From: Rubrivivax sp.
GTDB taxonomy: Bacteria; Pseudomonadota; Gammaproteobacteria; Burkholderiales; Burkholderiaceae_C
DNA: 64,000 bases
Direction: 5' to 3'
NCBI GenBank assembly: GCA_027484825.1
Contig: JAIXSE010000020.1
Span: 1 to 64,000 of the forward strand
Below the pieces are notes generated by a model. The model was not told where the DNA came from. It saw only the letters and a program-made list of their open reading frames with translations, and did no database searches. A program made the position numbers and the translations under genes. How positions within the stretch are numbered: the stretch's first letter is position 1; each line of letters starts with the position of its first letter. Of the stretch, positions 1 through 64,000 are shown piece after piece.

Positions 1-1322
<1,322 letters not shown>

Positions 1323-1355
1323 GGGCGGTCTCCGGTGGGAACTCAGCAGGACGGG

Positions 1356-3182
<1,827 letters not shown>

Positions 3183-4079
3183 TCAGCCTGCGGGGCCCCG
3201 CAGTGCCTGGGATGCGGTCGTTGGCGCGGTGGAGGTGGCCGGCGTCAGGTGCATCTCGTCGATCAGCGACAGCACCAGCGCCGCCGTCTCGTCCGGTCGC
3301 TCGAACGGGTAGAGATGGGTGCCTTCGAACCAGCGGAACAGCTCGCGTGCCAGGGCCTTGGACCCGGCGGCACCGGCCTGCCGAAGTTCCTCGGACTGGG
3401 TGCCGGCGATGAAGGCGACCGGGCATCGCGGCGGATGGTTGCGCAGCACGCGAGGCAGGTTGTGCGGCAGCGTGTTGTAGATGCGGGTTTCGACGTCCCG
3501 GCTGAAGCCGAGCTTGATCCGGCCGTCTTCCAGGCGGTCGAAGCCGGCGTCGATGTAGTCCTTGAGCACCCGGGGATCCCAGCGGGCGAATTTGCTCTTC
3601 GCGGCGAAGTGCTGATGCACATCGTCCAGGCTGGGCCATTCATGGCGGCGGGTCCGCGAAACCTTGCCGGGCGAGACGCGATGAATGAAGCGGGCCGCCT
3701 TGGCCATCTGCACGCTGTGCGCGCGCCAGCCGTCCACCACCGGGGAGTCCAGCATCACCAGACCCGCCGCCAGCGAGGGGCGCTTGCAGGCCGCCAGCAG
3801 CGACACCATGCCGCCCAGCGAATGGCCGGCCAGCACCACCGGCCCGTCCGGCTGGACCACTTCGTCAATGAAGTGCAGCAGCTCGTCGCGTAGGTGCGGC
3901 CAGTTGCTGGTGACCGGGAAGCGCGGGTCGTGGCCGATGCGGGGCAGGGCATGGACCGTCCAGCCGGCGGCTCGCCAGTGCTCGAACAGCACGCGGTAGC
4001 AGCCGGCCGGAAAACCGTTGGCGTGGGAGAAGACCAGGGTGCGGGTCTTCAGGGTCGGAGGGGGGTGGGCAGTGCTCAT
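3183..4079 (-). CDS. Alpha/beta hydrolase
   Basis: A 298-residue serine hydrolase-fold protein. The N-terminal strand TLVFSHANGFPAG supplies an oxyanion-hole type HANGF motif, and the nucleophile elbow GHSLGG is at about residue 93. A late acidic residue and a His near FEGTHLYPFERP would complete the triad. There is no signal peptide, so it is cytoplasmic. It lies 37 bases downstream of mutS on the same strand and may be read through from it. Substrate cannot be told: the family spans esterases, lipases, epoxide hydrolases and thioesterases. Confidence 0.85.
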   Translation of the reverse strand: MSTAHPPPTLKTRTLVFSHANGFPAGCYRVLFEHWRAAGWTVHALPRIGHDPRFPVTSNWPHLRDELLHFIDEVVQPDGPVVLAGHSLGGMVSLLAACKRPSLAAGLVMLDSPVVDGWRAHSVQMAKAARFIHRVSPGKVSRTRRHEWPSLDDVHQHFAAKSKFARWDPRVLKDYIDAGFDRLEDGRIKLGFSRDVETRIYNTLPHNLPRVLRNHPPRCPVAFIAGTQSEELRQAGAAGSKALARELFRWFEGTHLYPFERPDETAALVLSLIDEMHLTPATSTAPTTASQALRGPAG

Positions 4080-4116
4080 GGAAGTGGTCGATCAGTCCTT
4101 CAGCAAGGCCCGGCCC

Positions 4117-6717
4117 TCAGTGGCGCTGGCTGGCCATCGATTTGAGTTGATACAGCATCGCATGCGCTTCGCGGGGGCTCAGCGCATCCGGGTCGACATC
4201 CCGCAGTGCGTCCAGCAGCGGCGACTCGATCTCCGCAGCGGCTGAGGGCGGCGGCTCGGGGGGCGGCGCAAACAGGTCGATCTGGGTTTCGCCTTCGCTG
4301 GCGCGTGCTTCCAGGGCTTCCAGAGCGGCACGGGCCTGGCGCACCACCGGGGACGGCATGCCCGCCAGACGGGCCACCTGCACCCCGTAGCTGCGACTGG
4401 CCGGGCCGGGCTGGATCTCGTGCAGGAACACGATGTCCTCGCCGCTCTCCACCGCCGACACATGCATGTTGACGGCCTGCGGATGCTTGGCCGGGAACTC
4501 GGTCAGCTCGAAATAGTGGGTGGCGAACAGCGTGAAGGCCCGGCACTTGTCGTGCAGGTGAGTGGCAATGGCGCCCGCCAGCGCCAGGCCGTCGAAGGTG
4601 GAGGTGCCACGCCCGATTTCGTCCATCAACACCAGCGACTGCTCCGAGGCGCTGTGCAGGATGGCGGCGGCCTCGGTCATCTCCAGCATGAAGGTGGACT
4701 GGGCATTGGCCAGGTCATCGGCGGCGCCGATCCGGGTGTGGATGGCGTCAATGGGGCCGAGTCGGCAGCTCGTGGCGGGCACGTAGGCGCCAATGGCCGA
4801 GAGCAGGGCGATCAGCGCCACCTGCCGCATGAAGGTCGACTTGCCGCCCATGTTGGGGCCAGTGATGACCAGCAGCTTGGTGCGGGCGTCCAGGCGGCAG
4901 TCATTGGCCATGAACTCACCGGCGCCGGTCTCGCGCAGGCGGGACTCCACCACCGGGTGGCGGCCGCCCTGGATGTCGATGCAGGGATGACTGACAAACT
5001 CGGGGCGGCACCAGTTGAGCGTTGCCGCACGTTCGGCCAGGGCAGTCAGCACATCCAGCGAAGCCAGGGAGCGGGCCAGGCGGCCGAGGGTCTGCAGCTC
5101 CTCGGTCAGTTGATCGATGACGGCCTCGAACAGCAGCTTCTCGCGCGCCAGTGCGCGCTCCTGGGCGGACAGGGCCTTGTCCTCGAAGGCCTTGAGCTCA
5201 GGGGTGATGAAGCGTTCGGCGTTCTTCAAGGTCTGCCGGCGCTGGTAGTCCATCGGCACCTTGTCCAGGCCGCTGGTGGTGACTTCGATGTAGAAGCCAT
5301 GCACCTTGTTGAATTGCACCCGCAGATTGCTGATGCCGGTGCGGGCGCGTTCGCGGGTTTCCAGGTCCAGCAGGAAGGCGTCGCAGTTGTTCTGGATGCC
5401 GCGCAGCTCGTCCAGTTGATCGTCGAAGCCGGTGGCGATGACGCCGCCGTCGCGCAGCAGTACGGCGGGCTCTTCGGCAATCGCACGGGTCAGCAACTCG
5501 GCCAGATGTGGCGAGGCGCCCAGGCCCTGGGAGAGTTCCTCGAGCAGCGGTGCGCCCAGGGGCACGGTCTGGGCGAGCTCGGGCAGGATCTGCAGCGTCG
5601 CGCGCAGGCCGGCGAGTTCACGCGGGCGGACCTGGCGCAGGGCGATGCGGGCGGCAATCCGTTCCACGTCCGACACCTGGCGCAGGGCTTCGCGCAGCGG
5701 TTCGAAGCCGGTGGTCAGCAGCTCGGCGATGGCCTCCTGGCGGGCCTTGGCCGGGGCGCGGTCGCGCGGCGGATGCAGCAGCCAGTGGCGCAGCGCGCGG
5801 CTGCCCATGCCGGTGCGGCAGGTGTCCAGCAGGGACAGCAAAGTGGGGGAGGTCTCGCCGCGCAGGGTCTGGGTCAGTTCCAGATTGCGCTGGGTGGCGG
5901 GCGGCAGGTCCAGCAGGTCGGTCGCGCGCTGCACCTGCAGGCTCTTGACGTGCGCCAGGGCTCGGCCTTGGGTGTGCTCGGCATAGGAGAGCAGGGCGGC
6001 CGCGGCGGCATGTGCAACGGTCAGTTCCTGGGCGTTGAAGCCTTGCAGGCTGGCCACGGACAGCTGCTCACAGAGCTTGCGCTGGCCCAACGCGGCATCG
6101 AACTGCCAGCTGGGGCGATTGGTGATGGGCAGCCGCGCGGCGAGTACCGCTGCGGGGTGCTTGTCGCGGTCCACCAGGACTTCCGCGGGGGAGAGACGGG
6201 CGAGCCAGGAGCCGAGGTCGCGTTCATCGCACTGGGCCAGGCCCAGTTGTCCCTGGGTCAGCGACACCCAGGCCAGGCCATGGGTCTTGCCCTGGGTGGT
6301 GACGGCCAGGAGGATGGAGTCTTGCTTGTCGGCCAGCAGTTCGGTGTCGGTGACCGTGCCGGGCGTGACCACCCGCACCACCTTGCGCTCGACCGGGCCT
6401 TTGCCCGCGCCGACCTCGCCCACCTGCTCGGCAATGGCGACGGCTTCGCCCAGCTTGATCAGCTTGGCGAGATAGGCCTCGAGAGCATGGACGGGGACGC
6501 CGGCCATGACCACCGGAGCCCCCGCGCTCTGGCCGCGGGTGGTGAGGGTGACATCCAGCAGCTGGTTCGCCTTGCGCGCGTCATCAAAGAAGACCTCGTA
6601 GAAGTCTCCCATGCGGTAGAACACCAGCGTCTCCGGGAACTCAGCCTTGATCCGGAGATATTGCGCCATCATCGGCGTGTGCTGGGAGAAATCGTCGGGG
6701 GCGGCGGCGCTGCTCAT
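4117..6717 (-). CDS. mutS: DNA mismatch repair protein MutS
   Basis: Recognises base mismatches and small loops and recruits MutL in methyl-directed repair. The 866-residue product has the mismatch-contact motif GDFYEVF near the N-terminus. Toward the C-terminus it carries the ABC-type ATPase with Walker [11 protein letters not shown], Walker B/signature [15 protein letters not shown] and the FATHYFEL switch motif. A C-terminal tail typical of the tetramerisation region ends the protein. The frame also allows a TTG at 6726, but the ATG at 6717 is preferred. A strong hairpin lies about 20 bases upstream; it fits better as the terminator of the preceding toxin-antitoxin operon. Confidence 0.97.
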
Positions 6718-6723
6718 CGGGCT

Positions 6724-6756
6724 CAAAAAATGAACAAAGCCCTCGGACCGAGGGCT
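6724..6756 (-). terminator. Rho-independent terminator of the toxin-antitoxin operon
   Basis: A perfect 9-bp inverted repeat (AGCCCTCGG / CCGAGGGCT, 6738-6756) is followed on the minus strand by a T-rich stretch ending in six Ts. It lies about 110 bases downstream of the antitoxin stop codon and just before the mutS start. The T tract orientation shows it acts on minus-strand transcripts arriving from the toxin-antitoxin genes, insulating mutS. Confidence 0.75.
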
Positions 6757-6863
6757 CGTGAAAGGTCTGCGGCTCGAGAGTGTAGGGCAGCCTCAGGGCG
6801 GTGGCGGAGAGACTCCTGCCAAAGAGGCCGGTGGGGGCGTTGCTTGCCCCTCAGGAGGGGGAT

Positions 6864-7172
6864 TCAGAGAATGGCCTGAAGCCCCTTGTCCGCGATGACA
6901 TTGAGCAGCTTGAGCGCCGGCCCAGTGGGTTGGGTACTGCCCTGTTCCCACTTCCTGATGGTGGAGGCGGTCGTGTGCAGGTGGAGTGCAAAAACCGGCT
7001 GGCTGAACTTCAGGGCTTCGCGCAGTTCACGGATGTCTGATGCGCTGAACGGGCGCACGGGTGGCGGGCAGAGGGTGTCGAACTCCCGCATGGTGAGCTT
7101 GGAAACCGCTCCGACGTCGTGCAGCGCTGCCAAGTCGCCGCGCAGGGATTCAATGATCTTGCTCACAACCAA
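6864..7172 (-). CDS. XRE-family antitoxin (HigA-like)
   Basis: A 102-residue DNA-binding protein. Residues about 44-95 form a helix-turn-helix of the Cro/C1 type (SASDIRELREALKFSQ, then TTASTIRKWEQGSTQPTG). Short XRE proteins directly after a RelE-fold gene are the antitoxin and autorepressor of type II toxin-antitoxin modules. Its start overlaps the toxin's end by 23 bases, implying translational coupling in toxin-first order, as in higBA. A palindrome just upstream of the toxin gene is a candidate operator. Symbol is withheld because the exact subfamily cannot be fixed by eye. Confidence 0.82.
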   Translation of the reverse strand: MVVSKIIESLRGDLAALHDVGAVSKLTMREFDTLCPPPVRPFSASDIRELREALKFSQPVFALHLHTTASTIRKWEQGSTQPTGPALKLLNVIADKGLQAIL

Positions 7173-7533
7173 CCTCCATCAATACGCCTGACGCGAGCGC
7201 TGCTTTCAGCGCCTCGCCAGACAGTTTGAGAAACACCGTTCCCGCGAACTGCAAGGCTTTTTTTTCAGCCGGGGTGATGTTGTCCTTGTCGCTCTTGGCG
7301 AACCCATGCAGGAACACATACCGCATTCCGGCCGAGGCCGACAGCACCGTCCTGTAGCCGCCGCGTTTGCCATGGCCGGTGCGTGCCACACGCTTCTTGA
7401 AGAGCAGGCACCCAAGGTCTGCATCCACCAGCCCGCTTCGCATCTCCTGCACGGCCCTGCACAGCGCGGTATCGGCCAGTCCTTCGCGTTCCTGCCATTT
7501 TGCAAATTCCTTGCGCTTGAAGACTTCCGGCAT
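7150..7533 (-). CDS. RelE/HigB-type toxin of a type II toxin-antitoxin system
   Basis: A 127-residue basic protein whose KRVARTGHGKRGGYRTVLSA core and FLHGFAKSDKDNITPAEKKA segment are characteristic of the RelE-like family PF06296 (proteins often annotated as RelE/ParE toxins partnered with an XRE antitoxin). Such toxins are usually mRNA interferases that cleave on the ribosome; activity here is inferred. The pair is bracketed by mutS and suhB, a typical chromosomal insertion spot for such modules. It is somewhat longer than the usual 100-110 residues. Confidence is high for the module, moderate for the mechanism. Confidence 0.8.
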   Translation of the reverse strand: MPEVFKRKEFAKWQEREGLADTALCRAVQEMRSGLVDADLGCLLFKKRVARTGHGKRGGYRTVLSASAGMRYVFLHGFAKSDKDNITPAEKKALQFAGTVFLKLSGEALKAALASGVLMEVGCEQDH

Positions 7534-7548
7534 GCCGACCCCCGAAAC

Positions 7549-7565
7549 ATACCCGATACGGGCAT
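7549..7565. promoter_or_regulatory. Candidate operator of the toxin-antitoxin module
   Basis: Imperfect palindrome ATACCCGATACGGGCAT centred 24 bases upstream of the toxin start codon. The arms ATACCCG and CGGGCAT are complementary except at one position. XRE antitoxins normally bind such short palindromes overlapping their own promoter, so this is the natural autoregulation site. No footprint information exists here; the role is inferred from position and symmetry. Confidence 0.5.
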
Positions 7566-7744
7566 AGTTTTCCAGTCCCCCATGTGTGCAGTGTTGGCAT
7601 CACGAGGCATGGTCTGCCGGCGTGTGGCTGGCATCCGGCGCCGCGATGCGAAGGGGGCGATCGCCACTAGTCGTTGAGCGGTGGGCCGTGGTTCGCAGGT
7701 GTGGAAGCTGCGTTGTCACCAGGCGTCCATGGCTCAGGCTGGAC

Positions 7745-7775
7745 GCAAAAAAGCCCTCTCGAGGAGGGCTTCTTT
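7745..7775 (-). terminator. Rho-independent terminator after suhB
   Basis: On the minus strand a GC-rich hairpin AAGCCCTCCTCGAGAGGGCTT is followed by a run of Ts, about 40 bases beyond the suhB stop codon. Stem, loop and T tract are all present, so it is a convincing intrinsic terminator. Confidence 0.85.
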
Positions 7776-7811
7776 AGGGGGGGGGTGAGAGGGTAGGTCT
7801 CGCGGGCCGGC

Positions 7812-8792
7812 TTACACCAGCGGCTCGGAGTCCTCGCTCGACTCGGCCTTCTTGATCCGCACCGGGCCGCGCTTCTTCGGCGCCGCGTCGGTGCCCTCCG
7901 CCGTCTTGGTGATCTTGGCCTTGGGCTTGACGCCATCGGGGTGCTGAGCGGCTTGCGCGTCTGCTTCGAGGTCGTCGGCGGTGATCACGCGGGAGTAGGG
8001 CGCCAGCGTCTGCACCACCTGACCGTAGATCTTGGGGCTGCCCGCAATGATCTCGCGCTGGAACAGGAAGTCCGGCTCGCCGGTGAAGTTGCCCACCAGG
8101 CCGCCGGCCTCGGTCACGATCAGCGACCCGGCTGCCACATCCCAGGGGTTCAGGCCGGTCTCGAAGAAGGCATCGTAATAGCCCGCGGCCACGTAGCACA
8201 GGTCCAGCGCGGCAGCGCCCGGACGACGCACGCCGGCGCACTGGGTCATGATCTCCTCGAACATCTTCATGTAGCGCTTGAAGTTGTCGCCCCGGCGGAA
8301 GGGGAAGCCGGTGCCGATCAGCGCATCGCTCATGCGGGTGCGGCGCGACACGCGCAGACGGCGGTCGTTGAGGAAGGCGCCGCGGCCCTTGGTGGCGTAG
8401 AAGAGGTCGTTGCGGGTGGGGTCATACACCACGGCCTGCTGCACCACATTGCGGTGGGCCAGGGCGATGGACACGCAATACACCGGGAAGCCGTGGATGA
8501 AGTTGGTGGTGCCGTCCAGCGGGTCGATGATCCACTGATATTCGGAGTGACGGGCGCCGTGGGCGCGGCCGGATTCTTCGGCCAGGATGCCGTGCTCCGG
8601 ATAGGCCTGGAGCAGGATGTCGATGATGGCTGCCTCGGCAGCCTGGTCCACCTCGGTCACGAAGTCGTTGGGCGACTTGGTGTTGATCTTCAGAATGTCC
8701 AGATCCATGGAGGCGCGGTTGATGATGGCGCCTGCAGCACGGGCCGCCTTGATGGCGACGTTGAGCATGGGATGAAGAGCGGCTTGCGTCAT
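7812..8792 (-). CDS. suhB: Inositol monophosphatase family protein (SuhB)
   Basis: Mg2+-dependent phosphatase of the IMPase fold; SuhB proteins also join rRNA transcription antitermination complexes. The 326-residue protein has the metal-binding motifs EESG near residue 72, the signature [15 protein letters not shown] near residue 88, and [15 protein letters not shown] around residue 220. Family members are about 265 residues. Here a charged, Lys/Glu/Ala/Pro-rich tail of about 55 residues (from roughly 270 to the end) follows the catalytic domain and looks disordered. It is divergent from trmJ, a neighbour pair common in Burkholderiales. Confidence 0.93.
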
Positions 8793-8938
8793 GCGTGACG
8801 ATTCCTGAACTTTTGGATGTGGACCTGGGAAGGGACCGGGGGTGGACTGACGGGGAAGAAAGAGCGCTGCGCTCGGGCCGGTGAAACCGGACGGCGCGGA
8901 TAATCTGCCATTTTGGCACAGAGTTCGTGGTTTCCCCT

Positions 8939-9760
8939 ATGTCGCAGTCGTCCCCCCCGCCAGGCCACCCCGAAAACGGCACGATTGCCGCTTCGCGCCC
9001 GGACACCGCCGCCCCGGCCGCAGACCCGACACGCTTTGTGCTGATCGAGACCAGCCACCCCGGCAATGTCGGCGCCACCGCCCGCGCCATGAAAGTGATG
9101 GGTTTCAAGGACCTGGTGCTGGTGCGCCCGCGTTTTGCCGACGTGCTGAGCCAGGAAGAGACCGTGGCCATGGCCAGCGGCGCCGCCGACATCCTGGCCC
9201 GGGCCCGTATCGTGGACCGGCTGGAGGATGCGCTGGACGGCTGCACCTTCATCTGCGCCACCGCCATGACGCCGCGGGATTTCGGCCCGCCCACCCGGGC
9301 GCCCCGTGACCTGTTCCAGGAACTGGCCGGCGCGCCGCCGGGCCAGGCGCATCGCGTGGCGCTGGTCTTCGGCTCGGAGCGCTACGGCATGAGCAACGAG
9401 GACGTCTACCGGGGCCATGCGGTGCTCTCCATCCCCACCCATCCGGTGTATGGGTCGCTGAATCTGGCGCAGGCGGTGCAGTTGCTGGCCTACGACTGGC
9501 GCCAGGCCCTGGGCGGTTACGAGGTGCAGGCTCGCACGACGGACCCGCAACTGGCCGACGCCCAGGCGGTGCAGGGCCTGCTCCGCCATCTGGAAGGCAG
9601 CCTGGTCAAGCTGGGATACTTGGATCCTGCGGCACCCAAGAAGCTGATGCCCCGGCTCAACCAGCTGTTCAACCGGGCCGCGCTGACGCAGGAAGAGGTT
9701 CACATCCTGCGCGGCATTGCCCGGGCCATCGACAAGCAGTGCGACCGGCACGAGGACTGA
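8939..9760 (+). CDS. trmJ: tRNA (cytidine/uridine-2'-O-)-methyltransferase TrmJ
   Basis: SPOUT-class RNA methyltransferase that 2'-O-methylates position 32 of several tRNAs using S-adenosylmethionine. Diagnostic segments are [18 protein letters not shown] near the N-terminus and [15 protein letters not shown] followed by [15 protein letters not shown], which form the trefoil-knot cofactor site. A C-terminal helical region completes 273 residues, near the family length. The frame opens at a GTG at 8927, but the ATG at 8939 is preferred. It reads away from suhB across a 146-base divergent promoter region and is followed 61 bases later by cysE. Confidence 0.93.
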
Positions 9761-9821
9761 GCGCCGCTTGGCTACACTGCCAGCCCCCGATTCGTCGGAC
9801 AGCCCAGCGGCTGCCACTGCC

Positions 9822-10589
9822 ATGTTCCACCGTCTTCGCGAAGACATCGCCTGCATCCTCGAACGCGACCCTGCCGCCCGCTCGGCCTGGGAGGTGCTGA
9901 CCTGTTATCCGGGCCTGCATGCGATCGTCCTGCACCGCTTCGCGCATGCCTGCTGGACCCGCGGCTTCCGCTGGCTGGGCCGCTTCACCTCGCATGTGGC
10001 GCGTTTTCTCACCGGCATCGAGATCCACCCCGGCGCCACCCTCGGACGCCGGGTCTTCATCGACCACGGCATGGGTGTGGTGATTGGGGAGATGGCCGAG
10101 ATCGGTGACGACGTCACCATCTACCAGGGCGTGACCCTGGGCGGCACCTCCCTGGTGAAGGGGGCGAAGCGCCATCCGACCCTGGAGCGCGGCGTGATCG
10201 TCGGCGCCAATGCCTGTGTGCTGGGCGGCTTCACCGTCGGGGCGGGCGCACGGGTCGGCTCCGGCGCTGTGGTCACCAAGCCGGTGCCGGCCGGCGCGAC
10301 CGCCGTCGGCAACCCGGCGCGGATCATCGAGGCCAAGGCCGATGCACGCCGCGAGGAGGCTGCCGCCCGCATGGGCTTTTCCGCCTATGGGGTCAGCCAG
10401 GGCGACGACCCGGTGGCGCAGGCCATGAAGGGGTTGATCGACAACGCCGCCTCCCACGAGCACCAGATCGCGCTGCTGTGGCAGGCGATCACGACGCTGT
10501 CCGAGGCGCAGCGCAAGGACTGCGTGCCGGCCGGCGCGCAGCAGGACGAACGCTTTGATGCCGGCGAGCTCGAGCGGCTGGTGAAATGA
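9822..10589 (+). CDS. cysE: Serine O-acetyltransferase
   Basis: Makes O-acetylserine from serine and acetyl-CoA, the committed step of cysteine synthesis. The 255-residue protein has an N-terminal helical domain ([20 protein letters not shown]). A left-handed beta-helix of hexapeptide repeats follows, including the conserved block [20 protein letters not shown] and the active-site region GVTLGGTS. The ATG at 9822 matches the conserved N-terminus; the upstream open frame is unconserved. It forms a likely operon with trmJ and ends at a strong terminator. Its pathway partner cysM lies about 45 kb away in the window. Confidence 0.95.
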
Positions 10590-10590
10590 C

Positions 10591-10620
10591 AAGGGGCGCC
10601 TCACAGGGCGCCCCTTGTTC
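10591..10620 (+). terminator. Rho-independent terminator after cysE
   Basis: A 10-bp perfect stem (AAGGGGCGCC / GGCGCCCCTT) with a 6-base loop begins two bases after the cysE stop and is followed by TTGTTCCTTTC. The A-rich side on the other strand is weak, so it acts mainly on plus-strand transcripts. Confidence 0.85.
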
Positions 10621-10627
10621 CTTTCGA

Positions 10628-10671
10628 ACGGCATTCAGAAGGCATTCGGACGGCATTCTGAACGCGTTCAG
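10628..10671. repeat. Four tandem 11-bp repeats
   Basis: Four successive 11-mers, ACGGCATTCAG, AAGGCATTCGG, ACGGCATTCTG and AACGCGTTCAG, lie in the short gap between the cysE terminator and the 3' end of slyD. Each differs from the consensus ACGGCATTCNG at a few positions. No function is evident; the period is close to one helical turn. Confidence 0.6.
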
Positions 10672-10713
10672 AAGCCGCTGGCCCTTCAGGCGCGCGGCTC
10701 CCCCGCCCAGGCC

Positions 10714-11193
10714 TCAGTGATGATGCCCGTGCGCACCGTGCGCATGGCGATGCTCGATCTCTTCCGACGTCGCCGCCCGCACCTCACGCACCTTCAGGCT
10801 GACCTGCAGATGCTGGCCGGCCAGCGGATGGTTGCCGTCCAGATGCACCGTGTCGCCCTTGATCTTGGCGACGGTGAACACGCGGAACTCCGCGCCTTCG
10901 CCGGCACGCACTTCCAGCTGACCGCCCACCTTCACGCCGGGCGGGAAGTCCTTCTTGGGGATGGTGATGGTCAGGCTCTCGTCGCGCTCGCCGAAGCCGT
11001 TCTCGGGCGTCAGTTGCAGCGTCGTCTGGAAGCCGGTTTCCTGGCCTTCCAGTGCGGCTTCAATGGCGGGCAGGGTGTTGCCGTAGCCGCCGATCAGCAG
11101 TGCCATCGGCTCGTCGGACTTCTCAATCTCGCGGCCGAGCTTGTCGGCCACCTTGATGTCGACGGTGGCGATGGTGTCCTTGGTGATTTTCAT
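10714..11193 (-). CDS. slyD: FKBP-type peptidyl-prolyl isomerase SlyD
   Basis: Cytoplasmic prolyl isomerase, chaperone and metal carrier. The 159-residue product begins MKITKDTIATVDIKVADKLG and contains the GYGNTLPAIEAALEG and PENGFGERDE segments of the SlyD FKBP core with its inserted flap domain. It ends in a His-rich tail (HRHAHGAHGHHH), the nickel-binding feature that separates SlyD from other FKBPs. It is convergent with cysE and followed on its own strand by nothing before the terminator. mogA lies just upstream on the same strand (19-base gap). Confidence 0.94.
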   Translation of the reverse strand: MKITKDTIATVDIKVADKLGREIEKSDEPMALLIGGYGNTLPAIEAALEGQETGFQTTLQLTPENGFGERDESLTITIPKKDFPPGVKVGGQLEVRAGEGAEFRVFTVAKIKGDTVHLDGNHPLAGQHLQVSLKVREVRAATSEEIEHRHAHGAHGHHH

Positions 11194-11211
11194 GGGTTGG
11201 GATCTCGATGA

Positions 11212-11802
11212 TCAGCCCTGGCGCGCCGGGCGCTGGGCTGATTTGGGACGGAAAGCGGCGCAGACCTCGTCCCGCGTTTCCAGATAAGGGCCGCCGATGA
11301 GGTCGATGCAGTAGGGCACGGCGGCGAAGATACCCCGGGCAGCCGGATGGCCGCCCAGCGTTTCCGCAATGGCCTTGGGCTGGCCCGGCAGATTGATGAT
11401 GAGCGAGCGGCCCCGGATCACCGCCACCTGGCGGGACAGGATGGCCGTGGGCACAAAATGCAGCGAGATCTGCCGCATCTGTTCGCCAAAGCCCGGCATT
11501 TCGCGGTCGGCCACGTCCAGCGTGGCTTCCGGGGTCACGTCCCGTGGGGCCGGGCCGGTGCCGCCGGTGGTGAGCACCAGGTCGCAGTGGGCCTCGTCCA
11601 CCAGCGCCCGCAGGGTGGCGGCGATGGTGTCGCGTTCGTCCGGAATCAGTCGCGGCTCGAACTGCAGCGGGTTGATCAGGGCGCGGGTCAGCCAGTCCTG
11701 CAGGGCGGGAACCCCCTGGTCCGCATACACGCCGGTGGAGGCGCGGTCGCTGATGGAGACGATGCCGATGCGCACCGGCTCGACCGGACGCGGGTCAGTC
11801 AT
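11212..11802 (-). CDS. mogA: Molybdopterin adenylyltransferase MogA
   Basis: Adenylates molybdopterin ahead of molybdenum insertion in molybdenum cofactor synthesis. The 196-residue product starts MTDPRPVEPVRIGIVSISDR, carries the MoCF_biosynth nucleotide motif LTTGGTGPAPRDVTPEAT, and the later NLPGQPKAIAETLGG motif. Length fits the family. The longer open frame upstream reads through darP's acidic C-terminal tail in another frame and is not part of the protein. The start overlaps the end of darP by 8 bases, indicating coupled translation. Confidence 0.94.
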   Translation of the reverse strand: MTDPRPVEPVRIGIVSISDRASTGVYADQGVPALQDWLTRALINPLQFEPRLIPDERDTIAATLRALVDEAHCDLVLTTGGTGPAPRDVTPEATLDVADREMPGFGEQMRQISLHFVPTAILSRQVAVIRGRSLIINLPGQPKAIAETLGGHPAARGIFAAVPYCIDLIGGPYLETRDEVCAAFRPKSAQRPARQG

Positions 11803-12421
11803 CGCGGTCGTCCCCGTGGTCGCGCTCATGGTCACTCTCAGGGCCGTGCTGGTGATCGTCGTCCAGCTCGTCCGCATCCTCGCTGGCGCTGCCATCCGCC
11901 CGGGACTGGGCCAGCACCTGCGACTTGATCATCTGGAACAGTTCCCGCCAGGCCCGGCCGTTGCGCTGCTCGGGCGCCTGTGCGCGGTCCTTGCGGGCGG
12001 CACGGATGAGGCTGCGCAGTTGCTGCACATCGGTGTCGGGGAAGGTGTCGATGTAGTCCTGCAGGGCGGCGTCTTCTTCCACCAGTCGCACACGCCAGCG
12101 TTCGGCCTGATGCAGCTGCAGGCTGTCCTGGGCGCGGCCCAGCTTGAATTCGGCGACGGCTTCGCGGATGGGCGCCGGGTCGACATGGCGCATCAGCTTG
12201 CCGATGAGCTGCAGCTGACGCCGCTTGCCTTCATGGGCGCTCTTGATGCGCCGGGCTTCCGCCAGCGCGTCCATCAGTGAGTCGGGCAGGTTCAGTGCGG
12301 CCACCCGCTTTTCGGGCAGGGACAGCAGCTCCACCCCCAGCGCCTGCAGGGCGGCCATGTCCCGCTTGAGCTGGCTCTTGCTGGGGCGTTCGTCGTCGGG
12401 ATCTTCGTATTCTTCGTACAT
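11795..12421 (-). CDS. darP: Ribosome-associated protein DarP/YjgA (DUF615)
   Basis: Binds late 50S ribosomal precursors and promotes maturation of the peptidyl transferase centre. The 208-residue protein begins MYEEYEDPDDERPSKSQLKR and continues with the conserved SKSQLKRDMAALQALG, LPDSLMDALAEARRIKSAHE and LIGKLMRHVDP blocks of the family. The last 30 residues are Asp/His/Glu-rich and extend beyond the usual end. It is divergent from pmbA, an arrangement conserved widely in beta- and gammaproteobacteria. Confidence 0.94.
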   Translation of the reverse strand: MYEEYEDPDDERPSKSQLKRDMAALQALGVELLSLPEKRVAALNLPDSLMDALAEARRIKSAHEGKRRQLQLIGKLMRHVDPAPIREAVAEFKLGRAQDSLQLHQAERWRVRLVEEDAALQDYIDTFPDTDVQQLRSLIRAARKDRAQAPEQRNGRAWRELFQMIKSQVLAQSRADGSASEDADELDDDHQHGPESDHERDHGDDRDD

Positions 12422-12497
12422 GAGGCAATGAGGGCGAGGCCGGCCGGGACCGGCGCAGGGCCCGTATGATAGTTCTTTGCACCAGATTCGAGATCTC

Positions 12498-13865
12498 ATG
12501 AGTCAAGCCCAACAAGGATTTGCCTACAGCCAGGACCAGTTTCGCCAACTGATCGAGGACGTCCTCGCCGAAGCGAAGCATCTGGGCGCGTCGGATGCCG
12601 GCGCCGAAGTGTCCGAAGGCTGCGGCTTGTCCGTGTCGGTCCGGCGGGGCGATCTGGAGAATGTGGAGCGCAACCGCGACAAGTCCCTGGGCATTTCCGT
12701 CTACCTCGGACAGCGTCGTGGCAATGCCAGCACCTCCGATTTCTCGCCCAAGGCCCTGAAGGACACCGTCCGCGCCGCCTTCGACATCGCCCGTTTCACC
12801 GCCGAAGACGAATTCGCCGGCTTGCCGGCGGATGACGAGCTGTCCCTGGACGAAGACAGCCGGCCGGCCCTGGACCTGTTCCATCCCTGGGACATCACCG
12901 CCGAAGCCGCCGCCGAACTGGCGCTGCGCTGCGAGCGCGCCGCGCTGGACGTGGACCCGCGCATCACCAATTCCGAAGGCGCCGCCGTCTCGGCGCAGCA
13001 ATCCCATTTCTTCACCGGCAACAGCCGGGGCTTCCGCGGCGGTTATGCCAGCTCGCGGCATTCGCTGTCGGTGGCGCCCATCGCTGGCCGTGGCGCCGGC
13101 ATGGAGCGGGACGCCTGGTACAGCTCCATGCGAGACGCGGCGGAGCTCTCCAGCCCCGAGTCCATCGGCCGTTACGCGGCCGAACGGGCCCTGGCGCGCC
13201 TGAAGGGCCGCAAGGTCAAGACGGCCAATGTCCCGGTGCTGTTTGAATCGCCGGTGGCGGCCGGCCTGCTCGGCGCGCTGGTGCAGGCCACCAGCGGAGG
13301 GGCGCTGTACCGCCGCGCCACCTTCCTGCTGGACAGCCTGGACAAGCCGGTGCTGGCCTCCCACATCGACGTGGTGGAGGACCCGCACATCCTCAAAGGC
13401 AAGGGCAGCGCCCCCTTTGACGACGAAGGCGTCATCACCCGTCCGCGCACGGTGGTGGAAGGCGGCACGCTCAAGGGCTACTTCCTGTCCACCTATTCGG
13501 CCCGCAAGCTCGGCCTGCGCACCACCGGTCATGCCGGCGGCTCTCACAACCTGACCATGCGCAGCCGCTGCACCGCACCCGGCGATGACCTGCCCACCAT
13601 GCTGCGTCGCCTGGGCACCGGCCTGTTCGTGACCGAGCTGATGGGGCAGGGCGTCAACTACGTGACCGGCGACTATTCGCGTGGCGCCAGCGGCTACTGG
13701 GTGGAGAACGGCGAGATCGCCTTCCCGGTGAATGAAGTGACGATTGCCGGCAACCTGCGGGAGATGTTCCAGCAGATCGTGGGCATCGGCGCCGACACCT
13801 ACAACCTGGGTGCCAAGTCGGTGGGCTCCATCCTCATCGCCAACATGAAGCTGGCCGGCTCCTGA
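12498..13865 (+). CDS. pmbA: Metalloprotease-like protein PmbA (TldE)
   Basis: Partner subunit of the TldD/TldE peptidase that processes microcin B17 and degrades CcdA in E. coli. The 455-residue protein starts MSQAQQGFAYSQDQFRQLI and has the modulator-of-gyrase family core (LGISVYLGQRRGNASTSDFS, then GTGLFVTELMGQGVNYVTGDYSRGASG toward the end, read as adjoining segments). As expected for the E subunit there is no HExxH zinc motif. tldD is not in this window. The ATG at 12498 gives the family length; an in-frame ATG at 12477 is less likely. Confidence 0.94.
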   Translation: MSQAQQGFAYSQDQFRQLIEDVLAEAKHLGASDAGAEVSEGCGLSVSVRRGDLENVERNRDKSLGISVYLGQRRGNASTSDFSPKALKDTVRAAFDIARFTAEDEFAGLPADDELSLDEDSRPALDLFHPWDITAEAAAELALRCERAALDVDPRITNSEGAAVSAQQSHFFTGNSRGFRGGYASSRHSLSVAPIAGRGAGMERDAWYSSMRDAAELSSPESIGRYAAERALARLKGRKVKTANVPVLFESPVAAGLLGALVQATSGGALYRRATFLLDSLDKPVLASHIDVVEDPHILKGKGSAPFDDEGVITRPRTVVEGGTLKGYFLSTYSARKLGLRTTGHAGGSHNLTMRSRCTAPGDDLPTMLRRLGTGLFVTELMGQGVNYVTGDYSRGASGYWVENGEIAFPVNEVTIAGNLREMFQQIVGIGADTYNLGAKSVGSILIANMKLAGS

Positions 13866-13965
13866 GCCAGTGCTCCGGGTGCGTTGGCCCCGGGCAGCCC
13901 TCGATTGACGAATCGCCCTCCCGTGGGGGAACCTCCAGGCCATAACAACCCAGGAGACTTCCCTC

Positions 13966-15048
13966 ATGGAACGACGTTCGTTCGTCAAGGGTGCCGGCAT
14001 GGCCGGCGTGCTAGCCGCGGGCACCGCCCCGGCGATTGTTCATGCGCAGGCCAATGTGCGCTGGCGCCTGGCCTCCAGCTTTCCCAAGCAGCTGGACACC
14101 CTCTTTGGCGCCGGTGAATCCTTCGCCAGGAAGGTCGGTGAACTCAGCGGCGGCAAGTTCCAGATCAGCGTGCATGCGCCTGGCGAATTGATGCCCGCCT
14201 TCGAGGTGGTGGACGGGGTGCAGAAGGCGACGGTGGAGATCGCCCACACGGCGGCCTACTACTTCTTTGGCAAGGACGAGACCTTCGCCATTGGCGCCTC
14301 GATTCCGTTCGGCCTCAACTCCCGCCAGATGACCGCCTGGACCTATCAGGGCAACGGTCTCAAGCTCATGCGGGAGTTCTACCGCAACTACAACATCATC
14401 AATTTCCCCGGTGGCAACACCGGCGCGCAGATGGCGGGTTGGTATCGCAAGGAAATCAAGTCGATTGCCGACATGAAGGGCCTGAAGTTCCGCATCGGCG
14501 GCTTTGCGGGCCGGGTGATCGAGCGCATGGGCGGGGTGCCCCAGAACCTGCCGGGGGGTGAGCTCTATTCCGCGCTGGAAAAAGGCACCATCGACGCCGC
14601 CGAATGGGTGGGCCCCTACGACGACCTCAAGCTGGGCTTCTACAAGGTGGCTCAGTACTACTACTACCCCGGCTGGTGGGAGGGCGGCCCGCAGGTGGAC
14701 TTCTTCATCAACACCAAGGCCTATGAAAGCCTCTCGCCGGAGTACAAGGCCATCATCGAGGCGGCCTCGGCCCACACCCATGTGAACATGCAGGCCAAGT
14801 ACGACGTGGTCAACCCGGCCGCACTCAAGGAGCTCGCGGCCGCCAAGGTCAAGCTGATGCGCTTCCCCACGGACGTGATGAACCTGGCCTTCAAGGAATC
14901 GATGGCGCTGTACAGCGAGCTCTCGTCCAAGAATCCCAACTGGAAGAAGGTCTACGAGGACTATGCCGCCTTCCGCAAGGACCAGAACCTCTGGTTCCGC
15001 TTCGCCGAATCGGGCTTCGACGAGTTCATGCAGAAGCAGCGCTTCTGA
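13966..15048 (+). CDS. TRAP transporter substrate-binding protein (DctP/TakP-type), orphan
   Basis: Periplasmic binding protein of a tripartite ATP-independent transporter. The 360-residue product starts MERRSFVKGAGMAGVLAAG, a twin-arginine-like signal (RRSFVK) with cleavage near VHAQ. The mature part has the family's conserved segments, including MKGLKFRIGG with its carboxylate-binding Arg and EWVGPYDDLKLGFYKV, which resembles the 2-keto acid binding TakP branch. A good ribosome site (AGGAG) precedes the ATG. No dctQ or dctM membrane genes are adjacent, so the transporter must be encoded elsewhere. Substrate is inferred only loosely. Confidence 0.9.
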   Translation: MERRSFVKGAGMAGVLAAGTAPAIVHAQANVRWRLASSFPKQLDTLFGAGESFARKVGELSGGKFQISVHAPGELMPAFEVVDGVQKATVEIAHTAAYYFFGKDETFAIGASIPFGLNSRQMTAWTYQGNGLKLMREFYRNYNIINFPGGNTGAQMAGWYRKEIKSIADMKGLKFRIGGFAGRVIERMGGVPQNLPGGELYSALEKGTIDAAEWVGPYDDLKLGFYKVAQYYYYPGWWEGGPQVDFFINTKAYESLSPEYKAIIEAASAHTHVNMQAKYDVVNPAALKELAAAKVKLMRFPTDVMNLAFKESMALYSELSSKNPNWKKVYEDYAAFRKDQNLWFRFAESGFDEFMQKQRF

Positions 15049-15066
15049 GGCGCTGCGGCGGCTGGA

Positions 15067-17082
15067 TCACTCGTTGACCTCCGGCACCCGTTCCTTGCCG
15101 TCCAGCACCTCGCGGATGGCGCGGGTGAGCCGCCCCATCTCGATCGGCTTGGCCACATAGCCCTGGAAGCCGGCGGCCAGTCCCTCCTGGCGGTCGGACA
15201 CCATGGCGAAGGCGGTCAGGGCGACGGCGGGCAATTCCTTGGCGCTGCGATGCGGCAGCCGGCGCACGGCGCGGATGAGCGAGCGCCCGTCCATCTCCGG
15301 CATGCCGATGTCCGAGACCAGCAGGTCGAACTGCTGCGCCTGAATCATCTCCAGCGCTTCCTGGGCGCTGCAGGCCACGGTGACCCGGGCGCCCATGCGG
15401 CTCAGGGCCACCTGGCCGACTTCCCGCGCATCTTCCTCGTCATCCACCAGCAGCACGCGCACGCCGCTGAGGGCGTCTTCCGACAGCGCCATCGGCTCGG
15501 TGCTGGGTGGGCGCACCAGCGGCTGGCCCACCAGCACCGGCAGGCTCAGCTCGAAGGTCGAGCCCTGGCCGTGGCCCGGGCTGGCAGCGCGGATGCGGCC
15601 TTGATGCAGTTCGGCAATGGCGCGCGCAATGGCCAGCCCCAGGCCCAGGCCGCCGGCCTTGCGGGTGAAGGAGCCGTCTTCCTGGCGCAGCCGGTCGAAC
15701 ACATAGGGCAGGAACTGCGGCGAGATGCCGCGGCCCGTGTCTTTTACCCGCAGCAGTGCCTGGCCTTCTTCCTTGCGCACTTCCACATCGACCGAGCCGC
15801 CACCGTCGGTGAACTTGATGGCATTGCTGATGAGGTTGGTCAGCACCTGGGACAGTCGGTGCGCGTCCCCGTTCACCCACACCGGGCCCGCCGTGCGGCA
15901 GTGCAGGGCCACGCCCTTGGCCTGGGCCTCATGCAGCGCGGCGAGCACGGCGTCGTCGGCCATGGCCGAGAGGTTGACCGGGGCGGTCTGCAGCACCAGC
16001 TTGCCGGCGACCACGGCGCTCATGTCCAGCAGGTCGTTGATCATGCGGGCCTGCAGCTGCGCATTGCGCCGGATCACCGCCGCGGCCTTGCCCAGCAGCG
16101 GATGCGCGTCCGAGAAGTTGGTGAGGATGTCCGCCCAGCCGGTGATGGCGCTCAGCGGCGAGCGCAGTTCATGCGAGAGCACCGCCAGGAACTGTTCCTT
16201 GAGCTCGCTGGTGCGCTCGGCTTCTTCCTTGGCCTCGCGCAGCGCTTCGCGGGCTTCGAAGGCCAGCGTCACGTCGCGGATGATCTTGGAAAAGCCCGAC
16301 GGCTCGCCGGTGCTGGCATAGATGGGGGTGATGGTGCCTTCCGCCCGCAGCCGCGTCCCATCACGCCGCATCAGCCAGCGGTCGTCGCGGATGGAGCCCT
16401 GGGTCAGCGCCTGCGCCAGTTCGTTCTCCAGCACCTTGGCCGCACGGTCTTCCGGCGTCAGCAGAATCTCGGCCGACATGCCGCGGATGGCCTCCAGCGG
16501 ATGGCCGAAGATGGTGGTGGCTGCACGGTTCCAGTCGCGGATGCGGCCTTCGGTATCCAGCAGGATCACCGCATATTCCTGCAGCGAATCGACAACGCGG
16601 GCATACAGCGCATCCGCTTCCCGCAGCTGGGCTTCCACGATGCGCTGGGCTTCACGCTGCCGTACCTCGCGCAGCGCCCGGTCGATGGCCACCGGCAGGC
16701 GGGCCAGGCGGCCCTTCATCACATAGTCGGTGGCGCCGCGCTTGAGCAGCTCCACCGTGTTCTCCTCACCGATGACACCGGAGACAAAGATGAAGGGCGT
16801 GCCCGGCGCCTTGGCCATCGCCAGGGTCAGGGCATCGCTGCCGGTGTAGCCGGGCAGTTGATAGTCCGAGATGATCAGGTCAAAGCGCTGCGTCTCCAGC
16901 GCGCCCAGCAGGCTGGGTTCGTCCTTCACCCAGGTCACGCGGGCGCTGGGATGGGTGGTCTCCAGCGAGGCCTGCAGCAGCTCGGCGTCGAAGGCCGAGT
17001 CTTCCAGCAGCAGGATCTCCAGCGGAGGGCTCACTTCCGGAGCGGCTGCGGCGCTTGCAGCGACGGACGCGGCGTCACTCAT
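15067..17082 (-). CDS. Hybrid sensor histidine kinase: REC-PAS-HisKA-HATPase-REC
   Basis: A 671-residue cytoplasmic signalling protein. Order: N-terminal receiver (about residues 20-140, phosphoacceptor in IISDYQLPG); PAS domain (about 160-280); HisKA with phosphorylated His in [15 protein letters not shown] (about 305); HATPase with N box [20 protein letters not shown] and [10 protein letters not shown]; and a C-terminal receiver (about 545-655, acceptor in [13 protein letters not shown]). No membrane segment is seen. The start codon overlaps the upstream response-regulator stop by 8 bases (ATGAGTGA). This ties it to the bacteriophytochrome operon, where it probably receives phosphate from the single-domain regulator. 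Confidence 0.92.
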
Positions 17083-17533
17083 AACGGCGGCTGGCCCGCA
17101 GCGAACCGGGAGGCGGCTCATTCAGCACGGCCCAGAACACGCCCAGGTCGGCAATGGCCGCAACGAACTGCTTGAACTCGACCGGTTTGACCACATAGGC
17201 ATTCACGCCCAGCGAATAGCTTTGCACAACATCGGATTCGGTTTGCGACGAGGTCAGCATCACCACGGGAATGCTCTTGAGCGGTTCGGTGGCCCGCACC
17301 GACTTGAGCACCTCCAGGCCGTTGACCTTGGGGAGCTTGAGGTCCAGCAGAATCACCGCCGGATTGCCCTCCGGCCGGTCCGCATGCACCCCTTCACGAT
17401 TGAGGTAGTCCAGCGCTTCCGCACCATCGCGCACCACGACCACCTCATTGGCCAGTTGGCTGCGTTCAAGCGCCACCAGCGTCAACTCAAGGTCGCGGGC
17501 GTCGTCTTCTACAAGGAGGATGGGCTTGAGCAT
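17075..17533 (-). CDS. Single-domain response regulator (Rcp1-like) of the phytochrome operon
   Basis: A 152-residue receiver-only protein: MLKPILLVEDDARDLELTL supplies the acidic pocket, ILLDLKLPKVNG the phosphoacceptor Asp, VVMLTSSQ the Thr, and YVVKPVEF the Lys. A 20-residue tail follows the receiver. Stand-alone receivers of this kind (cyanobacterial Rcp1 and relatives) are the direct phosphotransfer partners of bacteriophytochromes. The ATG lies one base after the bphP stop codon and the gene's end overlaps the hybrid kinase start, so all are cotranslated. The longer open frame upstream reads through the end of bphP in another frame. Confidence 0.92.
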   Translation of the reverse strand: MLKPILLVEDDARDLELTLVALERSQLANEVVVVRDGAEALDYLNREGVHADRPEGNPAVILLDLKLPKVNGLEVLKSVRATEPLKSIPVVMLTSSQTESDVVQSYSLGVNAYVVKPVEFKQFVAAIADLGVFWAVLNEPPPGSLRASRRYE

Positions 17534-17534
17534 G

Positions 17535-19856
17535 TCAATCAGCGGGAAGGGTCGGGGAGGTGGAGGGCGTGCCGCTGCCGGGCGGCGAAAGCTCGGGGAA
17601 TGCGACCGGGGCAACTGTCGTGCCCGAGGGCGCGGAGGCCATCACGGCGGCATATTCACGGTTGGGGAGGATGAGGCTGAAGCGCGCGCCCTGGTCCGGA
17701 TGGCCCCAGGCTTCCACCTGGCCGCCATGCCGCTCAATGATGCGGCGCACACTGGCCAGGCCGATGCCGGTGCCCTCGAAGTTGTCGGTCTGGTGCAGGC
17801 GCTGGAACACGCCGAAGAGCTTGCCGACGTACTTCATCTGGAAGCCCACGCCGTTGTCCTGCACCGACAGGCCGGTGCCGTCCGCCGTCTTGAGGGCGCG
17901 GATGCTGATGCGGGCCGGTTGGCGCGGACGCGTGTACTTCACCGCATTGCCGATGAGATTGCGCAAGGCCACCTGGATCAACACCGGGTCTGCCCACAGG
18001 CGGGGCAGGGGGCGCTCGATGTCCCACTCGATCATCCGGTCCTTGGCCAGCGTGGTCTGTTCGGCGATGAGGTCGTCCACCAGATGGGCGGTGTTGACCG
18101 ACACCGGCTTGAGCGCCGCCCGGCCCATGCGGGAGAAGTCCAGCAGCGCATCGACCAGGTGGCCGGCGTGGGCGGACGCTTCCTTCACATGGGCCAGATA
18201 GCGGCGCGACCGCTCGGTCAGGCCGCTGCCGTCCATCTCCAGCACCAGGTCCACGAAGCCGGAGATGTGCCGCATGGGGGCCCGCAGGTCATGCGAGACG
18301 GTGTAGGAAAACGCCTCCAGCTCCTTGTTGACCCGGCCCAGCTCCATGGCCACTTCAGCCAGTTCTTCCGCGCGTCGCAGCACGATGCCGATCAGCGCCT
18401 GGCGCAGTTCCTGCACCGCATGGATCTCGCCCTGTCCCCAGGCCAGCGCCCGACCCCGCACCTGCTCCTGCCAGCTGTTGAAGCTGCGGCGCGGATGCAA
18501 CCGGTTGTCGGGGCCGACATGCATTTCCTTGCGAGGGTCGCCGGCCCAGACGATGGTCTGCACGATCTCCGGACGGAACCAGACGATGTAATGCCGGTGC
18601 AGCTTGGAGATGGAGATGGCCAGCAGGCCGGCAATGCCGCCCAGCGAATCTGCCAGATGGGGGGCGTCCACCGCGAGGCGGTCGGAATGCACGACCTCGT
18701 CGATGCGCGCGGACAACCACTGCCCGAGTTCCACCAGCGCGGCCGGGGGCGGTGCCTCGCCGACCGACCAGGCCGACTCATTGAGGATGACCGCCGCGCC
18801 GGTGGCCCGTCCCAGCCGCAGCAGCGGTCCGGGTTCCTGCATCAGCAGTTGAAGCGTGGCGTCGCTGTCGGACAGGTGGGCGACGATGGACAGCGTGAGC
18901 TGACGCAGCCGCAGTTGCTCGGTGACCCGCTCGTTCTCTTCCTTGGCTTCGATCTGCAGCGACAGCAATTGCCCCAGATGCTCACAGGCCATCCGGGTCT
19001 GCCAGGGCAGGCGCTGCGGATGGTGGTCGTGGCAGGACACCAGGCCCCAGAGCTCTCCGCGGACCACGATGGACACCGACATCGATGCCAGCGTGCCCAT
19101 GTTGCGCATGTATTCCAGATGCACCGGCGAGACACTGCGCAGCGCCGCCTGGGAGAGATCAAGCGTGGTGGGATCGCGGCCGTCGACAAAGCGCACCGGC
19201 ACCGGCGCGTAGGTGGCGTCCGCGATCAAGCGGATGTGATTGATGAGGTAGAGCTCACGCGCCTGGGCCGGAATGTCGGAGGCGGGGAATCGTTGACCGG
19301 CATAGCTGTCGTAGCCCCGGTCCGCCGCCTCTGCCAGCACCTGGCCGTGGCCATCGGCGTTGAAGCGGTAGATGAGGCACCGGCCAAAGCCGGTGAGCCG
19401 CTTCATCTCCTGGACCACGATGCGGCAGATCTGCTCCACCGAGTCGGTGAGCTGCATCCGCGGCACCAGATGGCGGGCGAGGCTGTAGATGGGCGCGCGG
19501 GTGCCTGCATCGGAGAAGTCGGGCTCGACCTCGAAGTAGGCCAGATCACCCATGCGGTGGCCCGACACATGCAGCCGCTGCTCGCGCACCTGCACCACGC
19601 CGCAGGATGACGGCCCTTCGCCGTCCACCAGGCTGTGTCGGCCTTCGATGGCGTCGCGCAGCGTGTCTTCCACCAGGCTGGGAAGGTCGGCGGGGTCCCG
19701 CTGCAGCAGCGCCTGCCAGTTCTGGCTGTAGGCCAGCAACTCGCCGGTGCGCAGCGTCACCACCGCCAGCCAGCCATGCGGCTGAATGGCGCCGGGAATG
19801 CGGATCGGCTCATTGGCGCATTGCGCCAGCTGTTCTCGGGTCAACGCGGTGGGCAT
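17535..19856 (-). CDS. bphP: Bacteriophytochrome histidine kinase
   Basis: Red/far-red light sensor using biliverdin IXalpha. The 773 residues run PAS (1-120), GAF (about 140-320), PHY (about 330-510), HisKA and HATPase. Cys13 in LAQCANEPIRIPG is the expected covalent biliverdin attachment site. The GAF domain has RFPASDIPAQARELY (PASDIP motif) and the conserved His before LEYMRNMGTLASMS. The PHY tongue has HPRRSF (PRxSF). The kinase core has FSYTVSHDLRAPMRHI (His), NLIGNAVKYT and GTGIGLASVRRI. It sits 5 bases after the heme oxygenase gene that makes its chromophore. All residues needed for light sensing and kinase activity seem present. Confidence 0.96.
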   Translation of the reverse strand: MPTALTREQLAQCANEPIRIPGAIQPHGWLAVVTLRTGELLAYSQNWQALLQRDPADLPSLVEDTLRDAIEGRHSLVDGEGPSSCGVVQVREQRLHVSGHRMGDLAYFEVEPDFSDAGTRAPIYSLARHLVPRMQLTDSVEQICRIVVQEMKRLTGFGRCLIYRFNADGHGQVLAEAADRGYDSYAGQRFPASDIPAQARELYLINHIRLIADATYAPVPVRFVDGRDPTTLDLSQAALRSVSPVHLEYMRNMGTLASMSVSIVVRGELWGLVSCHDHHPQRLPWQTRMACEHLGQLLSLQIEAKEENERVTEQLRLRQLTLSIVAHLSDSDATLQLLMQEPGPLLRLGRATGAAVILNESAWSVGEAPPPAALVELGQWLSARIDEVVHSDRLAVDAPHLADSLGGIAGLLAISISKLHRHYIVWFRPEIVQTIVWAGDPRKEMHVGPDNRLHPRRSFNSWQEQVRGRALAWGQGEIHAVQELRQALIGIVLRRAEELAEVAMELGRVNKELEAFSYTVSHDLRAPMRHISGFVDLVLEMDGSGLTERSRRYLAHVKEASAHAGHLVDALLDFSRMGRAALKPVSVNTAHLVDDLIAEQTTLAKDRMIEWDIERPLPRLWADPVLIQVALRNLIGNAVKYTRPRQPARISIRALKTADGTGLSVQDNGVGFQMKYVGKLFGVFQRLHQTDNFEGTGIGLASVRRIIERHGGQVEAWGHPDQGARFSLILPNREYAAVMASAPSGTTVAPVAFPELSPPGSGTPSTSPTLPAD

Positions 19857-19861
19857 GGCAG

Positions 19862-20524
19862 TCAGACCAGGGCTTGGGTGCCGCGCGGGGCGGCGTCCTG
19901 CATGGAAACGGGGGCGGGCGCCGAAGGAAGATCCAGTACGGCGAAGGTGTGCAGCAGGGCCTCGAAGGTCTGGGACGCGCCGCGCAGCGCGTCCGATCGA
20001 GCCGGCTCATCCGGCCCCACGGCCTGCTGGGCCCGCTGGCGGAACTCACGCCACAGTGCGCCTGTTTGCTCGCCAAAGCCGTGAAAGTAGCGCGCGCCGT
20101 GGTCTGCGCGCAGACCCAGCTGTCGCATCAGCTGTGGCACCAGCACCTGACCGCCCAGTGCGCTGCCTTCGATGACGTAGAGCGCTCCCCATGCGACCGC
20201 CGGGCTGTCCATGCGGATGAGGCCTTGCGCATCGCGGGCGGACTGGCGAAGGTCGGGGGCATGGGGAATATCCAGATCAGCAAGGTCCTGCAGCGCCAGC
20301 GGCGCGCGGCGGCGGCCGTCGAACCATGGACGCAGCGGCTCCGACAGCGCGAAACGCACGCGCTGTTCCCAGAGCTGGAGAAACTCATGAAAGCCGCGAA
20401 GGATGCGGCCATAGCGGGCCAGCGGCATCGGCGCTTCCAGCTGGAGCAGCGCTTCGATGCGGTCATGCAGCGGTCCTGTGCTGTGGCGAAGGCGGAGCAG
20501 CAGGTCGGCGTCGGTCGAAGTCAT
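19862..20524 (-). CDS. bphO: Biliverdin-producing heme oxygenase
   Basis: Opens heme to biliverdin IXalpha, CO and iron, supplying the bacteriophytochrome chromophore. The 220-residue protein has the proximal heme ligand His20 in STGPLHDRIEALL and the distal-helix signature GALYVIEGSALGGQVL near residue 120. Length fits the BphO family. It is the first gene of the minus-strand operon bphO-bphP-response regulator-hybrid kinase; downstream spacing is 5, 1 and -8 bases. Upstream is a 480-base region shared with the divergent GH30 gene. Confidence 0.93.
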   Translation of the reverse strand: MTSTDADLLLRLRHSTGPLHDRIEALLQLEAPMPLARYGRILRGFHEFLQLWEQRVRFALSEPLRPWFDGRRRAPLALQDLADLDIPHAPDLRQSARDAQGLIRMDSPAVAWGALYVIEGSALGGQVLVPQLMRQLGLRADHGARYFHGFGEQTGALWREFRQRAQQAVGPDEPARSDALRGASQTFEALLHTFAVLDLPSAPAPVSMQDAAPRGTQALV

Positions 20525-20849
20525 TGATGCAGTGTGGGCGGTGAGGGCGCTCGGGGCACCAAAGGACCTGCGCCGCAGGGATCTTGTCGAACCCGCGGCG
20601 CCGTCGTGTCGGCATTATGAAGACAAAGCCTGGCACGCAACATCCGATTCCGCGGATTGGAGGCATCGACCCAGCCGCAGCTGTCACGACGCAGGAAGCG
20701 TCTTAAAAATTTTGTGGCGTGCTCTCCTTGGAACACCTCACATCGGGCACGCCGATTGCTGTCGGCGCGCGCATTCGCTGATCGCACCGCCGCGGCAACA
20801 CCCGTGCGCAGTGTGGTTTTGCGGACGAGAAGCCGGGTGTTGTCCAGGG
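20525..20849. other. Intergenic part upstream of bphO, no gene seen
   Basis: About 325 bases between the bphO start and the GH30 promoter. Short open frames on both strands are unconserved-looking shadows. It should hold the bphO promoter on the minus strand, but no convincing -35/-10 pair could be chosen by eye. Confidence 0.5.
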
Positions 20850-20879
20850 TTGACCTTGTGGGGAGAGCGCCTCTATGCT
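20850..20879 (+). promoter_or_regulatory. Sigma-70-type promoter of the GH30 gene
   Basis: TTGACC (20850-20855) and TATGCT (20874-20879) are separated by 18 bases and closely match -35 and -10 consensus hexamers. Transcription would start near 20886, inside the LacI-type palindrome that follows, giving a leader of about 120 bases before the GH30 start codon. Assigned by inspection only. Confidence 0.6.
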
Positions 20880-20884
20880 CCCTC

Positions 20885-20904
20885 GCATGAAAGCGCTTTC
20901 ATGC
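20885..20904. promoter_or_regulatory. LacI-family operator upstream of GH30 gene
   Basis: Perfect 20-bp palindrome GCATGAAAGCGCTTTCATGC with the central CG typical of LacI-family operators. It sits at the predicted transcription start of the GH30 gene, where a bound repressor would block initiation. The 14-bp core TGAAAGCGCTTTCA recurs at 26738 and 32702, each before a gene of the same pathway, and a LacI-type regulator is encoded in the locus. Confidence 0.82.
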
Positions 20905-21005
20905 ATCTCGAGTACGTTGAATGAACTCACGCTGCTGAAAGACATGCTGGAAGTTTTGGGAGTCCTTGCGGGCGGCAAGGCTCCACCACCGCTGTTCCAA
21001 AGGCC

Positions 21006-22412
21006 ATGCAGATGACGGAGACACAAGTGGGCGCCGGTGCGCCTCTTTCCTGGACCTTGACCGCGCAAGGCGATGCACAGGTCGGCAGCCAGCGGCTGCA
21101 GGCGCAGCCACCGCTGGCGATGTCGCCGGTGGCGGCGCTGCTGTCGGACCCCACTGCGGCCCGCATGCCCAAGCTGGTCGTAAACACGCAGCGCCGCTTC
21201 CAGCGCATCGAAGGCTTCGGCGGCGCATTCACCGAAGCGGCTGCCGTCACCTGGCAGCAACTGCCGGCTGCCGAGCGAGACGCGGTGCTGCGCGGCTACT
21301 TTGATCCGCAGCAGGGTCATGGCTACACCTTCAACCGGGTGCACATGAACAGCTGCGACTTCTCCCTGGGCAACTACGCCCATGCGTCGGTGCCGGGCGA
21401 TACGGCCCTGGCTCACTTCAACATCGACCGTGACCGCGAGGCGCTGCTGCCGATGATCAAGGCGGCCATGGCCGTCGCAGGCCGGCCGATGAAGCTGCTG
21501 ATGTCGCCGTGGAGTCCGCCGCCCTGGATGAAGAGCAATGGCCAGATGAACAACGGCGGCACGCTGCTGCCGCAGTACGCAGCCACCTGGGCCCAATGCT
21601 TCGTGCGCTTCATCCAGGCCTATGAGGCCGAAGGCGTGCCCATCTGGGGCGTGTCGGTGCAGAACGAGCCCGATGCCACCCAGCGCTGGGATTCCTGCAT
21701 CTACACCGCCGAGCAGGAACGGGACTTCGTCCGCGACCACCTCGGGCCCGCGCTGCATGCGGCGGGGCTGTTCCACATCCGCATCGTGATCTGGGACCAC
21801 AACCGCGACCAGATGGTGCAGCGGGCCGACGTGGTCTACAGCGACCCTGAAGCCGCCCGCTATGTCTGGGGCTGTGGCTTCCACTGGTATGTGGAGGATC
21901 ATTTCGATCATGTGGGGCTGCTGCACGACGCCTATCCGGACAAGCAGCTGCTGTTCACCGAAGGCTGCCAGGAAGGCGGACCGCACCGCGGTGAATGGGC
22001 ACCGGCTGAGCGCTACGCCACCAGCCTGCTCAGCGACCTCAATCACTGGACGGTCGGCTGGATCGACTGGAACCTGCTGCTGGACGAGACCGGCGGCCCC
22101 AACCATGTGGGCAACTTCTGCAGCGCGCCGATGCTGGCGGATCGGTCGCAGGGCAGGGTGGAGCTTCAGCCGTCCTACGACTACCTGGGGCATTTCAGCC
22201 GCTTCATCCGGCCCGGGGCGCAGCGGGTGCTGTGCTCGGCCAGCAGCCAGGACATCGCCTGCACCGCGGCGGTGAACGAGGATGGCCGGGTGGCGGTGGT
22301 GGTGCTCAACAAGACGGAGCGGTCGCCGCAGTTCCTGCTCAGGATCGATGAGCGAGCAACGGTGGTGAGCCTGCCGCCGCGGAGCATCGCCAGTTTCGAG
22401 CTGGGCGCCTGA
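21006..22412 (+). CDS. Glycoside hydrolase family 30 (glucosylceramidase/beta-1,6-glucanase type)
   Basis: A 468-residue retaining hydrolase. The N-terminal segment RRFQRIEGFGGAFTEAAAV is the GH30 hallmark. The acid/base Glu lies in SVQNEPDAT and the nucleophile Glu in LLFTEGCQEG. The usual GH30 C-terminal beta-sandwich ends SLPPRSIASFELGA. Family activities include glucosylceramidase, beta-1,6-glucanase and beta-glucosidase; which applies is unclear. No signal peptide is seen, so it probably acts inside the cell on imported oligosaccharides. It is transcribed alone, away from bphO, from a promoter overlapped by a LacI-type operator shared with the TonB receptor and ABC importer. Confidence 0.9.
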   Translation: MQMTETQVGAGAPLSWTLTAQGDAQVGSQRLQAQPPLAMSPVAALLSDPTAARMPKLVVNTQRRFQRIEGFGGAFTEAAAVTWQQLPAAERDAVLRGYFDPQQGHGYTFNRVHMNSCDFSLGNYAHASVPGDTALAHFNIDRDREALLPMIKAAMAVAGRPMKLLMSPWSPPPWMKSNGQMNNGGTLLPQYAATWAQCFVRFIQAYEAEGVPIWGVSVQNEPDATQRWDSCIYTAEQERDFVRDHLGPALHAAGLFHIRIVIWDHNRDQMVQRADVVYSDPEAARYVWGCGFHWYVEDHFDHVGLLHDAYPDKQLLFTEGCQEGGPHRGEWAPAERYATSLLSDLNHWTVGWIDWNLLLDETGGPNHVGNFCSAPMLADRSQGRVELQPSYDYLGHFSRFIRPGAQRVLCSASSQDIACTAAVNEDGRVAVVVLNKTERSPQFLLRIDERATVVSLPPRSIASFELGA

Positions 22413-22522
22413 GGGACTTGGATGGCAAGGCCCAAGGGCCTCGCCACTCAGAAGCGCCGCAGCATTCCCGAGGCCAACCCCCAGCGGTGGCCATCAGCGG
22501 CGGCGGTCATCAGCGGCGGCCA

Positions 22523-23560
22523 TCAGCGCTGCTGCAGACGATGCATCAGATGGCTGCGCAGGTTGGCCGCACCTTGCGGCGTCAGCGGCGCCAGCGCATG
22601 CCGGGCCGCTTCGGGAATGTGAGCGGCCGTCTCCGGTCCGGCGTTGAACACATAGTGGTCGAAGATCCCCTGCCAGGCCCGGCGCTGCGGCTCGGGCAAT
22701 TCCCGCAGTGACAGCAGCGCCATCATCAGCGTCAGCACCGGCGGGTCCATGTGGGGCGGGGATTGGCGCCACCAGTAGTTGATCAGCAGGTTGAAGGCTT
22801 CCAGCGCCTCCACCTGATGCCACCACATGCTGGGAATGTAGATCGCATCACCGGGTTCGAGCTCAGCCACCTGGGCGCTGGCCAGCGCCTGTGCAAACCG
22901 CGGGAAGCGCTCGAAGTCCGGATGCTTCAGGTCCACCAGGCTCACCGGCTGTCCGGCTGGCGTGAAGTCGATCGGACCGACATAGAGATTGGGCAACTGC
23001 TCGGGCGGGAACAGCGTGAAGCGGCGCCGTCCGGCGGCCACGCAGGCGATGTTGTCCGGCAGGTCGTAGTGGGGCGCAATGCGGCTGCGATTGCCCAGCC
23101 ACGCGCTGGCGAGGGCGTCCGGTCCCGCCGCTCCCGGCGGGGCCAGCGCCTGCAGGTCCAGGCTGTTGTGGGCGGAGAACCCCGGCAGGCAGTCGTCCAG
23201 CGTGGTGGAGCCGACGTAATAGCAAGGCGGCCGCGCCACCTCGCGGCAGCGCAGCAGCTCCTGCAGCAGGGCCGGCAACGGGGCGTCCGCCCGGCCGAAG
23301 TTCATGCCGGTCAGATCATCGTTGTAGAAGATCCGGCCATCGATCTCGGGCGGGCCCGTCATGATGGCCACCGGGGCGCCTTGCCAGCAGCTTTGCAGAT
23401 AGTCCGCCACCGAAGCGTCAGACTGCCGCGCCCGGGCCACCACCGGCCAGTGCGACACCAGCCCGCGCAGCACCACCGGCTGCGCGGCCTGCGTGAGACC
23501 GGGCGGCAACTGGCCTGGGGTCAGGCCGCTGAGTTCCCGGATGGGCTGGAGGGGCTGCAT
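22523..23560 (-). CDS. JmjC/cupin-like domain protein (Cupin_8)
   Basis: A 345-residue protein of the JmjC-like cupin family. Probable Fe(II) ligands are the His and Asp in RIAPHYDLPDNI and the His in PSMWWHQVEAL; the preceding ELEPGDAIYIPS is the usual cupin strand. Related proteins are putative 2-oxoglutarate oxygenases and are often found next to TonB-dependent receptors in Xanthomonas and Caulobacter-type bacteria, with unknown substrates. Here it follows the TonB receptor gene by 26 bases on the same strand, so it is probably cotranscribed and under the same LacI-type operator. Biochemical role unknown. Confidence 0.82.
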   Translation of the reverse strand: MQPLQPIRELSGLTPGQLPPGLTQAAQPVVLRGLVSHWPVVARARQSDASVADYLQSCWQGAPVAIMTGPPEIDGRIFYNDDLTGMNFGRADAPLPALLQELLRCREVARPPCYYVGSTTLDDCLPGFSAHNSLDLQALAPPGAAGPDALASAWLGNRSRIAPHYDLPDNIACVAAGRRRFTLFPPEQLPNLYVGPIDFTPAGQPVSLVDLKHPDFERFPRFAQALASAQVAELEPGDAIYIPSMWWHQVEALEAFNLLINYWWRQSPPHMDPPVLTLMMALLSLRELPEPQRRAWQGIFDHYVFNAGPETAAHIPEAARHALAPLTPQGAANLRSHLMHRLQQR

Positions 23561-23586
23561 CAGCGTGGGCGCACCCGCAGGACGGG

Positions 23587-26500
23587 TCAGAACTTGTAGC
23601 GAAGACCCAGCATATAACGGCGGCCGGTCTGCGTGACCGAGAACACCTCCTCCTCGGTCCGCCCATGCTGACGCAGGATGGAGTCACCCAGGTTGATGAC
23701 CTCGGCCTGCATGCTGAGCTTCTCGGTGAAGTTGTAGCCCACGCTCACGTCGACCTGGGCATAGGGCTCGGTGTAGATCGGCGCCGAGCGGCCCAGCTGG
23801 TTGCCGTCATTGACGGCGGCCAGGAACTTGTCGCGCCAGTTGTAGGCCACCCGCACGCTGAACTTGTTGTCTTCGTAGAAGCCCACCAGGTTGGCCGAGT
23901 CGCTCAGGCCCACCAGGGCGTACTGCTGCGTCAGGCTCATGTTGTCGTACTTCAGGCCCGACTTGACCTTGGTGTAGTTGGCCGCCACACCGAAGCCGGA
24001 GTTGCCGAAGGCATGCTGCACATTCAGCTCAAAGCCCTTGAGGCTGTTGGACTGGGTGTTGGCCGGTGTGGTGATCTGGAAGGTTGCGACCGGGTCGTCC
24101 GGCTGGCCGGTGATGGTGCCCAGCGCATGGCCGTTGCTCTCGCCGGTCTTGGTCACACCGGGCTGGCCGTTGTAGCGGTTCAGGATGTAGTCGCGGATGC
24201 AGGTGATGTCCGCGCCGCAGCCGCCGGTGGAAGCCGCTTCGTTGAAGTATTTGCCGCCCACCGGAGTGTGCAGGTTGAACGGCGACGCGGTGTTGATGGT
24301 CGAGCCGATGTAGTTGCTGATGTTCTTGCGGAAGACACCGGCGGCCACATAGCTGGACTTGGCGTAGTAGTACTCCAGCGAGAAGTCGATGTTCTTGGAC
24401 TTCAGCGGCTTGAGGCTGGGATTGCCCTGCGAGCCGGTGCCACCGCTCAGGCGGGCCAGGTTGTCCAGCGTCTGGCCGCCCTGGATGGCATCCCAGCCGG
24501 GGCGTCCGATGCTGGTGCCGTAGCTGGCGCGCAGCTTGACCTTGTCGGTCAGGTCCGCCTCCCAGTCGATGCTGGGCAGCCAGTAGCTGTACTTGCCGCT
24601 CAGCGCGGTGAAGCCGGGGTCGCCCTTGAGCACGGTCAGCTCGTTGTTGGAGCCCCAGCTGATGCCGGTGGCAATCGGCACCAGCGCGGTGGAGTCGACC
24701 TTGGTGCGCTCATACCGCATGCCCAGCGTGGCACTCATCGGAACGCCCAGCTCCCATTCGCGGGTGTATTCGCCGTAGAGACTGGTGGACTTCTCGGTGG
24801 TGCGGCGGTCGGTGGAGAAGTTGTCGGTGGCCAGGTACTTGGACGGATCGCCCCAGGAATCGGACGCCAGCTGACGGATCTTCCCGAAGTCAAAGGTGAA
24901 GAACTGGGTAAACAGGCGCGGGTCATTGCCGCCGTTGATCTTGCCGAAGAAGTTGCGCAGGTCCTGCGGAATCCAGACGTTGTCCGGATAGTTCAGGAAG
25001 CCGTTTTCGGTGCCGCCCCAGTTGTCCAGCTGGACGAAGGAATAGGCCGAGCGGTTGCGCACCTTGGACAGGCCGACACCGAAGTCCAGCTTGGACACGT
25101 CGTCAATCGTCCAGCTGCCGCGGATCTGCTGCTGGTCCACCTGGCTCTTCATGTAGCTGTTGCGGAAGGACGAGCCGGTGACCTGCTGCAGCGATGCATC
25201 CCGCTGCGTGGTGGGCATGATCAGCACCGGCAGGTCCTGGCTGAAGTCCACCGTGGTGATGCCGCGGTTGAAGCTGGCCGTGCCGATAACGTTGTTGGTG
25301 CCCCAGGGGCCGTCCGCACCGGATTCAGCAGTGGAATGGTGGGCGTCGAATTCGAAGCGCAGCTTGTTCGAGGCCTTCCAGTCCACGTTGAAGCCCAGCG
25401 ACTTGTTGGTGTTCTTAGTGGCGAAGTCGCCGCCGGCCATGGCCAGGTCGGCATTGCCGGCGGTGATCAGCTCGGTGTAGGTGATCGGGGCGGCCACCGG
25501 GCCGTTGGTCCAGGAACTGCTGGACGGGCCGAAGCTGAACCAGGCCGACATGTCGTTGCGGCGGGTGTGCAGCTTGTTCTGCGAGGCGGTGTAGTCCAGC
25601 GTCGTGGTCAGGTCCTTGGTGGGCGCGAACTGGAAGGTGACCTGGCCATTGGTGCGCTCGCGGCGCACGCCGTTCATGTTGTAGTTGACGTTCTGCGGGA
25701 TGGAGTAGATGTCGTTCGGGCCGGGCCGGTTGGTGATGCGGTCGGCGCCGGGCTGGCCGGGCAGGGGGATGGCGCCGTAGAGGCTTTCGTCGCCCTTGAT
25801 CGGCAGCCAGCCGCCGGGCACGCCGGCGCTGTTGTAGCCGGCATCGCGGCGCTGGAAGCTGCCGGAGACGGCCAGGCCGAAGCGGCCGTCGTCGAAGGTG
25901 GTGCTGTAGATGCCGGAGACTTCGGGCGTGATGCTGCTGCCCTTGATGGTGTCGGGCAGGCGCGAATTGCCTTCGTCATGGACGGCCTTGAGGCCGACGC
26001 TGGCCACGGTGCGCTTGGTGTCGAGCGGCCGGGCGGTCTTGATGTTGATGGTGGCACCGATGCCGCCCGTCGGGGTGCTGGCGCGGCTGGTCTTGTAGAC
26101 CTCCAGGGCCGACACCGATTCCGACGCCAGGTTGGCAAAGTCAAACGCGCGAGAGGGCGAGGCCTGCGTGTCGGCGATGGACGAGGCCGGCATCTGGCGG
26201 CCGTTGAGCAGCACCAGGTTGAAGTCGGGGCCGACACCACGCACGGTCACCCGCGAGCCTTCACCCATCGAGCGGTCGATGGACACGCCGGAGATGCGCT
26301 GCATCGACTCGGCCAGGTTGGTGTCCGGGAACTTGCCGATGTCCTCGGCCACGATGCCGTCCACCACGCCGCGCTGCTGGCGCTTGAGGTTGAGCGAGGT
26401 GTCCAGGGACTGGCGGATGCCGGTCACGACGACGGTGTCGAGCTGCGCGTCGGACTTGGCGGCGGAAGCGGCGCCGGCCGGTGCGGCGGTCGCCTGCTGG

Positions 26501-26607
26501 GCTTGCGCATGCGCCGCCGCAGCGACGAAGAGCAGGGCGCAGGCCACGGCGACCGGGCGGGCCTGAAGGCGGCGGTCGGGGACCAGGGAAATGGGGGCGG
26601 ATGTCAT
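23587..26607 (-). CDS. TonB-dependent outer-membrane receptor (carbohydrate type)
   Basis: A 1006-residue outer-membrane transporter. A signal peptide ends near AAAHAQ. The plug begins with DTVVVTGIRQSLDTSLNLKR, a TonB-box-like stretch typical of the Xanthomonas/Caulobacter receptor group. The plug contains GKFPDTNLAESMQRISGVSI and RGVGPDFNLVLLNGRQMP. The large barrel ends in GRRYMLGLRYKF with a terminal Phe, as barrel proteins do. The ATG at 26607 has a strong AGGAGAC ribosome site; the longer frame upstream is not used. A LacI-type palindrome lies 131 bases upstream. Likely imports an oligo-beta-glucoside for the ABC importer and hydrolases nearby. Confidence 0.94.
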   Translation of the reverse strand: MTSAPISLVPDRRLQARPVAVACALLFVAAAAHAQAQQATAAPAGAASAAKSDAQLDTVVVTGIRQSLDTSLNLKRQQRGVVDGIVAEDIGKFPDTNLAESMQRISGVSIDRSMGEGSRVTVRGVGPDFNLVLLNGRQMPASSIADTQASPSRAFDFANLASESVSALEVYKTSRASTPTGGIGATINIKTARPLDTKRTVASVGLKAVHDEGNSRLPDTIKGSSITPEVSGIYSTTFDDGRFGLAVSGSFQRRDAGYNSAGVPGGWLPIKGDESLYGAIPLPGQPGADRITNRPGPNDIYSIPQNVNYNMNGVRRERTNGQVTFQFAPTKDLTTTLDYTASQNKLHTRRNDMSAWFSFGPSSSSWTNGPVAAPITYTELITAGNADLAMAGGDFATKNTNKSLGFNVDWKASNKLRFEFDAHHSTAESGADGPWGTNNVIGTASFNRGITTVDFSQDLPVLIMPTTQRDASLQQVTGSSFRNSYMKSQVDQQQIRGSWTIDDVSKLDFGVGLSKVRNRSAYSFVQLDNWGGTENGFLNYPDNVWIPQDLRNFFGKINGGNDPRLFTQFFTFDFGKIRQLASDSWGDPSKYLATDNFSTDRRTTEKSTSLYGEYTREWELGVPMSATLGMRYERTKVDSTALVPIATGISWGSNNELTVLKGDPGFTALSGKYSYWLPSIDWEADLTDKVKLRASYGTSIGRPGWDAIQGGQTLDNLARLSGGTGSQGNPSLKPLKSKNIDFSLEYYYAKSSYVAAGVFRKNISNYIGSTINTASPFNLHTPVGGKYFNEAASTGGCGADITCIRDYILNRYNGQPGVTKTGESNGHALGTITGQPDDPVATFQITTPANTQSNSLKGFELNVQHAFGNSGFGVAANYTKVKSGLKYDNMSLTQQYALVGLSDSANLVGFYEDNKFSVRVAYNWRDKFLAAVNDGNQLGRSAPIYTEPYAQVDVSVGYNFTEKLSMQAEVINLGDSILRQHGRTEEEVFSVTQTGRRYMLGLRYKF

Positions 26608-26737
26608 TGTTTGTCTCCTGTTATTAGTCTCAGCCCGTCCATGAACCGTCCCGGTGAGGCACGTTACGGATCGCGACGGCTGGAGCCGATGCATCGGCGA
26701 AATGAAGCGCTCTTTACAACGTTGCAACGACCGGTTG

Positions 26738-26751
26738 TGAAAGCGCTTTCA
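26738..26751. promoter_or_regulatory. LacI-family operator upstream of the TonB receptor
   Basis: Perfect 14-bp palindrome TGAAAGCGCTTTCA, identical to the core of the sites at 20888 and 32702. It lies between the TonB receptor start (26607) and the 3' end of the ABC ATPase gene, so it can only control the receptor/cupin transcript. A degenerate relative, TGAAGCGCTCTTTA, lies nearby at 26703-26716. Confidence 0.78.
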
Positions 26752-26822
26752 GAACGGATGGAAATTTATCTGCTTCGTTTACGCAGGGGCTACTGACTTT
26801 CCCCTAGGGGTGTGACGGCGCG

Positions 26823-27941
26823 TCAGACGAAGGCGGCTTCGGGGCTGCTGATGCCGCGTGTTCCGGGGGCGTGGAGGGCGCGAGCCTGTGCATCGAAGGC
26901 CAGCGCCTCCGGGGTCTGCACGCCCAGATGCACGGCATCTCCGTTGCGCAGCGGCACCCGTTCCATGGGCAGCTTGATGGCGAGCAGATCCTGCACGCCT
27001 TCCACCTGCACATGAAGCAGCGACACATCGCCAAGGTGTTCCGCCAGCACGACAGTGCCGGGCACGGTTGATGTCAGCCCCGGCGCTTCAGACGCGCGGC
27101 AAGCGCTCAGATGCTCGGGGCGGATGCCCAGCTGCGCGGCGGCGGGGAACTGGGTGCCCCCCAGCAGGTCCCATAGCTGGCGCGCCGGCCCCGGAGCGCT
27201 GCCCTGCGGGCGTTCGATCATGTTGATGCGAGGCGCCCCCAGGAAGCCCGCGACAAACGCGTTGGCGGGCTGCCGGTAGAGCGACATCGGCGTGCCCACC
27301 TGCTCGATGCGGCCCTGGTGGAAGACGGCGATGCGGTCGCCCATGGTCATGGCCTCGACCTGGTCGTGCGTCACATAGATCATGGTCGTGCCCAGCTGCT
27401 GATGCAGCCGCGTCAGCTCGATGCGCATGTCCACCCGCAGTGCAGCATCCAGGTTCGACAGCGGTTCATCGAACAGGAACACCTTGGGCTTGCGCACGAT
27501 GGCCCGGCCGATGGCCACCCGCTGCCGCTGACCGCCGGAGAGCTGACGCGGCGTGCGGTCCAGCAGCTCGGTGATGCGCAGGACTTCGGCGGTGCGGCGC
27601 ACCTGCTCCTCGCGCTCGGCGCGTCGCACACCGGCCATCTTCAGTGCAAAGCCCATGTTCTCCGCCACCGTCATGTGGGGATAGAGGGCATAACTCTGGA
27701 ACACCATCGCGGCGCCGCGGTCGGCCGGGCGCTGCTCGTTGGCGCGCACGCCGTCGATCAGCAGCTCGCCGCTGTCGATGTCTTCCAGGCCGGCGATCAT
27801 GCGAAGCGTGGTGCTCTTGCCGCAGCCCGAAGGGCCGACAAACACCATGAACTCACCGTCCCGCACGTCGAGATCGATGCCCTGGATGACGTCCTGATCG
27901 CCAAAGCGTTTGCGCAGGCTGCGTAATGTGACTTGTCCCAT
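26823..27941 (-). CDS. Sugar ABC transporter ATP-binding protein (MalK/UgpC type)
   Basis: A 372-residue ATPase that energises import by the adjacent permeases. Walker A is GPSGCGKST at 36-44, the Q loop is MVFQSYALYPHM, the signature LSGGQRQRVAIGRAI, and Walker B VFLFDEPLSNLDA, followed by the switch His in YVTHDQVEAMT. Beyond residue 240 an OB-fold regulatory domain typical of the MalK/UgpC/MsmK group is present. It is the last gene of the minus-strand operon, after the GH1 gene (60-base gap). MalK-type ATPases can be shared by several sugar importers. Confidence 0.93.
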   Translation of the reverse strand: MGQVTLRSLRKRFGDQDVIQGIDLDVRDGEFMVFVGPSGCGKSTTLRMIAGLEDIDSGELLIDGVRANEQRPADRGAAMVFQSYALYPHMTVAENMGFALKMAGVRRAEREEQVRRTAEVLRITELLDRTPRQLSGGQRQRVAIGRAIVRKPKVFLFDEPLSNLDAALRVDMRIELTRLHQQLGTTMIYVTHDQVEAMTMGDRIAVFHQGRIEQVGTPMSLYRQPANAFVAGFLGAPRINMIERPQGSAPGPARQLWDLLGGTQFPAAAQLGIRPEHLSACRASEAPGLTSTVPGTVVLAEHLGDVSLLHVQVEGVQDLLAIKLPMERVPLRNGDAVHLGVQTPEALAFDAQARALHAPGTRGISSPEAAFV

Positions 27942-28001
27942 GAGGTCTCCGTGCCAATCGTCAGAGGGTCGCGGCGTGCGCCCGGGGTGCCGCCGTTCGT
28001 G

Positions 28002-29504
28002 TCAGCCCTGGGTGGCCGGGGCCTGACCCTGCATGAAGTCGCGGAAGGCCAGGGCGCTGTCCTTCGGGGTGCGGACCTGGGTGGCGTAATCCACATGCAC
28101 GATGCCAAAGCGCTTCTCATAGCCCGAGGCCCATTCGAAGTTGTCCAGCAGGCTCCAGACCATGTAGCCGCCCATGGGCACGCCCTGCGCGATGGCGTCG
28201 CCCACCGCTGCGATGTGGGTGTCCAGATAGCTGGTGCGGTCGGCATCGTGCACCTGGCCGTCGGGGCCGAGGACGTCCGGGAAGGCGCCGCCGTTCTCGG
28301 TCACATACAGGCGCTTGGCTTCCGGGTAGTCGCGATGCAGTTGCACCAGCAGATCGGTCAGGCCCTGCGGATACACCTCCCAGCCCATGTCGGTCAGCGG
28401 CAGCCCGCTGCGCTTGGCATCGAAGCTGTTGTCGGCGCTGGCCATGCCGCGGGAGTAGTAGTTGACGCCCAGGAAGTCGATCGGCTGCTGGATGTCGGCC
28501 AGGTCGCCGTCTTCCACCTGCGGTGCATCGTCCCCGAGGTCGTCCAGCACGTCCTGCGGATAGTGGCCCTTGAACAGCGGGTCCATGTACCAGCGGCGCA
28601 GCTTGCCGTCTTCCAGACGGGCCTTGGCATGGTCCTGCGGCGTGTCGGTGGCGGGGTAGATGGGCGAGAGGTTGAGCACGATGCCCAGCGTGGCCGGCAG
28701 GTTCAGCGCACGCAGGCGGCGGATGGCGCGTCCGTGGCTGAGCAGCAGGTGATGCGACACCTGGGCGGCCAGGCGGCGGTCCTTGAGGCCGGGGGCGAAG
28801 ATGCCGCTTTCATGGCCGAGCTGCGCCACCACCCACGGTTCATTGTGGGTGGCGATGGAGGCCACCTTGTGGCCGATGCGCCGACCGATCGCCTCGGCAT
28901 ATTCCACGAAGCGGTCCACCGTGGCGCGGGCGCCCCAGCCGCCAACGTCCTGCAGCGCCTGCGGCAGGTCCCAGTGGTTCAGGGTGACATAGGCCTTCAT
29001 GCCGCGGGCACGGATGCCGTCCACCAGCTTCTCGTAGAAGGCCAGGCCCGCTTCATTCCAGGGCCCGTCGCCGGTGGCGCGCACGCGGGGCCAGGAGATC
29101 GAGAAGCGGTAGGCGCGGGCGCCCAGGCTCTGGATCAGGTCCAGGTCGGCTTCCCAGCGGTCATAGTGCTCGCAGGCGATGTCGCCGTTGCTGTGGTCGG
29201 CAATGGCGCCGGGCTGGCGGCAGAAGCTGTCCCAGATGGAGGGGCCCTTGCCATCCCGGTCGGGCGCCCCTTCGATCTGGAAGGCGCTGGTGGCCACGCC
29301 GAAGACGAAGTCGGCGGGGAAGTGACGGGCCGCGGCGGTCGGCAGGCCGCCAGGGGCGGGTGCGCCGCCCGCAGTGGAGCCGGTGCTGGCGGCAGTGTGG
29401 GCAGCGCTGTTGGCAGCGGTGTGTGAAGTGGTGTTGGAAGCGGAGGCCGAGGCTTGCGCCACGGCACTGACGTTGAAGGTCGTCATCGGTGCGTGCAGGT
29501 TCAT
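28002..29504 (-). CDS. Beta-glucosidase, glycoside hydrolase family 1
   Basis: A 500-residue retaining beta-glycosidase. The GH1 N-terminal signature is FPADFVFGVATSAFQIEG; the acid/base Glu is in THNEPW; the nucleophile Glu is in YVTENGGAF; and SLLDNFEWASGYEKRFGIV is the C-terminal aglycone/substrate block. The first 60 or so residues are Ala/Ser/Thr-rich, low complexity and absent from typical GH1 proteins of about 445 residues; they do not look like a signal peptide. The gene lies within the ABC importer operon, between permease and ATPase genes, so it should hydrolyse imported cellobiose-like or gentiobiose-like sugars. Confidence 0.94.
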   Translation of the reverse strand: MNLHAPMTTFNVSAVAQASASASNTTSHTAANSAAHTAASTGSTAGGAPAPGGLPTAAARHFPADFVFGVATSAFQIEGAPDRDGKGPSIWDSFCRQPGAIADHSNGDIACEHYDRWEADLDLIQSLGARAYRFSISWPRVRATGDGPWNEAGLAFYEKLVDGIRARGMKAYVTLNHWDLPQALQDVGGWGARATVDRFVEYAEAIGRRIGHKVASIATHNEPWVVAQLGHESGIFAPGLKDRRLAAQVSHHLLLSHGRAIRRLRALNLPATLGIVLNLSPIYPATDTPQDHAKARLEDGKLRRWYMDPLFKGHYPQDVLDDLGDDAPQVEDGDLADIQQPIDFLGVNYYSRGMASADNSFDAKRSGLPLTDMGWEVYPQGLTDLLVQLHRDYPEAKRLYVTENGGAFPDVLGPDGQVHDADRTSYLDTHIAAVGDAIAQGVPMGGYMVWSLLDNFEWASGYEKRFGIVHVDYATQVRTPKDSALAFRDFMQGQAPATQG

Positions 29505-29514
29505 GAAAGAAGGC

Positions 29515-30393
<879 letters not shown>

Positions 30394-30397
30394 GGGC

Positions 30398-31333
30398 TCA
30401 GTCGTCCTTGCGGCGGAAGGCGCGGTGGGTGATCCACGTCAGCCCGGCCACGATCAGGAACAGCAGCCAGGACATTGCGCTGGCGGCGCCGAAGTCGTTG
30501 AAGTCGAAGGCGTTGCGGTAGAGGTAGACCGCGGCCGTCATGCCGGCCTGGTCCGACCCGCCCTTGCCGCCTGTGAGGATGAAGGGCTCCTCGAACAGCT
30601 GCAGCCCGCCGATGATGCTCAGCGTGACGCCGAAGAAGATCATCGGCCGCAGGCTGGGCAGCGTGATGTGGAAGAACTGCTGGAAGCGGCCGGCGCCGTC
30701 CATGGTGGCGGCTTCATACAGGTCCGGCGGGATGGTTTGCAGGGCGGCCAGATACAGCACGACGTTGAAGCCCACATAGCGCCAGAACACCAGGGTGGCG
30801 ATGGCCGGCTTGAGCGAGTCCGGATCATTGAGCCAGTCCACCGGACCCTGCGGCAGCACACTGCCCAGCAGTGGCCATTCGCGCAGATGGGACAGGGCCA
30901 GGTTGATCAGTCCGTAGTCGGTGGAGAACAGCGAGCTGAACAGGATGGCAATTGCCACCGAGGAGGTGATGTAGGGCAGGAAATAAGCGCCGATCACCGC
31001 ATTGCGTGCACGCCGGAAGGCCAGATGAATGAAGGTCGCCAGCGGGATGGCGACCAGATGCTGCGGCAGGCCGGAGGCCAGGGCCAGCCAGCCGGTGCTG
31101 CGCAGCGACTTCCAGAACCACTCGTCCGCCAGGGCGAAGCGGAAGTTGTCCAGGCCGACCCATTGCATCGCGGCCAGTCCGCTGGTGGGCTCCCAGCTGT
31201 GCAGGGACAGATAGAGCGAGAACAGCAGCGGGAACAGCCCGAAGACCGCGAACAGGATCAGGAACGGGGCCAGCAGCGCATACGGCGCGTAGCGCGGCGA
31301 CAGGCGCATCCAGGAGGGCAGTGCAAGGCGCAT
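30398..31333 (-). CDS. Carbohydrate ABC transporter permease (MalF type)
   Basis: A 311-residue inner-membrane permease. The first helix is YALLAPFLILFAVFGLFPLL, and the EAA loop reads YEAATMDGAGRFQQFFHITL. It pairs with the downstream MalG-type permease. The start at 31333 (MRLALPSWMRLSPRYAPY) is chosen because the family begins shortly before the first helix; the longer frame upstream runs into the binding-protein gene. Spacing to the upstream binding-protein gene is 13 bases. Confidence 0.92.
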   Translation of the reverse strand: MRLALPSWMRLSPRYAPYALLAPFLILFAVFGLFPLLFSLYLSLHSWEPTSGLAAMQWVGLDNFRFALADEWFWKSLRSTGWLALASGLPQHLVAIPLATFIHLAFRRARNAVIGAYFLPYITSSVAIAILFSSLFSTDYGLINLALSHLREWPLLGSVLPQGPVDWLNDPDSLKPAIATLVFWRYVGFNVVLYLAALQTIPPDLYEAATMDGAGRFQQFFHITLPSLRPMIFFGVTLSIIGGLQLFEEPFILTGGKGGSDQAGMTAAVYLYRNAFDFNDFGAASAMSWLLFLIVAGLTWITHRAFRRKDD

Positions 31334-31346
31334 GGGCAGGGTCCTT

Positions 31347-32672
31347 TCAGCGGCGCGCACGCAGTTGCAGCAGACGCTGGGCATCGGCCAGGGCGGTGGC
31401 GATGTCCTTGTTGCGATCCAGCACCTTGTCCAGCTCGGTGTCGATCACCTCGCGGGCAAAGGCGTCCTGCTTGTGCACCGGGACGGCGCGGATGTGGTGG
31501 GCCGCCTCCCGCCAGTCGCGGCGGGCGCTCTGGCCGCCCAGAAATGGCAGCGGCAGGTCGAAGAACGGGTCCGTCTGCGCGTCCACCAGGGCGGGGAAGG
31601 CATCCTGCGACTTGAAGGCGGCCAGTTGCAGCTCGCGGTTCAGGGTCATGAAGCGGATGAATTCATAGGCCAGGGCCTTGCGGGACGGGTCGGACAGGCG
31701 CGGCATGGCGAAGTAGGTGCCGCCATAGGCCGCGTAGGCGCCTTCCGGCAATTGCGTGGCGCGCCAGCGGCCGCGGGTGTCCGGGGCCAGCCAGTTGTTC
31801 AGGTGGCCGGCCAGCCAGGCGCCCGACATCTGGGTGGCGATGCCGCCGCGCTTGAAGCCTTCGGTCCAGTCCGAGGACCAGGCGGCGACCCGGGCGTCCA
31901 GCTTCTGGCGTCGCACGGCGCGGGCCAGTTCGAAAGCGCGGACAAAGCGCTGCGAAGTCACCAGCGGACGGGACTGGTCATCGAAGTACAGGCCTTCACC
32001 CGGCTGCAGGCCGGTGCGGATGAGGATGTCCTTCATGTCCCGCGCATGCGCCATCAGGTAGGCGCCGGTGGTGGCCTTGATCCGCACGCCGGCGGCGATG
32101 TAGCCCTCCCAGGTGGTGGTCAGGTCCTGCTCGGTCAGGCCGGCGCGGGCCAGCAGGTCGGTGCGGTAGAGGAGGGTGCCGGGGGCGATGTCGGTCGGCA
32201 CGGCCACGACGGCGCCCTTCGCGGTGGTGGCCTGGTCAAAGGCGTAGCGGACGAAACGGTCGCGCTCGCGCACCAGGGAGTAGGGCGGCTGGGACAGGTC
32301 CAGCAGCCCGGTGCCCTGGGAAAAGCGGCCCAGGTAGGGAATCTCCAGCGCCATCACGTCCGGCAGACCCTTGGCGGTGGAGAGTGCGGTGGTCATGGCC
32401 GTGTGGTGGTCATTGACCTCACGGCTGAGGACTTTGACCTCGACCTCCGGATGAACGGCCCGCCAGGCGGGCAGCGCGCTGCGCACGATCTCGTCGATGG
32501 CGGGGAAGGCGGCAACGGTGAGGGTGACCGTCGGGGCCGGGGCGCGACTGCTACCGGCGGGGGGCGTCGCGGCGCCGTCCGCAGCCGCCGTAGCCGGGGC
32601 GACCAAAGCACCGAGGGCGCCGCCCAGACAGGTCAGCGCCAGCGCTGACAGATGATGAATCCACCGCCGCAT
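31347..32672 (-). CDS. Sugar ABC transporter substrate-binding protein
   Basis: A 441-residue periplasmic binding protein. A signal peptide (MRRWIHHLSALALTCLGGAL, cleaved near ATAAADG) precedes an Ala/Pro-rich spacer and a family 1 extracellular solute-binding domain (VTLTVAAFPAIDEIVRSALP, later MTTALSTAKGLPDVMALEIP). It is the first gene of the importer operon, 25 bases downstream of a LacI-type palindrome. The ATG at 32672 is chosen over a TTG immediately before it. Specificity is presumably a beta-glucoside, from the linked hydrolases. Confidence 0.91.
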   Translation of the reverse strand: MRRWIHHLSALALTCLGGALGALVAPATAAADGAATPPAGSSRAPAPTVTLTVAAFPAIDEIVRSALPAWRAVHPEVEVKVLSREVNDHHTAMTTALSTAKGLPDVMALEIPYLGRFSQGTGLLDLSQPPYSLVRERDRFVRYAFDQATTAKGAVVAVPTDIAPGTLLYRTDLLARAGLTEQDLTTTWEGYIAAGVRIKATTGAYLMAHARDMKDILIRTGLQPGEGLYFDDQSRPLVTSQRFVRAFELARAVRRQKLDARVAAWSSDWTEGFKRGGIATQMSGAWLAGHLNNWLAPDTRGRWRATQLPEGAYAAYGGTYFAMPRLSDPSRKALAYEFIRFMTLNRELQLAAFKSQDAFPALVDAQTDPFFDLPLPFLGGQSARRDWREAAHHIRAVPVHKQDAFAREVIDTELDKVLDRNKDIATALADAQRLLQLRARR

Positions 32673-32700
32673 CAAGCGTGTCTCCGTGATTGATCTCGTT

Positions 32701-32716
32701 ATGAAAGCGCTTTCAT
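32701..32716. promoter_or_regulatory. LacI-family operator upstream of the ABC importer operon
   Basis: Perfect 16-bp palindrome ATGAAAGCGCTTTCAT located 29-44 bases upstream of the binding-protein start codon. A -10-like TATCAT directly abuts it on the minus strand. Same core as the sites before the GH30 gene and the TonB receptor. It lies between the regulator gene and the importer operon, so the regulator could repress the importer without blocking itself. Confidence 0.8.
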
Positions 32717-32825
32717 GATAAGCGCTAACCCGTTCGGGAATGATCAGGGTTACTGCTGAAGGACGGGGGTGTGGAGCTGTTGCGAGCTGTCACGGCCTGT
32801 CATGGCCCGCCACGGGGGATGGGGC

Positions 32826-33848
32826 TTAAAGCGCCCGCGTGGAGGAGCGCACGATCAGCCGGGGCTCCGGCAACTGCGCGGTCGGCTTGGTGCCGGCCAG
32901 CAGGTCCAGCAGCGCTTGCGCGGCGCATCGGCCGAGCTCCAGGCCGGCCTGATGGATGGTGGTCAGCGGGGGAATGCTGTGGGCGGCGCCCGCCAGATCG
33001 TCGAAGCCCACGATGGACACGTCTTCAGGCACGCGAATGCCGCGCCGGTAGAGCGCCAGCGAGGCGCCGAAGGCCATCTGGTCGTTGGCTGCAAAGATGG
33101 CGGTAAAAGGCTCACGGCTGTTGATCAGTTGCTCCACCGCCAACACCCCGCTGTCTTCATGGAACAGGCCGGGCAGGACCAGCGCCGGCTTGTATTTGAT
33201 GCCAGCGGCTTCCAGCGCCGCCCGGTAACCGCGCAGACGCTCCTGCGCGTCCGGATGCACCGGATCCCCGGCGATGAAGGCGATCTTGCGGTGGCCCAGG
33301 GACAGCAGGTGATCGGTGGCCAGCCGGGCGCCCTCGAAGTCGTTGAAGTTCAGGGAACACAGGCCGGTGGCCTTGAGCGACCGACCGGTGACCACCACCG
33401 GCAGCTCCTTGGCCATCTTGCGCAGCGCATCGTCGGACAGGCGCCCGGTGAGCACGATCATGCCGTCCACCCGGCGGGAGCGAAGGGTGTCGATGCAGCG
33501 CTGCTCTTCCTTGGCGCTCCAGTGGCCGCTGGCGAAGAGCGGGCAGTAGCCGGCGGCGGCCAGCACTTCCTCGATGCCGCGCAGGGCGACGCCGTAATAG
33601 GGGCTGTCCAGGCTCTGGGTCACCACGCCGACGCTGAGCGACCGGCCGCCGGCCAGCAGCCGGGCGATGGGATTCGGGACAAAACCGAGTTCCGCGATGG
33701 CGCGGTCCACGGCATCCTTCTTTTCCTGACTGACCACCGCAGTGCCGTTCAGGATGCGGGAGACGGTGCTGGGCGAGACGCCGCTGGCCTCGGCCACCAT
33801 GCCCAGCGTCACCTTGGCGGATGGGCGGGCGGTCTTGGAACTCTTCAT
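32826..33848 (-). CDS. LacI-family transcriptional regulator
   Basis: A 340-residue repressor. The N-terminal helix-turn-helix reads KVTLGMVAEASGVSPSTVSR followed by ILNGTAVVSQEKKDAV, then the hinge GFVPNPIARLLAGGRS. A periplasmic-binding-protein-like sugar domain follows (SLSVGVVTQSLDSPYYGVAL ... IVGFDDLAGAAHSIPPLTTI). It is the natural reader of the three TGAAAGCGCTTTCA palindromes in this locus. It lies upstream of the importer operon on the same strand with a 150-base gap. The effector is presumably an imported beta-glucoside or its breakdown product; this is inference. Confidence 0.92.
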   Translation of the reverse strand: MKSSKTARPSAKVTLGMVAEASGVSPSTVSRILNGTAVVSQEKKDAVDRAIAELGFVPNPIARLLAGGRSLSVGVVTQSLDSPYYGVALRGIEEVLAAAGYCPLFASGHWSAKEEQRCIDTLRSRRVDGMIVLTGRLSDDALRKMAKELPVVVTGRSLKATGLCSLNFNDFEGARLATDHLLSLGHRKIAFIAGDPVHPDAQERLRGYRAALEAAGIKYKPALVLPGLFHEDSGVLAVEQLINSREPFTAIFAANDQMAFGASLALYRRGIRVPEDVSIVGFDDLAGAAHSIPPLTTIHQAGLELGRCAAQALLDLLAGTKPTAQLPEPRLIVRSSTRAL

Positions 33849-34079
33849 GGGCGGCGGGTAGGTCTGTGAAGGAGTGAGGGTTCGTTACCCGGGCGAGTTT
33901 AAGCGCGTCGAACGGGTGGCAAAAGGCGGCAGTTGGGGGAGGCGGGAGTGCCGATTGCCCGCAGTTCGACCCGTTTCTCGTACGAGAATGTTCGTCGTGG
34001 GGGGTGTTGGGGGTGGAACTCCTGCGCTTCCTGGTCCTTTTTTCACATAGGGGATGGCCGCTTGAGCCATCCGACTGCC

Positions 34080-34439
34080 ATGCCTTATGCCGTCCTGGTC
34101 GACGACAACCTTGAATCGAGTGAAACCCTGTCCATTCTTCTGGAGATGGAAGGGTATGAGACGGCCATGGCGGCGTCCTTGAAGGAGGCGCGTGCGCGCA
34201 TTGCGCAGCGACGCCCGGATGTGATGGTGCTGGATCGGACCCTGCCGGACGGGCAGGGGATGGATTTCATCGTCGAGGCGCTGAGCCATGGGCCGATGAC
34301 CATCGTGCTGCTGACCGGGCTGTCGGATCCGGCGGATGCGAAGGAAGCGATTCGGCGTGGGGCGGCGGCGTATTTGGTCAAGCCGGCGACGATTGATGAG
34401 TTGAAGGCGGTGCTGGATAAGGCGGCGCAGAAGGTGTGA
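34080..34439 (+). CDS. Orphan single-domain response regulator
   Basis: A 119-residue receiver-only protein: acidic pair in YAVLVDDNLESSETL, phosphoacceptor in DVMVLDRTLPDGQG, Thr in VLLTGLSDP and Lys in YLVKPATIDEL. No output domain and no kinase gene are adjacent. The ATG at 34080 directly starts the receiver; the open frame upstream is unconserved. Diffusible receivers like this usually serve a kinase elsewhere, so its pathway is unknown. Confidence 0.87.
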   Translation: MPYAVLVDDNLESSETLSILLEMEGYETAMAASLKEARARIAQRRPDVMVLDRTLPDGQGMDFIVEALSHGPMTIVLLTGLSDPADAKEAIRRGAAAYLVKPATIDELKAVLDKAAQKV

Positions 34440-34524
34440 CTGGCGGGGCGTGCCTGCTCGCGACAGCTGACCGCTTATCCAGTGAGGACTGAAGGGTGCC
34501 GCTCAGCGTTTCCGTGTGAGCCTC

Positions 34525-34548
34525 CGCTCCCCGATTTGCGGGGGAGCG
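34525..34548. terminator. Hairpin between the receiver gene and the glycosyltransferase
   Basis: CGCTCCCC and GGGGAGCG form an 8-bp stem with an 8-base loop, about 85 bases after the receiver stop. There is no clear T tract, so it may be a weak terminator or just a transcript-end hairpin. Confidence 0.35.
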
Positions 34549-34695
34549 CCGATTCGGCTCTTCATCGACCTCACACAACGCGTATCCTCTCGTAACAGAC
34601 CCCGGCCATGAAGACGCCTCAACGGCGCGAAGGCTTCCGGCGCTGCCTTGCTGGCCGCGTGTGGCAGCAAGAGCCGGGTCCACGAAGAGGGCCCC

Positions 34696-35670
34696 TTGAA
34701 TACTGCTTACCTGATTCAGGCGCATACCGCGCCAGCGCAGCTGCGCCGACTCGTCGAACTGCTGTCGCACCCCAACGTCGGCATCTTCATCCACGTGGAT
34801 GCCAAGGTCGATGCCACTCCCTTTGAATCCTTGAAGACCCTGGGCCCGCACTTTTGCAGCGGTGCTGAACGGGTGAAGGTTCATTGGGGGGATTACTCCC
34901 AGCTCGAAGCGACTTTCTCGTTGATGAGGGCGGCGTTTGCTGCGCCGCGGCGCTTTGATCGCTTCGTGCTTCTCAGCGGCATGGACCTCCCATTGCAGTC
35001 GGCTTCGGCGCTGCAGTCTTTCTTCGCTGCGCATGCGGATCGGGAGTTCATCAATCTGGTTCCGATGCCCAGTGCCAAAGCCAACAAACCAGAGAGTCGG
35101 CTGACGGAACGCTGGTTTCGCCCCACGCTGCTCGGGAAGATCCAGCGGCGACTGGTGCGCTATGGGCTGATGGCCAGGCAGCGTGATTACCGACCCGCTT
35201 TCGCCGATTTGCAGCCCTACGGCGGCAGTCAATGGTGGGCATTGACGCGTGATTGCTGCGAGACCCTCCTCAAGGAAGTGGGCGCACGTCCGGAGCTCAT
35301 CCGATTCATCCAGAACACCGCGTGCGCGGACGAGACCTTGGTGCAAACCATCGTCGGGAATTCTGTTTTTGCCGGAAATGTCTCGCGTGCGCTGACCTTC
35401 ACACGCTGGCGTTCTGGGGCGTCGAGTCCGGATGTCTTGGGTGCGGACGATATGGAGCAACTGCTGCGCCATCCTGTGCATCCCGATGATGGACCTTATG
35501 GAGGGGGACCCATTCTGTTTGCACGCAAGTTTGATGAGACGACGTCGGCAGCCGCAGTGGCGCGATTGCGGGCTTTTCATCAAATGCCCGAGGCAATGCA
35601 GTCTGGCGGGCACGAAGCGGCTGATGCGGGCCAACTGGATAGTCCATTGCCACCGTTAGGGCTGGCTTGA
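34696..35670 (+). CDS. Core-2/I-branching type beta-1,6-N-acetylglucosaminyltransferase family protein
   Basis: About 324 residues. The start NTAYLIQAHTAPAQLRRLVE, the FIHVDAKVDATPFESL strand and the LLSGMDLPLQS motif are typical of the bacterial branch of PF02485 glycosyltransferases. Later blocks include GSQWWALTRDCCETLL and CADETLVQTIVGNS. It probably transfers a sugar in surface polysaccharide or glycoprotein synthesis; donor and acceptor are unknown. A TTG at 34696 with an upstream AGAGGG is the likeliest start; a TTG at 34648 is possible. No other polysaccharide genes are adjacent. A relic of a second copy's C-terminal end lies at 37765. Confidence 0.82.
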   Translation: MNTAYLIQAHTAPAQLRRLVELLSHPNVGIFIHVDAKVDATPFESLKTLGPHFCSGAERVKVHWGDYSQLEATFSLMRAAFAAPRRFDRFVLLSGMDLPLQSASALQSFFAAHADREFINLVPMPSAKANKPESRLTERWFRPTLLGKIQRRLVRYGLMARQRDYRPAFADLQPYGGSQWWALTRDCCETLLKEVGARPELIRFIQNTACADETLVQTIVGNSVFAGNVSRALTFTRWRSGASSPDVLGADDMEQLLRHPVHPDDGPYGGGPILFARKFDETTSAAAVARLRAFHQMPEAMQSGGHEAADAGQLDSPLPPLGLA

Positions 35671-35728
35671 CGGCCAAGGCGTCGTCCGGGCTAGGTAGCC
35701 GTATGGATTCGCTGAAGTGGGGCAGGTG

Positions 35729-36553
35729 ATGGATTCGTCCGAACACGCTGTGAGATCGAAGTCCGGAAAACTCTGGCCGCTACACCTGATGGTGCTAATG
35801 GCCTTAACGCAACAGGCGCCATGCATGGAGTACAAGGTGGGCGATAAAGCTGCATCGGATGTTTTTACTGACGATGGGCTGCGTCGTCTTGCGCAGGCGG
35901 CCTGCGAGGGAGACGAGCGCGCGGTCCGCAGCGCGGTACAGCGGGGTGCCAATCCTAACGGCGCCGGGCTGCGCGGTATCACCCCTCTTGTGTGGGCCGT
36001 GAGCTGCGACAGCGTGGCGGGCGTCAATGCGCTCTTGGCGGCCGGCGCCAACCCCAATCAAGCAATCGGCGATGAGTACACGTCCGTCGTTTATATGGCC
36101 GTCAGGCGCGACGACCCCGCCCCACTCAAGGCCCTGTTGGATGCCGGGGCTGAGGCCAATGTGTACAGCTTGAAGTCGGAACGCACGGGCATCAGCCAGG
36201 CTCTGCTACACGGGATCGACACGGGCGACTGGCGTCATTGGGAGCTGATGCTCCCCAAGGTGGACATCAACCGGCCGCACGACAAGTTCGGGGAGACCAT
36301 TGCTATTAGGGCAGCGAGGCTCAACCAGTTCGAGCGCGTAGTGCAGCTGCTGGAAAAGGGCTACAGCTATCAGCTCATACGGCTTGGACGCGCAGTGGAG
36401 GTTGCCGAGAATCTGACCGAGCCCTTCGCATCCTGGCAGCGCAAGGCCGTAGAAATGCTCAAAGCGCGCGGGGTGGTCTTCCCGGTGGGGCCGACGAAGG
36501 TTCAGACCATCACCGATGAAGAGCTGCGGCGGCTACCGGCCAACCGGCGGTAA
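35729..36553 (+). CDS. Ankyrin-repeat protein
   Basis: A 274-residue protein with a hydrophobic N-terminal stretch (LWPLHLMVLMALTQQAPC) that could be a signal or lipoprotein sequence, followed by ankyrin repeats from about residue 50 to 160. These are recognisable as LAQAACEGDERAVRSAVQRG, TPLVWAVSCDSVAGVNALLA with AGANPNQ, and APLKALLDAGAEANVYS. Ankyrin repeats mediate protein binding; single secreted ankyrin proteins occur as partners or immunity-like proteins near effectors, but no effector is visible here. Start at 35729 is tentative. It is followed in the same frame by an orphan coding fragment. Confidence 0.72.
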   Translation: MDSSEHAVRSKSGKLWPLHLMVLMALTQQAPCMEYKVGDKAASDVFTDDGLRRLAQAACEGDERAVRSAVQRGANPNGAGLRGITPLVWAVSCDSVAGVNALLAAGANPNQAIGDEYTSVVYMAVRRDDPAPLKALLDAGAEANVYSLKSERTGISQALLHGIDTGDWRHWELMLPKVDINRPHDKFGETIAIRAARLNQFERVVQLLEKGYSYQLIRLGRAVEVAENLTEPFASWQRKAVEMLKARGVVFPVGPTKVQTITDEELRRLPANRR

Positions 36554-36754
36554 TGCACGACCGAGGTCCGGCAGGGCATTCCAGGCAAAGAGTTCATAAC
36601 GACACCGCACGTACTTTGGATCGATGAGCCCGGCTTCACACTGCGCTTTGATGTGTGCAGCAGGCAGCGCATCTACCAGGATCAGTTCAACGTCCTGCAA
36701 CGGACCTATGGTGCAGACGCGACGTTCAGCGTCCGCCGCCGACTGGGATTCTGA
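36554..36754 (+). pseudogene. 5'-truncated coding fragment of unknown family
   Basis: Directly after the ankyrin gene's TAA, the same reading frame stays open for 66 codons to a TGA. It reads like a genuine protein C-terminus: TTPHVLWIDEPGFTLRFDV followed by RIYQDQFNVLQRTYGADATF and RRRLGF. No start codon precedes the conserved-looking part, so it is either the tail of a gene whose 5' end was lost or a former extension of the ankyrin protein cut by the TAA. The stop is two bases before the next gene's ATG, as in an intact operon. Family not recognised. Confidence 0.45.
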
Positions 36755-36756
36755 CA

Positions 36757-37590
36757 ATGAGCAATAGGCAAACGACGCGGCTATTACTTGGCACGCTCAT
36801 CGTGACTAGCGCCAGCTGGGCTCTGTGCCAGCCCTCGGGCGTACGCAGTCTGATCTTGAGGAAAGATGTCAACGGTATGTTGATTGGCAATGACAAAAGG
36901 CCCGGGCAGCGCCTGACGGTCGGGGTGGGCGACAGCCTGACGAAGTTGGCACAGCGCAATGCGTTTCTGAATCAACTCAGCGTGAATGAAGGGCAGGAAC
37001 TTCGGCTGTCACTGGAAACCACGCTTGAACCACATTACGACGATGGGGATATCAAGTTCGACGTGGATTGCGTGATGAGCGCAAATGTTGATGGCAACAA
37101 GCGCCTCCCACAGGGCGTGACATTGGTTGGACTGACGTTGTGTGAGCCGCCACTGAACGACTGGGAGGCTGCCGTCGCCAAGGCGGCGGAGATCATGAGT
37201 CGCTTCGAGAAACAGAATCCGCAAGCAACTGACCTGCGCGCGTTCTACCTCTCGGCCACTGAGCCTGAGTTGCAGGCGATAGGTGGCAAGACTTGGCGCA
37301 AGTCTGAGCAGGACCTATTCGCGCTACTGACGCCACAGCAAGCCAGGGCCAAGTTTGCAAAGGAGGCCGCTGGAGGTCACGAAGAAATCATAAGCGGGCG
37401 TTGGAAGAACAGCCTTGCCAACGTTGCGATTTACGCAGGCAAGAAGGCACTGTTCCAGATTGGCATATCTAAGAGCGCCAACTTCGGCGGCAATAACCTC
37501 ACCGAGGAACAGCGGCGCACGATGCGCTACGAGATCACGATGAGCTTCCGGTTACGCAACGACGTTGATCCGGCGGCGCTGCAGCCGTAA
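36757..37590 (+). CDS. Hypothetical exported protein
   Basis: A 277-residue protein starting MSNRQTTRLLLGTLIVTSASWALCQ, a clear signal peptide with cleavage near WALC-Q. The mature part shows no motif I recognise. It has two Cys in FDVDCVMSAN and LTLCEPP, and a C-terminal strand-rich region ending MRYEITMSFRLRNDVDPAAL. Probably periplasmic or surface located. It follows the fragment at 36554 by two bases and may share a transcript with the ankyrin gene. Codon use and GC are lower than in flanking housekeeping genes, in line with an acquired segment. Confidence 0.65.
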   Translation: MSNRQTTRLLLGTLIVTSASWALCQPSGVRSLILRKDVNGMLIGNDKRPGQRLTVGVGDSLTKLAQRNAFLNQLSVNEGQELRLSLETTLEPHYDDGDIKFDVDCVMSANVDGNKRLPQGVTLVGLTLCEPPLNDWEAAVAKAAEIMSRFEKQNPQATDLRAFYLSATEPELQAIGGKTWRKSEQDLFALLTPQQARAKFAKEAAGGHEEIISGRWKNSLANVAIYAGKKALFQIGISKSANFGGNNLTEEQRRTMRYEITMSFRLRNDVDPAALQP

Positions 37591-37764
37591 TGGTTCAGAG
37601 CCGGCGCGTGGATGGGGGTGAATGGCCGGGGTCAGGTCGTTAGTCGCCCCTGCAAATCGCCCAAGCCATTGTCGCGCAACGCCTTTCGGGTGATTTCCAA
37701 TAGTGCGATCTCCCGGGAAGTATTCCAATGGAGTGCAGTTCTGGCAGATTGAGCACTGCCGGCC

Positions 37765-37878
37765 ATGGCCACCGACGACTTCGACAGCGTCTACGGCCGG
37801 GGACCTATCCTCTTCGCGCGCAAGTTTGACGCCGCCACTTCGGCGCAAGCGGCCAAGCTGCTCGAAACAACGACCTGA
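37765..37878 (+). pseudogene. Relic of a second glycosyltransferase C-terminus
   Basis: A 37-codon open stretch encoding GRGPILFARKFDAATSAQAA and a stop. The block GPILFARKFD is identical to the C-terminal part of the glycosyltransferase at 34696, and the codons around it are similar at DNA level with many silent changes. In-frame stops upstream (37750) show there is no intact gene. It marks an old, decayed paralogue or the far end of a duplication. The rest of the 37591-37954 interval has no other gene that I can support. Confidence 0.7.
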
Positions 37879-37954
37879 GATCGAGCCTCTGCCACCGGCC
37901 ATCTGCGACCAGTCGCCAGTCGAGGCCTCATTCACTGAGGCATCATGCGCGTCC

Positions 37955-38590
37955 ATGAGTTACGACATCCCCGCCCTCATCCTTGAACTGCTCGACTGGC
38001 TCGGCACCATCGCCTTCGCCGTCAGCGGCGCCCTGGTGGGTGTGCGCAAGCGCTTCGACCTGTTCGGGGTGCTGTTCCTGGCCTTCGTGGTGTCCGTCGC
38101 CGGCGGCATGATTCGCGACGTGCTGATCGGCGCCATACCTCCGGCCGCCATGGTCGAGATCCACTACTTCGTCATCGCCGTGCTGTCGGGTTTGGCGACG
38201 TTCTTCTGGTCCGCCTACATCGTCCACTACCAGCGGCTGATGCAGTTCCTGGACGCGCTCGGGCTGGCTTTGTTCGCGGTGGTGGGCACCCAGAAGGCCA
38301 TCCAGTTCGGCATTCACCCGGTCATGAGCGCCCTGATGGGCATGATCACCGGCATCGGCGGCGGCATGATCCGCGACGTGCTCAGCGGGGAGATCCCCTT
38401 CGTCCTGCGTGCGGACCTTTATGCGCTGGCGGCGCTGATGGCCGGCGCCGTGGTCGCGTTGGGGCACTATCTCGAACTGCCCCCGGTGTATCCGGTGCTT
38501 GCGGGCGCCGGACTGTGCATGTTCCTCCGAATGATGGCCATCTATCACGGATGGCGTGCGCCGCTGCCCAGGTCTATCCACGAGGATTGA
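37955..38590 (+). CDS. TRIC/YicG-family (UPF0126) membrane protein
   Basis: A 211-residue inner-membrane protein with about seven hydrophobic helices and the duplicated family motif: GGMIRDVLIGAIPP near residue 50 and GGGMIRDVLSGEIPF near residue 140, each after a VGVRKRFDLFG or TQKAIQFG segment. Prokaryotic members form trimeric potassium-permeable channels in structural studies; others have been linked to glycine uptake. The ATG at 37955 starts directly before the first helix; the longer frame runs through the relic region. It is convergent to the sigma-54 activator gene apart from the intervening 1.3-kb segment. Confidence 0.9.
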   Translation: MSYDIPALILELLDWLGTIAFAVSGALVGVRKRFDLFGVLFLAFVVSVAGGMIRDVLIGAIPPAAMVEIHYFVIAVLSGLATFFWSAYIVHYQRLMQFLDALGLALFAVVGTQKAIQFGIHPVMSALMGMITGIGGGMIRDVLSGEIPFVLRADLYALAALMAGAVVALGHYLELPPVYPVLAGAGLCMFLRMMAIYHGWRAPLPRSIHED

Positions 38591-38636
38591 CCCCGGCCTT
38601 CAGCGGAAATCTTCCAGCTGAATCTCATGCCGGTGC
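38591..38636. repeat. Direct repeat A: copy of the 3' end of the sigma-54 activator gene
   Basis: 46 bases that match 39915-39960 at 40 positions, in the same orientation. Read on the minus strand it encodes HRHEIQLEDFR and a stop, against HRHGIQLDDFR and a stop in the intact gene. It begins immediately after the stop codon of the TRIC-family gene, so without the 1.28-kb intervening segment the TRIC and activator genes would be direct convergent neighbours. Comparable to duplicated gene ends left by integrating elements. Confidence 0.8.
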
Positions 38637-38671
38637 GAGACCAATTTCATCGCAAAGAACGTGCGGCAGGC

Positions 38672-38854
38672 ATGATCGGGCTACCTGTGGCCACAATTGC
38701 AGCTGTTACTTCTGCGTGTGCGGCTACTATTGGAGTCGTTGAAAATCGCGGCATAGGAGATGAATTCTCACAACTAAAACCGTGGGGTGCTCTGTATTAT
38801 TCAATCTTCGCGTTCAATCTGGTTGGTAGAGCACAAGAAAAAGTTCTTACTTGA
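38672..38854 (+). CDS. Small hypothetical protein
   Basis: A possible 60-residue protein, MIGLPVATIAAVTSACAATI followed by a short soluble tail ending GRAQEKVLT. The first 25 residues are hydrophobic. It lies inside the low-GC segment between the direct repeats; no family was recognised and no clear ribosome site is seen. It may be a remnant rather than a gene. Confidence 0.3.
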   Translation: MIGLPVATIAAVTSACAATIGVVENRGIGDEFSQLKPWGALYYSIFAFNLVGRAQEKVLT

Positions 38855-38862
38855 ATCACTAA

Positions 38863-39039
38863 GCCAATGCTGGCGGCTTCTTCAGTTCACGCGACAGAAT
38901 TCTTGAAGAAGATGTTCTCGCAGACTTGCGCCGTGTCCCGACCTTCCATATTGTTGGCGCCAGCGCTGAACCGTCGGACCAAGTCCCAGCAGGGGTAGAG
39001 ATTAAGTGCATCGGTCCTTCAGGCTGTGCCCATAACTGA
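38863..39039 (+). pseudogene. Open coding-like fragment in the low-GC segment
   Basis: 58 codons without a start, between an in-frame TAA and a TGA, reading SRDRILEEDVLADLRRVPTF then HIVGASAEPSDQVPAGVEIK and ending GCAHN. Composition looks protein-like, suggesting the tail of a lost or frameshifted gene. It is in a different frame from the small ORF at 38672. Family unknown. Confidence 0.3.
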
Positions 39040-39156
39040 TTGTGAATGTCAACTTAATCAAAACGGTGGAAACGCAACTCGTCGCTCTAAACTATGGATT
39101 TTCCACGGCACGCGACCAGATGTTTTCCTCAGAATTGGCATTTCCTTGAGAATAAA

Positions 39157-39696
39157 ATGTCATTTTCTTTAAAGTCAATTGCAGTCTGCCTTCTATTAAC
39201 CCCAATCTCATCATTTGCGGAGGAGAGAAGCTTCGGCTTTAATTTTGCAAATACCGTTGCTGGCGAGCTGAGTATTGTCAAAAGCGTTGGCGATGATGAT
39301 GAGATATTTTTGATGGGGAGGAGAATTCTGAATGGTGATGCGAAGCATGTTCTTTGGTTTGTCGCAGATGCGAGACCTGCGGTTGGTTCGGCTTCAATTG
39401 TTTTGCTTGGCTTTGACTCGGGGGATAATTCGTGTCGGTTTATGTACCGAATTATTGATTTTTCGAATTCGACGATGGGTCGCTTAACTCCGGAATTTGG
39501 CGATTGTTCCGAATATTCATATAAAAGCAGCTTGAAGGCAGGTGCGCCAGGAAAGTCTATTCCTGCGGCTTGGGTGCTCTCCGGGTTTTCTGGTGGAGAT
39601 GCTGAATCTGGTGCGCAGTTTGTGTATCGTGACGGGAAAATTTTTCGAGGCGGCAGGCAAATCACAGGGGTAGAGGAGACTTTTTCGGAGCCTTGA
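39157..39696 (+). CDS. Hypothetical exported protein in low-GC segment
   Basis: A 179-residue protein starting MSFSLKSIAVCLLLTPISSF with a signal peptide cut near SFA-EE. The mature part has two Cys (DNSCRFMY, EFGDCSEY) that could pair, and no recognised domain. GC content is well below the rest of the window and codons such as TTT, AAT and ATT are frequent, marking foreign DNA. The start at 39157 is chosen for the signal peptide over an ATG at 39094. It is the only substantial gene between the two 46-bp direct repeats. Confidence 0.6.
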   Translation: MSFSLKSIAVCLLLTPISSFAEERSFGFNFANTVAGELSIVKSVGDDDEIFLMGRRILNGDAKHVLWFVADARPAVGSASIVLLGFDSGDNSCRFMYRIIDFSNSTMGRLTPEFGDCSEYSYKSSLKAGAPGKSIPAAWVLSGFSGGDAESGAQFVYRDGKIFRGGRQITGVEETFSEP

Positions 39697-39914
39697 CTGG
39701 TTCAAGTTTGGATTCGGTTACTGCCAGTCGTGGGATGGTCTCCTGGGGCATGCAGCCAACATATGACAGCAGGCTCAAGACTCTTCGAGTGGGACCGGCG
39801 AGTACTCGTCGGGGGGGGGAATACACCGGCCAGTGCCTTCGAAGATCCGGGCGAGGCGCATGAAATCTGGACGCGGATGTCCTTGAAATGCCCAGGCCCA
39901 TCCTCAATGAATGA

Positions 39915-39960
39915 GCCCGACCCTCAGCGGAAATCATCCAGCTGAATCCCATGCCGATGC
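39915..39960. repeat. Direct repeat B: 3' end of the sigma-54 activator gene
   Basis: The intact counterpart of the repeat at 38591. It covers the last codons of the activator (HRHGIQLDDFR and stop) plus about 9 bases beyond. The two copies bracket a 1.28-kb low-GC segment. No integrase gene lies between them, so if this was an integrated element it is now a remnant. Confidence 0.8.
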
Positions 39961-41264
39961 AGCTTGTCGTAGAGCGTCTTCCTCGGCGTCCCCAGCAGCT
40001 CCATCGCGGCGGGCACCTTGCCCTGCGTCCTGCGTAGCGCCTGCTCGATCAGCGCCTTCTCCACCAGCTCCATCTGCCGCGCCAGATTCAGGCTGGGCAG
40101 ATCCCGCAGCGCGGCCTGGCTGTCCAGGTCATCCAGCGCCAGCACAAACCGATCGGCGGCATTGCGGATCTCCCGCACATTGCCGGGCCAGTCATGGGCC
40201 ATCAGCTCACGCAGCTTCTCCGGCGTCAGTTCCGGGGCAGGGCGCTCATACCGCGCGCAGGCCTGCGCCACGAAGTGCTCGAACAGCAGCGGAATGTCTT
40301 CCCGGCGCTCCCGCAGCGGTGGCAACTGCAGCGTCGCAATGTTCAGCCGGTAGTAGAGGTCATTGCGAAACTGCCCCCGGTCTCCCAGTTCCTTCAAATC
40401 GGCCTTGCTGGCGGCAATGAAACGCACATTGATCGGCAGTTCTTCATTGGACCCCAGCCGCTCGATCCGCCGCTCCTGCAGCACTCGCAGCAGCTTGATC
40501 TGCAGTGGCACCGGCATCGTCTCGATCTCGTCCAGCAGCAGTGTGCCGCCGTTGGCATGCTCGATCTTGCCGATGCGCCGCTTGGCCGCCGAGGTGAACG
40601 ACCCCGGCTCATGCCCGAACAATTCACTTTCGAACAGCGCCTCCGGCAGACCGCCGCAGTTGATCGCCACAAAGTGACGATCCCGCCTCGGGCTCTGGTC
40701 ATGCAGGCAGCGCGCCACCAGTTCCTTGCCGGTGCCGGTCTCCCCCAGAATCATCACGTCCGCCGACGTCCCCGCCAGATTCAGAATCTGCCGCCGCAAC
40801 TGCTGCATCGCCGCCGACCGGCCCAGCAGCACCGCCTCGATCCCGCTGGCCCGCTGCAACTGCGCCCGCAGCTCTTCGGCGGAATGTCGCAGCATGCGCA
40901 GGTCCAGCGCCCGCATCACGGCTTCGAGCAGCCGCTCCGGCGCAAAGGGCTTTTCGATGAAGTCATAGGCGCCGGTGCGCATGGCCTGCACCGCCATCTG
41001 CACATCCCCGTGCGCGGTGATCAGGATCACCGGAATGCCGGGGTCGGTGGCCCGCACATGGTCCAGCAGGGCGCGCCCGTCCATGCCGGGCAGACGCACA
41101 TCCGTCACCATCACCACCTGCGCACCCGGCTGGATGTGCGGCAGCGCTTCCTCCGCGCTACGGCAGGGCAGCACCTCCAGCCCTTCGAGCTCCAGCGTCT
41201 GCGTCAGGCTCACCCGCACCGGCAGGTCGTCTTCCACAAACACGACCTTGTAGCCTTCAAACAT
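39924..41264 (-). CDS. Sigma-54-dependent response regulator (DctD-like)
   Basis: A 446-residue enhancer-binding protein. Receiver at 1-120 (phosphoacceptor in MVTDVRLPGMDG, Lys in FIEKPFAPER). AAA+ domain at about 145-375 with Walker A LGETGTGKE, sensor strand GGTLLLDEIETMP and arginine finger RFIAAS/LYYRLN region. C-terminal Fis-type helix-turn-helix ends GTPRKTLYDKLHRHGI. The sigma-54 contact loop reads GSFTSA rather than the usual GAFTGA. Its end overlaps nothing on its strand; its start overlaps the sensor kinase stop by 8 bases. A consensus sigma-54 promoter is found just beyond the kinase gene, before livH. Confidence 0.93.
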   Translation of the reverse strand: MFEGYKVVFVEDDLPVRVSLTQTLELEGLEVLPCRSAEEALPHIQPGAQVVMVTDVRLPGMDGRALLDHVRATDPGIPVILITAHGDVQMAVQAMRTGAYDFIEKPFAPERLLEAVMRALDLRMLRHSAEELRAQLQRASGIEAVLLGRSAAMQQLRRQILNLAGTSADVMILGETGTGKELVARCLHDQSPRRDRHFVAINCGGLPEALFESELFGHEPGSFTSAAKRRIGKIEHANGGTLLLDEIETMPVPLQIKLLRVLQERRIERLGSNEELPINVRFIAASKADLKELGDRGQFRNDLYYRLNIATLQLPPLRERREDIPLLFEHFVAQACARYERPAPELTPEKLRELMAHDWPGNVREIRNAADRFVLALDDLDSQAALRDLPSLNLARQMELVEKALIEQALRRTQGKVPAAMELLGTPRKTLYDKLHRHGIQLDDFR

Positions 41265-43242
41265 GCCCTTGTTCCTCCACAGTCCAGGTGTCGACCGCCA
41301 GGTCGAACTCCAGGCTCATGCCCGGGTCGAGCCGATGCGCACGCAGCGTGCCGCCGAACTCATGCACGATCTTCGATGAAATCACCAAACCCAGCCCCAG
41401 GCCTTCGCCAGCCGGCTTGGTGGTGAAAAACGGTTCAAACAGACGCGGCAACAGGGCCTCGTCCAGGCCCGGTCCGTTGTCCTGAATCTTGACCAGGACG
41501 CGCTGGCCGCCTTCAAGCGCTTCGACGCCCACGCGCAGCGTCATCGCTCGGTCTGCACCCACAGGCCCCGGTGTTGCCTCATCATTCGAGGCCACCGCCG
41601 CGCCCGCATCCTCCAGCATCGCGTCCAGCGCATTGGCAAACAGGTTCACCAGCACCTGCTCCAGGCGGTTGGCCTCCGCCCGCACCCGCAGGCCTTCCGG
41701 CACCTCCACCTCAAACTGCAGCGGCTGTCCGCGCGTGCGGTGCTCCAGCAGCAGATAGGCATTGCGCACGCTCGCCAGCAGCGGGGAGGGCGAGTCCACC
41801 CCCTCGGCCTTGCGCGCAAAACTCTTGAGCTGTCGGGTGATGCGGCCCATGCGCTCCACCATGTCGTCCATGGCTTGCAGATTGTCCGCCACCGCCTGCG
41901 TGCGGCCGTTTTGCAGCAGCCGCTGCGCATTGCGGGCCAGCGCTCGCAGCGCCGTCAGCGGCTGGTTGACCTCATGGGACAAGCCCGCCGACATCTGCCC
42001 CAGCACCGCCAGCTTGCTCGCCTGCAGCAATTCGCCTTCGGTCTGCTCGCGCTGGGCGATCTGCTCCTTCAGCGCGTCGTTGGACTGCCGCAGTTCCGCC
42101 GTGCGTTCATCCACGGTGCGTTCCAGTCGCGCGTGGGCATCCTGCAGCTCGGTCTTGGCCACAAACAGCTGCCGCACCGCCCGGCGACGCGCCGCCAGAT
42201 ACAGGGCCAGCATGCCCACTGCCGCACCAAAGGCCGCGCCGCTCCAGGCCGCCAGCCGCGCCTGCCTGCGCACCTCGGTCAGGTCGGACAGGGCCAGCAG
42301 CCGCAGCCCCAGCGGCAGCAGTTGCCGCTCCTGTGCCAGCACGGTGGTGCTGGCCGGTGCCGGCGCCCGCACCAGCAGGCTGTTGTAGGCCTCCAGCACG
42401 GCCGGCAGGCCCAGGTTGGGGCCCACCGCCTGCGGGTAACGGGCGCTGGCCTGCAGATGCGCGCGCTGAGCGTCGTCCGCCTCGCTCAGCACCGCATACT
42501 TCCAGGCCTGGACGCTGCTCATGATGACCACGCCCTGGTCATCCGCCACCAGAATCCGCTCCCCTTGCGAGCGCAGGCCCAGATCCACCCAGGTGGCCTC
42601 CAGCGGTGCCAGATTGAGCTTGACCACGATGACGCCCAGCAGACGCTGCTGGCGCCGCACCGTCTGCAGCAGGAAGAAGTTGGTGCTGCCGATGGCCGAC
42701 CCATCCACCGGGCTGGCATCGGACGCGAAGAAGTGATGGCGGTCCTGCGCGATGGCCAGCGCCAAGCCGGGTGGGGCCAGCAGCGGCTCGCTGGCGACCA
42801 GGACCGAGCCGTCCGCATTGGCCACGAAGATCTGGGTGGTACCGGCCCGCACATTCACCCGCGCCAGCGCCTGGCTCACCCGGTGCCGCAACTGCTCATC
42901 ATCCGGGTGCTGCATCAGCCGCTCGACCTCTTCGTCGATGGCCAGCAGGCTGGGCAGGTAGGCATGCCGGCTCAGTTCGGTCGACAGGTTGGCCGCATAC
43001 AGCTCCAGCCGTTCCGTCGCCAGGGCGGAGAGCTGGTCCAGGCTGGCGCGCTCACTCAGCCGGTGGCCCAGCACCAGGCCCAGCATCATCAGCACCCCGG
43101 TGAGGTAGAGATAGAAGCTCGGCCGGCTCACCACCCGCGACAGCCGTTGCCGCAGGCGCAGTCCGGTCGCGGTGTCGGGACTGCTGCCAGAGCCGTTGTC
43201 GGCGGCAGTGTCCGGGGACGAAGAAGACGGAGGCGTCAACAA
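41257..43242 (-). CDS. Membrane sensor histidine kinase (DctB-like)
   Basis: About 660 residues. A first membrane helix (FYLYLTGVLMMLGLVLG), a periplasmic sensing region of about 260 residues, and a second helix (AAFGAAVGMLALYLAARRR) are followed by a coiled coil (AELRQSNDALKEQIAQREQT). The kinase core follows: GLSHEVNQPLTALRALARNA with the phosphorylated His, NLFANALDAM, DNGPGLD and GEGLGLGLVISSKI. The layout is that of DctB, which senses C4-dicarboxylates in rhizobia; ligand here is unknown. The start is uncertain: TTG at 43242 or GTG at 43344 (adding about 34 residues) or an internal GTG. It overlaps the activator gene by 8 bases. Confidence 0.9.
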   Translation of the reverse strand: MLTPPSSSSPDTAADNGSGSSPDTATGLRLRQRLSRVVSRPSFYLYLTGVLMMLGLVLGHRLSERASLDQLSALATERLELYAANLSTELSRHAYLPSLLAIDEEVERLMQHPDDEQLRHRVSQALARVNVRAGTTQIFVANADGSVLVASEPLLAPPGLALAIAQDRHHFFASDASPVDGSAIGSTNFFLLQTVRRQQRLLGVIVVKLNLAPLEATWVDLGLRSQGERILVADDQGVVIMSSVQAWKYAVLSEADDAQRAHLQASARYPQAVGPNLGLPAVLEAYNSLLVRAPAPASTTVLAQERQLLPLGLRLLALSDLTEVRRQARLAAWSGAAFGAAVGMLALYLAARRRAVRQLFVAKTELQDAHARLERTVDERTAELRQSNDALKEQIAQREQTEGELLQASKLAVLGQMSAGLSHEVNQPLTALRALARNAQRLLQNGRTQAVADNLQAMDDMVERMGRITRQLKSFARKAEGVDSPSPLLASVRNAYLLLEHRTRGQPLQFEVEVPEGLRVRAEANRLEQVLVNLFANALDAMLEDAGAAVASNDEATPGPVGADRAMTLRVGVEALEGGQRVLVKIQDNGPGLDEALLPRLFEPFFTTKPAGEGLGLGLVISSKIVHEFGGTLRAHRLDPGMSLEFDLAVDTWTVEEQGHV

Positions 43243-43344
43243 AACAATGAATACAAGGGAAAAGCAAGGGACCCGGGGGCATGGTTCACCCGGGGGCGAA
43301 CTGCCTCGAAGCAAGGATGCGCGCTGGCAGAATGACCGCCACAC

Positions 43345-43627
43345 ACCAGCCTGCCTGCCCGAGGGCTCCGTGAACGACGAAGCGCGACTTCGCCGTCGCC
43401 ATGGGGCTCTCGGGCAGGGAGGCTGTCAGGGCAGCAAGTGTGCCGAAAAGACCGCACTTCGTGCAGCCCTTCCGCACTCAGGGCGGGGGCTGGCGGGGAA
43501 TCGCCCAGAGGTCGGGGCGGTTTGTGTGGATTTTCGCCCACCCTCACGTGGCTGAGACAGCAAGCATGGCGTCGAGCGGGGTCCCCAGGGGGAATCCGGT
43601 CGGTGAATACCCTTGAAACGTCGCGGC
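43345..43627. other. Intergenic region with candidate activator sites
   Basis: Region between the divergent kinase and livH genes, upstream of the sigma-54 promoter. It contains short inverted repeats that could serve as enhancer-like sites for the DctD-like activator, for example GCACTTCGTGC at 43454-43464 (about 165 bases before the promoter) and CGAAGCGCGACTTCG near 43378. Short open frames here are not convincing. Site assignment is speculative. Confidence 0.35.
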
Positions 43628-43643
43628 TGGCACGAGGGTTGCA
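43628..43643 (+). promoter_or_regulatory. Sigma-54 (RpoN) promoter of the liv operon
   Basis: TGGCACGAGGGTTGCA matches the RpoN consensus TGGCACG-N4-TTGCW at every fixed position, with GG and GC in the required -24/-12 spacing. Transcription would start near 43655, leaving about 40 bases before the livH start codon. A DctB/DctD-like pair is encoded immediately upstream on the other strand, giving an obvious candidate activator. Confidence 0.85.
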
Positions 43644-43696
43644 CCTTTGCGCCGGTCGTTCCAAGACGCGTTCTTCAAACAGATTGCTGGGGCCTT

Positions 43697-44620
43697 ATGG
43701 AGATACTTATTCAGCAGATCATCAATGGTCTGGTGCTGGGCAGCATGTATGCGCTGGTGGCACTGGGCTACACGATGGTTTACGGGATCATCAGCCTGAT
43801 CAACTTCGCCCACGGCGAGGTGTTGATGGTGGGGGCCATCGTCAGCTGGACGGTCGTGACCGTGCTGGCCGACAGCGGCCTGCCTGGCTGGGCGCTGATG
43901 CTCATCGCGCTGGTCTGCGCGGTGGTTGTGTGCTCGGTGCTCAATTTCGCGATCGAGAAGATCGCCTACCGGCCCCTGCGCAATGCGCCGCGGCTGGCCC
44001 CGCTGATCACCGCCATGGGCATGTCGCTGCTGCTGCAGACCCTGGCCATGATCATCTGGAAGCCGAACCCCAAGTCCTTCCCGCAGCTGCTGCCCAATGA
44101 CCCGATCCCGGTCCTCGGCGCCACCATCACCATGACGCAGATCCTCATCCTGGTGGTCACGGTGGTGATGCTGGCGGGCCTGGTCTTCCTGGTGAACCAC
44201 ACCCGCATGGGCCGCGCGATGCGCGCCACTGCCGAGAACCCCCGCGTGGCCTCGCTGATGGGCATCAAGCCGGATGCGGTGATCTCCATGACCTTCGTCA
44301 TCGGCGCCGCGCTGGCGGCCGTTGCCGGCCTGATGTGGGCCGCCAACTACGGCACCGTCAAGCACGACATGGGCTTCACGCCTGGCCTCAAGGCCTTCTG
44401 CGCCGCCGTGCTGGGCGGCATCGGCAACCTCTCCGGCGCCATGCTGGGCGGCGTGCTGCTGGGCCTGATCGAAGCCATTGGCGCCGGTTATCTCGGGGAC
44501 CTGACCGGCGGTGTGCTGGGCAGCCACTACTCCGACATCTTCGCCTTCCTCTCCCTGATCCTGGTGCTGACCCTGCGGCCGTCCGGTCTGCTGGGTGAGC
44601 GCGTGGCGGACCGTGCCTGA
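43697..44620 (+). CDS. livH: Branched-chain amino acid ABC transporter permease LivH
   Basis: A 307-residue inner-membrane permease beginning MEILIQQIINGLVLGSMYAL, the near-invariant LivH start, with LVALGYTMVYGIISLINFAHGE next. The conserved cytoplasmic loop (TRMGRAMRATAENPRVASLM) and VLGGIGNLSGAMLGG follow. First gene of livHMGF behind a sigma-54 promoter. A substrate-binding protein gene (livJ/livK) is missing from the operon and the window, so the binding subunit must be elsewhere. Confidence 0.95.
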   Translation: MEILIQQIINGLVLGSMYALVALGYTMVYGIISLINFAHGEVLMVGAIVSWTVVTVLADSGLPGWALMLIALVCAVVVCSVLNFAIEKIAYRPLRNAPRLAPLITAMGMSLLLQTLAMIIWKPNPKSFPQLLPNDPIPVLGATITMTQILILVVTVVMLAGLVFLVNHTRMGRAMRATAENPRVASLMGIKPDAVISMTFVIGAALAAVAGLMWAANYGTVKHDMGFTPGLKAFCAAVLGGIGNLSGAMLGGVLLGLIEAIGAGYLGDLTGGVLGSHYSDIFAFLSLILVLTLRPSGLLGERVADRA

Positions 44621-44630
44621 GGAGCCTTCC

Positions 44631-45761
44631 ATGCAAAGTCAAAAGAACAAGCTGTTCGTTTTCCTGATTGCGGGTGTGCTGCTGCTGGCCTTGCCGCTGG
44701 TCGCGCAGCAGGGCGGCAATGCGCCGGTGCGCATCATCGACCTGGCGCTGCTGTATGTGCTGCTGGCGCTGGGGCTGAACATCGTCGTGGGCTATGCCGG
44801 TCTGCTGGACCTGGGCTATGTGGCCTTCTATGCGGTGGGCGCCTATCTCTTTGCGCTGCTCAACAGTCCGCACCTGACGGACAACTTCGAGAACATCGCC
44901 GCGTCCTTCCCGCAGGGGCTGCACATGCCGCTGCTGGTGGTCATCCCGCTGGCGGCGCTGATCGCCGGCATCTTCGGCGTGTTGCTGGGTGCCCCGACGC
45001 TCAAGCTGCGCGGCGACTATCTGGCCATCGTGACCCTGGGCTTCGGTGAAATCATCCGGGTGTTCCTGAACAATATGGAATATCCGCTGAACGTCACCAA
45101 CGGCCCGCGCGGCATCGGCCAGATCGACGGCATCCACTTCCTGGGCTTCGAGTTCAGCAAGTCGCATGAGATCCTGGGCTTCAACGTCCAGTCTGTCTCG
45201 ATGTACTACTACCTGTTCCTGGCGCTGGTCATCGGCTCGGTGGTGATCTGCTACCGGCTGGAGCAGTCGCGCATCGGTCGCGCGTGGATGGCCATCCGGG
45301 AAGACGAGATCGCCGCCAAGGCCATGGGCATCAACACGCGCAACATGAAGCTGCTGGCCTTCGGCATGGGCGCCACCTTCGGCGGCGTGGCCGGGTCGAT
45401 GTTCGGCGCCTTCCAGGGCTTCGTTTCGCCGGAATCCTTCAGCTTGCAGGAATCGGTGATGATCGTTGCGATGGTGGTGCTGGGCGGTATCGGCCACATC
45501 CCGGGCGTGATCGTCGGCGCGCTGCTGCTGGCGGCGCTGCCGGAAGCGCTGCGGTATGTCGCCGGCCCGCTGCAGCAACTGACCGACGGCCGTCTGGACG
45601 CGGCCATCCTGCGCCAGCTGCTGATCGCGCTGGCGATGATCGTCATCATGCTGGTGCGTCCGCGTGGCCTGTGGCCCGCGAAGGACCATGGCGAGGTGCT
45701 GCGCAAGTCGCAGGCGGATGAGGCGGCCGCCGCTGCTGCCGCCGCCAAGGCAGCTCAGTGA
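44631..45761 (+). CDS. livM: Branched-chain amino acid ABC transporter permease LivM
   Basis: A 376-residue permease partner of LivH. Hydrophobic helices include FVFLIAGVLLLALPLVA near the start. Conserved segments are LGLNIVVGYAGLLDLGYVAF, APTLKLRGDYLAIVTLGFGE and MVVLGGIGHIPGVIVGA. The C-terminus carries an Ala-rich charged tail (ADEAAAAAAAAKAAQ). The ATG at 44631 follows a GGAG ribosome site and lies 10 bases after livH. Confidence 0.95.
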   Translation: MQSQKNKLFVFLIAGVLLLALPLVAQQGGNAPVRIIDLALLYVLLALGLNIVVGYAGLLDLGYVAFYAVGAYLFALLNSPHLTDNFENIAASFPQGLHMPLLVVIPLAALIAGIFGVLLGAPTLKLRGDYLAIVTLGFGEIIRVFLNNMEYPLNVTNGPRGIGQIDGIHFLGFEFSKSHEILGFNVQSVSMYYYLFLALVIGSVVICYRLEQSRIGRAWMAIREDEIAAKAMGINTRNMKLLAFGMGATFGGVAGSMFGAFQGFVSPESFSLQESVMIVAMVVLGGIGHIPGVIVGALLLAALPEALRYVAGPLQQLTDGRLDAAILRQLLIALAMIVIMLVRPRGLWPAKDHGEVLRKSQADEAAAAAAAAKAAQ

Positions 45762-45782
45762 CACCGGCAGGAGTGAGAACCC

Positions 45783-46565
45783 ATGACTGAATCCGTACTC
45801 AAAGTGGCTGGTGTGTCCAAGCGCTTCGGGGGCCTGCAGGCGCTCTCCGAAGTCGGCCTGGACATCAAGAAGGGCCAGGTCTATGGCCTGATCGGCCCCA
45901 ATGGCGCCGGCAAGACCACCTTCTTCAAGGTGGTCACCGGCCTGTACACCCCGGACTCCGGCAGCTTCGAGCTGGGCGGCCAGCCCTATCGGCCGCAGGC
46001 GGTGCATCAGGTGGCCAAGACCGGCATCGCCCGGACCTTCCAGAACATCCGTCTCTTCGCCGACATGACGGCGCTGGAGAACGTGATGGTGGGCCGCCAT
46101 GTGCGCACCCATTCGGGCCTGTTCGGTGCGGTCTTCCGCACACCGGGCTTCAAGGCCGAGGAAGCGGCCATTGCCGCCCGTGCGCAGGAGCTGCTGGACT
46201 ATGTCGGCATCGGGCGTTATGCCCGCTTCAAGGCGCGGACCCTGTCCTACGGGGACCAGCGTCGTCTGGAGATTGCCCGTGCGCTGGCCACCGATCCGAA
46301 GCTGATCGCGCTGGACGAGCCCGCCGCTGGCATGAACGCCACCGAAAAAGTCGTGCTGCGCGAGTTGATCGACCGCATCCGCAACGACGGCCGCACCATC
46401 TTGCTGATCGAGCACGATGTGAAGCTGGTGATGGGCCTGTGCGACCGGGTGACGGTGCTGGACTACGGCAAGCAGATTGCGGAAGGCACGCCAGCGGAGG
46501 TGCAGCGCAATGAGAAGGTGATCGAGGCTTACCTGGGCGCCCACGCGGCGCATGCGGCGCACTGA
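45783..46565 (+). CDS. livG: Branched-chain amino acid ABC transporter ATPase LivG
   Basis: A 260-residue ATPase: Walker A GPNGAGKTT near residue 38, signature LSYGDQRRLEIARALA, Walker B LIALDEPAAGMN, and the switch His in LLIEHDVKLVM. The long insertion containing VMVGRHVRTHSGLFGAVF and the C-terminal GTPAEVQRNEKVIEAYLG are LivG features. 21 bases after livM. Confidence 0.95.
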   Translation: MTESVLKVAGVSKRFGGLQALSEVGLDIKKGQVYGLIGPNGAGKTTFFKVVTGLYTPDSGSFELGGQPYRPQAVHQVAKTGIARTFQNIRLFADMTALENVMVGRHVRTHSGLFGAVFRTPGFKAEEAAIAARAQELLDYVGIGRYARFKARTLSYGDQRRLEIARALATDPKLIALDEPAAGMNATEKVVLRELIDRIRNDGRTILLIEHDVKLVMGLCDRVTVLDYGKQIAEGTPAEVQRNEKVIEAYLGAHAAHAAH

Positions 46566-46595
46566 CGCGGCCAGACAGACAAGGAAACGAACAAG

Positions 46596-47312
46596 ATGGC
46601 AGACAACATCCTGCTCCAGGTCAAGGGGCTGGCGGTCGCTTATGGCGGCATCCAGGCCGTCAAGGGCGTGGATTTCGAGGTGCGAGAGGGCGAGCTGGTC
46701 AGCCTGATCGGTGCCAACGGCGCGGGCAAGACGACGACGCTGAAGGCGGTGACCGGGCTGCAGTCGCTGCAGTCGGGTGATGTGCAGTTCCTGGGTCAGT
46801 CGATCAAGGGGCGGGGCGCCTGGGACCTGGTCAAGCAAGGGCTGGTGATGGTGCCGGAAGGCCGGGGTACGTTCACCCGCATGACCATCACCGAGAACCT
46901 GCAGATGGGCGCGCACATCCGGCGGGACAAGGAGATTCAGGCGGACATCGAGAAGGTGTTTGCCCTGTTCCCGCGGTTGAAGGAGCGTCGCAATCAGCTG
47001 GATGGCACGATGTCGGGCGGTGAGCAGCAGATGCTGGCGATGGGACGGGCGCTGATGGCCCGGCCCAAGCTGCTGCTGCTGGACGAGCCGTCGATGGGCT
47101 TGTCCCCGATCATGGTGGACAAGATCTTCGAGGTGGTGAACGACATTCACCAGCAGGGCGTGACGGTGCTGCTGGTGGAGCAGAACGCGAGCCGGGCGCT
47201 GGAGCTGGCCAATCGCGGCTATGTGATGGAGTCGGGGCTGGTGACGATGCAGGGGGACGGCCGTACCCTGCTGAGCGATCCGAAGGTGCGTGCGGCCTAT
47301 CTGGGCGAGTGA
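46596..47312 (+). CDS. livF: Branched-chain amino acid ABC transporter ATPase LivF
   Basis: A 238-residue ATPase: Walker A GANGAGKTTT near residue 39, the LivF-type VPEGRGTFTRMTITENLQMG, signature MSGGEQQMLAMGRALM and Walker B LLLLDEPSMGLSP. Ends AAYLGE. It completes the importer and is followed by a strong terminator. Confidence 0.95.
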   Translation: MADNILLQVKGLAVAYGGIQAVKGVDFEVREGELVSLIGANGAGKTTTLKAVTGLQSLQSGDVQFLGQSIKGRGAWDLVKQGLVMVPEGRGTFTRMTITENLQMGAHIRRDKEIQADIEKVFALFPRLKERRNQLDGTMSGGEQQMLAMGRALMARPKLLLLDEPSMGLSPIMVDKIFEVVNDIHQQGVTVLLVEQNASRALELANRGYVMESGLVTMQGDGRTLLSDPKVRAAYLGE

Positions 47313-47370
47313 TCGGGCGAGTGATTGGGCGAGTGATCGACGCGGTCCCTCGTTCCTACCGACAATGAAA

Positions 47371-47405
47371 AGGGGCTGCCCGCAGTAGTGGGCAGCCCCT
47401 TGTTC
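47371..47405. terminator. Terminator between livF and the convergent dehydrogenase gene
   Basis: An 11-bp perfect stem (AGGGGCTGCCC / GGGCAGCCCCT) with an 8-base loop is followed by TGTTCTTTG on the plus strand and preceded by GAAAA (T-rich on the minus strand). It can end transcription from both the liv operon and the convergent dehydrogenase gene. Confidence 0.85.
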
Positions 47406-47439
47406 TTTGTCTCCTACCGCCGTCTTTGCGGCGGATTCA

Positions 47440-48552
47440 TCAGGCCTTGGCCGGCTTGACCAGCAGCGAGCGGGCCCAGGCGTCGGCTTCGCGGGCCGGG
47501 GTCTGGCCGCTGGTCTTGATGCGGTCCAGCAGTTCGGCGACGCGGCCGCGGATCTGGGCCACTTCGTTCATGACGGCGGTTTCTTCGCCTTCGCCACGAT
47601 ACTCACGGGCCACGCTGATGATGCCGCCGGCGTTGACGAGATAGTCCGGCAGGTAGGTGATGCCACGGGCCTGCAGGGCGTCGCCGTCGGTGGCGGTGGC
47701 CAGCTGGTTGTTGGCCGCTCCGGCGATGAGGCGGGCGCGCAGGGCCGGGATGGAGGTGCTGTTCAGGACAGCACCGAGGGCGCACGGCGCGACGACGTCG
47801 ACATCGGCAGCGAGGATTTCGCTGACGCTGACGGCGGTGGCGCCGAATTCGGCTTGGGCGCGGCTGACCTTGTCCGCATTGACGTCAGCGACGACCAGCT
47901 TGGCGCCGGCCTTGTGCAGGTATTCAGCCAGGTGCCAGCCGACAGCGCCGAGGCCTTGCAGCGCGACGCGCACGCCTTCCAGCGAGTCACGGCCCATGAC
48001 GCGGCGCACGCCTTCGTCGATGGAGACGAACACACCAAAAGCGGTCTTGGGGCTGGGGTCGCCACCGAAGGCGCCTTCGCGGGGGATGCCAGACACATAC
48101 TGGGTGCTGGTCATCATGCCCTTCATGTCGGCGGTGGTGGTGCCAACATCTTCCGCGGTGATGTAGGCCCCGTTCAGCGATTGGACAGCGCGGCCAAAGG
48201 CAGCGAAGAGCGCCGGACGGTCAAACTCACCTGCGGGCTTGATGATGACGGCCTTGCCGCCGCCAAAGGGCAGGTTGGCGAGGGCATTCTTGAGGCTCAT
48301 CCCCTGCGAGAGGCGCAGGGCGTCGTTGAGCGCAGCCAGTTCGTTGTCGTAGCTCCAGAAGCGGCAACCACCGAACGCCGGGCCACGGGCGGTGCTGTGC
48401 ACGGCCACGATGGCGCGCAGGCCGGTCTCAGGATCAGCCGCCAGCAGGACCCGCTCATGCGGGGCTTGGTCGGGAAGACCAAACAGCGAGGTGGGGAGGG
48501 AATCAGAGGCGCCGGCCGCAAGGGCGCGGGCGATGTCGGTGAGGGCGTTCAT
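47440..48552 (-). CDS. Leucine/Glu/Phe/Val dehydrogenase family amino acid dehydrogenase
   Basis: NAD(P)-dependent oxidative deaminase of the leucine/phenylalanine/valine dehydrogenase group. The 370 residues include the substrate-domain motif LPFGGGKAVI with the catalytic Lys, AYITAEDVGTTTADMKGM, and the Rossmann motif ALQGLGAVGWHLAEYL. The block AAVNNQLA-type appears as GAANNQLATATDG. It is convergent with livF, so branched-chain uptake and the first catabolic step lie side by side. Leucine, valine or isoleucine is the likely substrate, phenylalanine less so. Confidence 0.9.
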   Translation of the reverse strand: MNALTDIARALAAGASDSLPTSLFGLPDQAPHERVLLAADPETGLRAIVAVHSTARGPAFGGCRFWSYDNELAALNDALRLSQGMSLKNALANLPFGGGKAVIIKPAGEFDRPALFAAFGRAVQSLNGAYITAEDVGTTTADMKGMMTSTQYVSGIPREGAFGGDPSPKTAFGVFVSIDEGVRRVMGRDSLEGVRVALQGLGAVGWHLAEYLHKAGAKLVVADVNADKVSRAQAEFGATAVSVSEILAADVDVVAPCALGAVLNSTSIPALRARLIAGAANNQLATATDGDALQARGITYLPDYLVNAGGIISVAREYRGEGEETAVMNEVAQIRGRVAELLDRIKTSGQTPAREADAWARSLLVKPAKA

Positions 48553-48771
48553 GCGAGGACCTGCACTTGTGATGCGTGAAGAAAAATGGCGTAGCTTGCG
48601 GGAAGCCAGCCGGGGGACCGCCGGGCGCTTGTGGCGTTCAGCAGCTCCAGGAGTGTAGGAGATGCCGGTTTTATGGCGGGGTGGGGTGGGGGGCGTTCAA
48701 TGCAACTTTTGCATTGGTTGAGAAGGTTTGGCGTTGTTCTTGGCGGGGGGGCTTGTTCTTTGACGGCGCTC

Positions 48772-48868
48772 GATCAGGAAGGCGGGGAAGCCTTTCCCTT
48801 CATGTCCCCCGCCCGCTTCGCGGGCTCCTCCTCTTACTTCCGGGAAAGGCTTCCCCGCCTTCCTGATC
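48772..48868. repeat. 27-bp perfect inverted repeat with internal hairpin
   Basis: Arms at 48772-48798 and 48842-48868 are exact reverse complements over 27 bases (outer end GATCAGGAAGGCGGGG). They are separated by 43 bases that contain a further stem GCCCGC-TTC-GCGGGC. The structure stands in a noncoding gap of 427 bases (48553-48979) that holds no supported gene. It could be a miniature mobile or REP-like element or a very stable transcript-end structure. Confidence 0.85.
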
Positions 48869-48869
48869 C

Positions 48870-48912
48870 GGTGTGGAGGACCGCCTCGATGGGTGTGGAG
48901 GACTGCCTCGAT
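48870..48912. repeat. Two tandem 21-bp repeats
   Basis: GGTGTGGAGGACCGCCTCGAT (48870-48890; quoted part only to 20 here: GTGTGGAGGACCGCCTCGAT) recurs at 48892-48912 with a single C-to-T change. They directly follow the large inverted repeat. No function is evident. Confidence 0.7.
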
Positions 48913-48979
48913 CAGTGGCCGAGCAGTGCGTGGGCTGTGCGCGAGGAGTGCCTGGTTGCTGATTCGGTCGCTGAGGCGG

Positions 48980-49732
48980 TCATGGGCCCATGAAAGAGTC
49001 GGCGCGGAGCGTCACGACCAAGGTGTCACGGTGGCCGGCATGGTGCGGGTCAATGGGCTGGATGGGCGTGGTCTCGTGGATGACACGCTCGTCGTCCAGC
49101 AACAGCAAGGTCCAGGGCTCCATCATCGTGAAACGCTGTCCGCGTGGACCGTCCGCTTCAAACACCCTGGACTCTCCACCCTTGATGCCGGAGCGGCTCA
49201 GCATGAAGACGGCGACCAGGTCGACACCGTCACGGTGTGCGCCCTCGGGGGTCGGGCGGCCTATGCCGCCTGCGGTGTCAATGCGGAACTGGTGGGCTTC
49301 GACGAACCAGGGACGGGTGCCCTTGAGACGGTCCGCCACACTCGCCAGGCCCAGCAGCAGACGCGGCCAGATGGGCAGGTCTATCGCCGCAGGGGCCATG
49401 GGCTCGAACATGCGCTCGATGCCGCCGTGCAGGGCGTTGTAGTCCAGCGGCTGCCAGTGCGCACGGTGCGGCGCCAGTCGCACCGCCGGATCGGCCTGGG
49501 CATCGACCACAAAGCTGCTGTGGCGGCGGAAACGGTAACGGCCACCGTCACGCAGGTAGGTGTCCGGCGGCAGGTCGTTCCAGAACGTCTGCAGGTGCCG
49601 CAAGTCATTGGCCTGGCAGTGCAGCCAGTGCGTCAGACTCTCCGGCGCGATGACCGTATGACCCAGGTCGGAGAGCTGTTGCTCGAACTGGGCTGCACTG
49701 GAATAGGGCGGCGGGAAATGCTTCATGTCCAT
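48980..49732 (-). CDS. 2-oxoglutarate/Fe(II) dioxygenase of the PF10014 (amino-acid hydroxylase) type
   Basis: A 250-residue protein. The segment PTPEGAHRDGVDLVAVFML supplies the His-x-Asp iron pair; a later His in ERVIHETTPIQP would be the third ligand, and an Arg in HRDTLVVTLRA would bind 2-oxoglutarate. This pattern matches the family that contains Bacillus L-isoleucine 4-hydroxylase and related amino-acid hydroxylases. Two starts are possible (MDMKHF at 49732 or MKHF at 49726). Its position next to an amino-acid dehydrogenase and Liv importer supports a free amino acid as substrate, but this is inference. Confidence 0.78.
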   Translation of the reverse strand: MDMKHFPPPYSSAAQFEQQLSDLGHTVIAPESLTHWLHCQANDLRHLQTFWNDLPPDTYLRDGGRYRFRRHSSFVVDAQADPAVRLAPHRAHWQPLDYNALHGGIERMFEPMAPAAIDLPIWPRLLLGLASVADRLKGTRPWFVEAHQFRIDTAGGIGRPTPEGAHRDGVDLVAVFMLSRSGIKGGESRVFEADGPRGQRFTMMEPWTLLLLDDERVIHETTPIQPIDPHHAGHRDTLVVTLRADSFMGP

Positions 49733-49813
49733 CAGTATGGCGCGGCCCGCCACGTCCGGCACGTCCCCCAACAGCAGTGGGGATGTGCGTGTGCGGCCAG
49801 CAGGTGCGCTGTG

Positions 49814-50851
49814 TCAGGCTTGATGCTTGTCCGCTTCCGAGGTGAAGGCGTCCGCATAGAACTCCTCCGCCGGCAGACCACACTGCGCCACAAAATCCCG
49901 CTGGGCCGACTCGACCATGACCGGCGCACCACAGGCATACACCTGGTGGCGCGACAGGTCCGGGAAGTCCGCCATGACCTGCTGGTGGACAAAGCCGGTG
50001 CGGCCCGTCCAGGCATCGTCCGGCTTGGCCTCGGAGAGCACCGGCACATAGGTCAGGGTGGGCATGGCCGCCGCAGCCTGCAGCGCCCAGTCGTGCAGAT
50101 AGAGGTCGGCGCGGGCGCGGGCGCCCCAGTACAAGTGCACCGGGCGCGTGATGCCTTCATCCTGCATCCGCTCGATGATGGCCTTGATGGGCGCAAAGCC
50201 AGTGCCGGAGGCCAGCAGGACGATGGGCTTGTCGCTGTCCTCACGCAGGAAGAAACTGCCGAACGGACCTTCCATGCGCAGGATGTCTTTTTCCTTGAGC
50301 GCGCCAAAGACATGGTCGGTGAACTTGCCGCCAGGCATGTGGCGGATGTGCAGCTCAATGGCGGGCGGCGTGCCCAGGCGGCTCGGTGCGTTGGCCATGG
50401 AGTAGCTGCGGCGCGCCCCGTCGCGCAGAATGAATTCGACGTACTGGCCCGCGCGGTATTGCAACTGCTGGTTGGCCGGCAACTGCAGCTTGATGACGGC
50501 CACGTCCGCCGACGGCTTGTCGAGCGTGATGACGCGGCTGGGCAGCTTCAGCACCGGGAACTCGTCGGCGCCCGGAACGGTGCGGGCCTCCACCGTGCAG
50601 TCGGTATGCGGGCGGGCGCAGCAGGTCAGCACAAAACCCTGGGCCTCTTCGTCCGCCGAGAGCGCCTTGCTCTGGTGCTCGCCATGCGTGACATTGCCTT
50701 CCACCAGCTTGCTTTTGCAGGAGCCGCAGGCCCCGTCCTTGCAGCCGTAAGGCAGGCCAATGCCCTGGCGGATGGCAGCCCCCAGCAGGGTTTCGTCGTC
50801 ATCGACGGAGTAGACGCGGCCGCTGGGCAGGACGGTGACCTGGAAACTCAT
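49814..50851 (-). CDS. 2Fe-2S/FAD oxidoreductase (CDP-6-deoxy-delta-3,4-glucoseen reductase-like)
   Basis: A 345-residue electron-transfer flavoprotein. The N-terminal plant-type ferredoxin domain has Cys37, Cys42 and Cys45 (GCKDGACGSC) and a fourth Cys in VLTCCARP. Then the FAD domain (RAGQYVEFILRDGARRSYSM) and the NAD domain (LASGTGFAPIKAIIE, ending VYACGAPVMVESA). Named for similarity to AscD/CDP-glucoseen reductase, but in betaproteobacteria such proteins usually stand outside sugar clusters and their partner oxygenase is unknown. It lies 81 bases upstream of the dioxygenase gene on the same strand. Confidence 0.88.
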   Translation of the reverse strand: MSFQVTVLPSGRVYSVDDDETLLGAAIRQGIGLPYGCKDGACGSCKSKLVEGNVTHGEHQSKALSADEEAQGFVLTCCARPHTDCTVEARTVPGADEFPVLKLPSRVITLDKPSADVAVIKLQLPANQQLQYRAGQYVEFILRDGARRSYSMANAPSRLGTPPAIELHIRHMPGGKFTDHVFGALKEKDILRMEGPFGSFFLREDSDKPIVLLASGTGFAPIKAIIERMQDEGITRPVHLYWGARARADLYLHDWALQAAAAMPTLTYVPVLSEAKPDDAWTGRTGFVHQQVMADFPDLSRHQVYACGAPVMVESAQRDFVAQCGLPAEEFYADAFTSEADKHQA

Positions 50852-51182
50852 GATGGCTTGGCAAGAAGACAGAGAAAGGAAGACACACCAAGGCGGCTGA
50901 ACCTCTGCCTCGCTCCCACATCGTCCGCGAGGAGCTGTGCAAAGGTTCCCAAAGCCTCGGCCAATCCGCCATTTTGCCTGATGGGACGCAGCTTCTCACC
51001 GGGCAGGGGCAGTGACCTTGATTGGCGCTGCGCCGACCCTGCGGACAAGACCTCCCGACATGACCCTTCGGCAAGACCTTTCGACAAGACCTTCCGACAA
51101 GGCGGCCGGCGGCAACGAGTGAAGGGACTGCCCGCGATCGCGCTCTTACACTCCGGGCTCATTGCATACCGGCCATCGACCC
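50852..51182. other. Intergenic region with degenerate 13-bp repeats
   Basis: Divergent spacer between the flavoprotein and SDR genes. At about 51043-51101 it carries four or five imperfect 12-14-bp units of the type GACAAGACCTTCC in tandem. No gene is supported; promoters for both flanking genes should lie here. Confidence 0.5.
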
Positions 51183-52130
51183 ATGTTCTCGAATCTCTCT
51201 CGTCAGACCCGTCAGCGCCGCGAGCGCCTGTTGATCGTCGGATGCGGGGATGTCGGTCAACGGGTGCTGCGGCTGCTGAAGGGGCGGTGGACGGTCTATG
51301 CGCTGACCAGCCAGGCCGCCCGCGCCGCCGAGTTGCGTGCGATGGGCGCCATCCCGCTGGTCGGCAACCTGGATGACCCAGCCACGCTCGCACGACTGGC
51401 GGGCCTCGCGGACCGGGTGTTGCATCTGGCGCCACCGCCCTCGCAAGGCCATCAGGACCCGCGGACTCGCCATCTGCTCGAAGCGCTGTCCCGTCAGGCC
51501 GTGCCGCTGCACCTGGTCTATGCCAGCACGACTGGTGTCTACGGGGATTGCGGCGGCGCCCGCTTCGATGAGACCCGGGCGGTCAAGCCCCGCAACGACC
51601 GCGCCTGGCGACGGGTGGATGCGGAGCAGCAGCTCAGAGCCTGGGGTCGCCGCTCCGGCTGTGCGGTGACCGTGCTGCGCGTGCCTGGGATCTATGCACT
51701 GAACCGCGAAGGGGGCGACCCCCGCGACCGCGTGGCCCGGGGCATGCCGGTGCTGCAGCACGAGGACGATGTCTACACCAATCACATCCATGCCGACGAC
51801 CTGGCGCGGGCCTGCCTGCTGGCGCTGCTGAAGGGGCGGCCTCAGCGCGTGGTGCATGCCAGCGACAGCAGCGAAATGCGCATGGGCGACTACTACACGA
51901 TGGTGGCCGAGATGGCCGGATTGCCGGTGCCGCGCCGCATTCGCCGGGACGAGGCGGCGGCGCACTTTTCGCCGATGCAGATGAGTTTTCTGGGGGAGTC
52001 GCGCCGACTGATCAACCGGCGCTTGACTGGAGAGCTGGGCTTGAAGCTGCGGTATCCGTCACCGCGTGATGCCCTGGAGGAGGCACTGTCGGAGGTGCCG
52101 GCGGACGCGCTGACCCCGCCGCTGCGCTGA
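51183..52130 (+). CDS. NAD(P)-binding epimerase/dehydratase-like protein (extended SDR, YeeZ-like)
   Basis: A 315-residue Rossmann protein: LLIVGCGDVGQRVLRLL is the nucleotide motif, VYASTTGVYGDCGG the active-site strand, and RVPGIYALNREGGDPRDRVA a later family block. The usual Tyr-xxx-Lys catalytic pair is not evident, as in the YeeZ/YbjT-like group of atypical SDRs. Function is unknown. The ATG at 51183 is chosen over an upstream TTG. Convergent with the rhomboid gene. Confidence 0.82.
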   Translation: MFSNLSRQTRQRRERLLIVGCGDVGQRVLRLLKGRWTVYALTSQAARAAELRAMGAIPLVGNLDDPATLARLAGLADRVLHLAPPPSQGHQDPRTRHLLEALSRQAVPLHLVYASTTGVYGDCGGARFDETRAVKPRNDRAWRRVDAEQQLRAWGRRSGCAVTVLRVPGIYALNREGGDPRDRVARGMPVLQHEDDVYTNHIHADDLARACLLALLKGRPQRVVHASDSSEMRMGDYYTMVAEMAGLPVPRRIRRDEAAAHFSPMQMSFLGESRRLINRRLTGELGLKLRYPSPRDALEEALSEVPADALTPPLR

Positions 52131-52161
52131 CCAGGAGGCGCCGGAGGACGCGCTGACCCCG

Positions 52162-52752
52162 TCAGCGGCCGCGACCGCCGCGCCAGTGGTTGATCATGAC
52201 CCATGCGCCCAGCATGCCGCCCAGATGCGCGAAGTGGGCGATGCCGGTGGCGCCGGTGATGCCCAGCAGCAGTTCCAGCGCGCCGAAGATGGCGACCGCC
52301 ACCTTGGCCTTCATCGGGATGGGGGGGAAGAGCGGCATGATGACCCGGTCCGGGAACATCCAGCCAAAGGCCAGCAGCAGCCCGAACAGCCCGCCGGAAA
52401 TGCCCACCGTCGGCGCCATGGTGCCGACCACCAGCGTGAACACCAGCTGGGCGATGGCGGCCGTCAGGATGCTGGCGACCAGCAACTGCACATAACGCTT
52501 GGGACCCCAGACCGTTTCCAGCTCCGACCCGAACATCCACAGGCCCAGCATGTTGAAGAACAGATGCAAGGTGTCGCCGTGCAGGAAGGCGTAGGTGAGC
52601 GGCTGCCAGAAGTTGAAGAGCCCGGTGTTCAATGGCCACAGCTCCAGCGCGTTTTGCAACGGCACCAGTTGAGGGGAGACCAGGGTGAAGAAGCAGAACA
52701 GGCCGATGCACAGCAGCATCAGCGCCTTGGTGACCGGAGGAATGAATGGCAT
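52162..52752 (-). CDS. Rhomboid family intramembrane serine protease
   Basis: A 196-residue six-helix membrane protein. The catalytic Ser is in TVGISGGLFGLLLAFG and the catalytic His in GIAHFAHLGGMLGAW; the L1 loop has FNFWQPLTYAFLHGDTLHLF and a helix-2 motif HLFFNMLGLWMFG. All features of an active rhomboid are present. Substrate unknown. The ATG at 52752 starts just before the first helix. Confidence 0.93.
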   Translation of the reverse strand: MPFIPPVTKALMLLCIGLFCFFTLVSPQLVPLQNALELWPLNTGLFNFWQPLTYAFLHGDTLHLFFNMLGLWMFGSELETVWGPKRYVQLLVASILTAAIAQLVFTLVVGTMAPTVGISGGLFGLLLAFGWMFPDRVIMPLFPPIPMKAKVAVAIFGALELLLGITGATGIAHFAHLGGMLGAWVMINHWRGGRGR

Positions 52753-52964
52753 TGTTCCAATGGCTCCTGCGTCGGGGGACATCCGAAACACAGTGTAGCC
52801 GCGACCTTGTCCACCCCGCAGGCAGCTTGGGCGCTGGTCAACCGGATGTTGGTGAGGGGGAGGCAGGGGCAGGCTTCGCAAAGGCCTGGGGCGTAAGCTC
52901 GGCCGCCGGGCCGCCTCTCCGTGCGATCGGCCGGCGACGGGCAGATCGCCCCACTGTACCCCGC

Positions 52965-54608
52965 CTATAAATCCGGATCGGCTTGAGGGCCCGCATTCAA
53001 CATGACGCGGTTGCGCACTTGCGATGCAGGGATTGGCCGGATTCCCGCAGCACCTTTGGCCCAGGCGGAGGTTGACGTCATCATCTGGATTGCGGATGAG
53101 TTGATGACAAAATCAACTGTGCTGTTGCTGGCGCTATTGACGGCGCAATCTCGGGACAACAGAGTTTTGCAAGAGTCATTCACCGTACCGATATTTGTGT
53201 CCAGGGGTGCGATGACGAGGCTTGAACTATCTCGCCAGACCGGATAGAACGAAAGGTCGGTGGGCGTAAAGTAGTTGCCCTCAATCAAGGTCACCACATC
53301 CGAAGACGCTGCGATACCCATCCAAAAATTGTTGTCGTACAGATTGTTGACCAGGTGCACCATACCGTATGCGGTGGTCGATTGGCTACGCCCCACCTCC
53401 GGCGCACGGCCGGAGGAGTTGTAGATCTTGTTGCCGATGATGGTGATGGTCTGACCCTCGGCGATCAGCAGCATGAACCAATAGCTGCGTCCATCACAGA
53501 AATGGCCATAATCGGTAGTGCCATCCAGGACATTATTAGAAATGGTCACCCGGTCTGCGGGTCCCCAGCCCGTCACGATCATCTGGCGACCAATACGGGC
53601 GAAGTAATTGTGATCGATCCAGACGTCGCTTGCACCGTCGATGGTGATGGCGTCGCCACCCCAGATTACCCCATCGTTGATGTCGGTCAGGGAGAGGTTT
53701 CGAATGATGATGTTCGACGCGCCATCCCGCAGATAAAAACCTTTCCCCTTGATGCCTGCGTTCTTCCCAATCCCCACAATGGTTTTGTTCGAACCGACAC
53801 GAAGCGGGGTGCCGCCAGCGGTGTCGTAGGTTAAATCGAACAATTGGCGACCGCTGCAATAGCCGTTCCAGTCCAGGATCTTTTCCTGTTTGCCATTCAC
53901 TGAGCAGCTGTTGCTGGAATATGCGCAGGCCTTGCCCGTGGTGGACCCCTCTGTATTGATGAAGTCGATCACTCCAGACACTCTGATGACTCGGGGAGTG
54001 GTGTCGATACAGGTGGAGCCGTCGTACTTGTTGCACAAAGCCGCTTTCAACTGGGCCGGTGTGGACACGTCGACGACTTCTCCGCCCGCGCCGCCCGTGA
54101 CACCCGCGCCGAACCCCACCGGCACAGTTTTGACCTTGAGACCCACGCTCTTATCAGCGTCAAGCTTGATGCTGCAGGTGAGGGCGGATCCACATCCGGC
54201 TGCATCGCCCAGCCATCGATCGACGCCGTAGGTGCCATCTGTCACGGCAGTGAGCACGACTGTGGTGCCAGCAGCGTAGCTCGAACCCGCACTTGCCCCG
54301 GCAATGGTGCCATTGGATGGCTGCTGGATCGTCAACCTGTGCTCCACGGGCGCAGAAGCATCAGTGGAAGGTGAACTTGCCGGCGTTGAGGGCGCTGGCT
54401 GCGGGGAAGCGGGCGGTGAGCTCGCTGGCGGGGAGCTTACCGGCGGAGAACTCGCCGGTGGTGAACTTACAGGTGGGGAACTGCCCGTCTCGTTGGGGCT
54501 GGACTTCTCATCCTTGGAGCCGCCACATGCGCCGAGCAGAGCCGACACTGAAACGACAAGCGCCGTGGCTGCGCGCAGCCCGGGCGACCACCGATCAAAG
54601 GAAACCAT
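52965..54608 (-). CDS. Lipoprotein pectate lyase (PL1) with Ser/Pro linker and beta-repeat domain
   Basis: About 547 residues. A lipoprotein signal ends SALLGACGGSK. A 45-residue linker of SSPPV/SSPPA repeats follows, encoded by about five 15-bp DNA repeats near 54403-54482. An InlB-B-like bacterial repeat (LTIQQPSNGTIAGASAGSSY, DRWLGDAAGCGSALTCSIKL) comes next, then a parallel beta-helix pectate lyase. The lyase has VWIDHNYFAR and the catalytic-Arg region SGRAPEVGRSQ typical of polysaccharide lyase family 1. Cleaves polygalacturonate by beta-elimination at the cell surface. Start may be 54617 or 54608. Stands alone, with no other pectin genes in the window. Confidence 0.9.
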   Translation of the reverse strand: MVSFDRWSPGLRAATALVVSVSALLGACGGSKDEKSSPNETGSSPPVSSPPASSPPVSSPPASSPPASPQPAPSTPASSPSTDASAPVEHRLTIQQPSNGTIAGASAGSSYAAGTTVVLTAVTDGTYGVDRWLGDAAGCGSALTCSIKLDADKSVGLKVKTVPVGFGAGVTGGAGGEVVDVSTPAQLKAALCNKYDGSTCIDTTPRVIRVSGVIDFINTEGSTTGKACAYSSNSCSVNGKQEKILDWNGYCSGRQLFDLTYDTAGGTPLRVGSNKTIVGIGKNAGIKGKGFYLRDGASNIIIRNLSLTDINDGVIWGGDAITIDGASDVWIDHNYFARIGRQMIVTGWGPADRVTISNNVLDGTTDYGHFCDGRSYWFMLLIAEGQTITIIGNKIYNSSGRAPEVGRSQSTTAYGMVHLVNNLYDNNFWMGIAASSDVVTLIEGNYFTPTDLSFYPVWRDSSSLVIAPLDTNIGTVNDSCKTLLSRDCAVNSASNSTVDFVINSSAIQMMTSTSAWAKGAAGIRPIPASQVRNRVMLNAGPQADPDL

Positions 54609-55093
54609 CGTGAACATTCCAGATTGGGGCCGAACGCAGGCACGCCCAGATGACGCGCTTTCCCCTTGATGAGTCGGCCAACGTGATGCACGCGGAAGTC
54701 GCCTTACCCAGCGGCGCCCCAACGCAATCGCGGCTCGAAGCCGCCCCTCGATAGGCGCGGCATTCTGTAAGCGTCGCGCTCAGTTCTTTTGGGCGGATGC
54801 TAGGAGACGGAGGTTGGTAGCGCTGTAATGTCTTGTAAGACTGGGCGAACGGCATGCACCAGTCGTTCCGCTCGTTGTTGCCGTGTTGTGGGCGTCACGT
54901 TTTCGCGGATGCAGCACCAAGGTCCCGCGCGCTACGAGCGACAGGTCGGGCAAAACGAACTAGAGAGTGGCGGAAGGGGGAGGGGCGATTTGTCAGCAGC
55001 CGGACCGGCACATGCGGACCGGCACATGCGGAAAGGCGCGCGGAACAAATGCGGAACGAATCTTCTGAGGTCAGAACCAAGCCGCTGTGTGCT
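54609..55093. other. Intergenic region upstream of the pectate lyase, no gene seen
   Basis: About 485 bases between the pectate lyase start and the tRNA-Leu 3' end. The short open frames look random. The pectate lyase promoter should be in its left part on the minus strand; no operator palindrome resembling the beta-glucoside sites was seen. A short direct duplication, GCACATGCGGA at about 55009 and 55023, is present. Confidence 0.5.
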
Positions 55094-55178
55094 TGGTGCC
55101 CGGAGTCGGACTCGAACCGACACACCTTGCGGCGGGGGATTTTGAGTCCCCTGCGTCTACCGATTTCGCCATCCGGGC
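55094..55178 (-). tRNA. tRNA-Leu (anticodon CAA)
   Basis: An 85-base class II tRNA on the minus strand. The acceptor stem GCCCGGA pairs with TCCGGGC. The D region is GCGAAATCGGTAGACGC. The anticodon stem GGGGA/TCCCC carries the loop CTCAAAA, so the anticodon is CAA (leucine UUG). A long variable arm and the T loop GGTTCGAGTCC follow, then A and an encoded CCA. Decodes UUG, a rare codon in such GC-rich genomes. Divergent from cysM. Confidence 0.96.
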
Positions 55179-55241
55179 GACGTCAGAAAAGAAAGCCATT
55201 ATGCCATGCAAAGCCATGGTCTCACTGAGAGAATGCGGCCC

Positions 55242-56171
55242 ATGAGTGACGCACCTGCTTTCGAGGGACCCAGCTATCCGACGCTGGAGGATGTGATCGG
55301 CAACACGCCGATGGTTCGGCTTCAGCGCGTGCTGGGCCCGGAACTGGCGGCGCGCGGCAATGTGCTGCTGGCCAAGCTGGAGGGCAACAACCCAGCCGGC
55401 TCGGTGAAGGACCGCCCCGCCATCAGCATGATCCGCCGCGCCGAGGAGCGCGGAGAGATCAAGCCCGGCGACACCCTGATCGAGGCCACCTCCGGCAATA
55501 CCGGCATCGCCCTGGCCATGGCCGCCGCCATCCGCGGCTACCGCATGGTGCTGATCATGCCGGAAGACCTGTCGATCGAGCGGGCTCAGACAATGAAGGC
55601 CTTTGGCGCCGAGTTGATCCTGACACCACGCTCCGGCGGCATGGAATACGCCCGCGACCTCGCCGAGCAGATGCAGCGCGACGGCAAGGGCCGCGTGCTC
55701 GACCAGTTCGCCAACAGCGACAACCCGCGCATCCATTACGAAACCACCGGCCCGGAAATCTGGCGAGACACGCAGGGTCGCGTCACCCATTTCGTCAGCG
55801 CCATGGGCACCACCGGCACCATCACCGGCACCTCGCGTTTCCTCAAGGAACAAAACAGCGAGGTGCGCATCATCGGCGCGCAACCCGCGGAAGGCTCCCG
55901 CATCCCCGGCATCCGCAAATGGCCCCAAGCCTACCTGCCCAAGATCTACCATCCCGAGACGGTGGATGAACTGGTGCTGGTCAGCCAGTCCGATGCGGAA
56001 GACATGGCCCGGCGCCTCGCCCGCGAGGAAGGCCTGTTCGCCGGTATCTCCGCCGCTGGCGCCTGCTGGGTGGCGCTGCAGACCGCACGCCATGTGAGCA
56101 ACGCCACCATCGTGTTTGTGGTGTGCGACCGCGGGGACCGGTATCTGTCCACCGGCGTGTTCCCGGCCTGA
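55242..56171 (+). CDS. cysM: Cysteine synthase B
   Basis: PLP enzyme that makes cysteine from O-acetylserine and sulfide, or S-sulfocysteine from thiosulfate. The 309 residues contain the PLP Lys in NNPAGSVKDRPA, the substrate loop EATSGNTGIALA, the phosphate loop GTTGTITG and the CysM-type segment SRIPGIRKWPQAYLP. Length is a little above E. coli CysM. Start at 55242 (MSDAPAFEGPSYPTLEDVIG) follows the family. Works with cysE, encoded at 9822. Confidence 0.94.
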   Translation: MSDAPAFEGPSYPTLEDVIGNTPMVRLQRVLGPELAARGNVLLAKLEGNNPAGSVKDRPAISMIRRAEERGEIKPGDTLIEATSGNTGIALAMAAAIRGYRMVLIMPEDLSIERAQTMKAFGAELILTPRSGGMEYARDLAEQMQRDGKGRVLDQFANSDNPRIHYETTGPEIWRDTQGRVTHFVSAMGTTGTITGTSRFLKEQNSEVRIIGAQPAEGSRIPGIRKWPQAYLPKIYHPETVDELVLVSQSDAEDMARRLAREEGLFAGISAAGACWVALQTARHVSNATIVFVVCDRGDRYLSTGVFPA

Positions 56172-56214
56172 TTCAGCCCCGCCGCATTCCTCACCCGCTT
56201 TGCCCGCCCCACCC

Positions 56215-56742
56215 ATGACCTTCCGGTTCTGCCCTCAATGCGCCACCGAACTGCAGTGGATCGAGCTGCCGGAAGATGGCGGTCCCAAGACCCGTCTGCG
56301 CTGCCCGGCCTGCGACTTCACCCACTGGAACAACCCGACGCCGGTGCTGGCGGCGGTGGTGGAGTGTGTGGACCAGGGCGGTCAGGTGCTGCTGGCTCGC
56401 AATGCCGCCTGGCCGATGCCGTTCTACGGCCTGATCACCGGCTTCATGGAGGCCGGTGAAACCCCGGAGGAGGGCATCCGCCGCGAGGTGCTGGAAGAGA
56501 CATCCCTGGAAGCACTGGGCTGCACGTTGATCGGTGTCTACGACTTCCAGAAGAAGAATCAGGTCCTCATCGCCTATCACGTCCCCGCCCGTGGGACGGT
56601 GAAGCTGTCCCCCGAACTGGTGGACTACACCCTCACGCCGCCGGCACAGCTCGAGTGCTGGCCCGCAGGCACGGGGCTGGCGCTGGCAGACTGGCTGCGA
56701 GGCCGTGGCATCGAGCCGCGCTGGATGCCGCCCCGGTCGTAA
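56215..56742 (+). CDS. NUDIX hydrolase with N-terminal zinc ribbon
   Basis: A 175-residue protein. The zinc ribbon has paired Cys in FCPQCATEL and RCPACDFTHW. The NUDIX box reads GFMEAGETPEEGIRREVLEE then TSLEAL, with the catalytic Glu residues intact. Resembles the short NudC/YfcD-type relatives acting on nucleotide diphosphates; exact substrate unknown. 43 bases after cysM and 26 before tusA, so probably an operon. Confidence 0.88.
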   Translation: MTFRFCPQCATELQWIELPEDGGPKTRLRCPACDFTHWNNPTPVLAAVVECVDQGGQVLLARNAAWPMPFYGLITGFMEAGETPEEGIRREVLEETSLEALGCTLIGVYDFQKKNQVLIAYHVPARGTVKLSPELVDYTLTPPAQLECWPAGTGLALADWLRGRGIEPRWMPPRS

Positions 56743-56768
56743 AATTCGCCTTCGACAAGGACTGAGCC

Positions 56769-56999
56769 ATGGACACCATCCACAAGGAACTCGACACGCG
56801 CGGGCTCAACTGCCCGCTGCCCATCCTCAAGGCCAAGAAGGCCCTGGCCGAGATGGAAAGCGGCCAGCTGCTGAAGGTGGTCGCCACCGACCCCGGATCC
56901 AATCGCGACTTCCAGGCCTTCGCCCGTCAGACCGGTAATGAGCTGGTGGAACAGACGAGCGAAGGGGAAGAATTCATTCACGTGCTGCGCCGTCGCTGA
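56769..56999 (+). CDS. tusA: Sulfurtransferase TusA/SirA family
   Basis: A 76-residue sulfur carrier. The signature LDTRGLNCPLPILKAKKAL includes the persulfide-forming Cys15 in CPLP. Such proteins pass sulfur from cysteine desulfurase toward tRNA thiolation or other sulfur routes. The neighbourhood with cysM suggests a sulfur link. Whether it is the tRNA-thiolation TusA or another paralogue cannot be told. Confidence 0.88.
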   Translation: MDTIHKELDTRGLNCPLPILKAKKALAEMESGQLLKVVATDPGSNRDFQAFARQTGNELVEQTSEGEEFIHVLRRR

Positions 57000-57116
57000 C
57001 GGGCGGCGTGATGCGCTGCATCACGTAGCGCATGGTGCATCGCATCCCGCGTTGAGCGACTCCGCTTCGCGCAAGCCGACCCCTCACTGCGACCCCTCAC
57101 TGTTGCAGCAAGAATG

Positions 57117-57145
57117 ACAAAGGCCACGCAGTGCGTGGCCTTTGT
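57117..57145 (+). terminator. Terminator after the cysM-nudix-tusA genes
   Basis: A 14-bp perfect inverted repeat (ACAAAGGCCACGCA / TGCGTGGCCTTTGT) about one base apart, lying 118 bases after tusA. It is nearly symmetric, with A-rich left and T-rich right flanks, so it could stop transcripts from both tusA and convergent galU. Confidence 0.75.
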
Positions 57146-57224
57146 ACTTGTCACCGCGCGGTCACGGAACCGCCGGGAGTTCGCGGGTCCGTGTGCGGTT
57201 CTGGTCCCGGCTCTGTGGGCGGGC

Positions 57225-58094
57225 TCAGACCTCCAGCGCCTTCAGGTATTCGCGGAAGGACGCACCCAGCTCCGGATGGTCCAGCGCCAGCTCGACGTTG
57301 GCCTGCAGGAAGCCTTCCTTGCTGCCGCAGTCGTAGCGCTTGCCCTCATACCGGTAGGCAAACACCTTCTCGCGGCGCATCAGCGCGGCAATGCCATCGG
57401 TCAGCTGGATCTCGCCGCCCACGCCGCGCGGCTGCGTGGCGATTTCGCGGAAGACCCCGGGCGTCAGGATGTAGCGGCCCGCCACAGCCAGGCGCGACGG
57501 TGCGTCTTCCGGCGCCGGCTTCTCGACCATGTGAGTGAGATCCATCAGGCGGTCGCTGATGGCCGAGCCGGCCACGATGCCGTAGCGCTTGGTGTGTTCG
57601 GCCGGCACTTCCTGCACCGCCAGGATGGATGCCTGCCATTCGGCAAACTGGTCCACCATCTGCTTGAGCACCGGCGGCTTGCCCACCATCAGGTCGTCGG
57701 CCAGCAGCACAGCGAAAGGCTCGTTCACCACCACGCACTGCGCGCAGAGCACCGCATGGCCCAGGCCCATGGCCTTGGGTTGACGGATGTAGATGCATTC
57801 CATGTCGTCCGGCTTGATCGACCGGACCAGGGACAGCAGTTCACGCTTGTTGGCGTTTTCAAGCTCGGTTTCCAGCTCGAAGGCAGTGTCGAAGTGATCA
57901 GGAATGGCGCGCTTGTTGCGGCCGTTCACGAAGATCATCTGACGGATGCCCGCGGCGTAGGCTTCTTCCACCGCATACTGGATCAGCGGCTTGTCCACCA
58001 CCGGCAACATTTCCTTGGGCTGGGCTTTGGTGGCGGGCAGAAAGCGCGTCCCCAAACCTGCGACGGGAAAGATTGCCTTGTTGATCAGGGCCAT
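57225..58094 (-). CDS. galU: UTP-glucose-1-phosphate uridylyltransferase
   Basis: Makes UDP-glucose from UTP and glucose-1-phosphate for exopolysaccharide, LPS and trehalose synthesis. The 289-residue protein has the nucleotide motif [20 protein letters not shown] near the N-terminus, [14 protein letters not shown], and the conserved ADDLMV, EKPAP and LTDGIAALM segments. Family length matches. Divergent from the hydroxyacid dehydrogenase-like gene. Confidence 0.95.
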
Positions 58095-58178
58095 TTACGT
58101 AAACTCCCACGGTTGTTGCGCTGGCATTGTTGCATGGCAGCATTGCAAGAAAGTCAAACAAAGATCTCCAAACCCCTC

Positions 58179-59156
58179 ATGTCAGTGCTTGTGCTGGAAC
58201 CGCTGGAAGCAGACATCCTGGAATGGCTGGCGGAGCGCCATCCGCTCCAGATTGCCCCGGAACTGGCAGCGGATCCGGTGGCATTAAGAGATCAGGTCCG
58301 GGTGGCCCAGGCAATTCTCTTGCCCGCCTCCGTGGCCCTGGATCTGCCGCTTATCCAGCATGCCCCGCGGCTGCGGGCCGTGGGCCGCATCAACGCGGGT
58401 GCGGAGAACATCGACACCGAAGCGTGTCGAGTTGCAAACATCGAGGTGGTGCGGGCGCCGACCGCCACGGCATCGGCCGAGGCTGAATTCATCATCGGTG
58501 CCTTGCTCGCCTTGTTGCGCCGCGTACCGATCGAAACACTTGATGGGTCGCTGGTGGGCCGCGAGCTCGGCTGTGCGACCGTGGGCCTAGTGGGTTTGGG
58601 CCCGTCAGCCCGTCAATTGGCCACCGTGCTCCCCATCTTTGGTGCGCGGGTGATCGGTTATGACCCGGGCCTGCACCATGCTGATCCGCTGTGGGCGCAA
58701 TGGGGCATCGAGCCCTACGGCCTGCGGGAATTGATGCAGGCCTCGGACGCGGTGAGCGTCCAGCTGGGCTACTTCCCGCGTTACCGCGGGTTGATCGGTG
58801 AGCGGGTGCTGGGGTATTGCAAGCCGGAGCAGGTGCTGGTGTCCACCTCTCACTCGGCCCTGTTCGACGAACAGGCGCTGGCGGATGCGCTCAATGCCGG
58901 CCGCCTGCTGGCGGCCTGGCTGGACCTGGTGGAGCCGGGGCTGCTGGAGCCCGGACGGCCGCTGCACGGCGTGCCTGGCTTGCAGGTCACGCCGCGCCTG
59001 GCGGCCACCACGCGGGAGTCCCGCATGCGGGCGGCCTGGAGCGTGGCACGGCGGATCTCGGAGATCCTGTCCGTGCCTTCTACTCAGCCGCCGGAGTTCA
59101 GGCCGACGCTGCCAGACGCGCCGCTTGATCTTGCAGGCGAACCAAGGTGGCGCTGA
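58179..59156 (+). CDS. D-2-hydroxyacid dehydrogenase-like protein with altered active site
   Basis: About 325 residues with the fold of the SerA/LdhA family. The segment [20 protein letters not shown] and the nucleotide motif [18 protein letters not shown] are recognisable. However, the catalytic Arg of the usual N-x-(S/A)RG block is replaced ([16 protein letters not shown]), and the catalytic His of the PH motif is Arg ([13 protein letters not shown]). The Glu in LDLVEPG remains. It may be a non-catalytic binding protein or a divergent enzyme. The start is MSVLVLEP at 58179; an ATG at 58134 adds 15 residues. Its end overlaps the convergent valS end by 59 bases. Confidence 0.78.
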
Positions 59157-61956
59157 AGTCGGCAATGCGCTGACGTTCCTGCTCCACCACAGCTGCCGGG
59201 GCGCGTGCGACGAAGCTCTCGTTGCTCAGCTTGCCTTCGGCCTTGGTGATCTCGCCTTGCAGCCGCGCGATCTCCTTGGCGATGCGGGCCTGCTCGGCCG
59301 CCACATCCACCTCCACCTTCAGCGCCAGACGCGCCTGACCATGCACCAGCACCGGTGAGGTGGCGCTGGCCTGGTCGAAGGCGGCCTCGTCGTCCATCAG
59401 TTCAACCTTCTCCAGCTTGGCCAGCACGCGCAGCAGCGGGGCGGCCTCACGCAGGAAGTCGAGCTGGCCGGTGGCCAGCAGCGGCACCCGGTCGGACGGG
59501 CTCAGGCCCATCTCGCCCCGCAGGCTGCGGCAGGTGCCCACCACCGACTTGAGCTGCTCCACCCAGGCGATGGCCTTGGCATCGATGCGGTCCGGCGCCG
59601 CCACCGGATAGGCCGCGGTGACGAGATAGTCGGTCTGCTTGCGGCCGGCGATGGGGGCCACCGTCTGCCACAGTTCTTCGGTGATGAAGGGGGCGATCGG
59701 GTGCAGCAGGCGCAGCACCGTCTCCAGCACACGGATCAGCGTGCGGCGCGTGCCGCGCTGGGCGGCTTCGTTGCCGTCGGCTTGAGCCGTCTGCAGCTGG
59801 ACCTTGGAGATTTCCAGATACCAGTCGCAGTATTCGTCCCACACAAACGAATAGATGGCATTGGCCACCAGGTCCAGGCGGTAATCCGCAAAGCCCTGGG
59901 CGACCACCTGCTCGACCTTCTGCAGTTCGCTGACGATCCAGCGGTCGGCCTGGCTGAATTGCAGGTAACCATGGGCGGCGCCGCCGGGAGCGCATTGCTC
60001 CTTGGTGTGCTCCATCAATCCGCAATCCTGACCCTGGGTGTTGGTCAGCACGAATTTGGTGGCGTTCCAGAGCTTGTTGCAGAAGTTGCGATAGCCCTCG
60101 CAGCGCTTGCTGTCGAAGTTGACGCTGCGACCCAGCGTGGCCATGGCCGCGAAGGTGAAGCGCAGGGCGTCCGCGCCGTAGCCGGGAATGCCGTCCGGGA
60201 ATTCCTTCTCGGTGGCCTTGCGGACCTTGGGAGCGGTTTCCGGGCGGCGCAGGCCCTGGGTGCGTTTGTCCAGCAGCTCGGGCAGGGCAATGCCGTCGAT
60301 CAGGTCGACCGGGTCCAGCACATTGCCTTCGGACTTGCTCATCTTCTTGCCCTGCGCATCCAGCACCAGGCCGTGGATGTAGACATGGCGGAAGGGCACC
60401 TTGCCGGTGAAGTGCTTGGTCATCATGATCATCCGGGCGACCCAGAAGAAGATGATGTCGTAGCCGGTCACCAGCACGGAGGAGGGCAGGAAGAGGTCCT
60501 GCTCAACAGTCTGCTCCGGCCAGCCCAGGGTGGAAAAGGGCACCAGGGCGGACGAATACCAGGTGTCCAGCACGTCGTCGTCCCGCTTGAGCGGGCCGGT
60601 GTAGCCGGCGGCAGCGGCCTTGGTGCGGGCTTCGTCCTCGTCGTGGGCGACGAAGATCTGGCCGGACTCACCGAACCAGGCGGGAATCTGGTGGCCCCAC
60701 CACAGCTGGCGAGAGATGCACCAGTCCTGGATGTTGTTCATCCACTGGTTGTAGGTGTTGACCCAGTTCTCGGGCACGAAGCGGACTTCGCCGTCCGCCA
60801 CCACGTCGATGGCCTTTTGCGCAATGCTCTTGCCGTCCGCGCCGGGCTTGCTCATGGCCACGAACCATTGGTCGGTCAGCATGGGCTCCACCACCTGGCC
60901 GGTGCGGGTGCAGCGCGGCACCATCAGCTTGTGCTTCTTGGTCTCGACCAGCAGACCGTCGGCCTCGAGCTGGGCCACCAGCTGCTTGCGGGCCACGAAG
61001 CGGTCCAGGCCGCGCAGGTCCGCGGGGATCTCGGGCAGCGTGTCCACCACCGTCGCGTCCAGCGTGAAGATGGTGATCATCGGCAGCTTGTGGCGCAGGC
61101 CGACCTGATAGTCGTTCGGGTCGTGGGCCGGCGTGACCTTGACCACGCCGGTGCCGAAGACCTTGTCCACATAGTCGTCGGCGATCACCGGCACCAGGCG
61201 GCCGGTGATGGGCAGGCGGACCTGGCGGCCGATCAGGTGGCGGTAGCGCTCGTCCTCCGGATGCACCATGACGGCGGTGTCGCCCAGCATGGTTTCCGGG
61301 CGGGTGGTGGCCACGACGAGGGACTCATCGCTGTCCACCACGCTGTAGCGGATGTGCCAGAGCCAGCCTTCTTCCTCTTCGCTTTCCACTTCCAGGTCGG
61401 ACACGGCGGACTTGAGCACCGGGTCCCAGGGCACCAGGCGCTTGCCGCGGTAGATCAGGCCTTCTTCGTAGAGCTTGACGAAGGTGTCCACCACCACCTT
61501 GGACAGCTTGTCGTCCATGGTGAAGTATTCGTGCTCCCAGGAGACCGAGTCGCCCATGCGGCGCATCTGCTGGGTGATGGTGCTGCCGGACTGCTGCTTC
61601 CATTCCCACACGCGGGCGACGAAGTTCTTGCGGCCCAGGTCATGACGGCTCTGGCCCTGGCCCTGCAGCTGACGCTCCACCACGATCTGGGTGGCGATGC
61701 CGGCGTGGTCGGTGCCGGGGACCCACAGCGTGTTGTGGCCGCGCATGCGGTGGTAGCGCGTCAACGAGTCCATGATGGTCTGGTTGAAGGCGTGGCCCAT
61801 GTGCAGCGTGCCGGTGACGTTGGGCGGCGGCAGCTGGACACAGAAAGATTCGCGGGCAGGGTCCAGCGTGGGCTTGTAGAGGCCCTTGGACTCCCACAGG
61901 GGTCCCCAATGAGCTTCCAGGGCGGCGGGTTCGAAGGACTTCGCGAGTTCGGTCAT
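59098..61956 (-). CDS. valS: Valyl-tRNA synthetase
   Basis: Charges tRNA-Val. The 952-residue class I synthetase has the HIGH-type motif [15 protein letters not shown] near residue 50, the editing domain ([19 protein letters not shown]), and the KMSKS motif [14 protein letters not shown]. The anticodon-binding region and the C-terminal coiled coil ([18 protein letters not shown]) follow. Start at 61956 ([20 protein letters not shown]) matches the family; the open frame upstream is unconserved. Confidence 0.97.
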
Positions 61957-62238
61957 GAGGCCTGGCGCCTGCCAGCAGGGGCAGGCGGACGTGAAAGTGA
62001 GGAATTCGGGTGGACCGCCATTGTAGAGGGCAGGGCACCATTGGCGGGCTCGGCGCAGCCACCTCGACTGGGGCACCCCGAGGGGTGGGCGTATCCCCAC
62101 GGAGAGCCACCAGGCCCGTCGACGAAACAAAACGAAAAACAGCGATACCGCCCTGAGATGCCCCCGGCGCCCCCGACGGGAATGATGCAGACATGTTTTC
62201 ACCGCCCGGACACCCGGGCTTTACCCAGGAATCTCACC

Positions 62239-62889
62239 ATGCATCTGTTTCGTCGCTGGAGCCGTCACCATGAACATCACCGTCACCACCACGGCTTTGA
62301 TGGCCGCTTCGGTCCTTTCGGCGCTTACCCTCACGCTGGTCCCTACGGCCCCCTGTCAGCCGGCGGCTGGCCTTTCGCAGGCTTCGCCCCCTGGTCTGCA
62401 CACGGCCATGGCCACGCAGGCGGATTTGGGGCGCGCCATGGGCGAGGCGGCCACCCGGGTGGCTGGGCCGGCTTCGGTGCAGGCCTGGGGCTGGGTGCCG
62501 ACGGCCGGCGCGGCGAGCGCTTGCAGGCCCGCGTCAGCGCCTTCCTGGACCTGAGCGAGAGCCAGCAGGCCGCGCTGGTCCATCTGCTGGAGCAACTGCG
62601 CAACCGTCGCCGTGCCCTGCGCGGTCTGCTGAGCGGTCACGAGGTGGCCCGTCTGGTGGAGACGGATACCTTTGCCCGGGACGCCGCCGAGCAGTTGCTG
62701 CACGCGCAGATCGAGGCCCTCCGCACCGGCGTACCGGCGCTGGTTCAGGCCTTCGGCGACTTCTTCGACGCCCTGGACTTCGACCAGCAGCAGGCGCTGC
62801 GCTTCATGATGCGCCGACTGCGCCGCCGGGCTGGACGCAAGGCGGACCACCCTGATGCGGACGGCGCCTCGCCGATGGGCCCGTTCTGA
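62239..62889 (+). CDS. His/Gly-rich Spy/CpxP-like protein
   Basis: A 216-residue protein. Residues 1-90 are His-, Gly- and aromatic-rich (RRWSRHHEHHRHHHGFDG, later HGHGHAGGFGARHGRGGHPG) and could bind metals. Residues about 95-200 are helical, with LDLSESQQAALVHLLEQLRN and LDFDQQQALRFMMRRLRRR resembling the paired LTxxQ motifs of Spy/CpxP proteins. Known family members are periplasmic, but no signal peptide is present here. It starts an operon with a ferredoxin (1-base gap) and an OmpR-type regulator, suggesting metal or envelope-stress sensing. Confidence 0.6.
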   Translation: MHLFRRWSRHHEHHRHHHGFDGRFGPFGAYPHAGPYGPLSAGGWPFAGFAPWSAHGHGHAGGFGARHGRGGHPGGWAGFGAGLGLGADGRRGERLQARVSAFLDLSESQQAALVHLLEQLRNRRRALRGLLSGHEVARLVETDTFARDAAEQLLHAQIEALRTGVPALVQAFGDFFDALDFDQQQALRFMMRRLRRRAGRKADHPDADGASPMGPF

Positions 62890-62890
62890 C

Positions 62891-63259
62891 ATGAGCACGA
62901 TGGAATCCGATGGACGGCCCGGCAGGCCGTCCGGCGTCAGTGCGCTGCTGGCAGGAGACAGCTGCCGCCAGCCGCCCGGCCGTCTGGTGCCGGTCATCGA
63001 CCGCAACCGCTGCGAAGGCAAGGGCGACTGCCTGGCGGTCTGCCCGCACGACGTCTTCGAGATCGGCGTGCTGCCCCGCGAGGACCGGGCGGAGCTGCGA
63101 TGGGTCGGCAAGCTCAAGGGCATGGCCCACGGCTGGCGACAAGCCTTCACGCCCCATGCGGACGCCTGCAGGGCTTGCGGACACTGCGTCACGGCCTGCC
63201 CGGAGCGCGCCATCACCCTGGTGCGGCGCGAGCCGCGGGTGGCGGGGGAGTCTTGGTGA
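62891..63259 (+). CDS. Two-cluster 4Fe-4S ferredoxin
   Basis: A 122-residue protein with a 35-residue N-terminal extension followed by two iron-sulfur motifs: CEGKGDCLAVCPHDVFEIG (Cys41, 47, 51) and CRACGHCVTACPERAI. The first motif has CX5CX3CP spacing, so that cluster might be 3Fe-4S or a relaxed 4Fe-4S. About 25 residues (WVGKLKGMAHGWRQAFTPHA region) separate the motifs. Partners are unknown; the tight operon with the Spy-like gene and a response regulator is unusual for a ferredoxin. Confidence 0.82.
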   Translation: MSTMESDGRPGRPSGVSALLAGDSCRQPPGRLVPVIDRNRCEGKGDCLAVCPHDVFEIGVLPREDRAELRWVGKLKGMAHGWRQAFTPHADACRACGHCVTACPERAITLVRREPRVAGESW

Positions 63260-63296
63260 TCGCCCGCGCCGCCGTGCCGGGCACAATGGACAGACG

Positions 63297-64000
63297 ATGC
63301 ACCGATTGCTGCTGATCGACGACGATGAGGCCCTGGCCGGGCCCCTGGCCCAATACCTGGCCCGCTTTGACTTCGCACTGAGCGCGGTCACGCGGCCCAG
63401 TCTGGCGCTTGAGCGGCTGGCGTCGGAGACCTTTGACGCCCTCATTCTGGACGGCATGCTGCCGGAGATGGACGGCTTCGCGTTCTGCCGCCAGATCCGC
63501 GCCAGCCAGGACCGGTGGCGCGACATCCCCATCCTGATGCTGACCGCCCGCGGAGACCTGACCGACCGGGTGGTGGGGCTGGAGTTGGGGGCGGACGACT
63601 ATCTGGCCAAACCCTTCGAGCCGCGAGAGCTGGCGGCCCGCTTGCAGACCATCCTGCGGCGCACGCGCCTAGGGCCGACGGCGGCCCCTGCTGCCCCTGC
63701 TGTAGCGGCTGCCCCTGGCCTGCTGCGCTTCGACGGCCTGGACATTGACGCCGCGCGCCGCGAGGTGCGGACCGACCAGGGCGTGGTGGACCTGACCAGC
63801 ACCGAATACGAGCTGCTGACCTTGCTGGCCCGGGAGCCGGGACGGGTCTTCACCCGGGACGAGATCCTGAACCGCCTGCGCGGGCAGGAGGCCGATCTGT
63901 ACACGCGTGCGGTGGACATCTTGGTGAGCCGTCTGCGCAAGAAGCTCGAGCCGATCGAGCCAGTGAAGACATTGCGCAATGCGGGCTATTGCTTTGCGTT
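63297..64000 (+). CDS. OmpR-family response regulator, 3' end outside window
   Basis: About 234 residues visible. Receiver: LLLIDDDEALAGPLA acidic pocket, FDALILDGMLPEMDG phosphoacceptor, ILMLTARGD Thr and DYLAKPFEPREL Lys. After an Ala/Pro linker comes the winged-helix domain (LTSTEYELLTLLAREPGRVF, RAVDILVSRLRKKLEP, LRNAGYCFA). Only a few C-terminal residues are missing. A sensor kinase gene probably follows beyond the edge. It closes the His-rich protein/ferredoxin cluster, 37 bases after the ferredoxin. Confidence 0.92.
   Translation, partial: MHRLLLIDDDEALAGPLAQYLARFDFALSAVTRPSLALERLASETFDALILDGMLPEMDGFAFCRQIRASQDRWRDIPILMLTARGDLTDRVVGLELGADDYLAKPFEPRELAARLQTILRRTRLGPTAAPAAPAVAAAPGLLRFDGLDIDAARREVRTDQGVVDLTSTEYELLTLLAREPGRVFTRDEILNRLRGQEADLYTRAVDILVSRLRKKLEPIEPVKTLRNAGYCFA

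What the first reader, a model, noticed from the sequence alone, without database searches (positions are those of the whole stretch)
34696..41264. Two neighbouring cargo segments, each bounded by a duplicated 3' end of a host gene
Seen in sequence: the glycosyltransferase (34696-35670) is followed by an ankyrin gene, an orphan fragment and an unknown exported gene, then by a relic of the same glycosyltransferase C-terminus (37765-37878). Separately, reading along the minus strand, the sigma-54 activator gene is followed by a low-GC segment and then a second copy of its 3' end (38591-38636). Both have the order gene, cargo, second 3' end, and they are back to back around one TRIC-family gene. 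Inference: a shared mechanism that inserts cargo at gene 3' ends, or repeated duplication and deletion at a hotspot.
Basis: partly seen in the sequence, partly recalled or inferred. Interest (0 to 1): 0.72.

Follow-up and report, generated by a model that had tools for sequence, protein, structure and literature searches.

The report
Gene-turnover hotspot between two regulator genes
In a Roseateles bacterium the gap between two neighbouring regulator genes holds different genes in different species, and the odd leftover gene ends seen here look like scars of one gene being swapped for another version and of one separate small insertion, an ordinary kind of bacterial genome change.

Summary
The sequence features are real but read differently once relatives are compared. 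The window is from Roseateles. In 10 of 16 genus genomes (window's own included) a response regulator faces the sigma-54 activator gene across 45-388 bp; in the window 5.5 kb lie between them, and R. terrae, R. depolymerans and an unnamed species each carry a different set: an accessory-gene hotspot. Junction 1: the 'relic' is not a duplicate of the neighbouring glycosyltransferase (GT). It is the 3' end of the resident R. depolymerans-type allele (87% over 101 nt), still in its place before the TRIC-type gene. The intact GT is another allele (sister to R. terrae's; AU test rejects grouping with R. depolymerans). The cargo's right edge is the left end of a truncated IS5-family element whose sixth transposase codon is fused to the relic. 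Junction 2: a 72-nt, 83% direct repeat holding the tails of both the TRIC-type and sigma-54 genes brackets a 1.25-kb low-GC insert; the four nearest relatives have one sigma-54 tail. Hotspot: supported. One shared 3'-end insertion mechanism: not supported. The ankyrin protein is a likely orphan immunity protein of the T6SS Tle6 type. New member of a known kind.

The parts
34083..34439 (+). small response regulator (left border of the hotspot)
   Evidence: PF00072; found facing the sigma-54 gene in 10 of 16 genus genomes
34696..35670 (+). intact glycosyltransferase (Core-2/I-branching), a different allele from the resident one
   Evidence: PF02485 E 5e-21; 64-77% DNA identity to all four relatives in the 250-bp steps 34750-35499, while G003 is 81% or more in every flank step compared; sister to the R. 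terrae allele 100/99
35717..36553 (+). ankyrin-repeat protein, probably exported, probable orphan T6SS Tle6-type immunity protein
   Evidence: Ank_2; 49% identity over 251 aa to a protein encoded directly behind a homologue of the T6SS lipase effector 7ubz
36554..36757 (+). orphan coding-like fragment
   Evidence: open stretch after the ankyrin stop codon; no convincing match in the one region tried
36757..37590 (+). protein of unknown family, probably exported
   Evidence: no match over any cut-off in Pfam, none in NCBIfam, PHROGs, PADLOC or PDB; only itself in 299 family genomes
37641..37782 (+). left end of a truncated IS5-family element, ending in transposase codon 6
   Evidence: 37626-37782 is 92% to a copy followed by a full transposase gene elsewhere in the same genome; transposase NF033578 E 2e-154
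37783..37882 (+). 3' end of the resident (R. depolymerans-type) glycosyltransferase and a few bases behind it; stop at 37876-37878
   Evidence: 87% over 101 nt to G003; 88% of 75 nt, others 61-71%
37955..38590 (+). TRIC/UPF0126-type gene (Pfam Gly_transporter), orthologue at this locus in 4 of 16 genus genomes
   Evidence: PF03458 E 2e-45
38565..38636 (.). left copy of the 72-nt direct repeat: TRIC tail + 9-bp spacer + sigma-54 gene tail
38637..39888 (.). low-GC insert with coding-like pieces
   Evidence: GC 0.49, 0.44 at lowest step; no DNA match in the other 15 genus genomes beyond the sigma-54 tail or in plasmids
39157..39696 (+). protein of unknown family inside the low-GC insert, probably exported
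   Evidence: only itself in 299 family genomes
39889..39960 (.). right copy of the 72-nt direct repeat (holds the working sigma-54 gene end and a TRIC-tail remnant)
39924..41264 (-). sigma-54-dependent response regulator (right border of the hotspot)
   Evidence: PF00158 E 1e-65; present in 16 of 16 genus genomes at 86-100%

Best explanation
The interval is an accessory-gene hotspot between two genes that face each other (response regulator and sigma-54 activator). Two separate events left the scars. Event 1 (replacement; shown: pieces of two GT alleles side by side; inferred: the steps): a chromosome segment carrying another GT allele, an ankyrin immunity-type gene, an exported gene and an IS5-family element took the place of the resident GT. 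On the left it probably joined by homologous recombination in the response-regulator/GT-promoter region; on the right the joint lies between IS transposase codon 6 and about codon 265 of the resident GT with at most 1 nt of shared sequence, so it is illegitimate. What is left of the resident GT is its 3' end. Event 2 (insertion): a 1.25-kb low-GC piece entered at the tail-to-tail junction of the TRIC-type and sigma-54 genes and left a 72-nt direct repeat of that junction, whose copies have since drifted. The likely gain is orphan immunity or envelope genes used in competition (inference).
For: Bounding genes face each other directly in 10 of 16 genus genomes, different contents in four. Relic 87-88% to the G003 (R. 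depolymerans) GT 3' end, 61-71% to the adjacent GT and the other three over the same 75 nt. Flank tree puts window with G003 (91/96, moderate), GT tree puts window GT with G001 (100/99); AU p 0.0036 against window GT + G003. Identity to G003 falls from 81-100% in the flank steps to 64-72% over the GT. The 157 nt left of the relic match an IS5-family left end in the same genome at 92%, and the match stops where the relic begins; joint compared, with the C2 IS and the G003 GT as stand-ins for the lost parents. Junction 2 repeat; one sigma-54 tail each in G001, G003, G012, G011. A similar mosaic (new module in front, old gene's 3' part shifted behind) is explained in Vibrio cholerae by homology-facilitated illegitimate recombination (PMC5361080, passages read).
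Against: No donor with GT-ankyrin order was found: 12 loci, of which 3 are the locus GTs already known, 3 are paralogues in the same three genomes and 6 are distant (26-33%). An old tandem GT pair with different losses would give the same tree conflict. The other three relatives also show low-identity steps (66-72%) at a few flank places (29250, 32500-32750, 41500, 43250), so low identity alone proves little for them. The ten genomes without the island may all lie outside the five-species group that has it (only two of them were put in the tree), so they may show the ancestral state and not loss and gain within a species. The window genome shows no ComEC match while the other 15 do (95%-complete draft), so uptake by transformation is not supported in this strain. 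The source of the 72-nt repeat is unexplained: long for a transposon target duplication (recalled) and no integrase found.
Confidence: 0.72

Rival explanations
1. Ancestral tandem GT pair: the ancestor of the five-species group had two GT genes in a row; R. terrae kept one, R. depolymerans the other, and the window kept the first whole and a stub of the second after an IS-linked deletion.
For: Two GT lineages lie side by side in the window; the tree conflict and the firm window-G001 pair are also what hidden paralogy gives; window, G001, G012 and G011 GTs share upstream sequence and G003's does not.
Against: None of the 5 genomes with a GT here has two complete copies; pairwise DNA identities of the five GTs are close to each other (64-70%), not two clear paralogue groups.
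Confidence: 0.2
2. Site-specific element: the low-GC insert is a small integrated element that uses the tail of the sigma-54 gene as attachment site, with the 72-nt repeat as its two attachment copies.
For: Direct repeat containing a gene 3' end on both sides, working gene end kept on one side, low-GC insert, single tail in relatives.
Against: No integrase or phage family among its two ORFs tested (one weak PHROG tail match at E 0.067); right copy not in plasmids, left copy not in phages, core pattern not in viral contigs, though these collections may hold few Roseateles elements; repeat runs across two genes and is only 83% identical; nothing comparable at junction 1.
Confidence: 0.08
3. One shared mechanism for both junctions that places cargo behind gene 3' ends.
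For: Same gross order at both junctions and nearness.
Against: Junction 1 has no duplicate of its neighbour but a stub of another allele fused to an IS piece; junction 2 has a true direct repeat, and no other-genome or plasmid match for an IS.
Confidence: 0.04

Closest known systems
Hotspots of horizontal transfer flanked by core genes (PMC5635113; passages read)
   Same: Different accessory genes between the same two conserved genes in different genomes; few mobile-element genes.
   Different: Here seen across 16 species of a genus, not within a species; recombination at the flanking genes was not measured.
Replacement by homology-facilitated illegitimate recombination, as in Vibrio cholerae T6SS immunity arrays (PMC5361080, passages) and small variable segments (PMC2884548, passages)
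   Same: New module next to conserved upstream DNA, old gene's 3' part left behind downstream of it; right-hand joint without homology.
   Different: The swapped gene is a glycosyltransferase, not an effector; a truncated IS sits at the joint; the homologous left joint is inferred only.
T6SS lipase Tle6 with ankyrin-repeat immunity protein Tli, PDB 7UBZ/9CYS (PMC11470151, passages)
   Same: The window ankyrin protein is a near full-length homologue of a protein encoded directly behind a 7ubz-like lipase in a genome of the same family.
   Different: No lipase gene beside it, and none found in 16 genus genomes with that one query (no positive control): an orphan.

Membership tests
Accessory-gene hotspot between core genes | same two neighbours, empty in some genomes, different cargo in others | tested here: met
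   10 of 16 with the two genes face to face, 4 with different contents; of the other two, G011 has GT next to the sigma-54 gene with no response regulator match on its contig piece, G007 has no response regulator match in the stretch taken
Homology-facilitated illegitimate recombination product | homologous joint on one side | tested here: inconclusive
   homology to relatives runs to 34439-34446 and resumes at 34579 (G001) or 34670-34697 (others) with the GT upstream region; the crossover itself cannot be placed
Homology-facilitated illegitimate recombination product | joint without homology on the other side, with loss of resident DNA | tested here: met
   IS codon 6 joined to resident GT at about codon 265, at most 1 nt shared, judged on stand-ins for both parents; only the GT 3' end found
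IS5-family element (truncated) | IS terminus and transposase start | tested here: met
   92% over 157 nt to a copy with a 482-aa IS5 transposase; 12 of 13 nt inverted ends in that copy, 6 of 500 shuffles as good
IS5-family element (truncated) | right end and target duplication | tested here: not met
   only about 142 nt of the left end remain, 37641-37782
Integrase-type element at junction 2 | integrase gene | tested here: not met
   no such family for ORFs 38627-38851 and 39094-39693
Integrase-type element at junction 2 | direct repeats from a gene 3' end | tested here: met
   72 nt, 83%
Tle6 immunity protein (Tli) | ankyrin repeats, exported, encoded beside a Tle6 lipase | tested here: inconclusive
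   homologue is beside such a lipase; the window copy is not; export judged by eye from the N-terminus; PDB search returned generic ankyrins in the 60 rows shown of 264

The most novel reading that the evidence does not exclude
The tail-to-tail junction of the TRIC-type and sigma-54 genes is an attachment site for a class of very small integrase-less inserts mobilised in trans, which carry single exported genes and leave a ~70-nt duplication spanning both gene tails.
Probability: 0.05. Interest if true: 0.6.

Novelty: new member of a known kind. Interest (0 to 1): 0.3.

Why it matters
It is a worked example of how gene 3' ends become stranded: here by replacement of an allele, with an IS at the broken joint, and not by copying of the neighbour. 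A stub next to a gene of the same family need not be a duplicate of it. The hotspot also gives a place to look for orphan exported (possibly immunity) genes in Roseateles.

Tried and rejected
Rejected: relic as duplicate of the adjacent GT. Rejected: both junctions made by one mechanism. Led nowhere: structure models of the two exported proteins, mean pLDDT 37 each from single sequences, not searched further; Rfam on 33800-41500, no match; homologues of the two exported proteins in plasmids, phages and viral contigs, none, and in 299 family genomes only themselves; cargo DNA in plasmids, none; ankyrin protein in plasmids, none at E 1e-10, in 399 order genomes only itself. In some searches at most 8 and 6 candidates a genome were scored, and 18 of 38-74, so absences there are soft. 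Homology beyond the ends of the 72-nt repeat: no better than shuffles (50 and 196 of 500 as good). Which repeat copy is the original could not be decided. The relic identities depend on where a few codons were placed; one search gives them without gaps. Literature: searches; the lists shown held no paper on this Roseateles locus; titles and abstract starts only, apart from passages of the four papers named.
Full report
What was checked. The gene calls of the finding hold: a Core-2/I-branching type glycosyltransferase (GT, PF02485), an ankyrin protein, a protein without family, a TRIC/UPF0126-type gene (PF03458) and, on the minus strand, a sigma-54-dependent response regulator (PF00158, PF00072). 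Both short repeats exist: 53 nt at 74% (35497-35549 and 37792-37844) and 72 nt at 83% (38565-38636 and 39889-39960). GC falls to 0.44-0.49 in the steps from 38750 to 39749. 'Exported' is judged by eye from N-termini throughout.

Organism and relatives. The window lies on contig C26 of a 5.66-Mb draft. G003 is the nearest in the flanks (sigma-54 gene 93.1% DNA identity, others 89.8-90.2%; flank tree 91/96).

The locus is a hotspot. The sigma-54 gene is present in 16 of 16 genus genomes, the window's included. In 10 of 16 (G002, G004, G005, G006, G008, G009, G010, G013, G014, G015) the small response regulator faces it with 45 to 388 bp between the matched ends (from regions; for G013 only 1000 bases were taken). 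In the window 5.5 kb lie between them. G001 has GT and the TRIC-type gene; G003 has an acyltransferase (PF01757), an orphan ORF (GC 0.53), GT and the TRIC-type gene; G012 has GT, a small membrane-protein-like ORF and the TRIC-type gene. G011 has GT next to the sigma-54 gene, without the TRIC-type gene, and no response regulator match on its contig piece; G007 shows no response regulator match in the stretch taken. GT is thus at this locus in 5 of 16 and the TRIC-type orthologue in 4 of 16.

Junction 1. Identity of the window to G003 is 81-100% in all flank steps compared, drops to 64-72% over the intact GT, is absent over the cargo, and returns at 87% at the relic. The other three relatives are 65-77% over the GT in the steps from 34750 to 35499; they also dip to 66-72% at a few flank steps. 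Over 75 ungapped nt of the relic G003 scores 88%, G012 71%, G011 69%, G001 65% and the adjacent GT 61%. A GT tree of 9 proteins (of the 13 matches; two pieces of a split paralogue in G012, the distant G013 match and the relic were left out) joins the window GT to G001 (100/99) and rejects it with G003 (AU p 0.0036), while the flank tree of 7 of 16 genomes joins window and G003 (91/96, below the 95 mark for bootstrap). So the stub is what remains of the resident allele, in its own place before the TRIC-type gene, and the intact GT is another allele. GT differs by 30-36% between the five species against 7-14% for the sigma-54 gene, so GT exchange at this site may be frequent (inference).

The right edge of the cargo. 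The 157 nt at 37626-37782 match the window's own genome at C2:117520-117676 with 92%, and the match ends where the relic starts; a second, partial copy lies 900 bp away (84%). At C2 the sequence runs on into a 482-aa transposase, IS5 family by NCBIfam (NF033578, E 2e-154) and by annotations of plasmid records. The first six codons of that transposase are fused to the relic, and the joint shares at most one base with the G003 GT, taken as stand-in for the resident one. The outer end of the IS is at about 37641-37643, judged from 13-nt imperfect inverted ends in the C2 copy (6 of 500 shuffles as good). Of the other 15 genus genomes, three gave 27-nt hits across the joint (37772-37798) and none a longer match to the IS stretch (at most 18 candidates a genome scored).

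Junction 2. Both copies of the repeat hold the last 26 nt of the TRIC-type gene, a 9-bp spacer and the last 37 nt of the sigma-54 gene. The insert therefore sits in a duplicated tail-to-tail junction. The window's genome has two such sigma-54 tails; G001, G003, G012 and G011 gave one match each. Homology does not go on past either end. The 1252-bp insert has no DNA match in the other 15 genus genomes beyond the gene tail or in plasmids. The right copy of the repeat is not in plasmids, the left copy not in phages, and a core pattern not in viral contigs. How the 72-nt duplication came about is not solved; insertion with duplication of the junction by template switching during repair is my best guess (inference).

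The cargo. The ankyrin protein is 49% identical over 251 aa to a protein in G296, the only other of 299 family genomes with a match at E 1e-15. In G296 it follows directly behind a lipase-like gene homologous to the solved T6SS lipase effector 7ubz (E 8e-16). [quoted passage not shown] The lipase query found nothing in 16 genus genomes (no positive control in that search). The window gene is therefore best read as an orphan immunity gene (inference). The other two exported proteins may be of the same sort, without evidence. The C2 region with the intact IS also holds an Imm49 gene and a CdiA_C-like piece just under its cut-off (26.0 against 26.6 bits), so this IS keeps company with toxin-immunity genes in this genome.

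Mechanism. The pattern at junction 1 (other module beside conserved upstream DNA, resident gene cut from its 5' side, 3' end left behind, no homology at the right joint) is the one explained for Vibrio cholerae immunity arrays by homology-facilitated illegitimate recombination (PMC5361080, passages) and proposed for small variable segments (PMC2884548, passages). PMC5635113 describes hotspots that lack recognizable mobile elements and show recombination at flanking core genes (passages). The ComEC family is found in 15 of 16 genus genomes but not in the window's 95%-complete draft, which speaks against present-day transformability of this strain or reflects a gap.

Verdict. Hotspot confirmed; duplicated-3'-end reading wrong at junction 1 and incomplete at junction 2; common mechanism unsupported. 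An ordinary kind of event, fairly well resolved; interest 0.3.

Noticed in passing
L084 (own genome C2:108000-127000), 7688-13391: Toxin-immunity region: an Imm49 gene, a CdiA_C-like piece just under cut-off, two orphan ORFs without family at GC 0.44-0.45, an intact IS5-family element and a partial copy of its left end.
   Followed up: partly
L045 (G003), reverse-strand positions 5546-8061: R. depolymerans carries an acyltransferase and an orphan ORF (GC 0.53) just upstream of GT in the same hotspot; homology to the GT upstream stretch shared by the other species is not found there.
   Followed up: partly
window 34696-35670: GT differs far more between species (30-36% DNA) than the sigma-54 gene (7-14%), which suggests frequent allele exchange or diversifying selection.
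   Followed up: partly
L045 (G003), reverse-strand positions 9050-9170, GT-TRIC spacer: Short tandem repeats (GGCTCTC and TGATCCC type units) between GT and the TRIC-type gene.
   Followed up: no
whole genome G000: No ComEC (PF03772) match in the window's genome while the 15 other genus genomes have one; gap or real loss.
   Followed up: no
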